This document shows positions 1-64,000 of a DNA stretch of 64,000 bases, in pieces (the stretch's first letter is position 1; each line of letters begins with the position of its first letter). This stretch comes from Drechmeria coniospora (taxonomy: Eukaryota > Ascomycota > Sordariomycetes > Hypocreales > Ophiocordycipitaceae), in the NCBI RefSeq assembly GCF_001625195.1, contig NC_054391.1:7265157-7329156 (forward strand). Direction: 5' to 3'. The position numbers and the translations under genes are program-made. The notes beneath the pieces were generated by a model that was given only the letters and a program-made list of their open reading frames with translations, had not been told where the DNA came from and ran no database searches.

Positions 1-244
1 GAACTTTGAAGAATTCATAAGATTTAAGCCAAGAATAGTATAGGAAATTCATCGCGGCTTCCCAAAGATGAAACCATAAGCCTTTGCTAGAATATTGGTT
101 TAAACGGAGAAGGGCGTGTAACAGGACGACAGATGCATTCAATCGACGACTCAATCCTAAATTGAATCGTCGCTAGTCACAGTGTAGGGGTGTGTATATA
201 TTGACAAAGGCAAGTCAATGCGTGGGCAAACTGTCTTAGAAAAG

Positions 245-387
245 GATTACGTAATCGAAGCCTTGCGATTACTAGGGGATAAGTAGTAGGTCGCATCAGC
301 GCAACCTCCTTTTCCCTCTCTTCGTACCAAATTGAATCATTGAAAGAGATCTATTGTTACCAGTTTCCCCCAGAACCGAACCAACAG
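245..387 (+). repeat. LTR-like dispersed repeat, copy a
   Basis: This segment runs from GATTACGTAATC through a CCTCCTTTTCC tract and a TTGAATCATTGAAAGAGATCT block to CAGTTTCCCCCAGAACCGAA and CCAACA. Its reverse complement begins TGTTGG and aligns almost throughout with 5028-5165. Truncated or rearranged relatives lie near 6970-7060 and 9092-9300. A TG...CA edge and a size of about 140 bases suggest a solo LTR end or MITE, but no coding element is attached. Confidence 0.5.
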
Positions 388-977
388 TAGGATCATTTTG
401 GCTGGCCGTGATATCACGAACTGCGGGAGCAATCCGGAGAATGACCTCCCGGATTGGGAAATAACTGCGGATCGGCGCACAGCCACAATGCAAAATGTTG
501 CATGAGTCCACATCAGCCTGTTGGTTACGCTGAACTGAAGGTCTAGATGTCACACGGAGCGTTTCTCAGCCGTGTTATGAGTTGCATTGCATGATCCTCT
601 TTCAACTCTTGCCCATTGATCTAGAACCTGTTATGCAAACAGCGCCTCATGCCAACGGACTTATTTCCCGCACAATGGATCCCTCGGCGATGCGGCTCTG
701 TGCCGAGGCGAGCGTTGAGCTTAGCGTTCCAGTACATTGGGGGCCGGCCAGAGGTAAACGTTAGTTTTGCCATGTACTAAGTGTATCGGAATTGAGACAG
801 AAGTTGCTGGCAGGCTTACTTCTGGCCGATTTCCGATGTAATAGAACGGCAAGACTATCATCCGCACTCGTTAAGAATACGACGAACAATCTGGCAATCT
901 GTCACTACATAAAACCCAGGAGTTTCACCAGTCAAAAATTGACTTCCAGTCAGCATCTCGCACTTTGTACTACCCAA

Positions 978-983
978 TATAAA
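978..983 (+). promoter_or_regulatory. TATA box of the repeat-peptide precursor gene
   Basis: TATAAA lies 31 bases before the ATG at 1014. This implies a very short 5' leader, as in many strongly expressed fungal secreted-protein genes. It is the only good TATA match just before this start. Confidence 0.45.
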
Positions 984-1013
984 TTAAGACGGAGCTTAGC
1001 AAAATTCCTCAAA

Positions 1014-1547
1014 ATGAGAATCGAAACCGCAATTAAATTCACAGCCGTTGCTGCGGCTAGCAGCGTGCTCTCGGCACCAATGGCGGCTCCAAAAGCCATG
1101 AAAATTGATAGCTTGGCCAACCACCCACCTTTGAGTCCACAGGCTGTTGAAATGGCATTAAAGGAATGGGAAACTCCAGAGCCATGGGAAAAGCGCCAGC
1201 AGATGCCCTATGAAAAGGAGTTCCCTAACGTCAAGCGCCAGCAGATGCCCTATGAAAAGGAGTTCCCCAACGTCAAGCGCCAGCAGATGCCTTATGAAAA
1301 GGAGTTCCCCAACGTCAAGCGCCAGCAGATGCCCTATGAAAAGGAGTTCCCCAACGTCAAGCGCCAGCAGATGCCCTATGAAAAGGAGTTCCCTAACGTC
1401 AAGCGCCAGCAGATGCCTTATGAAAAGGAGTTCCCCAACGTCAAGCGCCAGCAGATGCCTTATGAAAAGGAGTTCCCCAACGTCAAGCGCCAGCAGATGC
1501 CTTATGAAAAGGAGTTCCCCAATTCCAAGGTTGAGCTCACTGGCTAA
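1014..1547 (+). CDS. Secreted Kex2-processed repeat peptide precursor (ribosomal-peptide/KEP type)
   Basis: This is an intronless 177-residue protein. Residues 1-20 look like a signal peptide (positive start, Ala/Val/Ser-rich core, cleavage likely after an Ala near 18-24). Residues 21-59 are a leader or spacer ending in WE. Residues 60-171 are eight tandem copies of a 14-mer, KRQQMPYEKEFPNV; the last ends FPNS and is followed by KVELTG. Each copy starts with Lys-Arg, a Kex2 site, so the secretory pathway should release seven QQMPYEKEFPNV-type peptides plus a C-terminal variant. In known families (ustiloxin, phomopsin, asperipin, epichloecyclin precursors) this design feeds UstY/DUF3328 oxidases that cyclise through Tyr or Phe, and both residues are in this core. 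No such enzyme gene is visible here, so an unmodified secreted peptide or repellent-like protein is also possible. ATG 1014 was chosen because it begins the signal peptide and follows a TATA box; the frame stays open upstream but without signal-like sequence. It lacks the WC...CW core of hypocrealean alpha-pheromones. Confidence 0.88.
   Translation: MRIETAIKFTAVAAASSVLSAPMAAPKAMKIDSLANHPPLSPQAVEMALKEWETPEPWEKRQQMPYEKEFPNVKRQQMPYEKEFPNVKRQQMPYEKEFPNVKRQQMPYEKEFPNVKRQQMPYEKEFPNVKRQQMPYEKEFPNVKRQQMPYEKEFPNVKRQQMPYEKEFPNSKVELTG
1191..1526 (+). repeat. Eight tandem 42-base coding repeats
   Basis: Copies start at 1191, 1233, 1275, 1317, 1359, 1401, 1443 and 1485. Apart from the last codon of copy 8 (GTC to TCC), only two positions vary: the Pro codon before Tyr (CCC or CCT) and the Pro codon before Asn (CCC or CCT). 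Both changes are synonymous. Confidence 0.97.
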
Positions 1548-2268
1548 GTCCGTTTGGCGTGGTTGCGCAACACATCAAACGATGTACTTCGGCTCGGCTT
1601 GTCAACAACAGGATTTACTACATTCCATAGATCATGTTTTCGGCTTTATTACAAAACTGCTGGGCTCATAAGGGAGGGCATTGAAATTTGATTTAACTCT
1701 TCCTCCGAAGGAAAGTGCGTTGAAGAAATCATCGTACGTCATCGATGTCATTCTCCTCATGTAAGCGCGACATGAAACGCCACATAATTGGTTATCATAT
1801 AAAAGTTGAGATACACACGAGTTTTGCTCCAGTGCTCACAATGATCCCATTTTTCGTATTAGTTCATGCCAATGTGATGCATTCACGGCCTACGCATATG
1901 TTGCACAACATAGTCATACGAATGGGGCTCCGCTCAACGTTGGCAAAAGTTGGTAGGCTGAACGATGTAATTTAGATCAACATGTGATTTTCCTTGGCTT
2001 CAAGCCATCTTCATTGTGAATCAATAATTGGTTTGGTTTCATTACACATTATGTTGTTGAACTGGAGTCCGATCCGTTGGGTTTGATATGCAATAGAATA
2101 TCCACCGTCTTGTCAGCAATGCAAGATTACATCGTGTGCTTACAATGCAAGATTACTCAGCGTGGTTTGCGAGGCAAGATTACTCCCTGGGTATTGGAAC
2201 ACGATTGAGTGATGTTTCACTAATGATAGGGTTACCCAAATGGATTTCATCGAATCTATGCACGAAGT
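1548..2268. other. AT-rich intergenic, nothing recognised
   Basis: Only short ORFs without known motifs occur. Near 2118-2192 a short phrase (AATGCAAGATTAC and variants) recurs three times as a degenerate local repeat. No gene is supported. Confidence 0.5.
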
Positions 2269-2920
2269 AGCTGTTCTTAGGATTCGGCTATATGGTGGCG
2301 CAATGGCGTAAGTCTGCTGAGATCCTGTAAATATTGCGATCTGCAAGGATAGTCAGAGCCTGCCATCAACGAGGAGTACCAGCAAACGTAGTAATAACAC
2401 ATGCGATGCTGTCGCGCCGACGCGCCAACGGGCCTGTAACGGGTTTAAAGTCCGGGTAGTTAGTTACGTAACGTGTTCACATTTACGCCTATTTACTGTA
2501 AGCAGGCGCTGAGGACACCTAGTGGTAATAATTAGGCAACAACAGCATCCGGAAGAACACTAATATATTGATTCTGACCCATCTCACGATACTTGATTCG
2601 TTGTAGTCCTAGTCAGGGGCGGACCCTCTTCCTCTGTTGCATCAGATGCGCCTACAAGTGTACATATACAAGGACGCAATTGGTTCTGCCCCGCTAGCAA
2701 TACTCAGGTGGAGTAAGCATTTTATCATGGCTTACCTGCGCATTGTAGTGGCTGGAAGTCTTGGAGGGCGATAGATTTATCCATAGCCGACGTCGTTTGA
2801 TGTTGTAAACAATCCTTGCATTCGCTCAGAAATATCGTTAGCACATGTAACCATCTTGGTGGTGTTATGGGAGAAACGTTGAGCGTGACAACTGGTCTAC
2901 ATTTGTCGACGATGCCAATT
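2269..2920 (+). pseudogene. Broken remnant of the six-cysteine secreted protein family
   Basis: Bases 2269-2345 match the end of exon 2 and the start of intron 2 of the gene at 3981, including the Trp-Trp-Cys-Asn-Gly coding block (altered) followed by GTAAGT. Bases 2825-2920 match the end of exon 3 (the GDNWSTFVG-like region and final Cys codon). About 480 unrelated bases lie between them and exon 1 is missing. The flank to about 3215 matches the 3' flanks of the genes at 12562 and 14537, so this was once a full duplicated unit. Confidence 0.7.
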
Positions 2921-3980
2921 GCTGAGCTGGTGTAGCAACTTCTTGAGAAAGTTGTATGAGTTCAAATTTATCAAGGAGTATTCTATAAAAATCATTGAAG
3001 CTAAACCGTTTACACCTCGCCAACAATACTATTCATATCTTCCTTTAGTAATCATATTTTTGCAGTTGGGATAAGCTCGGCAAAAATGGGACTCGCAAGA
3101 GTTAGAGTCATTTTGGTAGCTTGCAGGCCGGTCACAATTAGATAGTTGTGAGGATGACGGCCATGAGTGCATCGATCCCGAGCTGTCTTAGCTTCCATCG
3201 GCAGTCTTCCGACAGGCAGTTCCCACCCGATTATCTGTGTCTGGCCATGCTGATAAATATTGTGCGTAATCTGCTAGGAATATGTGAGCCAAGGAATCCA
3301 TCCGCCATAACTAAACCGGACCACTAAAAATGGCCGCCGCACCGAGTCCCTGCTTAATGGATGCTAGGAAATATACTGTGCAACAAACTATGCATGAATG
3401 GTTATTATTACTTGGTGTTGTTATTGGCGTTGTTGCTGACCGGGGCACTTGAATCCCACGGCGTCATGACCACGATGAGACCGCTGCTTACTAGCTGAGG
3501 GGCTCGTGGTCGGTGGGGCGGCGTAGTATTGACCTCGTAGAAACCCCCTCTTCCTCTTGCGAGGAGCTCTCTCCCAGCCATTACTAGGAGTCCCAGTTAC
3601 GATTTATGTTACAGTATGAAGTATCAATTGCTCAAATGGATGCAACCGTGCAGGTGCAACTAATAATCAAGGTAGCGAAGGAGCATCGGTTAATTGCAGG
3701 CCGACTTTCAAGTAATCTTCGGACCAGACATTCACTGAAGTCCATAAACTTCGTCGGATTAGATGCATAAATGGGCCAGCGTAGCACTGTACCTGTAGTA
3801 CTAGAATTTACTTAAAGTCAGCCGATATCTGTCTGGCTTTGGTTAAAGCAAGTCAAACATAACTATTCCGGAACTCAACGAGTCTTGCGCGGAAATTGAC
3901 GTTCGAAAAGTCCAACAACATCAGGATTACTCAATTCTCATCAATTGATTTATCTCTGCAAACCAAGAATTTCCATCATC
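2921..3980. other. Intergenic: duplicated 3' flank, dispersed repeat, conserved upstream region
   Basis: Bases 2921-3215 are the decayed 3' flank shared with 13228-13640 and 15203-15640. Bases 3395-3620 are a dispersed repeat also found at 9535-9725. Bases about 3735-3980 resemble the DNA upstream of the other paralogues (a block like GATGCATAAATGGGCCAGCG followed by GTAGCAC) and probably hold the promoter of the gene at 3981. Confidence 0.5.
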
Positions 3981-4653
3981 ATGCGTTACTCTCTTCACCT
4001 ACTTTTTGCAGCCGCCGTGGCTAAGGAGGTAGAATATACTCTTTCCGTCATTGGAAGAATATCATTCAGCGACTCACATTTTATAGGTTATTTCCAGCGA
4101 GGTCCCTATCCCCGGATACGGTGTAGAAGTACTGCAGTGGGATGTTGAGGTTTCTCCGGGTAGGGTAGAAGCCCTCAATGGCACCGTTCAGGAGGTCTAC
4201 GCACAAGCTCTCCAAATCAATCCTAACTTTAAACTTATGCCTGTTTCTGAGAAGAGAGATTTATACGAGAGGGACGTCAACTGCGGTATTGGTAAGTTTG
4301 CTCATAAAGGCCCAATTGAAGAGGGCATCAAATACCTTCGTGGTTTGTCAGGGGCACCTTCCAGCAGCCCTTATGGTCTTAGGTGTGCTCGGGTTAGCTG
4401 CTCCTATGATTCTGCCATCTGGTGGTGCAATGGCGTAAGTCTACTGAAATCCTATCTCTTTCTGTAACGCAAATATTTGAGACTAACGGCTGACATGGTA
4501 CAGAGCGCAGGAGAGAAAACTCTGGGCGGCTGGGACTGGATTGCCAATAGCGCTCAGCGTATTGTCGATACATGTGCTTCCGGGGCTGACAAAGTTTCGG
4601 GGAGAAGCTATGAGGATGAATGGTCAACATTTATCCAGGGTGCCAATTGCTAA
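3981..4653 (+). CDS. Small secreted six-cysteine protein, paralogue A
   Basis: Three exons: 3981-4028, 4087-4434 and 4504-4653, giving 181 residues. Exon 1 encodes only the signal peptide start (MRYSLHLLFAAAVAKE) and exon 2 continues VISSEVPIPGYG. The N-terminal half (EVLQWDVEVSPGRVEALNGT... INPNFKLMPV) has no cysteine and ends in a dibasic EKRDLYER. The C-terminal half holds all six cysteines, including CARVSCSYDSAIWWCN and a final Cys as last residue, which suggests three disulfides. Splice sites are GTAGAA/TAG and GTAAGT/CAG, both phase 0. Exon structure and phases match four other copies in this window. Function is not recognised; size, signal peptide and cysteine pattern are those of fungal effector-like or antimicrobial secreted proteins. 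Processing at the dibasic site by Kex2 is inferred. Confidence 0.88.
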
Positions 4654-5263
4654 TTTGGTAAATGATCGCCATGAGTATAACCACAAATTGTTATATTGGG
4701 TCGCATTTTGTTTTTTTCCTTGATGTTGCATGTAGTGATGTTGCATGTAGTGGTAGTTCGGGTGAAGAACTAATGGCATTTGCCGTATGCAATGCAAGGA
4801 CCATTATGTTTTGTGGCTGTCTAGTGCGTCTCAATGTCGATTGATGCAGTAGATTTTCCGGTAATTTTTGCGCAACTGCATTGTTATTTTGTATTACCTA
4901 CATTCAAGGATCTATATTCAAACCATCCATTTCGACTTGCGTCCCTCCAGTGCTACCATGTGGCCACGCTAATAAACTCATATCCTAGTATTCTAATAAT
5001 ATACGAGTATTCCTAACTCTACGAACTGTTGGTTCCGTTCTGTGGGAAACTGGTAACAAGAGATCTCTTTCAATGATTCAATTTGGTACGAAGGAAGGAA
5101 ATAGGAGGTTGCGTTGACGCGACCTACTTTCCCAAGGAAATCTCACGGGTTGTGATTACGTAATCATAATCTAGGTCACGGGATCCAAGAGGCGCACGGG
5201 TACCCGTGCATCCAAGTAATATTTCAAGAATATTATGTAAGCGCTATCATTTACTTCTACCAA
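4654..5263. other. AT-rich intergenic with LTR-like repeat
   Basis: No gene is recognised. The phrases ACATTCAAGGATC (about 4900) and GTATTCCTAA...ACGAAC (about 5010) recur near 9320 and 8960, so this stretch is built from dispersed repeats. Confidence 0.5.
5028..5165 (-). repeat. LTR-like dispersed repeat, copy b
   Basis: It begins TGTTGGTTCCGTTCTGTGGG and ends near GATTACGTAATC. It is the reverse complement of the copy at 245-387, with a shared central GTTGCG...CGACCTACT block. It is intact over its length but has no partner LTR or internal coding region nearby. Confidence 0.5.
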
Positions 5264-5565
5264 TTGAGTTCGTTGGAGGACAGTGCTATTCGCAGATGGG
5301 TATTTTATAAAGCATTACGGAAGGTTAAAGAACTGCAGAAGCTACTTTACAATAACTACTTACCTGGTTTTACTGGTGTATTCTCTCAATCTTATAGTCT
5401 CCCTTGCGTACATACAATAAGTGCCCTACAAGAACAAGATCAACCCCTTAATTTACAGCTCTCCCATGCACAGTAGCTCCTTCGTCGTAATGGCAATCCT
5501 CAAGTATTACTCGAGCCTCGTCAATATATTAATCGAATAGCTACAAATTCAACCAACCCGTGATC
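5264..5565 (+). pseudogene. Relic of a Mutator-like (MULE/Hop-type) transposase C-terminus
   Basis: In one frame the translation shows SLPCVHTI, then DQPLNLQLSHAQ, a TAG stop at 5474-5476, then LLRRNGNPQVLLEPRQ. This order resembles the SWIM-type zinc-binding tail of fungal MULE transposases (LPC.H.I ... PL.L..FH.HW.L.R ... LEPR). The stop sits where Trp is expected, and TGG to TAG is a CpA to TpA change on the other strand, as made by RIP. The catalytic core is absent. Confidence 0.55.
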
Positions 5566-6379
5566 TAGTACTAAGTGCGAGCGTAGTTTTTTTTAAAGTA
5601 ATTGAAGCAGCAACACGGCCAAGAGCACAACCAAAATGCTGCGAACAAAGTCATGCTCTTTAAGATATACAAAGCTATTGCAACAAGTATCAACAACAAT
5701 ACCAGTACCGGCACCGGCAGCAATAGCTACAGCTAGTTTTAGTACTAGTACTATTATTGCTGCTAGAACTATACGGTATGATAGCCCAGAGGCTATCTAT
5801 TAAAGATATGTTGCATTAATGAGGCTTGGCACAAGACGCAACCAAATAGTAGTCTAATGACTAACCAGAAGTATTGTAAGGCAATGGGGCTACCGTTACA
5901 GCATAATAAAGGTGGATATTCTTGCAATTTGTATCCGCAAGAGGAGGGGGTAGTGGAAGTGTATCGCACGGACCAGGGAATCAATCACGCCGTTGGTAAC
6001 AGCAAAATGGGTGCCAGATAGTAACTGGGTAAGAGTGCAAATTTAGGGATACCCAATTATACAAACGAATGCGATTATTCTATTAAGTACAGTACAGGGG
6101 AAATAGGACTATTTATGCCTGTGAGGTAGTACCTCGACAACCTTGTACGCCTGGGTCGAGACCATAACTGCCATACTAATGTGCGCATATATGAGCCTGT
6201 TATGTCAGGTGGCCAGTCCATTATACCGCGCAGTAGGTCACCTGCTTGGTAGTATTCGCACGGTGAGTCACCGGCTTGGTTGCCCCTGTACTATAGGTAA
6301 AATTGCCAAGAGTAGTACTGTTGGCTGGCAACGGCTAGTAGCGGTTGGGAGAATGGCAATTCGAGTTCCGATCAATTGA

Positions 6380-6625
6380 CTTAAGTGATCGACTGGATAC
6401 TACTAATGTAGGTCGTATAGTAGTAGTAAGTTGGCTGGCAGTAGTACTATCGCCAGTCGCTCCGAGTCGTAATAAGGAGAAGTAGTATGTTGTATACTAT
6501 TGGTCAACTCAATATACTTACTTATACTCGCAGTATAGTATAGTATATTTGCTAGTAGTAGTACAACTAGCAGTCGCTACTAGTAGTAGCAATAATAGGA
6601 TAGTATCCTATTTGGGTAGTCTTAC
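6380..6625. repeat. TAGTAGTA-rich low-complexity tract
   Basis: Repeated AGTAGTA, TAGTAC and GTATAGTATAG phrases dominate this stretch on both strands. It has no coding character. Confidence 0.6.
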
Positions 6626-6969
6626 TAGTATAAATACCAGTATTTTAACAGATATAACTGGTGCTTTAACAGGAGGTTTATTGTTATGGTCTTGGGCTTT
6701 GCCCAAGTACAATGGTTAACAAGAGTGGCAACGACCCTTATAAGCGTAGCTAATTGACAAAGTGTACTGTACAGTACCTCAGTGCATACGCCATACAAGT
6801 AACCAAGTGCTGCAGCAGGTACGGAGTAATGCTTGCTGGTTTAATGGAACAGGCGCCAATACGTACCCTTTTGCTAGATGCAATAAGGGGGCGCCGCATG
6901 GCGCAACGGCGGACACTGCTTATGCCCCACTGGGGTCAGTCCGTAACAATGCGTAGGCAAAGCAACTTA

Positions 6970-7060
6970 AATAATGATTACGTAATCTCAACTTTGCGAC
7001 CAACTAGGGGATAAGTAGAATGCATTAGCGCAACCTCCTTTTTCCTCCCTTTGAAAGAGT
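6970..7060 (+). repeat. LTR-like dispersed repeat, truncated copy c
   Basis: GATTACGTAATC, ACTAGGGGATAAGTAG and GCGCAACCTCCTTTTTCC follow in the same order as at 247-310. The 3' end breaks off after CTTTGAAAGAG and passes into CCCGCAT-type short repeats like those inside the copy at 9092-9300. Confidence 0.5.
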
Positions 7061-7573
7061 TCACTTATCCCCCCCGCATCTTACTTACATTTCCCGCATC
7101 CTACTTATTCCCCCGTTGGTTATGTCGCAGCTCTATGTGGGTCACTGTATACATCCATTGACTTCCCCCTACTCAATGTACCTATACAAGTATTGACCTC
7201 CCTCTGGTCAATATGTACACACAATTACACTAATAAAATCATGTAAGAATTCATTCTCCATCCGACAATACGGAGGTACCATTTGACAGTGACAAACATT
7301 CATTGGTTATTGCCCTACATACAATAATTGTTACACACGCCGTAACCCATGCTACTCCATGCAATACAAATGTCTATCTTGCCCTTCAACTTTCCCAACT
7401 CGTACAATCCATCTACTAGGTGGCGCTTTGAGCTTGGGCTCCAGGCAAGACCGTGACCTACGCTACCGACTAATGATTATGCTCAATGCAAGGCCAACTT
7501 GACAATTTTTGGCCCGAGGCCAAAACGTATATCTCATATTTCACCGCTATGCTGAAGGCGATGATAGGCTATG

Positions 7574-8247
7574 TTAGCAATCGTCATGGCTGATAAACGT
7601 ACTCCAATCATCCCCCTCATGGTTAAGCCCTGAAACCTTATCAGCCTCGGAAGCACATGTGTTGACAATATGCTGAGCGCTATTGGCAATCCAATCCCAG
7701 CTGCCTAATGTTCTCAGGTATGGCTTCTGTGCCATGTTAGCCGTTGGCCTGTGATATTCACGTTACTAAAGGGTTAGCATTTTGGTAGACTTACGCCACT
7801 GCACCACCAGATGGCCGAATTATAGGAACAGCTAACTCGAGCACAGATGGAATCGCCAGGCCCGTTGCTAGGCGCCCCGGACAAACCACGAAGGTATCTA
7901 ATACCCTCTTCAATTGCGCTTTTATAAGCAAGCTTATACGTGCCGCATTCGACGGGAGTATTCCTCTCGTATAAATCCCTCTTCTCGGAAACGGGCATAA
8001 GCTTAAAGTTGGGGTTGATTTGGAGAGCTTGTGCGTAGACCTCCTGAACGGTACCATTAAGGACTTCTACCCTGCCTGGAGAAACCTCAATATCCCATTG
8101 CAGCACTTCTACACCGTATCCAGGGACAGGGGCTTCGCTGCCGATTACCTGTAAAATGTGAGTCACTGAATGGAATTCTTGAAATTGAAAGGATTATACC
8201 CTTTTAGCCATCGCGGCTACAAAAATAAGGTGAACAGAGTTGCGCAT
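7574..8247 (-). CDS. Small secreted six-cysteine protein, paralogue B
   Basis: Exons on the minus strand are 8247-8200, 8148-7795 and 7726-7574, giving 184 residues. The signal peptide starts MRNSVHLIFVAAMAKR, then VIGSEAPVPGYG. The cysteine-free region EVLQWDIEVSPGRVEVLNGT ends at EKRDLYER, followed by six cysteines (VECG, ICARVSC, IWWCS, NTC, and DDC at the C-terminus). Splice sites are GTATAA/CAG and GTAAGT/CAG in phase 0. It is the only member on the minus strand, so it was moved as an inverted copy. Its upstream DNA (8248-8500) carries the same conserved promoter-side blocks as the plus-strand members. Function unknown; secretion is well supported. Confidence 0.87.
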
Positions 8248-9091
8248 TATGGTAGAGACTCTCGGTTTGAAGAGATTAATCAATAGATGAGAATTGAGTA
8301 ATGCTGAAGCTGTTAGACTTCAAAAATTGATTCCTGCCAATGACTTGTTGAGTTCTACATTAGATATATTTGACCTACTTATAACAATGCCAGACAGATT
8401 TCGTTTGCGTTGACCTAAGTTCTTTTACTACGTGTACAGTGCTGCGTTGACCCATTTAGGCATCATTCCCGAAGAAGTTCGTAGACTTGAGAGAATTTCT
8501 GTTCAGTAAAATGAGCTTACAAGAACTTCCTGCCAATGGCTTATGCCATTTTATTGGCTTGCTTATTGCTTGTACATTCACGGCTCAATCCATTCGGCCA
8601 ATTCATACATGTGCATATACGTCCCACTGAAACATAACTCTTAACCGGAAATCCTTTATAAATGGCCAGGAGAGCTCCTTGCATGAGGAACATGGCGGCC
8701 CTTGGAGATCAATACTACATCACCCCAGTTCCTGCCTCGGCTGGTACGATGCGCTTGAGTATCCGTCGTAACACCGTGGGATTGCGGCGACCTGGATAGG
8801 ACCAATAATAATAATGCGTCAAAATATCCGTTTACGTGTTATCATCTGTCACAATATATTGTACAGCCTTATTTAAGGCCGATACCTAATAGTGCTGCGC
8901 CCATTTTCGGTGGTCTACTTTCGTTGCGACGCACTCCTTAATTCATAAGCATATTAGAGTATTCCTAATTATACGAACCGTTTTCTCTATTCACACGAAA
9001 CGTTGTCTAGCGCCCACAAAGCCCCACTATAAATTCTTAGTGCCAATGCAATACAAAAAGATACATATACTGTAAGTAATTAACTTGAGTG

Positions 9092-9300
9092 TTGGTTTAG
9101 TTCTGGGGGAAACTGGTAAAAGTAGGATGCGGGGGAATGAAGTACGATGCGGGGGTATGAAGTACGATGCGGGGGAATTAAGTAGGATGTGGGGGAATTA
9201 AGTACGATGCGAGGGCGCCATCCTCCTTTTCCTTCCGTACAAAATTGAGTCAATGAAAGAGATCTCCTGTTACCAGTTTCCCCCAGAATCGAACAATAAT
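9092..9300. repeat. Head-to-head LTR-like repeat with inner 20-22-base minisatellite, copy d
   Basis: The left end reads TGTTGGTTTAGTTCTGGGGG, and the right end carries the reverse form (ACCAGTTTCCCCCAGAATCG), making a palindromic unit. Inside, at 9122-9212, about five copies of a GATGCGGGGGAATGAAGTA-like unit lie in tandem. Confidence 0.6.
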
Positions 9301-9534
9301 AATACATTATTTTGTTTGGGTACATTCAAGGATCAATATTTGAAACGCCTTTCAGCTATTCATACAATATATCACTTGTGTCTGTCAGGCCGTACTGATA
9401 CTCATATTTTACTACGTAATCAGATAATACTTCCCGTGAACCTGTATGTTGCACTCAATTAGACTATCAATATTCGGCGCTAGACTGAATGTCGACTTTC
9501 TGAACACAATATAGTATTTTGTACGAGAAACCGT

Positions 9535-9725
9535 AATATATAACCACTCGTTGTTACTTGGCTTTGTTACTTGGCTTTCGTATTGCCATCGTTGATACTA
9601 GCACTCCAATCCCACGGTGTCAACCGTAGCAGGAGCGCCGCTTACTAGCTAAGCGACTAGTATTAGTAGGGTGCTGTAGTATTTATTTTTAAGAATCCCT
9701 CTTCGTTCTAGGATATTTGAGTTCC
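9535..9725 (+). repeat. Dispersed repeat shared with 3395-3620
   Basis: Both copies hold AATCCCACGG(T/C)GTCA, then GCTTACTAGCT(A/G)AG, then AGTATT and a CCCTCTTC(G/C)T tract in the same order and orientation. The copies have diverged heavily. Family not identified. Confidence 0.5.
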
Positions 9726-10679
9726 GTTTGGTTAAGTGTAGTTTTTTGCTTGAATGGATTACTACAGCACCACGTATAGCTAGTATGAATTTATACTCAA
9801 TGAACTGTGTAACAGCCAATCATCTGACACTATTTTCACCAATCAATGTCAGACAAAATTGCGCAATGACTGCAGATAATATTGAGTATACCATAAAATG
9901 GAATATACAACTATGTACATCTGATCGTAGTATTACTGCACCATCGTTGTGTTTGTGAATCTAGCGTTATACTGCCAGGGGGCTGCGCAGGTGCAGGTGG
10001 GGGCTACGTTGAAGGATTGCCGTCTCCGTGCGGAGTAGGTGTACAAGTACGGAGGAGGTCGCAATGCAATAATCCGTGCATGTACATCATAGGATGGGCG
10101 GTGGCAATGTTTCGTACGGAGTAAGCATGCATGGATTACCTGGATGGATGGATGGAACAGTGCATTTGCTGCAATCGAGCCAGGCAAATAGTGGAAGTGC
10201 ATGAATCATGTCAATTCTAGAGTACAAGTGCACTGTCAGTCAGGCCCACGCCCAGAGCAAAATTGCTGCCCCAAGGCCTCAATCGATGGCTGGCAGTTCG
10301 CGACTAAGCTAGCTAGACAGTAGTTTTATCAATGCTATAGGATTTTATGGGATAATCACTCAATAGATCAGCGCAATACTTCAATAATACACGTATTATT
10401 TGGTTGGAGACAACTGACAGCTGTCTGGCTTTGGTGCACGTAGGTGCGTTGACCTTCCCCCTCACCATCGGAGGAATCTGACGAGGATGACGAGAGTCGT
10501 GCGGCGGTCCTGGGATTTGCGTCGTCGCCGCCACTGGCCGCCCTTGTGTGCCTTGGATACGACGCCCCAGAGCAACCGATAGGAATCAACATTCAGGATC
10601 ACTGGCTTACGTTCCGTAGCATCGGGATTGCTTGATTAACATCCGTCAAGCTTCCTTTAAACCAAGAGTCCCGAACAGA

Positions 10680-10870
10680 ATGCGGACTTCTCTCAGCTTT
10701 ATTTTTGCTGCCGCACTGGTCCAAGTAGTATGCTCCTTCTACTCTTGTTGGATTCTATTCAATGACCTATATACATTAGGTTCTCTCTAGTGAGGGAGGG
10801 TCCTATCCCTGTTTATTGTATCGTGGTACTGTAGTGGGATACGGAGGTTTGTACAATTATAGGTCCTACA
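10680..10870 (+). pseudogene. Truncated copy of the six-cysteine secreted protein family
   Basis: Exon 1 is intact (MRTSLSFIFAAALVQV, 10680-10727), followed by a good GTATGC donor. After the TTAG acceptor near 10784-10793, exon 2 starts in recognisable form (TATCCCTG, then GTACTGTAGTGGGATACGGAGG) but is out of frame and is lost by about 10855. All cysteine-coding parts are missing. The preserved exon 1 suggests recent decay or truncation by insertion. Confidence 0.72.
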
Positions 10871-12561
10871 TCTTTATATGAGGTTTTTCGAGATCTAAGT
10901 ATATTAGGTTGTATACAAGTAACTGCTACTGTAGAAATACAAAACCATTTCATGCATAAGATTAAATTTCGTTCCAAAAAATTTAAGTTGGACTAATGTA
11001 TTGAAAATGGGGCTGATCGAAAAGCTTGTTTAAATAGATAAGGCGCGTGTCCAAATAGTGAGCATTGCTAGGTCATACACTCTTTGCTGTTCATCCTTGC
11101 GGTTCTACGCCGGCGCTGGCCACATTCCGCCACAGTATTATATTACAAACATACCATAGGAGCTTCAATTAAAGAGCCAATTGCTCATCCCTATCTGCTA
11201 TTGTATAACAGTAATAATACTTTATGAAGTTTTCTAGTAACGATAGTACAGCTGCCGCCCTATCCTGCCATATCCAACCTCGTAATGCCTTAGCCGCTTG
11301 TTGCCTTCTCCTACGGGCTCATAAAGTTCAAAGTATAATAAATCTCGTCTTTTACTAAGGTTAAGTCTGGTAGTCCCCCAGCCCTATTACGGCTTGGCTG
11401 TGCATTTGGCTGTAATCCTGGGTTCAATACAAGTATACTATCTTGAGAAGCCTGAGGCCGACCCGAAGGTTCTATGCGATGGCCGGGCCATGTGTTCGAA
11501 GGAGGGCGTTTCACATATCCAGTGGCTTCTGCAGCCGTTTCACATATCCAGTGGCTTCTGCAGCCACTATTACCATAGATGGCATTCACCCCTAACTATT
11601 ATTTTATTACAGATAGTTCCAATTTTAGGGTTAACAAGCAATAGGTCTTGCAGAATTATGTAGCTACTGCTGCATAGGCTGGTTTGCTGGCTAAGTAGCT
11701 AGAATGAAATCCTTGTCTCATTCTGTTGTATGTACAACACGCATACCAGAATCCTTTCGCGGAATGTAGCGGCGCTGGGGTCGAATGGTATGGATGAAAC
11801 CAAAAAGCGTATGGCTAAATAGCAATGCTCCATATAGTTAGTAATAACCATCTTGCTAAATTCCTTATTCCGTTCTATTTTCACATACCAGCAGAGTGGT
11901 AAGAGTTCGCTTATAGTATACATTACTCCGTACTTCGTATGCTGACATGACCACATTAACGCCTTCACCTGCCCTATATGGAGGTTACTCTATCGGCAGA
12001 TAACTAAGCTGAGTATCAAGGATAGAGCTTGGCACGACCCTATGTCCCAGGCTTACTATTACCGCTGCGGTAAGGAAATACTTGGGTTGTATAGAACAGC
12101 GACATACTACGAGGAAGTAGCTATTTTAACTTGGATACTATGGAAATACGGAATATTACAGAGTGATACACCATATATTTATAATTCTTACCGGTGGCTG
12201 CAGCTTTGTGGGGACAGGGATTGCAGGATTGTTAACAATACGAGAATCCCTATGGATAACAAAAGAACAATACGGGATGGTTGATGATGCACCGTAGGGC
12301 AAGGATTAAGTGCTTTTTATAAGTAAGCATGTGTGTATTGCCTTGATAGATGGAACTGCAGTATTACCCGCACTTAATTGAAGACAACCGACATCCGTCT
12401 GGTTTGTTCTAAGTAGATGCGTAAAAAATGTATATTAAATACAAATTCCAAGGGTTCTCAGCGGAAATCAACATCTCACTTCCACTACTCTACGCTCGAT
12501 AACATCAAGATTGCTTGGTATACGATTATCAAGTTCACTTCAGCCTAAAGTCTTTACCAGA
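10871..12561. other. Intergenic, left part of a segmental duplication
   Basis: From about 11,890 the sequence aligns with 13,860 onward at equal distance from the next ATG (about 667 against 669 bases). Near 11,508-11,565 a 28-base phrase (TTTCACATATCCAGTGGCTTCTGCAGCC) occurs twice in direct tandem. No gene recognised; ORFs at 11,311-11,968 have no known motif. Confidence 0.5.
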
Positions 12562-13227
12562 ATGCGGACTTATCTAGGTCTTAAGTTTGCTGCCGTACTG
12601 GCCCAAGGGGTATGCTTATTCTTATCTTATTGAGTTTTATTCCGTAACTTATATATAATAGGCATTCTCTGCTGAGCCCCCTATCCCTGGATACGGTATA
12701 GAAGTACTGGAGTGGAATGTTGAGGTTTCTCCTGGCCGAGTAGAAGCCCTCAATGGCACCGTCCAGGAGGTCTTCGCACAGGCTCTCCAAATTAACCCTA
12801 ATTTTCAACTTAAGCCCGTTTCTGATGCAAAGAACTTATACAAGAGACGCCCGCCAGTTAAATGCGACGGTGTTGGGTTGGAGTCTGCTAGTACGAGAAC
12901 AATTGAGGATGGCGTTGACTACCTTCGTCGTTTGTCGGGAACGCCTAGTCACGGCCCTGGTCCAAATGTCTGCGCTCGGGTCAGCTGTTCCTATAATGCT
13001 GCTATCTGGTGGTGCAATAGAGTGAGATTACTGCAATATCTGCTTTTGTTATTACATACTAACGACCGATGGAATAGAACGAACACCCAATAACTCTAGG
13101 CAGCTGGGACTGGATTGCCAATAGCGCCCAGCATATCGTTAATACATGCAACCATCGTGGGGTGGTAAGGGGAGAAAACATCGAGGGTGACAACTGGTCT
13201 ACATTTGTCGGCTATGACAATTGCTGA
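12562..13227 (+). CDS. Small secreted six-cysteine protein, paralogue C
   Basis: Exons are 12562-12609, 12662-13021 and 13078-13227, giving 185 residues. The signal peptide starts MRTYLGLKFAAVLAQG, then AFSAEPPIPGYG. The cysteine-free part (EVLEWNVEVSPGRVEALNGT) ends at NLYKRRPPV, a tribasic site, followed by six cysteines (VKCDG, VCARVSC, IWWCN, NTC, DNC). Intron 2 uses GTGAGA instead of the GTAAGT of its sisters, with a TACTAAC branch point. It is close to the copy at 14537 (nearly 90 percent identical by eye), with which it shares both flanks. Function unknown; effector-like by form. Confidence 0.87.
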
Positions 13228-14536
13228 GTTAGCGTAGCAGCCTCTTGTATATAGCAAGGCGTATAGATTTTAAGTTTAAGGAATCTTCTCCAATAACCGT
13301 TGAAGCGTAACTTTTGTACACCTTGCCAACAATACGATTCACGATTTCCTTTTGCGACCATATTTTTTGGCTAGTGTTGGGAAGCCAGCAGGATAAGAGT
13401 TCAATGACTGCTGCATTATCTCCTTTAACTTCAAGTATCAGATTCGTACACCTCGTGTAGAGGGCAGTATGAGAGGCCACAGATGTTCTGTTGCACCTCA
13501 GCAGTTGGGATAATCTATACGAAAATGAGCCTACAAGAGGTAAAGCGAAGTTACTAGCCAGTAGGCTGGTCACGGTTGGCTAGTTGTACGGATGGCGGGT
13601 AGGAGTGCATTGATCCCCAGCTTTCCAAGCTTACATGTACATTGTCCATGGAGCCTTTGTATGTATGGGTAATGTAATGTCGCAGTAACAGCCTATATTG
13701 TGGACTCAGTAGTCAAAAATGCAAGAAGGTAGCAATATTAGAAATGTGGCTGAAAAGTACGTAGTACGGGGAGCCCGGAGAATTCAAGCGTTGAAGATTC
13801 AAAGGCATTCATCCCTATTGCGAACATTGCTAAACACCTCATCACGTTTGTTATCAAATACCACCTGCTTGGTACAGAAAATAATTCGCTCATAGTGTGC
13901 TGTACTCCATACGCCGTGTGCTGACACGGCTATAACCCTCTCCTCTGCTCTAAGTAGAGGATGTACACGAAGGAGGTGACTCTACGGGTACACAACTACG
14001 ATGGGTATCAGTGTACGAGTAAGAGACGGCCATATGTCCCGCACTCAACAGTACCTTTGTGATGAGTAAATGCCTTGGTTGTAAAGATCAGCGACACACT
14101 AACCAGCCGTTCCAGAAACATACGGAGTAATACACAGTAATAATACACCTACACTATGCGGGGGCGGCTGCCATGTGGGAGGTGGGATTCAAAAGTCCCT
14201 ATGGATTTAACGTACAATATGAGATGTGCAATACTAAGTGTACATGTACGCATACAATGGAATGGGCTATGGTGCACCGTGGGACTAGCGGTGAGTGTTG
14301 TTTTAAAAGCATTGTGTTGGTTGCCTGGATGGATGGAACTTCAGTATTACCCGCACTTAGTTGGAAACAACCAACATCGTCTGGCTTGTTTGAAGAAGAT
14401 GTATATATATTTAATACGGATCCCAAGGGTTCTCAACAGGAATCATCATTCCACTTTCACTACTCTGCGTTCAGTAGCATCAGGATTGCTTAGTATACAT
14501 TCATAAAGTTCACTTCAACCAAAAAATTGAACCAGA
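13228..14536. other. Intergenic inside the tandem segmental duplication
   Basis: Bases 13228-13640 match 15203-15640 and, more decayed, 2921-3215. Bases about 13,860-14,536 match about 11,890-12,561 and lead into the next paralogue. A TATATATTTAATAC-like element at about 14,402 has a counterpart near 12,430. No gene recognised. Confidence 0.55.
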
Positions 14537-15202
14537 ATGCGGACTTCTCTGAGGCTAGGTTTTGCAGCCATACTGGCCCAAGGGGTATGCTGCTTCTAAT
14601 TATATTGAGCTTTATTCAGCAACTTATATACTATAGGTATTCTCTACCGAAGCCCCTATCCCTGGATTTGGTGTAGAAGTATTGGAGTGGAATGTTGAGG
14701 TTTCTCCTGGCCGGGTGGAAGCCCTCAATGGCACTGTCCAGGAGGTCTTTGCACAGGCTCTCCAAATTAACCATTATTTTCAACTTAAGCCCATTCCTGA
14801 GGCAAAGAACTTGCACAAGAGGCGCCCACCCGTTAAATGCGACGGTGTTGGGTTGGAGTCTGCTAGCACGAGAACAATTGAGGATGGCGTTAGCTACCTT
14901 CGTCGATTGTCGGGGACGCCTAGCCACGGCCCTGGTCCAAGTGTCTGCGCTCGGGTCAGCTGTTCCTATAATGCTGCTATCTGGTGGTGCAATAGAGTAA
15001 GTCTACTGCAACGTCTGTTACTGTTATTATATACTAACGACTAGTGGAATAGAACCACCACCCAATAACTCTAGGCAGCTGGGACTGGATTGCCAATAGC
15101 GCCCAGCATATTGTTAATACATGCAGCCATCGTGGCATGGTCAGGGGAGAAAATATCGAGGGTGACAACTGGTCTACATTTGTCGGCCATGCCAATTGCT
15201 GA
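14537..15202 (+). CDS. Small secreted six-cysteine protein, paralogue D
   Basis: Exons are 14537-14584, 14637-14996 and 15053-15202, giving 185 residues. The signal peptide starts MRTSLRLGFAAILAQG, then VFSTEAPIPGFG. The proregion ends at NLHKRRPPV; six cysteines follow in the same places as in copy C. Intron 2 has GTAAGT and a TACTAAC branch point. Most differences from copy C are conservative or cluster in the proregion (PNFQLKPVSDAKNLY against HYFQLKPIPEAKNLH) and near the C-terminus. All splice sites and frames are intact, so the duplicate is probably expressed. Confidence 0.87.
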
Positions 15203-16909
15203 GCTGGCGTCGCAGCTTCTTTAGAATAGCAGTTTTAAAGTGTGTAGCTTCAAAGAATATTTTCAATACTCTTTGAAGCTAAACTCTTTTTACGACCTTC
15301 TTAATATCCTGACGTCAATTTCTTACACCTTGCCAACAATACGATTCGCAGCTTCCTTTAGTGATCATATCCTCGGATATATGTTAGGAAGCCAGCGGGT
15401 TATTAAGAGCTCACTGAGCGAGTGTTGCATTATCTCATTGAACCTATCGTGTGAAGATGTTAGTATTAATGGCCCAGGATGTGTCGTTATACCTAGTCAG
15501 TTGGGATAATGTCAGCGGCGATGGGCTTCTATGAGGTAGAGTGACGAGAGTTAGTAGCTAACAGCCAGTTACGGTTGGCTATATGTAAGGACGACCGTGA
15601 TAAGTTTTGATCCCGAGCTCTCCTAGCTTACATGGCCCAGTCTTCAACTGTCGTCCCGTATACTTTCACGCAATACACAGTCTATCAGTGTGTACAAAAC
15701 ATCTGCTGACAGATAATGACCTCTCGCAATTCTTTGAGTTTAATCGAATTGCTCCATGAAAAAAACAATGGAATGTAATACATTTCCCACCTACAACGTA
15801 AAAAGGTACCCATTTCTGATTCAGATACGTAGCCATGACAGTGCATTCATTACGCATGCGACCATGGAATGCCCCCATGTTAATCACCCCATCGTGCAAG
15901 TGTATACCGTAAGGGGAACCCCGAACTCCGTATCTCAACACCTACTCCGTCCATGTTTGTGCCTGCAACATTATACTTGACCTGGAATGAACCAGGGCAG
16001 CAGCTCCTCGGCTTGTGCATTGTATCTAAAACAAAAATTCCACCAAAACAAACCAGCAACACATACTCTAGGGCAGCAAGTACAGCTGAAGTCTTTGTTG
16101 CGCTCGGAGAATTGCAATACATTGATTGAAATGATGACATGATTATTGAAAATTTAATGGTAAATTTATTCTAAGCAACTAATATGATTCGAAATAGGTA
16201 TTATAAAGACATGTACTTGACTACGGGAGCACTTTGATGTGAATCCGTGCTCGAATGCATGAAAGCTACCTTTTGCTTAGAATTGGATGCAGAGAAGCAG
16301 TAATACTACGAATGCCGATGTACTCTGGGAGTAGCTTAGAGGGCCAATCACGTCACAGTTCGGTCGACTTCAATATCCGCAAACCCGCTCCTACTTACAT
16401 GTATGTCGGCCGTAACAACATCATGGTAAGCAGCACGAGTGTGCCCGTAGCACCCGGAGTACGGAGGACTCATAATGCTACCAACACCCCTGTCGAAGGA
16501 TCTGTAATCGCACGACAGAGCGCTATACGACATTACTACAGCACTGTCGGGCGCCAACAAGAAGTACGTAGTACTTTTTGCTAAGGCCAAACCCAGAGTA
16601 ATACTGCAGCCCCGAGACCTCCACTATTGGCAGGTAGTTCGCATTCAAGGTGAACTTGCTGAGCATAATTTTTCCCAAGTCCATAAGCTTCATCGGGGAT
16701 GATGCCTAAATGGATCAATGTAGCACGGTGTGATTGTACGTAGTCGAAGATGCACGACATCGAATGTCTGGTTTTTTAAGTATATGTATCCTACTCGGAA
16801 CCTATCATGTCCTGAGCAGGAATCAGCACTCGACGCTCAATTCCGCCACGGCCCCCAGCAATAGGATTGTCCAAATTTTATACACTTGGTTCACTTCAAA
16901 CCCAACAGA
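15203..16909. other. Intergenic after paralogue D
   Basis: Bases 15203-15640 are the duplicated 3' flank. Bases 15666-16140 hold gene-like reading frames on the minus strand (listed separately). Bases about 16,600-16,909 carry the conserved upstream region, with GATGATGCCTAAATGGATCA like the inverse block near 8455-8475. Confidence 0.5.
15666..16140 (-). pseudogene. Possible degraded or spliced small gene, unrecognised
   Basis: Two overlapping minus-strand frames (16140-15880 and 15941-15666) give less biased, cysteine-containing translations (for example SCCPGSFQVKYNVAG and GGKCITFHCFFHG). Donor- and acceptor-like sequences occur (GTATGT and TTTTAG), but the implied intron is only about 41 bases. 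It could be a spliced small secreted protein or a relic. No family recognised. Confidence 0.22.
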
Positions 16910-17601
16910 ATGCACATTTCTCAAAGCCTTATTTTTGCAGCCACGTTGGCTAAAGGCGTATGCTCCCTTCAATTCTAGGGAATATGTATTTCAATTACTG
17001 ATATACATAGGTCATCGCCCTAGAGGCACCTATACCCGGATATGGTGTTGAAGTGCTGCAGTGGGATGTTGTGGTTTCTCCTGGCAAGGTAGAGGTTCTA
17101 AACGGCACGATCCAGGAGGTCTACGCACAGGCTCTCCAAATCAATCCCGACTTCAAAATTATCCCCGTTTCTGAGATGGATCTGCACGAGCGGCGGGACA
17201 TCCTCGAGAGACGTCCTCCCGTCGAGTGTGGCATCTGGCCTCTTGCGGAAAAATTCAGAATTGAGGAGGGTATTGGGTACCTGCGTGGCTTAGAAGGGTC
17301 GCCTAGCCACGGCCCCGGTCCGGGTATCTGCGCTCGGGTTAGCTGTTCATATAATGCTGCTATCTGGTGGTGCAATGACGTAAGTCTCCTGCAACCTCGT
17401 CTTCCGTTGCAAAGATGATGTTATAGACTAACGGCACCCATGATATAGAATACAAACCCGATCACTCTGGACAAGTGGTACTGGCTTGCCGATAGCGCCC
17501 AGCATATTGTTAATACTTGTGCTCCCTATTCTGAGGAAGTTTCGGGGAAAAACGTGGAGGGGTCTAACTGGTATTCATTTATCGGCCGTACAGAATGCTA
17601 A
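16910..17601 (+). CDS. Small secreted six-cysteine protein, paralogue E
   Basis: Exons are 16910-16957, 17011-17379 and 17449-17601, giving 189 residues. The signal peptide starts MHISQSLIFAATLAKG, then VIALEAPIPGYG. The linker is longer than in its sisters and has two dibasic motifs (HERRDILERRPPV). Six cysteines follow: VECG, ICARVSC, IWWCN, NTC and TEC at the end. Exon 3 is the most divergent (LDKWYWLADSAQ against LGSWDWIANSAQ). Splice sites are GTATGC/TAG and GTAAGT/TAG, phase 0. It is the last copy before the GC-rich conserved block. Function unknown. Confidence 0.87.
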
Positions 17602-18943
17602 GCCGGCCTGGCACTGCCTGGAACATCGCTGCGAGGCGCTAGCGAGGTTGCATCCTTTCCCGGAGCAAACAATCGTGGCGGAGGCTAGTGGATAGAGTGT
17701 CCAAGTTTGTGAGAGTTTGAGGGCAACTTAAACGTGGTTAATTTCTTTGGCGATGCAGGTGATAGTATGGGTGAGGGTTGTAACGGTAAATATTGCGCAC
17801 GTATGGACCGTCGTAATAGACTTTAACAAATATCGAGCAGGAACGTCATGCAAGGATTCTTACGTGAATGATTCGCGCGATTCTCGTTTTTCTGTTTTGT
17901 AGTTGCTCTACGTTCGATTCAGTCACCACAGTACAGCAAGTAGGAGTGCTGCCAGCATACAAATACAATCGGGGGGGAGAAGACTTGAGTACTTCTTGCG
18001 ACATGGCGGGTTCTAATTATGCATGGCCCAACCAATAATTATGTCACATTACTGTTATGGACATCAAAATCATCAATATGGTAAAAGAGTTCGGCAAAGT
18101 GTTCGTCAAATTTCGGTCCGGTTGAGAAACATCACCCGACATGCGCCACCATCGTTGATATTATCCCACCAGCAGCAGCTTCAACGGTTCGAGATGCGAT
18201 GGATTAATTACACAGTATACTTGTGGACGTCGCATGAACCACAACGGGCGAGGACCAGATTCACGGTTCGTAGGCATCGGAAGGGCATCACTGGTTTGGG
18301 TGGGTGGAAGGGTGAAGGGGGGGAGGTGGATGATGGTCATCGAACCTCATCGAGTTGAACTCGCCCTTACACGGTAATCAGTAATGCGGCATCATGACCA
18401 TAGGCAGCGCATGTAATGCACTACCACGTGCATGTAGATGTACTCGGTACTTACTACGGCACAAGCAATGGCAATAGTGGACAAAGGCCATAGTACGTAC
18501 CCTGCCTCCCTCTACAGTATGAATGTACATGTGCGGCGGCTGATTTCCTGGTATAATTACAGTCTCTTGTGCGCAGTCACAGCACCCTCCACCACTGTTA
18601 GTGCCAGGGTAATTGCTACACCGCCTACCCCCTTTGACACAGTCAGAATCCAAGTAATGCAGGTACTCTTTAGAGTGCCTCGTCGGGCGGTGGTGATGCT
18701 CCTTGGCCGGTACAACTTCCTCCGATACCTCATCGTTACACCTACTCATGCTGCGTATATTTCTCGACACCATCGCCCACCCTCACGAACCTCGAGCGCT
18801 GCCTCGGCACGAGAAGAAAGTCGAATGATTCACTCATTCGCATGCCACGTTGGCCCCCGTAATGGATACCACTCCCACCAGCATCTCGTTCGTTCTTCAC
18901 GACTGTCCCTTCACCGGCTCTACCTCGTCGAGTCGGTCAGCCA
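17602..18943. other. Transition from AT-rich to GC-rich DNA
   Basis: Base composition shifts over this stretch. ORFs here (for example 18,438-19,229 on plus) overlap or run antisense to the HMG-box gene and show no family motif. It probably holds the 3' untranslated region of that gene. Confidence 0.5.
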
Positions 18944-21161
18944 TCATGAGACGGGAGCAAGCCTCCAGGCGTTGGGTAGAGCTTCCCGAAATGACGCCGC
19001 TCGCATCCACTCTTTGACCTCGAACCTGATCCTCCGCTCAACGCCCTCGTCGAGGCTCTTGGCCGCCGGAAGCCTCACGGCGAGGAGTCCCATGTGCTCC
19101 AGAAGCTCGACGCTCCTGCCGGCGCCGCTCCCCTCGTCCTCGCTCGGCATGACGTGCACGACCAAGTCGGGCGAAACCGTGCCGCGCCACATGGTCGCCA
19201 TCCACTGCCAGTGGTCCGAAGGCGAGTAGGTGTCGAGGATGGGCATCGCGCAGGCATACCTGTCCGACACGGTCAAGCTGAAACCCTCCCTGGCCAGCGC
19301 GACGTGGACCTTGGCCGCCGAGCCACGGGCCGCCGGGTTTTTCTCGGGGGGGGAGTTGCCGCCCGTGATGTGGCGGCGAATCTCCTTGGACGTGTTCTGC
19401 CACCGCAAAATTTCCTTGAAATAAGGCTCGAGCGAGTCGGCCAGTCGACCGTCAGCTCGGTGCAGGGGTTGAGACGGTCCGGTGGCCGTGGCGTCTCGGC
19501 CGGACGATTCGTTTCGCCACACCTTGAGGTCGAACTCGTCGCATGCGAGCAGCTCCCTCTCGATGGCGCAGCCGACGTCGTGAAGCAGCCTCGCATTCGG
19601 CCCTTCGACGGCGATGAAGGCTCCCCGCGCGCCATCGGGCACGTCGTCGGCGCCTCGGGGCGGTACCAGCTGGCAGATGCTCGCGAGTATGGACATCTTC
19701 CGCTGCAGGGGAATCGACATGATGACTTTGTCGGACGAAACGGCCTTGGATGCTTGTCCCTCCCGGAAGGCGGACGCGCCCATCATGGGCAGGCTCACGC
19801 GTCGGCTGTCGGTGCCCAGCACGCGCGACGGAGCGGGCGGGACGGCGGTCTGAAGCGGAGGCAGACGAAGGGATTCGTCAAAGCAGCTGTGCCGACGGTT
19901 TTGCGCGTCCTGCTCGAGCCACAATGCCGCCGGTCGCAGAGGCGGGGGCATGGGGCCGCTCTGCGACCGTGTGAGGTGGCCGATCTCCGGAAGGGGGATC
20001 CGTGCATAGGATTGCATCAGGGTGCGAGGTGCTCTCTCGGTCGTCGCCGGCGACGAATCCATGGACTGTCGCCTCACGTACGAACCGTTGACGGCATGGT
20101 AGCCGCCCGCGTCGTTGGCCCGTCGCCGTTTGATGTCAGGCGATGACGGCTCACCGTCGTGGACGTCGCGAACGGCGGCCATTTTGTTGTTGCCGTGGCC
20201 GCCACCGCCGCACTTGGGCACGGGAACGGGGAGCACGCTGCTGGTCGGCGACTGCTCCACGCTCGATCGGCGGGAGCGGTCGGTTTCTTGCCCCTGGGCC
20301 CCCGGCTGCCCCTGGTTGCCTGCCGGCGAGGTGGCGAAGGGGGTCGAGGGCGTGTGCGGCGTGGACGAGGTTCGGCCGCCGCACTTTTGGCACCGGCCGT
20401 GCTCCTCGGTCGGCGATGTCGTTCCCCAGCCGGCCTGGGGTTTGTTGCCCCTCCGAGGCTGATAGCGATAATTCGGGTACTGGCTCTGGTGCCGCTGCTT
20501 CTCCTCCTCGGCGAGCGCCTTCCACCTCGACTTGACCTCGTGGCTTTCGTTGCCCCACATCTCGCCGATGATCTTGGAGATGTCCGGGTTGGAGAGCTTC
20601 GGGTTGTCGGCCGTCACGCGGGCCTGGTGATGCTGGCGATATAGGATGAAAGCTGAGCGGGAGAGCGTCAGCGGATCGGCCGGGTGCATCGACGGGCTCT
20701 GCTCTCCTCTCCTCTCGTCACCTCTGCCCTCCCCTCTCCATTTCCCTTCTCCTCTCTCCCTGCCTCCTTGCCGCCGCTCTCCTCGACAAAAGGACGAGAC
20801 GACAGGGCACGACACGACGCGACGCGACGCAACTCAACTCACCATTTCGAGGTCGGGGGATCTTTGGTGCCGGGGTGCAGAGGCACAGGAAATCCCGCGG
20901 TCCATCTTGCTGCGAGTGAAGGACGAGCCTCTTGGCCGTCGGCGAGTCGCTCATGGCGTGGTCCGCATCGGCGCGGGAGACTCGCTTTCTCGACGACGCC
21001 GCTCGGCGCGGGGACGAACCGCGGGCGACACCAACGGCCGTGTTGATAAGGCCGCTGGCGGGGCCGGCGGCGTTGAACGACTGGCCCAAGTCGACGTGGC
21101 GGTGGATGGGAGGCCTGATAGCTTCCATCTGTCGAGAGGCCAAGGCGAGCACCTGTGTCAT
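18944..21161 (-). CDS. HMG-box (MATA type) transcription factor
   Basis: Two exons: 21161-20843 and 20652-18944 (phase 1 intron, 190 bases, donor GTGAGT, acceptor CAG), giving about 675 residues. The intron splits the HMG box: exon 1 ends KIPRPRN and exon 2 resumes AFILYRQHHQARV, so the joined box (about residues 100-172) reads as a MATA-type DNA-binding domain ending QYPNYRYQPRR. The rest is Ser/Pro/Arg-rich and low complexity, with conserved-looking segments near LQRKMSILASICQLVPP and in the last 150 residues. The box type is that of Podospora PaHMG5, Neurospora FMF-1 and yeast Ste11-like regulators of mating and development; orthology to them is inferred, not shown. The start could instead be the internal Met at 20954, just before SDSPTAKRLV. 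Unspliced reading would give a false N-terminus and lose half the box. Confidence 0.85.
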
Positions 21162-24100
21162 CGTTGCCGGGGGCAGAGGAGAGCGCGTGCAGCTTCTGGC
21201 CGTCGGGGCGGAGGTGACGGTTCGAACGGAGCCCGTCTCACACTTACACGTACAGGAAGCACGATGGCACTATCCGTACTCCGTACGGCATACACAATGG
21301 CTAGCCTGGGGCCTGTCGCGGCATGTGGCTCGAGGGAAGGGATGAAACAGAAGGAGGCAGGCGTCGAACGTGTTTTTTCTCGCTTGCTTCTCCTTGTGCC
21401 TTTGCAAGTCGAGGAGGATGCTGTGTTGGAAATGCGAAAGGAGAATGGCGACGAATGGGTGAGATTCGAGTGAATCAGGCTTGTTACGTTGCCCGAGTGC
21501 CAGTGCCGTGGCCAGGCCATTCTCGGAGCCTCTGGCATTCGGCCATGAACTGACGACCTCAGCTTGGTGGCTTGCACCAACAATGGTATAAGCGCCGACG
21601 CCAGAGAACCCGCCTTTGGACAAGCTTTCGACGATTCTTCCGTACCGAGCGAGTGCTGCCTGCCTCGTTCTGGGTGGGCGGCCAGTAAGAAGCCATCTGG
21701 ATGTCTCGGGAGTCCACCGTCGACGTGGGGGGGGGGGGTCCAGGTTCGCGCCGTGGAGGGCGGGGGGCCGTTGCGACTTGCGGGCAGGCTGGCGGCCGAG
21801 AGAAGGTTTACACTTGCGAAAATACAGATACAGATACAGATGCACTATGGACTTGTCCGGAACACGGATGGCGGACAAAGCGTGCGCTTGCTTCCTTTGT
21901 CCTTGGGAGGCGTGTGCGTTGGAATCTTACGTCGTCGGCCTGCGGAGGATTGCAGAGAGATGGAAAGGCTGGACGAGTCGAAGCCCTCCGTTCCTTGGCT
22001 GGTATCCTGCCGGCCCGCCGTTCCATCGATTCTCGGTACTCCGTCCACACGGGGGGGGGGGGGTCATGGCTGTCTCTTGTATAAGATGGACAATGCTCAT
22101 GCAGACGGCCGACCTTGAAGGCACGCACACGCACCTACGCACGCTTGTATGCCTGCATGTTCGCAAGTACCGACGAGGATTGGACGTGTCTGTGTGTCTG
22201 TGTGTGTCTGTGTTTGTGTGTGCGTCTAGCTGGCCGGCTAAGCCTGTAATACCTCTGAGAGTATGGACTGGAGAGATGGCTTTCCCGCCGCAAAAGTCTC
22301 GAGGCGACGACATGATCGGACGACTGTATCCCGCAGCATGACCGACAACTTACTTGCCACTACTTTCTTCGTCATGCCATTTTCCTCCGACCTTGTTCCT
22401 CTTACTTTCTTCCTCCTACTCACCACCTTGGCCGATTCGATTCATCCATCGCCATCCCGTTTCCGCTCCTCCCGCGTCCAGCCCACGCTCGATTCGTCCA
22501 TGCTCTTCGAGGCGACAATAGGCCTCTAGTCCGGGCAAGGGTAGGTGTGGGTTGGCGTGCCTTGGCAGAACTGGAATGCTTGGCCGCGAAGCTCTGGAAT
22601 GCTGAGCCGTCCGAGGCCGAGTGAGCTCGACGGCACGTCACTTCTGGACCTGAGGTCCAATCCCAGCACGCCATGACGCCCCCCGCGTTATTGAAGATAC
22701 CTCCCGTTGTTTGTCGATTACGCCGTTGCGCAGGTACCTCTTAACAAACAACTTTGTCGAGGGGGGTCCGCATATGGCCTGCCATAACATAGCGAGGGGG
22801 TGCAGATACAATTTTCGCATGCTAGTGATAACCCAAGTCCCTGTATGGAATACGGCGTATTATACATGTACATTTAATTGCCTGTGCATGCGTGTGTACA
22901 TGCCCAAACATCTACACCTACCTAGGTACACGTTCGAGTACATGTACCCTTACTTACATCGGCAACCATAGCGCCTCACCTTGGCACCAACTTGTCGTGA
23001 CAGCCCAAACCAAGAACGGACTGGGTAGACTGGTGGAGGTAGGGTGGCCGAGGTCAAGAATCTTTGCCCGGGCATGCGGCATGATTCAGAGCTGCTATTG
23101 TTCGGCACGAGCGAGGAACAACAACGAGCCTTGTGAGGCGATCACGTTCCCCTGCATGCGGCACATCTACCATGTCCGACTCACCAAATGCATTCGCAAC
23201 AGGGCTACCTTGTGCGCAGTGCATGCAGTTTGTGTACTTTTACGGTACGCATAGGTAGGTCTACCGTAGGCACTCCGTTCCCCGTACTGAGATGTGCAGT
23301 AATACATGGACGGCTGAGTATGTCATGTCTCACTTGTAAGTTGTACCTTTGTCTCCATCGTCCACAGCCTCGTCGCCTTGGTATACACAAGCCTGCGGAC
23401 AAGCCGATGCATATGCAGGACCTCGGGTACGCATTGTCCGACAAGCACGGCGGAAACAAAAGGCTAACGGATCAGTTTCGTCCAGTCAGCCGCTCAAAGG
23501 GTGGCGTGGCGTGCCATGGATTGCATGAATGGCTTGCTCGATCGAAGGCGAGAAAGTATATCCGTGTCCGCATATGGGTTCGTATCAAGCATGCATTACC
23601 CTAGCACGGTGCTAAGCTGCGAAGTACCTGCAATCTGACCTGTAGTACGGAGTATACATGTAGTAATTATTATACAGCTTGCTACTTGTGCCCAACGTAC
23701 TGCTTGTATCCAACTTGCTGTATCCAAGTTGCTAATGCTCCGTATTCCGTATTCGTATACAACCTGTTACTTCCACACACCCTACTACTCGCGCGCAACG
23801 TACGGCTTATGCACAATGTAGGGCTTGTACACAACTTGCTGCAGAGCTCGTTCGCATCAAAAGAACACCCAGGTGTCGACCTACTACACCCGTGTTTGAT
23901 CTAGGCACTGAAGTCTACTTCTAGACTAGTCTACTATTAGTACACCTAGTCTAGGTGTAAATGACTTTGTGTTGGAAAAGGGAGGGGAAGGGCGGCAAGG
24001 ATGTGACAAGGACTTCGTCGCCTGACCCCCGTTTCACTCGTCTCATTTTCTCCAATCCAAGCCGTGAACTCAATGAGTCGGGTCCTTTCCTCGTTCGGCG

Positions 24101-24811
24101 TCCCAACCTAGTAATGCTTGTAGTACTGTACGTACATGTCCGGAGTGCTCGGAATTGCAATCGAACATGTGCCTGTACTACATTCTATTGCGGTCTCGTA
24201 CATGGAAACCCATCCAGCTACATCGAACGTATACTCACTCCTACGTACGCCTGCGTAGTACAAGCGCACGTCATAGTGCTACATGGCTATGCGCAAACAT
24301 GTACAGTACTGTCTTCTATAGGCACTTATACTTGTTCGAGCACTTCTACACGTACACCTACAAAGGAGAAGCAGAATGCACGTGAAGTACAAGTCCGCCG
24401 TCAGGACAGTCGGCCATACTCTTTGCGTCCTGCTCATCATGGAGAGTCAATAATTAGCGTCTTCTTGCTATCCGTATTTTACTTCTCAACGATACGAGTG
24501 TAAGGGTCAGTCGTCACAGATGCGCCTCTACTTCCAACCTTGGTGGTCCAGGAAGGGGCAAAGTAGTCTCGCCGCCCCCCAGCTCTTTTCGCACATGCGG
24601 CTCCCTCCCAGCACCCAGCTCGCCAGGCCGTGAGCCCAACGTGCCGCGTGCATGGTGGTCGGCGAGCCGGCCTGACCCGACCTGACCTGACGATTTGCGT
24701 GACCCCGACCACTCCACTCTGCCCGTCGCCGTCTGCGCCGCACGTGTCTGCCTCGCTCTGTCTCGCCCAAGCCTCTGCGCCCGTTCACCCACTCGTCGGC
24801 CGCCAGGCCCT
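21162..24811. other. Intergenic between the HMG-box and RVB1 genes
   Basis: About 3.6 kb without a supported gene. Long overlapping ORFs at 21,270-22,340 on both strands are compositional. G-runs lie at about 21,727-21,738 and 22,050-22,062, a TGTCTGTGTG microsatellite at about 22,187-22,230, and at 23,680-23,850 phrases such as CAACTTGCT and CAACGTAC recur. It likely holds the promoter of the HMG gene and the 3' end of RVB1. Confidence 0.5.
22187..22230 (+). repeat. TG-rich microsatellite
   Basis: TGTCTGTGTG units repeat with small variations, a common simple-sequence repeat. Confidence 0.75.
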
Positions 24812-26560
<1,749 letters not shown>

Positions 26561-28927
26561 CTTGATGGTTGGGCAACGCGGTCTTGGCGGTGCCTTTTGT
26601 TCGTCGTTGTCGTCGTCGGGTGGGCCTTTGATCGGTCGACTTTGAATCCTGCAGTGCTCTCAAGGGGCCCTCTGGCACCGGTGTGCCAATTCTGCGCCGC
26701 GATTCGGGAAAGGGAGAAGCGACCGAGTATGGAAATGTTTTCGACGCGATCATGGCCTTGCAACGCCCTCACCTCGACCGTCGTTTCGCGAACTGCTTCG
26801 ACGGTTCCACTTTTAAGTCACGTGACCTCGAGTGCACTCGACTTACCCTATACCAACATGATGCAGGAATGTCATATCCATGATATCCATGATGGCGTCG
26901 AACCTATGTATTGATTCCGAAGATGACACAATAAATTCACACACTTTCCCCCCCCCGTGATGAGGATTTCTGACAAGATTAGGCATCGTTGGGTCAATTC
27001 TATGGATCAACGTCGACTGGTGTGGATGATGAGACCTCGACAGTTGCAGCATACATGCCATGTTGGGAATGGGACCTTTACTCCAGAGGTTTCACCATTT
27101 GCAAGAATCAAACACGAACACTTCATTGAAGGACAAGGATACACGATGTTTATGCTACTAGCAACATTCATGCCTATCAGCAGTGCTGTAGACTCACCAG
27201 ACCAGTCACCTCGCCTTCAGCTCCGCTCCGGCTGGATTGCATCGGCTGCTTCCACAATTTGCATCCCACATTCTGCTCATGATCATGTCATGGTCGATAA
27301 GGTTAAGAGGGCCGCTCGATTGCCAAACGTACATCCGTAAAGCGTGTGAATGTAGACCACGGTGCCAGTCCGGGTTGGCTTGTCGGCCGCCAACCCTACC
27401 GTCAACGCATTCGACCCGTCTTGGCCCAACCCGGCATGTGAGCAGCGGCAGGCACCGCTTCGTCGATGTGGAAGAAATGCATTGCAGCGTCGGCTTGCCC
27501 ACGACCCATTTCAAGCACCTGTGCGAGCATTCATGCCGTCAGGCAGATGAAGGTGCACGATGTGGCAAAGAACCTGACGGGGATCAAGGGGAGGACAGGC
27601 GACCGACGGTATGCGCCATAGACCTTGAAGGCTCCCGTTCCGGCCAAGACGCTCAGCAGCGGAACCTCGACGGCAGTCAAGGGCGTACGGCATGACAATA
27701 TAGCCGACAGAGGTCAAGGGGCGTGCTTGGCGACCGAGGGTCTGCGACATTGTCCCCGAAGGCTCCAGTTCCGCCCAACACGCTCGGTGGCACCACATCA
27801 ACGGCAGCCAACCGTTACTGCGCGATCGCTTCGAGTGCCACGCTGCGAAGGCTTGCCTCAAGCATCCTCTCCAGTCGAGGACATTGATGCCGAATGACGG
27901 CGCCGCCTGCACCCCTGAACCGTCGGGCAACGGGGGCGAGGAACTCTTGCGCCATGATGCGCATCAAGCGAACTGCACTTGACTGCCGACGATCTCGTCA
28001 TGTTGATTGTGACTGCCACGCGCAAGCAGAGCGGACAAGAAATCAAGGAGCCATGGTATGGTCCGTGTCGAATGCATGACCATGCCGAGCGCCATGTCGC
28101 TTCGGTGTGCCGTTGATGCTTGTCGGCCGCATCGCCGCGACGGACAAAGGGTCGTGCCAACTTCCAACAGTCCATCGATTCATCAGCAGGCCCGCCAGTC
28201 TGCCCCTGCCTGCAGTGCACAAGCTGCGCAAAGGGCGGACGTGGCGATGAACCTCGTCGTCCTCGGCGTGCATCTGCCGACCCCGTGCATCGGTTGGCTC
28301 TCCGAAATGCCAGGGGCGACAGCCACGAGGCCAGCGAGATGTCCGCCACGGCCACCGATATTTCCTGACGACTTGTAGGTTGCAGCCGGGCCCGAGAGCG
28401 CGCAGGCGTATTGGCAAACCCAGACGAGAACGTCATGCACCGTGGCGCAAGGAGGTGTCCGGACCGGCGGCGAGGCTCCGGCTGCTTCCGCCGTGGTCGT
28501 ATCGTACCTCGCGAGTGCAAGTACCGACACGCCACGCGGAAAAACCAGTCACGCATGACGCGTCTTGCGGCAGCGGCCGACGCCGGCCTCGTTCACGGCC
28601 CGTCGCCTACAGGACTGGTTGCTCCGAGGCCGGCGGATGCGTCGAACGGCGAGACGCAGCCGAGCATGATACGGAGGCCCGCAACGAGGAACGCGGGTGC
28701 GACGCGGCAAAAGGGCGAAGAAAACGATGATGATGCCATTCACGATATCCTCGTCAACGTGAGCCATGCGCCGCATGCCCAGGCATGACAGGCATGACGA
28801 AAGGCCGTTGAAGGCTTGGGTGGCCGCTTGACGCAGCAGACCGGACGTGCTTTGCGGGCCAAGGAAAAGGAGGGAGGACCTAGGCTCGAGGCTCGAAGGG
28901 GTCAGAGGCGGCCCAAGGCGGCGAGTT
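26561..28927. other. Intergenic between RVB1 and TAF13
   Basis: About 2.4 kb. Bases 26,561-26,880 probably hold the RVB1 promoter. A diverged 131-base tandem duplication lies at 27,598-27,811. ORFs at 27,858-28,788 on both strands are Arg-rich and compositional, with no known motif. No gene is supported. Confidence 0.5.
27598..27811. repeat. Two diverged copies of a 131-base unit
   Basis: GGCGACCGACGGTATGCGCC at 27598 and GGCGACCGAGGGTCTGCGAC at 27729 start parallel segments. These share the middle (GAAGGCTCC.GTTCCG) and the end (GGCAGTCAA or GGCAGCCAA), at a constant offset of 131 bases. Confidence 0.7.
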
Positions 28928-29499
28928 TCACCTTTTCTTCCCGAGGGCATCCGCCTCGGCCTCGGCATCATCGTCGGCCTCTCCGAGCTCCTCCTCGACC
29001 CTCCTGGCGGCGGCGGCGGCGCGGGCGGCGGGCGTCGACGCCGCATGCCTCTCCGCCTCCTTGGCCCTCTTCTTCTCCTCGTCGGCGGCGTCCTTGATGA
29101 TGTCGTCGTCGGTCTCGCGGAGGATCTCGCGCGCCTTTTTGATCTCCTTTTGCTTCTCAAAGACCTCCTGGACCTTGCCGAGGAAGGCGGGGTTCTTGCG
29201 GAAGGAAAACTCAAAGTCCTCGTACTTGATCTTCTGGCGACCCGAGTAGTGGGCGGCGCGGGTGGCCTCGAAGGCGATGGCTTGCATGAAGTCGGTGAGG
29301 ATCTCGTCGAGGACGCGGACCGTTTCCGGGAGCGGGTTCTTGACGTCGCCGTGGGCGAAGAGGAGCTGGGCCACTGCGAGGCGGGAGGAGGGCCAGGTCA
29401 GCGTCGGAGGGGAGGGTGGCGAGGGGGCACCGACGCACGCTCGTTGTGAGAAAAGTTCATCTTGCCGACATTCTTGCCGGCTCGCGCTCGAGGCTCCAT
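28928..29499 (-). CDS. TAF13: TFIID subunit 13 (histone-fold)
   Basis: Two exons: 29499-29439 and 29373-28928 (65-base intron, phase 1, donor GTGCGT, acceptor CAG), giving 168 residues. Exon 1 ends NFSHNE and exon 2 starts LAQLLFAHGDVKNPLPETV, the TAF13 signature. The histone-fold spans about residues 17-90 (VLDEILTDFM, RQKIKYEDFEFSFRK). The tail is charged, Ala/Glu/Lys-rich and probably coiled or disordered, ending GKKR. TAF13 pairs with TAF11 in TFIID and contacts TBP during RNA polymerase II initiation. Initiation could instead be at MNFSH (29460), which would drop 13 residues. It is divergent from KSH1 with about 600 bases between starts. Confidence 0.94.
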
Positions 29500-30094
29500 G
29501 ATGGCGAGACGGTGAAGGGATGCGGAATGCGGGATGCGGGATGCGGGTGACGGGGTGTCGAGTCTGGGTGACGGCGGTGGGAGTCGAGGTCGAGGATGGA
29601 TGAGTAAAGCCTAGGCTGGCATGGGCCGAGGCGGGTGCATGGAGGTGTGCGCGACGGCGAAGAGGGAGATGAAGCGAGGCCAGCCTCGTCGACGCAGAAG
29701 ACGAAGAGCAGGCGGACTGGACGGACGATGCTGGGTTTGGCGGTGTCGTGGCGGTGTGAAGCAGCGGCGAGGCAGGGTGAGTCTTGGGCGGCGATACCTG
29801 GGATCGGGCGACGGACAGGCGACGGCGCAGGTACCTGCAGCTGCAGGCCTTGGCGGCGGCGGTGGGGGACGGCGGCTGCGCGGCGGCGAGGCTGCGGCCG
29901 GCTCGGGGAATCTTTGCTCCCGCGATCGCCCACGGCTAGCGTGGCTGGGGGAGTCGAGGGAAAGGCCAACGACGACATCGTCTCCGAACTCGCACCATCC
30001 GACCGACGCTGGATCGCGTCACCCGCTTTCGCCGGCAGAGCCATCCATCGCCTCTCGGCCGCCGCTACCTACTTTGGCTTCGCACACGGGCAAG

Positions 30095-30543
30095 ATGGTA
30101 CGCCCGCCCCGGTGCGCACGCAGACGGGGCCGACGTGGCCGACTAACGAGCACCCGCCTCCCAGTCTGCCCTGTTCAACTTTCAGTCCCTCCTGCTCGTG
30201 CTGCTGCTACTCATCTGCACGAGCGCGTACGTCCACCACTTTGCGCCCGGAATCATGGACCGACACAAGACCGGGTACGTCTCTGGCCGTCGGAGGGGGC
30301 GCGCGGCGGCGGCGGCGGCGGCGGCGGTCGCGAGGAGAGGGTGACGGCTGTGCTGACGGACAGGGAAACCTAGCATCATGGGCATCTTTTGGAAATCGGC
30401 GAGGATAGGCGAGAGGCTCAGCCCATACATAAGCGTCTGCTGCGCCGTCATGGCGGTACGAACGCCCCCGCGGCGACGGACGGCAAGATGACGAGCGGGC
30501 GCTCGGTGCTGACGCAGGCCAGGTCTCGATCCTCATGAGCTGA
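30095..30543 (+). CDS. KSH1: Kish (TMEM167) secretory pathway membrane protein
   Basis: Four exons: 30095-30097, 30165-30274, 30374-30455 and 30523-30543, giving 71 residues. Exon 1 is only the ATG codon, followed directly by GTACGC. Exon 2 starts [22 protein letters not shown], a signal or first membrane segment. [25 protein letters not shown] and VCCAVMA follow, and the last exon encodes VSILMS. The LFNFQSLL and [15 protein letters not shown] motifs and the length are those of the Kish family (yeast Ksh1), a small essential protein with two membrane segments in the early secretory pathway and Golgi. Introns are 67, 99 and 67 bases; branch-like CTAAC/CTGAC elements are seen before the first and third acceptors. 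Its exons are too short to stand out as ORFs. TAF13 is divergent upstream. Confidence 0.93.
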
Positions 30544-30700
30544 GGAGCGACGAGGGGACGACGGCGATTGCCTCGCGTCGAAACGGCACACGGCGGTGGA
30601 GGGCGTGACGCAGGCGAGGTGCCGACGCCAGCGAGCTGTCGAGCGACGAGGGGACGAGAGCACGGCGGAGACGGCATTCGGTCGAAACGAGGCACCCCGC
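30506..30700. repeat. 96-base tandem duplication covering the last KSH1 exon
   Basis: GACGCAGGCCAGGT at 30511 and GACGCAGGCGAGGT at 30607 start parallel segments. Both continue to GAGCGACGAGGGGACGA (30545 and 30641) and to a GTCGAAACG block, at a constant 96-base offset. The first copy carries the intron 3 acceptor, the last seven codons and the stop of KSH1. The second lies in its downstream region. Confidence 0.75.
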
Positions 30701-31464
30701 CAAACGAGCACGGGGACGGTTGGCGTCGGATCTCCAGACGATGGGCGAAGCATGGACGGCCGTCGTCGACGGCGACAGGCCATGGCCCTCTGCGGCATGT
30801 ATCGGCAGCCTCGGCAAGGTAGAAATGCATCACCGCCAAGAATCGACGGCACCCGCCTCGGCGCCCATCTGGCTTCGTGCATGGCATCTCTCGGCAGGCG
30901 AGCGCCGCGGGGGCGCGTCCGGCATGCGGGGTGACGATGGATGGCATGGCAGGACGAGGCGGCGGAGGACGACGGCGAGACGGGCAACAGGTCAACGCAT
31001 CGGATGGCCAAGCATGGGCCCTCGGGCACCTGAAGGTGTAGGGGGGGGCGCAGCAGGCAGGCATGCGGCGGAAAGACGTAGCAGCCGTGGCAGCTAGACG
31101 TGCCGTGCCCGGTCGGCGTGCAGCCACGGCCGGCTGACGAAAGGGACGGTTCAAATCAGGTAGCGAGCGCCAGTGGAATCGACACCTTTGCCAACTCACC
31201 GCAGCGATTGCGCAGGCACTTGTAGGTGCACGGCAGGTAGGCGTAGCGGGTTGGTATGCTTGTCGGTGCACGGCACTTGTACTTGGACGTACCGAGACCT
31301 GCAGCAGCGGTGCGTGCGCCGGCTCGGAAGGACGAGGACGGAATACAAGCACTTGGAGGTGAAGGGCACTGTTCGGTACGGACTGCACCAAAGCGTACTC
31401 GGTACGTGCTGACTTGGGTCATGAAGGAATAGTGAAGACTCGCAACCATTCCAGCACAGCAAGT

Positions 31465-31555
31465 GGCTGTACTTGCAGGTGTGCATGTACTTGCAGGTGT
31501 GCATGTACTTGTAGGTGTGCATGTACTTGTAGGTGTGCATGTACAAGTACTGCAC
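31465..31555 (+). repeat. 18-base minisatellite
   Basis: Four to five tandem copies of GTGCATGTACTTG(C/T)AGGT lie just before a CATGTACAAGTAC palindrome. Confidence 0.85.
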
Positions 31556-31599
31556 TTATTTATTACATGATAACGGAGGACAAGTAATAGTCACGATAC

Positions 31600-32065
31600 T
31601 ATTACTGCGCCGTGCAGTTGCCGTACTTTCTCCGCGGTACACTCCGCGTGCAAGCTGGGCATGCGCTTGCACAAGTACAGTGACTGTGCCGAGTCGGTGT
31701 ACGGCACATGATAGGTACCTAGTAGTTGACGCTGCGGTATTAGAGTATCTGCGCTGTACTGCGCATGCACTTGGACAAGTACTGCGACTTTGCATAGCCG
31801 GTGTACGGCACAGCATTATTAGTACCTAGTAGTTAACGTTGTGGTATTGGAGTATTACTGCGCTGGACTGCTTGCACAAGTGCTATGACTTGCCGAGTCG
31901 GTGTATGGCACGGCATCTAGTACCTACTGTACTACTACCTAGGTACTAGGAACTAGGTACTAGACAGTTAACGTTGTGGTATTAGAGCATTACTGCGCTG
32001 TGCTGGGCATTCGCTAGCACAAGCACTGTGACTTTGCCGAGTCGGTGTACGGTGCAGCATTAGTT
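31600..32065 (+). repeat. About four tandem copies of a 110-140-base unit
   Basis: Each unit contains ACTGCGC(T/C)G.(A/G)CTG, CACAAG(T/C)(A/G)C, TGACTTTGCCGAGTCGGTGTACGGCA and AGTACCTAGTAGTTAACG-like blocks in this order. The GAGTCGGTGTACGGC block recurs near 31,688, 31,798 (altered), 31,897 and 32,038. Copies have diverged and carry small insertions of CTAGGTACTAG type. Confidence 0.75.
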
Positions 32066-34498
32066 CTAGTCAAAGCTGTACTGTGCTCGGTTGTAGTGCG
32101 GCGCTGTAGGTGCTGATACAGGTGGCTCATGATTCAACACCACAATTAAGTACAAGCAATCACAGCTACAGTACTTGCCCAAGCGCCCCGCATTGCACTT
32201 GCAATTGTACAAGTAACCCGTACTTACGGAGTAATACCGAGCACCCAAAGTGCAAGCACAGCAGCCGGGCTCGAATGCGTACAAGTACAAGCATGAGCAA
32301 GTACTTAAGTACGAGCACTCACTTACGCACTCCAGTATTGCGCAGGGGCATGCTGATTTTCGGTGATGGCAGCGTCCCGATGGGGACCATCAGACAAGAA
32401 TAGGTACGTAATGCCTCCCCCGTACCAAAGTTTTGGCCATTTGGACAGGCAAGGAAGATGCAGGCCCCACGAGGCCCGCACCACTCTGTGGGATGAATCC
32501 ACGTGCCAGCGTGACGGAGGGGACCACTCGTATCCATCCGGACCGGCCGAAGGGCCCTGGCCCCTACTTGCAAGTACGTACTGAGCCCCAAGCAGAAGTG
32601 TATATTATTACGGCGACGATAATGACATGGAGGTGCAGCACAAGTGGTGTGGTGTTTGCATTTTCTTGCAAGCACAAGCACACGCACCGCACTTGGTACC
32701 TTGTCACGGGTTAATAGTGCTCAAGTACTTGCAGGACTCTGCACCGCCGCTTGTACTGTACGGGCATTGCAAGCACCCACCGATGCAGCTTACTTGTACG
32801 GAGTACAGTACAGTACGACCAGCATGAATACTCCGCACTCCGTACCGGTCGGTCCACTGTGCAGCACAACTACACTCGCACCGGCTCCGTCTCCGAACAC
32901 GGGAGGGCGCAACGCTCCATTCGCCACCGACGAGGATGCCATGGCCAGCAGAAGCCCTGCTTGCCCTCCTGCTCGCACAAACGCACAAACGCTCGCACGG
33001 GGGCGCACGCGCAGCCGTAGGTGCGCGAATCTGCCCTCGCATACCGGAGCGCAAAGGGTCGCGAGTGCGGCATGGGACGAGCGCAAGCAGCATCGATGGT
33101 GCGGCGGACATGCTTCCACCGTACGGAGCGCTGCCTGGTGCTCGAGCAGAGCAGGGACGTCAGGTACCGTACCTGTACACGAGCGGCACTGCGGCGGATG
33201 AGCCTGCGGCCGGCGGCCGGTGGAGGAAACGGCAATTGCCCGCCGGGGTCGTGGGCGCCGCGTCCGATCCCTGCCCCGTACGATATCATAACAGCACCCA
33301 CCTGCAGGCGTGCACGTAGCATGCAGGTACATGTACAAGCTCGGAGGAGCGCTTCCCGCGACGCAGCCGACGTGCTCGAACGAGCGGGCGGTACGGCCAA
33401 GTACTCATGGCCGTACCTGGCCTACCACCCGCAGGGCGCGCGTGCATGTGCTTGCATTGCTCGGCCGGCACTGCATGCTGCAGCAAGCATCGACGCGGGA
33501 CACGGGGTGCCAGCACGGCGTGGCGATGGCGACATGAGACGACGAGGGGAAAGACGAAGACCGGCCAGGCTTCGGGCTGTAAGTACTTGAGGCATCCGTG
33601 CTGTAGGTACTAAGGCACCTGCACTGCACGCACCTACAGTGGTACCTGAGCACGGGCTTGCGTCCTAGGTACCGACACGAGCACAAGTACAAAGCACGAC
33701 GTGCCCTGTACGGAGTACATGGTACCGCATCAATACCGCCTGTACTCGGCACCGCCTGACGACCAGCGCAAGTAATACAAGTAAGTGGTCGTTTTCGTCG
33801 TCGTGCAGGGTACTCTAATGCCGAGTGTCCGAGGAATAGGCGGCGGACTCTGACGTGCCGGTGCAAATCGATCCCTACTACGGAGTACTAAGGTATTTAT
33901 TAATGCCTATTAATACCCAGCACTTGCGTGCGCTTGCACCACTTGCGAGGCCAAGGCCAGCCATGGGTGTCGTTCCTCCGTAGGCATCTTCGCCCATGAC
34001 ACAAATCACACAAGCACATGCACCGTTCGCTTGTGCAGGTAGCACCTCCTCGTGCCAAAGTGCATGTGCAACGGAGCACGGCAGCCATGGGTCTCACCGT
34101 TCGACGTGCCCCGTCGAGAGCATCCTCGGTCGGCAAGGCCAGACGGCGGGAACGAGCAGCGCCAGCGCCATGCCTCGACGCCGACATACTTACGGCACTG
34201 GGCATTCACGCACGAGTGCGTGCACCTACATGCACACCACGGCGAGGCACGGAGCCGGGAGTGCGGAGCACTTGGCAAGCAATTGCTCCCACATGCACGT
34301 CAGGCGTTGGATTGCGCGTGCACGCCCGAGCACAGGTACGGAGTGCCGTAGGGAGTATTCTTCCCGGCCGCAAAGTCGGTCCTCGCACCCGAGGCGTGCG
34401 CGAAGGCTCGTTCCCGTACTGTACTTGGACGGTAGCATAGGTACTGTACCTACTACGGAGTAGCTAGTACTTGATTGGCAAAAACCTGTTGCATGGGT

Positions 34499-34620
34499 GC
34501 CTGTATCAGCACCTGCGTCAGCACCTGTATCAACACCTGCATTAGCACCTGCATCACCTGCATCAGCACCTGCATCGGCACCGGCATCAGCACCAGCATC
34601 AGCACCGGCATCAGCACCAG
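34499..34620 (+). repeat. 12-base minisatellite (GCACCTGCATCA-like)
   Basis: About ten near-perfect copies of GCACC(T/G)GCATCA lie in tandem, one shortened by six bases. In one frame they would read as a Pro-Ala-Ser-Ala repeat, but the surrounding frame has no gene character. Confidence 0.85.
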
Positions 34621-37515
34621 TTCGGTTGGTACCCCCTACCTGCATGGGTACCTGTTCGAGTGCAGGCGCCTGCATCGGTGCCTGTGTCAATGCCTGCACC
34701 CGCGCGCAGCCACGCTACGGAGCCATGCCGCACTCGAAGCCAGCCACCCGGCACAGTGCTTGTGCCTCCCTGGCGAGCATCACGGATACGTGCAAGCAAA
34801 CAGCCAGCCCACGCACGCAGGCGTACACCCACCGAGAAACGACTGCGCAGAGGCCCGGCCGAGCACGGCGCCGGCGCACGCGCAGGGACGGGTGCACGGT
34901 GAATACGGCGCAGCAGCCTTTGAAAAGGCGAATCGCCAGCACCCCTGTCCCTGCTGGCAGAGGAAGGATTGCCAAGAGATGCCCGCAAGCAAGCACCCAT
35001 CCTTGAGTGCTTGCGCATCCACGAGCACGGCACTCCTACGGCACGCCCAAGTAAGTACTTGCAAGCACGAGCACGGCACGGCGACCTCGTCCTCGCCTCC
35101 GAGCACAAGCACCCCTGCCGACTCTGCGCGCCCCGCCGAGCACGCACCACTACCGCCGCCGCTGGGTTGACGGTGCATGTGCTGAAAGTGCAGGCCGCGC
35201 CACGAGGGTTCGAGCCTGCGCCGCACCGATGCTGACCGGATAATACTGGAGTGCGTGGGTTGCGCACCGGCGCCGTCGGTCGGCAGCACGATCGATGCAG
35301 CCTCGTGCGCCCGCATCACTCGGCCGCGTCCACCTGCGGGTGAACACATGGCATCACGTCATGACATGGCAGCGAACCCATGACAGCGGCTCCAGTATCG
35401 GCCGACGGAACCAGCGGCGGCGTCCAACGGCGGGCGTGGGTGCTGATTGCCGGGCACCGCTTGCGTTTGGTCCGCCGTGCCACCGGCCTGGTACGAAGCG
35501 AGCCGCCACAATATTGTGTCGGTGGCTTGCCCTCGTGGCGCCGCGACGCGGCGGGGGACGACGATGGTCATGATGCCACGGCGCCTTTGCCCTCGTCGTC
35601 CTCGTCGCCCGCGTCGCCTTGTCGTCGGACGGCCACCTCGCCGCCTTGCCCCCTCGCCACCTTGCCGAGTGCACGCTCCCCCGCGCCTCTCGGCAGCCAG
35701 CCGTCGCGGGCAACACGCCGTCGCGGGCGCCGTGGGGATGCGGGCCCCGGGCTCCGGGCGAGAGGCCGTCGGCGGCCAAACCTCTGTACCGAACGGGCAG
35801 CGGGGTGCTCGGGCAGCCCACCACGTACTTGCAGTTGCAGCCTGCGCCGTGGGTGGCCGGACCCAGCGCAGAGGCACCGCCTACGTGCACCTGCGCCGAC
35901 GGGCAAGTGCAAGTGCCTGGCGTGCGGCCCCGCAGGTGCACCGTACTGTGCTCGTATGGTGGGGTGGTAATATGTAGGTATGTGTAAAAGGTCGATTCGC
36001 TCCATGGTGCTCCGTAATGGTGACGCTACCGCCATCAAATCGTCACTCTTGTCCTTGCCCCTGGGGAGCCTGCACGCACGGGGCGAGGCGGCGTGGGCAA
36101 CGGCGCGACCGGGTGGTCCCTTGCCATCGTCCATGGCCGACGCAACGACGTGCCGTCGCGGGAGGGCGACGGGACCGCCATTCGTCGGCTCCCTTCCGGA
36201 CACATCGGGGTCCCACGTTCGCTCGGCCGGCGAGTAACCTACGCCCCGGGTGTGCTGCCTCCCTGCTGTTCTGCCCGGCGGCACCATGGATTCCGCACAA
36301 TCGCCGCGCCGCCCGCGCATCGGCCGCATCGCTCGATGACATTCGTCGCTTGATTCCTCCGCCCGTGTTCACGCAGACTGGTGTGCTCGCGTCTACGGTG
36401 CGCCAAAGGAACTTTGGAGGTTGGTGCGAGTGCTTGCCGTGCCTGTAGGGGAGTGCCGAGCGCAGTGGCCGGTCACGATGGCGCACCAGCCATCATCTGC
36501 TGGGTACGACGTGGCACGAGCACGCAGCGTCGGGCCGTCGCCCAGGGTCGGCGGGTACTTGCCGGTACGCCGTGGCCGAACGCGCAGAGGCTAGTGGCGG
36601 CGATTCCGGCGATGCCGCCAATCGGAGCCTTTGCTGACGGCTGATCTTGCCAGGGCGGGAAAGAGCGTCGGCGGAGACGAGGCTTGCCATGTACCTGCAA
36701 GTACCTCGTCGCTCCGAGACGCATACTGCTTACGGCAGCACTGGAAGGGGCACGCCAAGACGTGCACGTCCCGCTGGCGGCGGCGCGAAGCAAACCTGCG
36801 ACGCCCGCTGAGGAGCAGGGTGCACCGGCAGTACGCGCGGGTACGGCGGGGGACCCTTTCCGCCCCTCCTCCGCGGCGGTGGGCAGGTTACTCTTCGTAC
36901 CGGCCGGTACCTCGTACCTTGAATTCGAGGCAGCCTGGAGCCCATCTGCAACACCGATCCCGTGTCGCATCTTGGTGGCACGTACAGTACTTACTCCGTA
37001 CATGCACTGCGCCTCCGCACTGGACGGAGGGCTTGGTGCACGCACCGGCGTCCAAGTACCAACCAGTCCTCTCACGGGCACGGCAGGTTCCGCGAATGCG
37101 CATCGCCGAGGTGCAGGCTGGCGATGGGGGAGGACGGAGTCGGGGCGCATGCGTGCATAGTGTCGCTGCCACCTCGGTGCGCAAGCGCAGGTATTGCGGC
37201 ACAAGCGCTGGGCTGCGCATGGTGCCGCCGTCTCCCCGACGAGACGAGACGGAGAGCCGGCATTGCTTGTTCTCGCTGGGACTCCCCGATGCCTGCACGT
37301 ACAGGTACCTGCGCACGCACGCACCGCCGACGAGCCACCACCAGCGGGCGGTCCATGGTCGGTCATGCGTTCCCTGCCGGGTGGTGTGCGCCGAGTGCGC
37401 AGGGCAGCTGCAGGCCCGACTGCGAGTAGGAATGGCATGCCACGACGAGGGCGGGAGCAGCATTCCCAGCACTTGCATGCTTCTGGGGAGAAGACCACCT
37501 ACAGTACGGAGTATG

Positions 37516-37617
37516 TGGCAAAAGGTATTTGTCCCCCCTTAGGTACCACATTCGTAGTCCAATCTAACCCAATAGAAAAATGGTACCTGAAGGTGGACAA
37601 ATACATTTTGCCCCCCA
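37516..37617. repeat. Inverted repeat (hairpin, MITE-like)
   Basis: The left arm (37516-37547, TGGCAAAAGGTATTTGTCCC... to GGTACC) and right arm (37582-37617, GGTACCTGAAGGTGGACAAATACATTTTG to CCA) are reverse complements with few mismatches. They enclose about 34 bases. No coding sequence is attached. Confidence 0.75.
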
Positions 37618-38479
37618 CTATACAAGTACGTCCACACGTTCGGGGTACGGAGTGCACGTGCGGCACTTGACAAACGTGACGATTCAGTTTTGGCTGCGCT
37701 CCCGCTACAAATGGAATCGACATTTTGGCCAACCCACCGTACCAATCGTGCGGGAACCTGCACCAACTTGCAGTACAAGTACTCGTCCATGTACGGAGTA
37801 CGCAAGTGCGGTATTTGCGCAGAGTCCACCTACTTGCAGTGCTCCGTACTCCGTACTCTGCATTACTTGCTGTACGGAGTACAGTATAGGTAACTACATG
37901 CAAGTACCGAGTCCGGAAACCTACCTAGTAGTAATAATACTCATGCCGGGATGGCTGTGCTCACCGCACGTCCGGCTAGGCTGCACCAGGCACATGTACA
38001 CGGTACTTGACGTCGGCACCCATCTGTCCACGGCCGGCGAGTACACTGTACGTACGTACGCCTGCGCCGTACAGCACCTGGGCGGGCTCCCTGCCGTGCG
38101 TGCGGGCACAAGCACTCGTGATGATTGTTACCGCACATGGTATGGTTTGCACGCACATGCACCAACATGCACACCTGCGCGCTCACCATCTGGCGCCAAG
38201 GCGGAATGGACCGCCACGTACCGGCTGCATGTCACGTCGAGGGATCGTGTGCGTGGCATGCATGCGCTCGTATCGGCACTCCGCAGCGCGGCCGAGCTGA
38301 GCCGCACCCTCGCCTCGGCCGATACGGCCCATCGGTGCCTGGGTGTGCGTGCCGCGGTGCGTTGGCGCAGCATGCGATGGTACGCGCGCGGGGGCGCCCA
38401 ACTACACGCACCCACCTATGCTACGGCATGCGCGTGTGCTGCACGCATCGGCTCGAGTCAGCGAGCAGGCCGCGGAGGG

Positions 38480-39330
38480 CCGGTTGGCGACTCGCGGCGG
38501 GTCCGTCCGCGCGGGAGGAACGCACGAAAGGCATGCGACGACGGAGTATGCTCGGCACGACAAGTCACGGCAGAGGGTCGCACGAAAATGCATACAAGTA
38601 GGGCACCAGAGTGCCCGGCACGGCACCACGACCGTGGACGGCACGGAAAGACAGGTGCACGTCACGACGGAGGAATACTCGCCGCGAATAATGCCAGAGG
38701 ACGGCGCGACAAGGCACGCAGGTCGTTGCACGGCCACAGAGCACCTGGCCCCGCCTGGCGAAAGGCTTCCAAGTACGACCACGGTACCATGACCACGGAG
38801 TATAACCTGGTACGATTACGACCAGAGGGCCGCACGAAATGGTATACGAATATTATTACTAGCACGACCACGGAGCACCTGGCAATTACCACCTCCACCA
38901 GAGGACGGCACAAAAGCCGCACGACTATAGAGTACCTGTCACCATTAGTTCCAGTGGACCGCACAGAAAGGCATGCGACGACGGAGTAATACGTGGTGCT
39001 GCAAATAATACCAGAGCACCGATCGAAAAGCCAGGCGACCGCAGAGTATCAGGTACTGCGACCACAGAGTGCCAGGCACTGCGACTACAGAGTACCCGGT
39101 ACTGCGACCACCTAGTGCCAGGCACCGCGACCACGGCACCGCACGAAAGGCGCAAGGCGATTGCAGAGCACTCCGTGCCTAGTACGATTACTGCCGCACG
39201 AAAAGGCATGCAAGTAATACTGTACAAGCACGACCACAGAGTACCCGGTACCGACACCGCAGGACCGCCCGAAAGGCAGACGACCACGGCACCGAGTACA
39301 GAGTACCCGGCACCGGAGGAGAGGCAAGCG
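38480..39330. repeat. Degenerate short tandem repeats
   Basis: Phrases of the type GCACGACCACGGAGTACC(T/C)GG, CGCACGAAA(G/A)GCATGC and CGACCACAGAGTACC recur every 25-40 bases over this stretch with many variants. Confidence 0.6.
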
Positions 39331-39594
39331 CTCGCACTTGCTCGCACGCATCCATAGTGACAGGTAACAGGTAATATACCAACTCTCGGCGCCATAGTAC
39401 CCCTTCCTGCACAGGGTAATGGCGTGGCGCATGCATGCCCTTACGTCGTGCGGAGTATCAAGTACTCGGTGCTTGTGCTCCGCGCAGTACCTCTGTACGG
39501 AGTACACGTGCTTGTATTGAGCCGGAGGCTGTACAGCTACGGTACGTGCAGTGCTCTACGGTACCTGTCGTGCTGTCCTGTACGGAGTACGTGC

Positions 39595-39735
39595 AATGCT
39601 ACCGTACGTGCAGTGCCCTCCGGTACGTGCAGTGCCCTCCGGTACGTGCGGTGCCCTCCGGTACGTGCAGTGCTCTCCGGTACGCGCAGTACTCTCCGGT
39701 ACGTACGGTGCACTCCTGTACGTACTGTACTTGCA
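39595..39735 (+). repeat. 18-19-base minisatellite
   Basis: About seven tandem copies of CGGTACGTGCAGTGC(C/T)CTC occur, drifting to GTACGTACGGTGCACTC at the right end. Confidence 0.85.
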
Positions 39736-41044
39736 GCACACTCCTGCTACGCTCATGTACGTGCGCGTACCTCCTCCTACGCCTCGCCGGTGCGCTCCCT
39801 GGCCCTTGGCGAGCCTGGCGTGCTCGAGACATGCATGCAAGGGCAGCCGAGCGCACCCAGAGTCCAGCGGCGGCCGCCCGTCGCAGCGTCTCCTCCCCCT
39901 TGTGCCTCGTGCCCCGCGCCCACCACCGTCCGCCGTGGTGCGGTGCCAGCCGCCGCCCTGCCCATCGCACACGCATGGCTGCTCGAGTCGATGCCGTCTG
40001 CCGTCGCCGCCTCGCCGGTCTGCTGCCTCGGACGCCGACTCACTCTCTCGCCCTCGCCCCCACACGCATCCCGCCGGCATGCACAAGCTAGTCGTCTGTT
40101 CAATGCCAACGTCCCCCGCCACCACCCCCGCGCATAGGATGCAATCTGGTCGGTGGGTGCCCTCGACTCATTCGAGCTCCATGCGGCCTCGCCTGGGGAG
40201 GGAGGGGCGGATGCGCCGGCGGAGGGGCAAGGCCAGCGTACAGGGCAGCCGCCATTGGGAGGACGCACCGGGAGGACGCCGCGGCTGAGACCTGCCTCGC
40301 TCGCCCGTCAGCCTCTCCGACGCCGCAGTCATGCCGTCGAGGCGCCGCACCCATCGTCGCCCGCCTGCCATTCCCGGCGGTGGTGCGAGGGAGAGAGAGG
40401 GATGCTGCTGGCACGTGAGCTCCGCGCTCCGCACCCACCGCGCGCGCAGGCGGCCGACGGCAAAGGCTGCGCTGCGACGCACCGCCACGGCGAGCGCGAA
40501 TGCTTGCACGCCGCCGCCGCGTCGCCCCAAACACTCGACGCTCGTCGCACGCACGCGGGCGAGGCACCGCGGATGGGTGAGCGGCATGCCTCGTGCGCAC
40601 TCGCCGGCCATGCATGCACCTGCACCCGCTCATTCCGCTCCTTGGCACAGGCCCCTCGGTGACGCCCTGCACGCCGCCGCCGTCGCGAGTAAGGGGCCGA
40701 GGGAGGCGAGAAGCCACATTCCACGCCCTCGTCATGCCCCGACCTGCTCGCCGCCCACGACCCGCTGGTTCGTTCGGCTGCGGCGACTCGCGCACCTCGC
40801 CCTCTTCGCCGCGCAGCGCTGCCCCCCCCGCGACGGGACCGGACGATGCCGAGACGACGCCGCGAACTCGTCGTCCGACCACGACGGCGACGGATCTCGA
40901 GCGGAGCGGACCAGACCGGCGCCGGCACCGACGAGGAAGACGAAAGCCATGGCGCCTTTGCAGGTGGTGCGGTGTGCCGGTGTGCCGGTGTGCCGTACTC
41001 GTCCGCACTCCTGCGCGGGGCGTTGTTGTGTACTTGTGTCGCTC

Positions 41045-41140
41045 AAGTGCTGATGTGCTTTGGTGTATGCATGTAGGTGTATGCATGTTGGTGTGTGCAT
41101 GTCGGCGTATGCATGTCGGTGTATGCATGTGGGCGTACTG
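41045..41140 (+). repeat. 12-13-base minisatellite (GTATGCATGT-like)
   Basis: About seven copies of GTATGCATGT(A/T/C)GGT and close variants lie in tandem. They give shadow ORFs rich in Met-His-Thr or Cys-Met on the two strands. Confidence 0.8.
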
Positions 41141-43009
41141 CAACTATGCATGCATACAAGTACTTCCTTGCTTGTACTTGGGCGTATGCTTGTACGTGTG
41201 TATGTGCCGACCTGTGCCGTACTGTGTGTAAGTACTGTAATACTTGGGGCCCATGATTGTGAGTGTGTATTACTCCGTACCTGTGGCCGTATTTGTACGG
41301 CACGAACCTTCGCGTACACCGACGTGGTTGTGCAAGAAACACGACTGTGCCGTACCCGGCTACGTACCCTGCGTGCCTGTCGTCATGGCTCGTGGCCTTG
41401 TGTGCCGCCGTCTTCCGTTGCGTGACCGGCCGACCGGCCGCCCACCGTCGCTGCTGCCCTCGACCCTGGAGACGTCGTGGCATCCCTCCACCGAGGGCAG
41501 GGAGAGAAAGGGTCCATCGCTGCTCGTCCTCGCGGGTGCGCGGTGCCGCAGGTGTGCTTGCAGGTACGTGTGCCGGGTACCTCCCTGTGCGAGGTGCACC
41601 TACGGCACGGAGCAAGTACTTGCATGCTTGCACTTGTGCTCGTACAGTAGGTGTAAGTAGGTGTACTTACAGTAATAGTACTAGGAGTACGGCACTTGTG
41701 CGGTACAGCTACGGAGCGCTTCAGCAAGCAAGTGCATATGTGGAGTGCAGTCTTGCTTGTGCTGTAGGTATGCGTGTACGTACCGCAAGTACTGTACTTA
41801 TTTGGGCGTGCGTGTACGTACTGCAAGTGCTGTACTAACAGTAGGTGCAGTGCGGTGCTCCGCACATGTACAACCGCTCCGTACGTGTACTGTACGGAGT
41901 ACCTCTTACATCTGTGGTTGTACACAAGTACTGTACCACTACTGCACCACACCACTACTGTACCACTACTGTACCACTACCTAGTACTGTACCACGACTG
42001 TACTTGCAACCAGGGACGGAGCAGGTGTGCTGTGCATGCTAGAGTGCGGTACGCATGCTCCTGCATGAGCAGGCGCAGACTCCGTGTGGCAACGTGTACT
42101 CCGTACAGGTACTTGCATCCAGGTACTTGGGTCCAGGTGCTCCGTCCCTGCCAAAGTCCACCCCGTCGAGGGCTCCCTACTCCATACGTCCGCCCCGGCG
42201 CTCCGTAAAAACACCTGGAGAGGAGGGGCGAGGGTCCTGGGCCCCTGCTCCGGTTCCATGGAGAATGAGTCTCGGATCTGCCCCAACCCTACCTGCTGTG
42301 GCTGCATGGTGCGGTGTCGATGGCGGCGAGAGGCAAGATACTTGGGTAGGTAGGTACCTAGTACTGTAGGTAGGTACTGAACCTGCACCGAGTGTGTGCA
42401 CCGCTCCGTGGCGGCACGGAGCCTTTCGACCTCGCGCCGCGAGGCAAGCAAGTACATGTACACCCGCTGCGCAGACGCATGTCGGTGTACCGAGTGCCCT
42501 GCGCCCCTACGCCGTGCCACTCCGTACCGGGTCCGCACTCCAGCCAAGTGCTTGCTGCTACAACTGCACGGTGCCTGCGGGCGGGTGCGTGTACATGTAC
42601 ATGCAGTACTTGGGCCCGGCGTGCACCTGCACCATGCCTCGTGCGTGCGCCGAGTGCCGCCCGTGGGCTTGGCCATGTACCGGTACATGCCCGAGTACGT
42701 GTCCCGGGTACCACCACGCTCGATTGCCGTGCGCTGTACTTGTCATGCGAGGTACCGCTGGTACCGCCTGCATCGTCGTGCCCATCCCACTCGTGCGCTA
42801 GCATGCGTTATGGTGCGCCCATAATTTTGATTGATACCTGCGTCGACTCCGTACCGCCTCCCTACAGGCGACTGGTGTCATGTATCGTGTGTGAGGTACA
42901 GTACCTCGTACCGTGCGCTGCGTGTCGCCCTGCGAGTGTACCTGTACACCTGCTGTGCTTGTACTGTACTGTACTTACGCTGTCGTCCTCGTCCGTCATG
43001 CCTCCTGCT

Positions 43010-44055
43010 CAGTCCACACCCTCCCTCCCCCTCGGCGCCCCCCCCCCCTCCCTCCTTCCCCCCCCGAATCGCTCCTTCCGCCGACCCAACTTGGTTGCAT
43101 GGTGGCGGCTGGCCCTGCGCTAACACCTTACCCATCTCCATCTGTCCCATGCCAACTGACCCGGACCCCCCCATGTCCACCGACGACCGTCTTGTTCCAA
43201 GTCATTCGGCCTGTCCCCCAAACGTCGCTCCTTTTTTTCTCTCGTCAGTCGTTCCCTCGCCGCCTCCCTCCCTCCGTAGTGCTTCTTTCTCGTAGTTCTC
43301 ATACATCGGGCTGAAATCCTGCATCCGCCTTCACGTCGCTTCCGATTATTACTCCCTCCTCCTGCTGCCTCTTTTTCCTCTCCTGCCCCCGCCTCCTCCT
43401 CTTCCTCGTCCTCCTCGTCCTCCTCCTCGTCCTTTTCTTCCGATCGGAGACGTCTCTCATTTTCTCCCCTTCCGGATTGCCGCTCTCTACCTCGCTCTTT
43501 TTTTTCTTTCCTTTTCCCTTCCTCTGCCTCTGGCATCCGACGCTCCTTACCTGGAAACCACCACCGATCCTCTTCGTCTCGTCCGATGCGACGACGCTTC
43601 GTTCGCTCCTCGTCCAGCCGTCGTCGACCCACCGTCTTTTGACTCTCGAAATCCAAACCGTCTTCTCGCTTTCCCGAAAGCCCTCCCTCGCGAGCCGACG
43701 AAGCCCCGAGCGGAAACGCCGACACGACAGCTCGCTCGCTCGCTCGCCCGCCCGCCCGGCACACGCCCTTCCTCGAGAACCCGTCTCCGCGACGGTACCG
43801 TCGCCGGCCCCCGTCGCCACCCGTCCTCGCCGTCCTCGCCGTCCTCGCCGTCCACGTAAGCACCGCCTCCTCGCATGCCTCGTTCCCGTCGTTTCGCTGA
43901 CGTGACCCCTCGCCAGCCTCCCCTCCCCTCCCTCCCTCCCTCCCTCCCCGACGAGCACCTCTTGTCGCCTGCGTCCCCCCCCCCGGTCCTCCTCTCTCGT
44001 CGACGCCGGACCGTCGCCCTCGCCCGTCTCGCCCTCGCACGCCCCTGACCCGACC
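43010..44055 (+). promoter_or_regulatory. Pyrimidine-rich promoter or leader of SOK1
   Basis: The plus strand is strongly C/T-rich, with CCTCC, CTCGTC and TCCCTCC runs up to the ATG at 44056. Such tracts are common before transcription starts of well-expressed filamentous fungal genes. GTAAGC at 43857 followed by later CAG/TAG sites leaves room for a leader intron, which cannot be confirmed here. Confidence 0.55.
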
Positions 44056-46026
44056 ATGATGGACCAAGGGTATGGCGGCGGATCCTTCGAGCGGTCGCGG
44101 AGGAGCCTGTCGACGTCGGCTCCCGTGCCCAACGGCGACGGCGAGTCCATCAAGGACACCGACATTCAGTTGCCCTCGCAGCCCCCCAACGAGGTGGAGA
44201 AAAAGGCGGCCGCGCAGTCGTCGCAGGAATCCCCCCGCCGTTGCGAGGCGGCCGTCCGCACCTCGACGCCCTCGACGAGGAGAAGCTCGCCCGCCTCGTC
44301 GCCCCCGGCCGAAGCCGCCGTCGGCCGCCGCTCGAGCCGCCACTCGCCCCCCCGGCTCTGGCCCGTCGAGCCGCCCGTGACGCGCTCGACGCTGAGCGAG
44401 CTCGACGTGTCCAAGATCATCCACAACCCGAAGCTCCGTCACGACATCAACTTCGACCCCGAGCTCCACTTCCGCCCCAACCTCGACGGCGAAAAGGGCC
44501 GTCGGAAGCAGGACAAGGCCAACCTCTTCTGGAAGGCGCTCAAGGACGAGCTGGCCGAGTTCCTCGCCAACGCGCCCGCCTTCCACGCCAAGCACGGCGA
44601 GGCCGACGACTGGACCCTGCCCTCGCTGCTCAGGGCCGTCAAGGACATCATCCAGACGCTCGTCCCCCAGCGCGACCGTCAGTTCCTCGACGAGGGCCTC
44701 AACGTCGAGCTGCTCATGCAGCAGTTCCGCAAGGGCATCGCCGACTTCGAGAAGCTCGCCCTCTGGCTCTCGCAGGTGCTCAAGTCGCACTGCGCCCCCA
44801 TGCGCGACGACTGGGTCGACGCCATGTACGCCCAGCTCAGCCGCGGCAACCGCGACGCCGACCTCGACGAGCTCGTCGCCGGCATGCGCAGCCTCCTCGG
44901 CGTCCTCGAGGCCATGAAGCTCGACGTGGCCAACCACCAGATCCGCTGCCTGCGGCCCGTGCTCATCGAGGACACGACGCACTTTGAGCAAAAGTTCTTC
45001 CTCCGCAAGATGCAGTCGCGCAAGGTCGACGTCGGCGGCGCCCGCCGCTGGTACCGCGATGCCGACGTCGCCTTTTCCGCCCGCGCCGCCGCCTCGTGGC
45101 AGTCGTTCGGCGACATGGCCGTCTTCTTCGAGGCCCTGACGCGCCTCGTCCTCCCCTCGACGGCCGAGAAGCGCGTGCCCAGCACCTTCCTCTTCGACGA
45201 GGAGCGCATCATGAAGCTGCGCTCCGACGTGCTCGACGCCGTCAACCTCGACGTCTGCATGCGCATGTACGAGGACCTCGACCGCCTCGCCCGCTTCAGC
45301 TCCAAGATCCAGCGCGTCAGCCGCGCCCTCGACGACGGCTCCCTCGACCGCCGAGCCGAGCCGCCGCCGCCGGCCGAGTTCAACTTCAACAGCCCGCCGT
45401 CCACCTCCCGACCCTCGAGCCTCGCCTTCAGCGCCGCCGGCTCGGCCGAGTCGTCGCCGCGGTCCTCGCTGGCCCTCCCATCCTACGTGGCGCCCGAGAA
45501 CTGCGAGGCCCGCGCCAAGGCCCGCGCCGTCTACGACTCGCTCGTCGCCCTGCTGCAGTCGGCCACGCCCACGTCGCGGCCCTACGCCCGCTGGCAGGAG
45601 ATGGCACCCTCCATGGCCATTCAGATCTTCCGCTTCACCGCCGCGCCCTCGGACATGCTGCCCGCCTTCGAGGCGAAGCTGACGGAGAACGTCTGCAAGG
45701 GCCGCTCCCAGCTTTACCTCGAGGTCGAGCAAGCCTTCCACCGCATGCTCATGTCGGAGCTTGGCCGTCAGGTGCGCGAGTTCAAGCCTTTGTCGGCCGT
45801 CTCGCTCTTCGCCGCCGCCACCGGAGGCCGCGCCCAGGGCACCGGCGGACCTGTCCGCTCGCCTCGCGCCCGGGATGCCGAGCTCGCCCGCGACGAGGGT
45901 CGCGTCGAGGACGTGGCCGTCCGCCTCGCCCACATGGGCGTCCTGCACTGGAGGGTCTGGTCTCCCCTAGTCTACCTCGCCGATGCCGACGACTCGGCCG
46001 TCGACGTGGCCATGACCCAGGCCTGA
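44056..46026 (+). CDS. SOK1: SOK1/T-complex protein 11 (Tcp11) family protein
   Basis: This is a single exon of 656 residues. Residues 1-115 are Ser/Pro-rich and probably disordered. The Tcp11 domain starts about residue 116 with LDVSKIIHNPKLRHDINFDP and HFRPNLDGEKGRRK, a fungal family signature, and continues with mainly helical sequence to the C-terminus (for example FWKALKDELAEFL, LVPQRDRQFLDEGLNVELLM). A low-complexity insert (PPPPAEFNFNSPPSTSRPSS) lies near 435-475. In budding yeast SOK1 overproduction suppresses loss of protein kinase A, so a role in cAMP/PKA signalling is likely by homology. A second in-frame ATG lies immediately after the first. Codon use is strongly GC3-biased, which opens a long antisense frame that is not a gene. 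Confidence 0.9.
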   Translation: MMDQGYGGGSFERSRRSLSTSAPVPNGDGESIKDTDIQLPSQPPNEVEKKAAAQSSQESPRRCEAAVRTSTPSTRRSSPASSPPAEAAVGRRSSRHSPPRLWPVEPPVTRSTLSELDVSKIIHNPKLRHDINFDPELHFRPNLDGEKGRRKQDKANLFWKALKDELAEFLANAPAFHAKHGEADDWTLPSLLRAVKDIIQTLVPQRDRQFLDEGLNVELLMQQFRKGIADFEKLALWLSQVLKSHCAPMRDDWVDAMYAQLSRGNRDADLDELVAGMRSLLGVLEAMKLDVANHQIRCLRPVLIEDTTHFEQKFFLRKMQSRKVDVGGARRWYRDADVAFSARAAASWQSFGDMAVFFEALTRLVLPSTAEKRVPSTFLFDEERIMKLRSDVLDAVNLDVCMRMYEDLDRLARFSSKIQRVSRALDDGSLDRRAEPPPPAEFNFNSPPSTSRPSSLAFSAAGSAESSPRSSLALPSYVAPENCEARAKARAVYDSLVALLQSATPTSRPYARWQEMAPSMAIQIFRFTAAPSDMLPAFEAKLTENVCKGRSQLYLEVEQAFHRMLMSELGRQVREFKPLSAVSLFAAATGGRAQGTGGPVRSPRARDAELARDEGRVEDVAVRLAHMGVLHWRVWSPLVYLADADDSAVDVAMTQA

Positions 46027-46124
46027 AGCGCGCGACCCTTTGACGCGCGCGCTCGGCGAGCCCAATATCACCGCCCCCGAACCTCGCCCTAGCTGTGGGC
46101 AGCAAGGTTTTCCTCCCTCTCCCA

Positions 46125-46142
46125 CCCCCCCCCCCCCCCCCC
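46125..46142 (+). repeat. Run of 18 C
   Basis: An uninterrupted homopolymer lies in the 3' flank of SOK1. Its length may be uncertain from sequencing. Confidence 0.9.
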
Positions 46143-48120
46143 TCCCCATCATTTTCCCCTGTAACGGCGGCCACCACCCGCCGACCACTGTACATGACGA
46201 GCGGCGACGGCGTTTTCCTGGCATCGGAGTGGCAGAGTAGCTAGATGCGGCCCGGGACGCGGGAGGCGAGGCGGCCGCCGCGGCGAAGCTTTGGCGTCCG
46301 CATGCGGAGCCGGCTCCCTGCGTCTCTCCATCTCCGTGCCTTTTTCACTGCCTACGTCGACTTTTTCCCCCCTTTTTATCCATCTACGAGCTTGCGTTTG
46401 GTCGCTGCATGCCATCTTTGGCACGAGGCAGCTCATCTTTTCATCTCCATCCACCTCATGGAAGAGTTCGGCGTTATCGGGCGGTCGGGGAAAGAAGGCA
46501 CGCGCAACCCAGCAAACACGAGCGGGTCGATTTTGTGAGCGAATAATCCAAGAGCCGGCACCCGGCCGGAAGGCGGCATTGCTTTGGTATTTGTAAGATT
46601 ACGGACGGCCGCGGCGTCGCCGGATAAATGACGACCGGCGCGCGAGTGTGCCGGCGGCTAGGTGCAAGAAATATTGACATTTATGTGATCCTTCCCTCGC
46701 CGCCGTTCAAGCTTGACCGATGCTCCTACAAAGGAGAGATGGACCCGTTCACGACTGTTGCTGTATAGATAAGCCTGAGGAGAGCTGTTTGCAAAATGCG
46801 GTGTTGGCTCGCTGAGGAGTGTCTGTTGCTGGCGATCGTTTTATCCTCGTCTCTTTTTCTTGTCGTAGTGTCAATAGAAAAGCGTTAGCCGAGAGATGCT
46901 CAGTGGGAAGCCGAGAAAACGAAATGACATGCCTGGCCAAACGTTCCGGCGCATGTCCAAGTATGCAGACGTCGTGATGTGATGACGATGTTGCCAACCC
47001 TTGCTCCCCCAGACGCGTCTGATGAATGCAGTCAACGAGCCGCACCAAGCAGTGGACGACGTGTTTTGCTCAGCTTCCAACCTTGCGCATCGAGTATTTG
47101 CATGTAAGCCGCATCGTATCGAGGAATTTGCTTTCTGCAACTTCCTTCCACCTCCGTCAACGGCAATCTCTTGCAGTCCGGACAGTCACGCCAACAAGCT
47201 ATTCTCGGTTTCTTCAGACAGTCATGGATGGAAAATTTCCGACATCTGCATCCTTTCGAGTGTAGGGCACAAAATGAGCAACTCGCATCACAGCCGGACC
47301 TCTGCATCGTCAACGCTTGCGTCGAAACTGGAGCATGTCAACGATGTTGGCAGAATACTTCGATGTCTCCAAGGAGGAGACGCGTAAGCTAAGGGGGTTC
47401 GAGCACGATAAATCTCTTGATTACTGTCCATGCCCTGTCGATTGCTGGCGCCCATGTTCTCAGGACAGGCCACGGTCGAATGTGTAGTGAGGCAGCTGTG
47501 AGGTTCCGGCCATGCTGAGGCGGGACTTCGTTCCTAATCACAATGCTGACATGATTTTCCGACTCTTACGCGGCGTCCTTGGTCAGAGCTTCAGCAGGTC
47601 GTTTTTTATGGAAACCAAATATTGCATGTCCCATCAGTGCCTCGATTTTCAGAGGTTGGCGTATCGAAATTATTCGCAGTCATTGTTTCTGGACAGTGCC
47701 GAACAAAGTACTGCCAGGATTTCGTTCCTTTCCTGGCCAGCTTCTGCCAATATGTAGCTCATCCGACGACCTGATTCAGGGCGGTACTGGAATTCTCCAA
47801 GTGAGTGGTCAATGGTCGTTGGTGCAAGGTGTTTGTCTTATGAACAAGGAACCTTCACTATCGCCCCTGCACAAGCATGCCCTCGCCCGTTCTCCTTGAT
47901 CGATGTTTGGGGACGAGTAGGCGGCCGCCTCGTCGGCCACGAGCCGATACTTACAGATGAGGGGGTGCACCCGCGTGAGAACAGCCTCGATCTCATCTTC
48001 TGAATATGATGAATGATGCCATCATATTCCTTGCCATTTTATCAAGATCTCGCTTTCACAGTAAGGTGAACCACCAACACCTCAGGGACTGAATGTCCGA
48101 GATGGAAGAAATTTTCCAGC

Positions 48121-48675
48121 GTGGCTTCGCACCGAAGCTTAGTGTTGAATCAAACATATCCCTTTACCCTACTTGCAATTGTTGTCAACTTTGCGACACC
48201 TCCCAAGGCCCTCGACGAGTATCAGTGGCGGTTCGGCTTCGCGGCTCTTGGTGCCACGACAATCTACACGACAATCTCCAACATCTGCAGTTCGCTCGGG
48301 TCGGTGGCGCAAGGGAAGTTTTCTGCATATACTTTCGGTCGGCGACTAGCTAGGATCGTGATATGGACTTATTCACGTAGCTCGCTTGCAGTATTCGTCA
48401 GGAGTATAATTGTTGGTCTTCGGAACGACGGCAACAGAATGTTAGCAAGTAACAACTGTACAATATTTTCGTACCGACCATCGAGTTGTCAAGAAGCCGA
48501 TTATTGTAGGAATCGAAAAGGAATGTATTGGCTAGCAACTGTCACAGCCCAGGACGATCAATGTTCTTGCCATCAAAAAAAAGAGCAGGTCGTGGGATTC
48601 TCATTTCTCCATTTCTTGCATGCTAGGATTAAAATCCGAATACTCCTGCCAGGACACTTTGGACACCCAAAGTGA
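48121..48675 (+). pseudogene. Unrecognised ORF, possible gene relic
   Basis: An open frame of 184 codons contains a hydrophobic stretch (FTLLAIVVNFATPP) and EYQWRFGFAALGATTIYTT, which look more protein-like than neighbouring frames. The second half is less convincing and no family could be named. It may be an exon of a decayed membrane protein gene in RIP-affected DNA. Confidence 0.25.
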
Positions 48676-51600
48676 CCGGAGTTGACCATTCCTCGTACCT
48701 CATAATTCGAAGGGCAGATTTGTCGAAGGCTATATCCTCGGAAGAGGTTCAAAGAACCCCCGAATAGCTGTTTGCGTGGCGACCTGGAATGATACCACGT
48801 TTTCTGTATTTCAAACGATAATGCCAAAGGCCTACCGATTGTAAGAAATTCCTCCCAGATTGCTCCCTACTGCGACATTCGCTCTTCAACGGCTATGATC
48901 TCCATTCCCCAATTCGCAGGTAATATTGAATCGGGTAACCAACTTGTTGCCTAGATCCTTCGCCGCACCGTTCAGGATTGAGCGCATTGATACTCGCCAT
49001 GGCAACGATCGACGACCACGACCCAATACATACCGATTTACACAGCCATCCAAGGCTCAAGTCCTATCGGGGTAGAATCAGAGCCAGAGGCCAACTACTG
49101 GTAAAGGCTGGATCAACGGCCCCTTTTACTTGACAAGTTACGAAAATAGAGAACAGAACAGTGGGGTATTTATCGGTGACGTTTCCACGACTAAGACGTA
49201 GCTGCCGGACACTCAACATCAATCGCTATAATATCTGTGTCGGAAAAAGTATTTCAACTATCCAGGAGCTTCAGGGTATCAAAGAGTACAACAAGTTGGG
49301 TTGTGTCCGGTTCTGCACCCATATCGGCGAACTGTTGCTAGCATGATCAGTCGCAAAAAGTAGTCTAGTTGACTTGAGCAAGAGAGTCAAGCATTTCGAA
49401 AATCTTGCAGCTCACAGTGATACGAACGCCATACCGTACATTCTACAAGTTGAGGGATCATATCTGTTTACGGCTAGAGAAGGCAACGTAGTCGGATGGG
49501 GACATTCCGGAAAGTTGACAACTATACCGCTGAAATTCATCCGTTATTAGAATCAATCCGACCACGAAAGCCCGGTGGACAGTAGAGAAGTTGCACAGAA
49601 TGCAATTGGCGGTATCAGCCCTCCTCGCAGTCCAGCTAACCGCTTGGATCGATTTTGAATTGAGCGGTTGCTGAAACAGGGTTGGTAGGCAAATGGCCAC
49701 AATTAACGCCATTGTTAAAGCGTGGTACATGAGCATTTCGCTGTAGAATTATGTAGATACTTGTAGCATGTATGTGTGTAGGGGATGAGTATTACATGTT
49801 GTCAAATGCGTCGGCGTACATGTAGGCGTATACTGCAACGAGCTGCAAGCAATCAGCTAGATGGGCCACATGAACGAACCTAGCTATCGCCAGATGGTCG
49901 AAGACGAATACTTGATATTCTCTTTGGTGCTATTGTTGCAGGCCACAAGTTGTCCATAATGTGCTCATTTATGCAGGCTGAAAGATTACATAAAAAGTCT
50001 GGAGACATCGTACTATGATAGGAGCGTGGATCACGTGACAAGGCAAACGGGTTGTTGGTATCAAGTGGACTGCAAGCATATTAGCTGGAGAGCTCTCAAG
50101 ACCAAGGAAGGGGAGGTTTTCTAGAGATCAATGCACTCATCGCCTTCTTCTTCACAGCTAGCTAGCTACCCGTTACCGGCCTTTTAGCTACTATAAATCT
50201 TTACTCTATCCCTACTGGGCCCATTGGGTCTGCAATAGTTTTGCATAACTGGCTGCCCCGGACTTGAACGCCGTTGGAGTCGCTTGGTGTGATACACCCG
50301 CTCGTATTGAGTGATATTTAACCGCATAGGAAGCCATTGCGAGAGTTTGATAGAGTTCAACAAAAACGGTCTTGTTAGCCGTTGCTTTGGCTTATGGTCC
50401 TTTTCGTGATATTCTTGGGCCGAGGGGTTCTCTCAATTGCTTGAACTTCTTCACTTTATACCGTCTTTACAAGGCCTCTGGCAGGCATTGAGTTGGGCGT
50501 AAATTCTACTGGGAATTTCTTCCCATGATGCTTCTACTTGTGCTACATAGCAATGAAACGCAATGTTATTGCAATCCAACTAACCTTCCTCAATTGCTGT
50601 TCTAGAACTCGACGGTTCTGTAAGGGGATATTGATAATGACATACAGCTGAAAATAACCAGACCCGTCTGGCTAGAGCCCACATTGCCTCCCTATGCTGC
50701 TCAGCAACATTGTAGAAGACTAGCTATTAGGATTTAGTAATAGGTTTTACAAAAGAGGCCGAGCTGCTGGCCTTGTAACGCTCTTCCATTGCCATAATGG
50801 GGGAAAGGCATGCCTTGGAGAGTTAGCAAGCGAAGCATCGCTTATTACTATATGTACGTCGCCTTACTTTGGAGTCGTTCAATCAAATGTGCCTATTAAA
50901 TAGATGTATTTGAATCATTGTTTCGCAGCAAGATATAGTGGCAAGAGATTGTTAATGACTTGAGATATGATAATTGTTGTGGAAATAAGGCAATACTTCT
51001 ACGAAAAAGGACGCTACAGTTATTGTAGCTACTGAAGTCGAAGCAGCTGCTACAGTCTCAAGGACTATCTTGGTCGCAATAGCTGTCTTGATATAATAGC
51101 TACCTTGGTCGCAATATGCCATCCTGGCTTGTGAAGGACTACACGCGTAAGACGCTCGGTCGACACACTTGTTGAACTTATAACACAGCAGCTGTTACCT
51201 ACGACTTATTAGACTGGAAGGAGTGAACTGTACGGGAATAAAGGAAGACCAACTTGTTAAAAGCAGAAAAGAGCTCCGCTGTTTCGCACTTTGTTTGTCC
51301 TGCAATTCAGTCTAGAGTACGAGTGCATGTGTCGGCTGGCAGGTTGCCAATGGACTTATGCTACAACCGTTACATGACTGCAGCAGGCCATGCAATATCT
51401 GATGCTTATTCTGGATTTGGCTTATTGGAAAACCCATCTTCTGTGAATATGAAGACCTGCATCCCCCCTTCCTTCAGATAGAATAATCAATGGCATCGGA
51501 TCCTGTTTCCAGTAACCAACTGAAATTAACCACTGTCCCGTGCGATCATCGGCCTGCCTTGTTGCAAATTGCAAGTATTACAAGGCAGACTTGGCTACAT

Positions 51601-53052
51601 CTACCAAGAAAATATGAAGCTATATATGAAATTGATCCGATCCGTTCTTGCATTGTCTAAATCTCTTGAAAATTGGCCTTATTCTAGTACGCCCCGATAG
51701 GACCAAGGCAGCAGTCATGCTACTGTTCGTTGCGCGCACGCTCTACCCTGTTTCGGCATTTGGCAAAGGGGGTACGAGTTGACCAAGCTGTCTGCGAAGA
51801 GTCCATTGACTACACCTTTAAGCGTCCCGCGCTGTGCACGTCTGGGAACACAGCCCAGGCACTAACCGGGCCTTGGGTTGTAACAATCGCATGGCATACC
51901 ATTGAGTTTTCGTTAACATACACCGCCTACTTTGGCAGCTACAATTCAACACATTACCAATAGTCACAGGATTCGTCCAACAAAGCTGCCTGCACTATAG
52001 CACACGAGATTTGCGAACAACAACACAGCTACCTATACCAGGTAGGACTACTCCGTAGGACGCCTATTAATTCACTCGCAGCTGATGTGCGGTTGCCTCT
52101 CCAGTATTACCAAGTATTTCAACTGCACAGGGGGGGGGAGGGGGGGGGGCACGTTACCCCGAGTGTGACCGCTCACAGGGGGCTGGGCTATTAAGAATGC
52201 GGAAGGAGGAGGCGTCTGGGTTGGGATTAATGTGGCCGTGGCTTCGTGCTCGCGCCGAGCTACCCGTGACTGGACTGCTAGCTATTAGAACTCGACCTTT
52301 GTGCACTCAAGATTCGGGTATTTCCGCAGTTGAGATGCTATACTGTTGCTGCTGCAAATACTACAGGTAAGTCAGTTACTTGTAGCTATTACATGCTAGC
52401 ACTACCACTACTTACTGGCTATTACCGTGCTGCCTGCACGTAATACCAGGTAGTAGTGTCATTTTTGCTCTGCAAAGGTACAGTCTGCACTTGAAAGATT
52501 TCCACGACCAGAAAATGGTGATCCAGATCCCCTTGTCCAACTGCTGTGTTAGCCCTACCTGGCACATAATACAGTAATGGACCAAGCCAAGGGAAGTCAT
52601 AACCCAGTCTAGATGCTAAAACTACCTACCAATAGTCCTGCCAAAAAGCAAAGATGTGCAGGGGGTCCTAGATCTAGGCATAAGTTACTATAATACCTAA
52701 AAGCCACATTCTAGAAACGGGGATGCGCCAGGGGCTGCACTAAATTCGTTGCAGCCACGTAGATCTTGCGAGTTCCGTTCCCCTCCGCAAAAGTATAGCC
52801 TATATTACTGTATCCGTACACCTAATCCAATCAACCCAATTTCTATGAACATGCACAGGACATTCATTAGCAGCAGAGAATGGTAGAGACGATGATGCTA
52901 TACCCATCCATAGTCACAAGACAAGAGATTCAACCAGCTCGCCTATGTTCTTGAAATTGACCACTGTAAGGTATTTGGATAGATGCGAAGTATCGAGAAG
53001 GACGAGAAGGGACTTCATTAAGAAAGTCCGCATTGCAGGTTGATGGAAATAG

Positions 53053-53241
53053 CTATATTGCCGGCAGTCGATCCGAAACGAGGCCCTGACGGATTATCGC
53101 TTCGTCTCCCTCCTTGCCGGCAATATTGAGATCGAACCAAACGTCCGACTTCTGTAGGAGACCGCTTGGGTGTGTGTAGTTGATGCCTATTGCATCGATC
53201 CGTGTTCGCAAATTATGCGTACTGGAACTCAACTGTTGCAA
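53053..53241 (-). pseudogene. Unrecognised protein-like fragment
   Basis: The frame reads RIDAIGINYTHPSGLLQKSD, then VWFDLNIAGKEGDEAIIRQG, with balanced composition suggesting former coding sequence. Neighbouring bases on both sides are out of frame or stopped. Family not recognised. Confidence 0.3.
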
Positions 53242-55926
53242 CAGACTGCAATCGCTAAAAGGGTCATAGATTCGAATCCAGCCATGGTCAGATTGGTCAG
53301 AATCAGTAACATAGTGGTACTGTACGAGGTGTGTTTGCTGGTAATTACTACTGTTTCAGAATGGTTACGGACCCATAGATTTGCCCGCTTATATTTGCGT
53401 GAAAGTGGACACTGTTCTGATGTGTAGCTGTACAAGCAGCGGGCATCACACACAAGTACTATTAGTTGGCAATTAGTGATACAAGTACGGCCATGTCAAA
53501 GAGTCCATTACGGAGTACTCCGTCCTGTGAGCAATGTTCCTCCGCACAGCTTGACCGTGCTATTTGAGCGGGTGGGTCTCATTCGGACCATTGTTTAGAG
53601 CCTGAAAGGGGTTGCGCCTCTCTTTGCTGGCACGGTATGCGGTCCTGTACTGGCTGGGTGACGTTATGTGAGCAGTGGCAGGAGCCTCACTGACTCTCGG
53701 TGCTGGTCGTGGATTCAATCGACTTTGCTAGACGATCCGTATTCTCTTCCCATAACTCTTTTGTTGTACAGGCCTTTCCTCCGCCTGTATGCACCGTGGC
53801 AAGTGTTGCAAGGACATTTGGGATGCGTCCTGGAAATCATCAACCACTGCGCAACTCTTGCTGTTCCTCCTTCAATCACCTGCGTCGTCTCCCTCGCATG
53901 CTTTCCAAATATCCCTCGTCCGCTAATCTCACCATAAACCTTTCGTCGAGACGATACTGGCGAATCCCAGTCCGGTATCGCCCTTCTAATTGCATTGTGC
54001 AGCACTTGGTCGGTCTTTAGCTTGGAAAGACATTTCAAGTGAGTAAAGCGTACGACAACCGTTACAAGACCTTTGCGCTAGAGTGGCTGCGATGCCATTG
54101 CACACTAGCAGAATACAAGTCACCCCGCTCTATGGGTTTGTTTGCTCGGGAGAACCCTGTCGCGGTATAGCGATTGAATCGACTGGTGTTCCAGCATCAC
54201 CGCCATTTACTGCCTAACGGCTAGCTAGGCCTGTTTGCAGGGCCAGCGTTGCCTTGTTCTGGTGCGAGAGATTGCATGGATCTGCACTGCAGCATTGCAG
54301 CTGCGTCCTATCCTACCATTTTGTGGAATTTCCAGTTGCTCCTAATACCCAACCTCCGCCAGGTTTTGTCGCACCGACCACTACCGGGAAGGCCTGACAG
54401 AAACAGGATTCCGTACCTATTGCTATTTTTCTCCAATCTTTCAGGTGCACGGGTATGGAGCGTTGATATGTTGCGCTTACGATGCTCTAGAGTAGATTCG
54501 TGGAGGCGTGGCGCCAGAAACTAGGTATCAAAATAGCGTGGTCATCAATCCGGCTACCTATCTATCTATGTGGGCTTGCGATAGTTCTGGGCTTTTGTTT
54601 CTATCCGAAACTTTATTGCCAAGCGTTCCGTCCTCTTCCATCTCGCTCGTCTCCAGATTTGGGTTATATTTTGCTTCCAATTGTAGTTAAACGAGAACAA
54701 CACAGAGACAGTCGGTATTAATACTCTTAGCGCTTGGGGATTGGCAATATTCCTTCATAAAGAAGACAGCGCTGCAGCTCGCAGTAACCAGAATAGCAGC
54801 ATACTTGCGTCTCGGTGGGCACCTGATCGCCTCGCCTTGTGCGTTTGAAGGATGAGCCGCTCGTGCGGGAAATACGATTGCCAGATCGATCCTGGCTAGG
54901 CTTCGTGCCTACGTATCCTATTGGTCCGGTTGTGAGCTCGGTTTCGGCCCATAATCGGGATATCTGGTCACGGTACTCCGTACTCCGTAAACGTTTTCTG
55001 TTTAACCGTGTTTGTCCGAAGTGGCATTCGACTTCAATCGATATTTGTTCTAGCCCTTCATGCAACCAAGAAAGGCATTCTACTCGATTATTACCTGAAG
55101 TCCAGCCACAGTGGGTCGGTCTTTGAGGCTCAAACAGATGTGGGCGAGTAAGAGAACCCAATGTTCACCAGAGAGGAGTTTAGAGTTTTGCCAAATCTGT
55201 TCTCAAATCCGTCCTTACCGGACCCCAAAATTAAAGCTCGACCATTCTCAGTGAAGCCTACTTCCCTTGACCTGCACCACATCAGCCATATTTTTTTTTA
55301 GCTCGGCCAATAGGCCTAAGCCATAGGATCCTATCTGGAACGGCGCCAAGATCGTGAGATAGAACCATAAAATATGGGCCCTAGAATGCGGGAATGGGGA
55401 TTATATTGCTTGTACTCCGTACATTAACCCATATCGTGGGGATACATGCACCTGTTGCCAGGGGCAGATGTCAACACTTCGTTTACCTTAGCCGCATTAT
55501 GCGACATGAGGTAGTGAAATACATAGGTGCTGGTATGGCTGGCTCGCGTACTGGAGGAAAGTATGGAATACCTCGTCCAGCATTCATTCTCTTGCAGAGT
55601 TAGAACCATAGTCAAGTGCGTGCCCAACTTGCAATGCGTAGTTCAAACCCTTCCGTACTGGGCAATTGAATTACTACGCATTGCAGTCACAGATCTGTTT
55701 CCATGACTGGCGCGATAGATTCCCGCAATTTTATTCTAGATGCTGGCAAATATCGCACAAGATGCAGCAGACAAAAAGGACTCCAACCGAGACGTCTAGA
55801 CCACTGACGTTTCGCTAAAAAGCTTAGCCCTCAAGCCGAACATGGCGCTACAACCAACATTAGCCAAACAACCTAACAATTATGCAACTGTGAAGGAATA
55901 GTTCAAATAGAAGATGTGTGTGGCTG

Positions 55927-56271
55927 TTATCCGAAAAGTCTATCTGGTATCCATCCCCTAGGCCATGTGTGGCCCAACCGTACCTGTGGGATCAACCCAC
56001 CGAACTGGGGCGTTTGATATGTATTAGCCAGATACAAATTTCCACTACCCGTAGCATCCAAATGACATGTTAACCGCCATACCACTGGCGTGGATACGTC
56101 CAGTGCTATCGAAAGTACGGCTGGTGAACATGTGCTTGCATCCCAACACGACAGCGTACATGCCCAGGCCGGGATCTGGTGGCCGCTGTTCCTTCCCGTC
56201 GAACTAGGCAGGTAGGAATGGAAATACCATAATAGTGGATTACAATTGTAGAATATTATCATTAAAATCAT
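55927..56271 (-). CDS. Hypothetical 114-residue ORF divergent from the giant repeat gene
   Basis: It starts MILMIIFYNCNPLLWYFHS, a hydrophobic start that could be a signal peptide, and contains ACTLSCWDASTCSP and TCHLDATGSG with four cysteines. It ends WIPDRLFG. The start lies about 360 bases from the start of the giant repeat protein on the other strand, so both could share a promoter region. No family recognised; it may be a chance ORF or a relic. Confidence 0.25.
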   Translation of the reverse strand: MILMIIFYNCNPLLWYFHSYLPSSTGRNSGHQIPAWACTLSCWDASTCSPAVLSIALDVSTPVVWRLTCHLDATGSGNLYLANTYQTPQFGGLIPQVRLGHTWPRGWIPDRLFG

Positions 56272-56631
56272 AGTCTCGCTCCTAATAAATGGAAGCAGGA
56301 CGAATTATCTAGTAGATAACCCCATGTCCTAATAATATTGATCGAACACGGCTCCTGTTACCCGAAGATAGTGTCTCTCAAAGTGGATGGAAGCAACAGG
56401 GCTAATTCATTTTAGCCACCTGCCAAAAGCCTACTAAGAACTATTCTAGGTACTAGCTCGAAACAAACCGAGGTAGTAGTTAAAGGTAATTATGCCCCGA
56501 AATCAATTGCATATAATTTACTCATGATTTAGAGACATCAAGTCCCAATATGATTTGATCTCCTCTTCGCACTTCAACATTACATTACGTTTCTAAATTA
56601 TTTAAATAGGTTTCCTCACATATGTGTTGCT

Positions 56632-59600
56632 ATGAATCTTATTAATCTAAAGATCTTCAGCATACTAGGATCGCTCCTTCTCTTAGTTTTCGGACAAGAT
56701 CATTCATATCACAATGGCATTATTGTCGTCGAAAAGCAGCCGATAGAGTATGCTTGCTCGGACCTTACGACCCAAAGGGGCATCCTTCGGTAAATTGCAA
56801 ACCCAGCCACTCTTCACTCGGTAGTATATTAACGTCCGCTATTAGTACATATACATGGTATCCAGATATTGTAACAGCTACTACCCAAGGGTCAGTTGCT
56901 GGAACATCGACGATCTGGCCAAATCCTGACTGCACGTCTGGATGCACTGTCAGTGTTATCGTTACCGTCACCGGCACGGTGTCTAGTACTAAACCTACCC
57001 TCCTTACGACCGTTACGGTCGCGGGGGAAACGCCTGGAACTACAACTATCCTGCCGCCAACCTGGTGTACTACTGGATGTACAACCAGCGTTGTCGTTAC
57101 TATTGCCGGCAGAATTGTTACCCGAACTACCTTAGGACCAACTCCAGGAACTTCGACAAATTTGCCAGCAAGCGGATGCGTTACTAATTGCATTACGACT
57201 ATTGTTATTATCCAAACAGGTGCTATAGTAACTGTTTCAGTTCCAGGACCGACACTAGGAACATCTACAATCCCTCCACCAGACGGGTGCACTACAAGCT
57301 GTACTACTAGCGTTATTGTTACTGTTTCTGAAGGGACTATAACTCGTACTACTCTAGGCCCAATTCCGGGAACCTCGACGATTCTCCCACCCGACGGCTG
57401 CGTTACTGGTTGTGTAACAGTTATTCTTGTAATCCAGACAGGCGCTTTAGTAACAATTTCAACTGTAGGTCCGGTAGCGGGAACATCTACTATCCCCCCT
57501 CCTGCTGGATGTACTACAAGTTGTACTACTAATATTATTGTTACTGTTACTGGAGGATATATTACCCAGACTACTTTGGGACCGATTCCAGGAACCTCAA
57601 CAATTCTACCACCCGACGGATGTACTACTGGCTGCGTTACAAGGATCATTGTAACCCAAGCAGGCTCTCTAGTAACAATTTCAACTGCAGGACCGGTTGC
57701 AGGGACATCTACAATCCCTCCTCCTGCTGGGTGTACTACAAGCTGTACAACTAGTATTATTGTTACTGTTACAGGCGGATTTATTACCCAGACTAGTTTA
57801 GGACCCACTCCGGGAACCTCAACGATTCTACCACCCGACGGATGTGTTTCTGGCTGCGTTACCAGAATAATCGTTATCCAAACGGGCGGTTTAATAACTA
57901 TTACAACCGCAGGACCGATTCCCGGAACGTCCACTATCCCCCCCCCTGCTGGGTGTACTACAAGCTGTACTACTAGCGTTATTGTAGTGGTTACTGGAAC
58001 TATTGTATCTCAGACTACCCTAGGACAGGTTCCGGGAACTTCAACAATGCTGCCACCCGCCGGGTGCATTACTGATTGTGTTACGATAATTATAGTTACT
58101 CAGACAGGTGTCCTTAGAACTGTTACAACTGCAGGTCCGAATGCGGGAACATCTACAATTCCTCCACCAGCAGGATGTACTACAAGCTGCACTACTAATA
58201 TTATTGTTACCATCGCCGCTGGTATTCTAACCCAGACTACTTTGGGACCGACTCCGGGAACATCAACTATTCTACCACCCGAAGGATGTACTGTTGGTTG
58301 TGTTACAACCGTTATAGTTATCGAAACTGGTGCCGTTACAACTATTAGAACCCCAGGACCTATTGCGGGAACATCTACAATCCCACCACCACCTGGATGC
58401 ACCACAAGCTGCACTACTAGAATTATTGTTACAATTAATGCCGGCATACTAACTCGTACAATTTTAGGCCAGATTCCAGGTACTACAACAATTGTACCAC
58501 TCGCTGGATGCGTTGATGGTTGCATAACTTCTGTTATCATTACCCAAACAGGCGAAGTTACAACTATATCTACCTCAGGACCAGTTCCTGGTACATCAAC
58601 GATTATTCCGCCAGAAGATTGCACACATCCCTGCACAACCAGCATTATTGTTACTACAGTCCCGAATGAGCCTCCAGATACAATTGTCACTAGGATAACT
58701 ACTGGCTCAGTTGCGGGTACAAGTACAATCATACCACCGCCGGACTGTACGCATCCTTGCACGACGAGTGTTATCATTGCTGTTTTATCAATTCAGGCAA
58801 CAGATACGGCGCCCATTTACTCAACGGTCACTGGACCAACACCAGGTACAAGTACGATCCTTCCACCACCGGATTGTACGCCTCCATGCAGAACAATTGT
58901 CATTGTAACGGTTGCGCCGACAGGAGGTACCGAAACGCCTATAATTTCAACGGTTACTGGGCCAATAGCGGGTACAAGTACGATTCTTCCACCGCCGGAT
59001 TGCACACCACCATGCAGAACGATACTCATTGTCACTGTTGCTTCTACACAACCTCCGATTTTCTCAACCGTCACTGGACCGACGGCCGGCACAAGTACTA
59101 TCAACCCACCACCGGATTGCACGCCTCCATGCAGACCAATAATCATTATTACAGTTGCTTCTACAGGAGGCCCAGAAACGCCCATCATTTCAACAGTCAC
59201 TGGACCAACACCTGGTACAAGTACGATTCTTCCACCGCCGGATTGTACACCACCATGCAGAACAGCACTTATAGTCACCATTGCACCTACGGGAGGTCCT
59301 GAAACTCCTATAATTTCAACGGTGACTGGACCAATAGCCGGCACAAGTACGATTCTTCCACCGCCGGATTGTACACCACCATGCAGAACGATACTTATTG
59401 TTACTGTTGCGTCTACACAACCTCCTATTTTCTCTACGGTCACTGGACCGACGGCTGGTACAAGTACAATCAATCCACCGCCAGATTGTACGCCTCCATG
59501 CAGACCGATAGTCATTATAACAGTTGCTTCTACGGGAGGTCCCGAAACACCTATAGTTTCAACGGTCACTGGGCCAATTGCTGGTACAAGTACGATTCTT

Positions 59601-62600
59601 CCACCGCCGGATTGTACACCACCATGCAGAACAATACTTATTATTACTGTTGCATCTTCACAACCTCCTATTTTCTCCACAGTCACTGGGCCGACAGCCG
59701 GCACAAGCACAATCAATCCACCGCCAGATTGTACACCTCCATGTAGACCAATAGTCATTATTACAATTGCGTCTACAGAAGGACCCGTTTTCTCGACAGT
59801 AACTGGACCAACGGCCGGCACAAGTACGATTCTTCCACCGCCGGATTGCACACCTCCGTGCAGAACAATAGTCGTTGTCACTGTTGCGTCGTCCGAAGTT
59901 CCTATTTTTTCAACAGTCACAGGACCGACGGCCGGCACAAGTACGATCCTGCCACCACCAGATTGTACGCCTCCGTGCAGACCAATAGTCATCATTACAG
60001 TTGCGTCTACAGGGGGTCCCGAAACACCCGTTATCTCAACGGTCACTGGCCCAATAGCTGGTACGAGTACAATACTTCCACCGCCGGATTGTACACCACC
60101 ATGCAGAACAATACTTATTGTTACTGTTGCGTCTACACAACCTCCTATTTTCTCAACAGTCACCGGCCCAACGGCTGGAACAAGTACAATTAATCCACCG
60201 CCAGATTGTACACCACCTTGCCGACCAATAGTCGTCATTACGATTGCGTCTACGGAAGGTCCTAGTTATTCAACAGTGACTGGTCCAACAGCCGGCACAA
60301 GCACGATTCTTCCACCGCCGGATTGTACGCCTCCGTGCAGAACAATAGTCATTGTCACTGTTGCGTCTACAGAAGGTCCTATATTTTCAACAGTAACTGG
60401 ACCAACGGCTGGTACAAGTACAATCCCTCCACCACCCGATTGTACGCCTCCATGCCGAACAGTAATTATTGTCACCGTCGCATCTTCTCAAGGTCCTATC
60501 TTTTCTACAGTGACTGGGCCGACGGCTGGTACGAGTACGATCCCTCCGCCTCCTGACTGTACGCCTCCGTGCCGAACAGTTGTTATTGTTACTGTTGCGT
60601 CTTCACAAGGTCCTATCTTTTCAACAGTCACTGGACCGACAGCTGGTACTAGTACTATCCCTCCACCGCCCGATTGTACGCCTCCTTGCCGAACAGTTAT
60701 TATTGTTACCGTCGCATCTTCTCAAGGTCCTATCTTTTCTACTGTAACTGGACCGACAGCTGGTACAAGTACGATCCCTCCACCTCCTGACTGTACGCCT
60801 CCGTGCCGAACAGTAATCATTGTTACTGTTGCATCTACGGAAGGTCCTATTTTCTCAACAGTGACTGGACCGACGGCCGGTACGAGTACTATCCCTCCAC
60901 CACCTGACTGTACGCCTCCATGCCGAACAGTTGTTATTGTTACCGTTGCATCTTCTCAAGGTCCTATCTTTTCTACTGTAACTGGACCGACAGCTGGTAC
61001 GAGTACGATCCCTCCACCGCCGGATTGTACGCCTCCTTGCCGAACAGTTATTATCGTTACTGTTGCATCTACAGAAGGTCCTATTTTCTCTACAGTAACT
61101 GGGCCGACGGCCGGTACGAGTACGATTCCTCCACCTCCTGACTGTACGCCTCCATGCCGAACAGTTGTTATTGTTACTGTTGCGTCTTCACAAGGTCCTA
61201 TCGTTTCAACGGTCACTGGACCGACAGCTGGTACTAGTACTATCCCTCCACCGCCCGATTGTACGCCTCCTTGCCGAACAGTTATTATTGTCACCGTCGC
61301 ATCTTCTCAAGGTCCTATCTTTTCTACTGTAACTGGACCGACAGCTGGTACAAGTACGATCCCTCCACCACCCGATTGTACGCCTCCATGCCGAACAGTA
61401 ATCGTTGTTACTGTTGCATCTACGGAAGGTCCTATTTTCTCAACAGTGACTGGACCGACGGCCGGCACGAGTACTATCCCTCCACCTCCTGACTGTACGC
61501 CTCCGTGCCGAACAGTTGTTATTGTTACCATTGCATCTTCTCAAGGTCCTATCTTTTCAACGGTAACTGGTCCAACGGCTGGTACAAGTACTATCACTCC
61601 ACCGCCTGACTGTACACCTCCGTGCAGAACAGTTGTCATTGTTACTGTTACATCTAATCAACCATCCGGATCGCTTGTTTTCTCAACAGTAACTGGACCA
61701 ACAGCTGGTACAAGTACCATTACTCCACCCCCCAATTGTACTCCCCCATGTAACACCGTAGTAATTGTTACTGTTGCGTCTACGGAAGGACCAATTTTCT
61801 CAACAGTAACTGGACCGACCGCAGGGACAAGTACGATCAATCCACCGCCTGATTGTACGCCTCCGTGCAGAACAGTTGTTATTGTTACTGTTGCGTCTTC
61901 ACAGCTTCCCATTTTCTCAACTGTGACTGGACCGACGGCCGGTACAAGTACGATTACTCCTCCGCCTGATTGTACTCCTCCATGCCGAACAATAGTCATT
62001 GTTACTGTTGCATCTACAGATGGTCCAATTTTCTCAACTGTGACTGGACCAACAGCCGGGACAAGTACAATCACGCCACCCCCCGATTGCACGCCTCCGT
62101 GCAGAACAGTCGTTGTTGTTACTGTAACGTCTGGTCAACCCACCGGATCACTTGTCTTTTCAACAGTAACTGGACCGACAGCTGGTAGAAGTACCGTCAC
62201 TCCACTTCCAAATTGTACACCTCCGTGCAATACAGTTGTTATTGTCACTGTTGCGTCTACACAACCTCCTATTTTCTCAACAGTAACCGGACCAACGGCC
62301 GGAACAAGTACAATCACGCCACCACCCGATTGTTCGCCTCCATGCAGAACAATAGTTATTGTAACTGTTGCGTCTACAGAAGGTCCTATTTTCTCTACAG
62401 TAACTGGACCGACAGCCGGTACAAGTACAATCACTCCACCACCTGATTGTACGCCTCCGTGTAGAACAGTTGTCATTGTTACTATTGCGTCCTCACAAGG
62501 TCCAATCTTTTCAACCGTGACTGGACCGACGGCTGGTACGAGTACGATCTCTCCATCGCCAGATTGTACGCCTCCATGCAGAACAGTAATTATTGTTACT

Positions 62601-64000
62601 GTTACGTCTACATCACGTACCATAATCACCGATCCAAGTCTTACACTACCTACACCACCTGCTATTTTCTCAACAGTGACTGGACCGACGCCTGGTACAA
62701 GTACTATAACACCACCACCTGACTGCTCCCCTCCATGTTTAACAGTAATTATTGTTACTGTTACGTCTACATCACGTACCATAATCACCGATCCAAGTCT
62801 TACACTACCTACACCACCTGCTATTTTCTCAACAGTGACTGGACCGACGCCTGGTACAAGTACTATAACACCACCACCTGACTGCTCCCCTCCATGTTTA
62901 ACAGTTATTATTGTTACTGTTACATCTTCATCACGTACCATAATTATTGATCCAAGTCTTACACTACCTACAATATCTCCTATTTTCTCAACTGTAACTG
63001 GGCCGACGGCTGGTACAAGTACTATCACACCACCGCCCGATTGTTCGCCTCCATGTTTAACGGTTATTATTGTTACTGTAACTTCTTCATCACGTACCAT
63101 AATCACCGATCCAAGTCTTACACTACCTACACCACCTGCTATTTTCTCAACTGTAACTGGACCGACGGCTGGTACAAGTACCATCACACCACCGCCCGAT
63201 TGTTCGCCTCCATGTTTAACAGTAATTATTGTTACTGTAACATCGAACGTTCCATCTGGTTCAATTATATTTTCAACAGTCACTGGATCAACTCCTGGTA
63301 CAAGTACTGTTACCCCAGGCCCTAATTGTACCCCTCCATGTAATACAGTAGTCATTATTACTGTTACATCTGGTCAACCTCCTGATACAGCTATAACAAT
63401 AACATCGCAAGGGTCAGTAGCTGGTACGACTACCATTACACCACCAGCTGGTTGCACGCACCCTTGCACAACTAGTGTATTAGTTCTTGTTACAGGAACC
63501 AATATCTTTTCAACCATTACTGGAACGGTTCCTGGTACAAGTACAATTACTCCACCACCGAATTGTACGCCTCCCTGCAATACTGTTATTATTGTTACTG
63601 TTACCTCCGGTCAACCACCTGATACTGCCGTAACGATAACATCTCAAGGATCCGTCGCTGGTACGACTACCATTACACCACCAGCTGGTTGCACGCACCC
63701 TTGCACAACTAGTGTATTAGTTCTTGTTACAGGAACCAATATCTTTTCAACTATTACTGGAACGGTTCCCGGTACGAGTACAATCACTCCACCACCGAAT
63801 TGTACACCTCCTTGCAACACAGTCATTATTGTTACTGTTACCTCCGGTCAACCACCTGATACTGCCGTAACGATAACATCTCAAGGATCCGTCGCTGGTA
63901 CGACTACTATCACACCACCAGCCGGTTGCACGCACCCTTGCACAACTAGTGTTTTAGTCATTGTTACAGGAACCAATATCTTTTCTACCATTACTGGAAC
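56632..64000 (+). CDS. Giant secreted Thr/Ser/Pro repeat protein, adhesin- or mucin-like (partial, runs off the window)
   Basis: Exon 1 is 56632-56789 and exon 2 56846 to beyond 64000 (56-base intron, GTAAAT to TTAG, phase 2), so at least 2,437 residues with no stop. The signal peptide starts MNLINLKIFSILGSLLLLVFG; a short unique region ends TTQRGILR. Then repeats begin: (i) 56,880-58,600, paired units of about 37 residues (74-residue period) such as GPVAGTSTIPPPAGCTTSC; (ii) 58,800-62,600, mostly 39-residue units such as STVTGPTAGTSTI and PPPDCTPPCRT followed by IVIVTVAS; (iii) four 53-residue units from about 62,613, with TIITDPSLTLPTPP; (iv) 79-residue units from 63,372. Each basic unit carries one C-x3-C pair. 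Charged residues are rare and Met almost absent. This is the form of O-glycosylated fungal cell-wall adhesins or flocculins; a C-terminal GPI site may lie beyond the window. Ligand and function are unknown. Confidence 0.85.
62613..63248 (+). repeat. Four 159-base coding repeats in the giant gene
   Basis: TCACGTACCATAATCACCGA (third copy with ATTATTGA) starts at 62613, 62772, 62931 and 63090, an exact 159-base period. The first two copies are almost identical in DNA. Confidence 0.92.
63372..64000 (+). repeat. 237-base coding repeats continuing past the window end
   Basis: GGTCAACC(T/A)CCTGATAC starts at 63372, 63609 and 63846, an exact 237-base period (79 codons), with very few differences between copies. 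The array is cut by the window end. Confidence 0.93.

Follow-up and report, generated by a model that had tools for sequence, protein, structure and literature searches.

Here, we analyzed a window of 64,000 nucleotides on contig C3 of a fungal genome (32,831,003 bases, 28 contigs). Window position 1 corresponds to C3:7265157, and positions left of the window are numbered 0 or negative (0 is C3:7265156). Near the left edge lies the gene of a Kex2-processed repeat precursor (KEP) on the + strand (1014-1547), which is open throughout without intron and encodes 177 amino acids in a single exon, from the ATG at 1014 to the stop at 1545-1547. The N-terminus, MRIETAIKFTAVAAASSVLSA, contains a single hydrophobic stretch (residues 9-21; best 11-residue Kyte-Doolittle mean 1.81), and hydropathy points to a putative signal peptide of residues 1-21 (1014-1076). 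The protein is probably secreted. Translation places a pro-region (residues 22-59, 1077-1190) between this putative signal peptide and the first Lys-Arg.

The remainder of the protein is built from tandem repeats. Tandem Repeats Finder reported an array at 1191-1522 with a period of 42, 7.9 copies, 97% matches and a score of 622, and its units start at 1191, 1233, 1275, 1317, 1359, 1401, 1443 and 1485. The original prediction had described eight perfect 14-residue repeats opened by Lys-Arg. Eight units opened in this way are indeed present; seven of them (1191-1484, + strand) are exact by amino acids, each translating to KRQQMPYEKEFPNV, i.e., KR followed by the core QQMPYEKEFPNV, whereas the eighth (1485-1526, + strand) is the variant KRQQMPYEKEFPNS (KR followed by QQMPYEKEFPNS), which ends with Ser. 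It is followed by the C-terminal tail KVELTG and the stop (1527-1547, + strand), with no dibasic site behind it. Seven cores are hence enclosed between two KR sites, and the eighth forms a variant at the C-terminus. The core comprises the 12 residues between KR sites, begins with Gln and, as had been predicted, carries one Tyr and one Phe in every unit. The presence of eight such units in one frame cannot be explained by chance.

Among units 1-7, just two columns vary, both being third-position C/T differences that are silent in the precursor frame. The same holds in one antisense frame, and one or both of them change residues in four of the five other frames. In one unit, 21 of the 126 possible single changes would be silent, including 13 of the 42 transitions (31%). 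Since nearly one third of transitions would be silent, and since the differences are silent in an antisense frame as well, they lend slight support to selection on the precursor.

We then looked for relatives of the precursor. The whole-genome search returned one match, the gene itself (5 candidates scored), and no homolog was found at E <= 10 in a search of 5.8 billion proteins, in which the 7997 candidates with the most words in common were scored. No Pfam domain scored above cut-off, and three sub-cut-off Pfam matches were regarded as chance, as were weak PDB matches to P450 (E 0.0072 and 0.024, residues 28-61) and Beclin-1 (E 0.36 and above). The core had not been recognized from described products by the original prediction, in agreement with the absence of any match to it in 5.39 million open papers. 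The core sequence QQMPYEKEFPNV is new, although supplementary tables, where KEP lists sit, lay outside the literature search and an unnamed entry for it may exist there.

The original prediction had proposed a search for UstYa/UstYb (DUF3328) homologs left of position 1 and elsewhere, and the immediate neighbor on that side proved to be such a gene. The 5' end of a UstYa-type (DUF3328, PF11807) oxidase gene, part of its first exon, occupies window positions 1-52 on the - strand, with the start codon at 52-50, and the gene continues out of the window to C3:7264124. Our model, with splice sites chosen by eye, consists of five exons (52 to -182, -236 to -397, -443 to -612, -675 to -747 and -809 to -1032) separated by GT...AG introns of 53, 45, 62 and 61 bases, and encodes a stop-free protein of 287 amino acids. 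The spliced protein matches PF11807 with 106.9 bits (E 1.8e-30, cut-off 25) and contains the double HxxHC motif, as HVLHC and HTDHC, together with one TM helix placed by eye; these features make it a member of the PF11807 family. A sub-cut-off match of the same protein to DUF599 was dismissed. The UstYa and precursor genes are divergent and share an intergenic region of 961 bp between their start codons (53-1013), in which TATAAA occurs as a sequence motif at 978-983 on the + strand. In a comparison of promoter regions for common motifs, which was set aside, the longest k-mer tried (12 bases) was shared once.

Twelve UstYa homologs were found at E <= 0.001 among 300 candidates, the best being from Cercospora zeae-maydis (40% identity over 68%), and the double HxxHC is present in all 13 rows of the alignment. 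No PDB relative was found by sequence. In a low-confidence model of one homolog (P0003; mean pLDDT 62.1), the two motifs are located at the starts of successive predicted helices (197-210 and 221-237).

To place this neighborhood in the context of the whole genome, a PF11807 search was carried out, yielding 17 exon matches, 16 of which were over cut-off, in five regions (20 candidates scored; lower bound). Four regions are on contig C2 and one is on C3 (C3:7264190-7264909), immediately beside the left edge of the window. In total, 35,657 bases, or 0.11% of the genome, lie no more than 2 kb from where a PF11807 match starts, the present locus included, so the adjacency of the UstYa and precursor genes is unlikely to be due to chance.

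Beyond the UstYa gene, another gene encoding a double HxxHC motif was identified on the + strand (-2789 to -1646), hereafter the UstY-like gene. Its two-exon model (-2789 to -2770 and -2717 to -1646; first exon by eye) encodes 363 amino acids, in which a membrane helix is followed by HTAHC...HMKHC. The six-frame scan of the ORF (-2785 to -1649) gave no Pfam match at E <= 0.01, and the protein scores 12.5 bits against PF11807, below the cut-off of 25, which places it outside the family by that measure. The double motif itself is rare: this ORF is its sole carrier among 866 ORFs of at least 60 amino acids in 104 kb (in the UstYa gene the pair is split by an intron), and 2 of 200,000 shuffles of its residues contained it. 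The genome search found the gene in a single copy.

The UstY-like protein has homologs in other fungi. Of 91 candidates, 31 proteins were found at E <= 10, the weakest at 6.6e-31 and the best, unnamed, with 70% identity; the 12 that are longer than 350 residues measure 353-367 residues, compared with 363 here. Named homologs include those of Stictis, Periconia, Coleophoma, Parastagonospora, Venustampulla and Colletotrichum, and the group spans four classes of Pezizomycotina (Ascomycota), namely Lecanoromycetes (Stictis), Dothideomycetes (Periconia), Leotiomycetes (Coleophoma) and Sordariomycetes (Colletotrichum). One of the 31 carries a precomputed PF11807 assignment and one is named 'Oxidase ustYa', most others being annotated as 'hypothetical protein' or nameless. 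No paper was found for three locus names of this branch. In an alignment of the query with 23 of the 31 homologs (24 rows), the double HxxHC is present in 22 rows, the second HxxHC being missing in the other two, and PF11807 matches at E <= 1 were obtained for 16 of the 24, the lowest E being 2.6e-5. Profile comparison by hhalign linked this family to the UstYa family with 92.4% probability (E 5e-7) over 90 columns including the motif region; the single sequence gave 80.7% (E 1.3e-5) and a GST control 0.6% (E 0.1). On these sequence comparisons, the UstY-like protein is a divergent, profile-level relative of UstYa that is not filed under PF11807. Scans of viral contigs with both oxidase families gave 32 and 54 pattern matches, none of which was confirmed.

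The predicted structure of the UstY-like protein (mean pLDDT 78.7, pTM 0.51) contains a folded N-terminal domain at about residues 34-139 of the ORF and helices at 173-199, 302-322 and 333-347. In this model, the TM helix precedes the HxxHC(x)nHxxHC pair, whose two motifs are carried by successive helices. Foldseek gave no convincing structural match for the oxidase models (best E 0.47 and 0.22), and the single PDB sequence match of the family (E 0.57) was dismissed.

The wider neighborhood was examined by six-frame Pfam scans of 10 kb flanking the window on the left and of window positions 1600-11598, positions 1-1599 being covered by the two gene models. On the left, the scan detected the UstYa gene, a GST gene (about -4.6 to -3.8 kb) and, more than 8 kb from the window, a CAP-Gly protein whose reading frame also gave a weak coiled-coil match. 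Between the latter two, a CDH-cytochrome (DOMON) match below cut-off lies at -6.3 to -5.3 kb on the - strand; together with b561-like helices recognized by eye, the gene covers about -6.3 to -5.1 kb. Such proteins were rejected as general partners of UstY loci: three PF16010 matches (E <= 1) were found genome-wide, and the other two are away from UstYa genes. The neighbor seen here may be considered a testable but weak candidate for an electron donor that could deliver electrons across the membrane to a lumenal copper oxidase, linked to the peptide locus by nothing but its position. Right of the precursor (1600-11598), no Pfam match was found at E <= 0.01. Neither scanned stretch (10 kb left; 1600-11598) gave a match to a methyltransferase, transporter or isoflavone reductase, and tyrosinase has no match on C3, the three genome-wide PF00264 matches being on C1 and C2.

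The peptide locus is located within an AT-rich stretch (about -8000 to 18000) with a GC content of 0.45, compared with 0.59 and 0.61 in the neighboring stretches; a second drop, to 0.47, is seen at 48-64 kb. The same AT-rich stretch contains five members of a family of small, possibly secreted proteins that share conserved Cys residues (CARVSCSYNAAIWWCN), at 4087-4464 (+), 7777-8193 (-), 12662-13090 (+), 14637-15041 (+) and 17011-17415 (+). This family has 12 matches genome-wide including these five, with no Pfam domain above cut-off in the two copies scanned. At 57212-64000, long diverged tandem arrays with periods of 117, 159, 222, 237 and 444 were observed, which, judged by eye from their unit sequences, probably belong to a Thr/Pro-rich repeat protein that extends beyond the window.

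Lys-Arg-type repeats were also sought in all five UstYa regions (104, 30, 20, 30 and 20 kb), and a likely KEP was found in three of them, the present locus included. The two additional probable precursors beside UstYa-type genes are located at C2:6693587-6694318 (+ strand; L030), with the core KR-GGCYNYI-KR, and at C2:841904-842128 (- strand; L025), with the core ...RSGWLYV-KR. Neither core had a match in the papers searched. Repeats near C2:344 kb passed the KEP filter and were not counted, as they look low-complexity and read on both strands, and the 20 kb examined at the UstYa region near C2:9.99 Mb gave no KEP. With likely precursors in three of the five regions, the pairing of such genes with UstYa genes probably occurs more than once in this fungus. 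With regard to processing, the genome has one match to the P-domain of the Kex2 kind (PF01483; C2:4278551); this match is interrupted by a stop, which may reflect an intron.

How should this locus be classified? A KEP has been defined by at least three tandem repeats of at least 8 amino acids between KR, KK, RK or RR sites (PMC7329392), and the present ORF has eight units, seven of which place 12 amino acids between KR sites. KEPs are also expected to carry a signal peptide for the ER, for which the hydrophobic stretch at residues 9-21 is a putative candidate. Dikaritins are KEP-derived peptides cyclized by UstYa homologs, five of which had been reported by December 2022 according to a review (PMC10512285). 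In Venturia inaequalis, nine dikaritin clusters were called from a DUF3328 gene near a repeat precursor with kexin sites (PMC9632046). The present locus has two features of this class, a KEP precursor clustered with a UstYa homolog and an aromatic residue in the repeat (one Tyr and one Phe), while the third, an oxidatively cross-linked cyclic product, is predicted. The dikaritin/KEP-type design suggested by the original prediction is supported by the repeats and the adjacent UstYa gene. The older five-gene definition of dikaritins does not apply, as it includes a tyrosinase in the cluster and no match to this enzyme lies on C3; later usage does not require this enzyme, and asperipin-2a is made without it (PMC12048977, PMC6514808). 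The core, QQMPYEKEFPNV, also differs from the EDYXI type of ustiloxin and phomopsin.

Based on these observations, it is likely that the product of the ORF is the precursor of a fungal RiPP of the dikaritin type whose ring would be closed by the adjacent UstY-type oxidase(s), and the locus probably encodes a fungal cyclic peptide that belongs to a known class and has so far gone unreported. In the pathway that we infer, the precursor would enter the ER and be cut by Kex2 after each Lys-Arg in the Golgi to give seven 14-mers, in line with UstA, from which Kex2 presumably releases 13-14-mers ahead of cyclization (PMC6514808). A Kex1-like carboxypeptidase would then trim the basic ends, as reported for Kex1 after Kex2 (PMC9769878), resulting in seven identical 12-mers of QQMPYEKEFPNV and one C-terminal variant peptide. 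UstYa, probably together with the divergent UstY-like protein, would oxidize the peptide in the lumen at a two-copper site formed by the HxxHC pair, most likely by cross-linking its only Tyr with a side chain close by, and the cyclic peptide would be secreted, perhaps after further trimming. As no tyrosinase or methyltransferase was found beside the precursor, a minimal, asperipin-2a-like cluster would be expected.

The main rival is that the product is a linear or minimally modified secreted peptide, e.g., a pyroglutamated signal, antimicrobial or surface peptide, and that the UstY enzymes act on another substrate. Its rank is due to the KEP survey, in which 6120 of 7878 predicted genes had no DUF3328 neighbor (PMC7329392); the remaining 1758 represent 22% of KEP genes, the proportion in Ascomycota being 30%. 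Many KEPs yield linear peptides, pyroglutamated ones have been measured in Agaricomycetes (PMC9769878), and the core found here starts with Gln. DUF3328 enzymes have furthermore been described outside RiPP pathways (PMC12048977), and the preferred reading is also weakened by the lack of an EDYXI core, of a tyrosinase on C3 and of any precursor homolog, by the UstY-like gene being below the Pfam cut-off, and by two of the five UstYa regions, one having no KEP and one low-complexity repeats alone. On the other hand, UstYa is the immediate divergent neighbor of this precursor, a position that such a small fraction of the genome could offer. The core moreover has a Tyr, the residue that is cross-linked in ustiloxin, asperipin-2a and phomopsin, and this fits the more common occurrence of Tyr in repeats of KEPs beside DUF3328 genes (65.6%, versus 38.2% in others; PMC7329392). 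We therefore consider a linear product rather unlikely, and a cyclized peptide of the dikaritin type the better explanation.

Two other possibilities are considerably weaker. The array might be a minisatellite within a small secreted protein, with Lys-Arg sites arising by chance and no processed peptide; units that are 97% alike imply recent expansion or homogenization, and other frames through the array are likewise open, with the differences being silent in one antisense frame too. What makes this improbable is the identical place of KR in every unit, the residue changes that the same differences would cause in most other frames, the adjacent UstYa gene and the two other probable KEP-UstYa loci in this genome. 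Even less probable, to the point that we give it hardly any weight, is that the gene is the alpha-type mating pheromone precursor of the fungus. The pheromone precursor design is alike, and the genome has a gene for a STE2-type receptor (two matches free of stops, the better at E 6.5e-77). Alpha-type pheromone cores are of the W...GQ.. type. The core found here has no Trp, Cys or Gly-Gln motif, and the precursor has no MF_alpha Pfam match. A genome search with the pattern W-C-x3-GQ-x-C found four places, none flanked by KR or repeated, and a backward control pattern also found four; no gene with the usual alpha-pheromone motif was identified, leaving this alternative slightly open. According to the KEP survey, known pheromone KEP genes almost never have a DUF3328 neighbor (PMC7329392).

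Taken together, the locus is best regarded as a compact dikaritin-type locus, in which the core and the second oxidase are new and the kind of arrangement, a KEP beside UstYa, is known. The pairing of a repeat precursor with the divergent UstY branch is new. A more far-reaching but doubtful idea is that of a previously undescribed two-oxidase dikaritin system, in which a canonical UstYa would work with a member of a separate conserved UstY branch (below the DUF3328 cut-off of Pfam and having a folded domain before the TM helix), the electrons required by copper DUF3328 enzymes might come across the membrane from the DOMON/b561-like neighbor, and the branch might mark many RiPP loci missed by DUF3328 mining. 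The locus is simple, a single precursor carrying seven copies of the core being accompanied by one clear UstYa gene and by a divergent UstY-like one, so that the substrate of each oxidase can be tested directly, and the occurrence of the UstY-like family in four Ascomycota classes could widen the search for fungal cyclic peptides.

Several known systems resemble this locus. The closest in layout is the asperipin-2a locus of Aspergillus flavus, which consists of the AprA precursor, the AprY DUF3328 oxidase, a transporter and a reductase (PMC6514808); both are small loci combining a repeat precursor with UstY-type oxidation and no tyrosinase. In contrast to the asperipin-2a locus, the scanned stretches here contain no transporter or isoflavone-reductase match and the divergent UstY-like gene is extra, and the asperipin-2a core FYYTGY has three Tyr and two rings, compared with one Tyr in a 12-mer. 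The ustiloxin and phomopsin loci share with the present one a precursor whose N-terminus is signal-like and whose repeats are separated by KR (repeat length 13-14 residues in UstA and 14 in the present case), as well as more than one UstY-type protein. They consist of UstA/PhomA, UstYa-type proteins and a tyrosinase, whereas here no tyrosinase was detected on C3 and no methyltransferase in the scanned stretches, the repeat sequence is different and the EDYXI core (PMC6339444) is absent. The GigA precursor of the Epichloe epichloecyclins also has KR-separated repeats, and a Tyr-based ring is known in its products (PMC9233826, PMC6514808); GigA has a different core and imperfect repeats that give several cyclic nonapeptides, while the present precursor has seven exact copies and one variant. 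With respect to the enzymes, both UstY-type genes encode HxxHC(x)nHxxHC and a TM-like helix like CctR, the DUF3328 hydroxylase of cyclochlorotine, which is described as a dimeric, membrane-anchored and O2-dependent protein whose double HxxHC holds two coppers and which needs electrons from a donor that is not known (PMC12435403). The substrate of CctR is a non-ribosomal peptide and its N-terminus is disordered, whereas the UstY-like protein carries a folded N-terminal domain in the predicted model.
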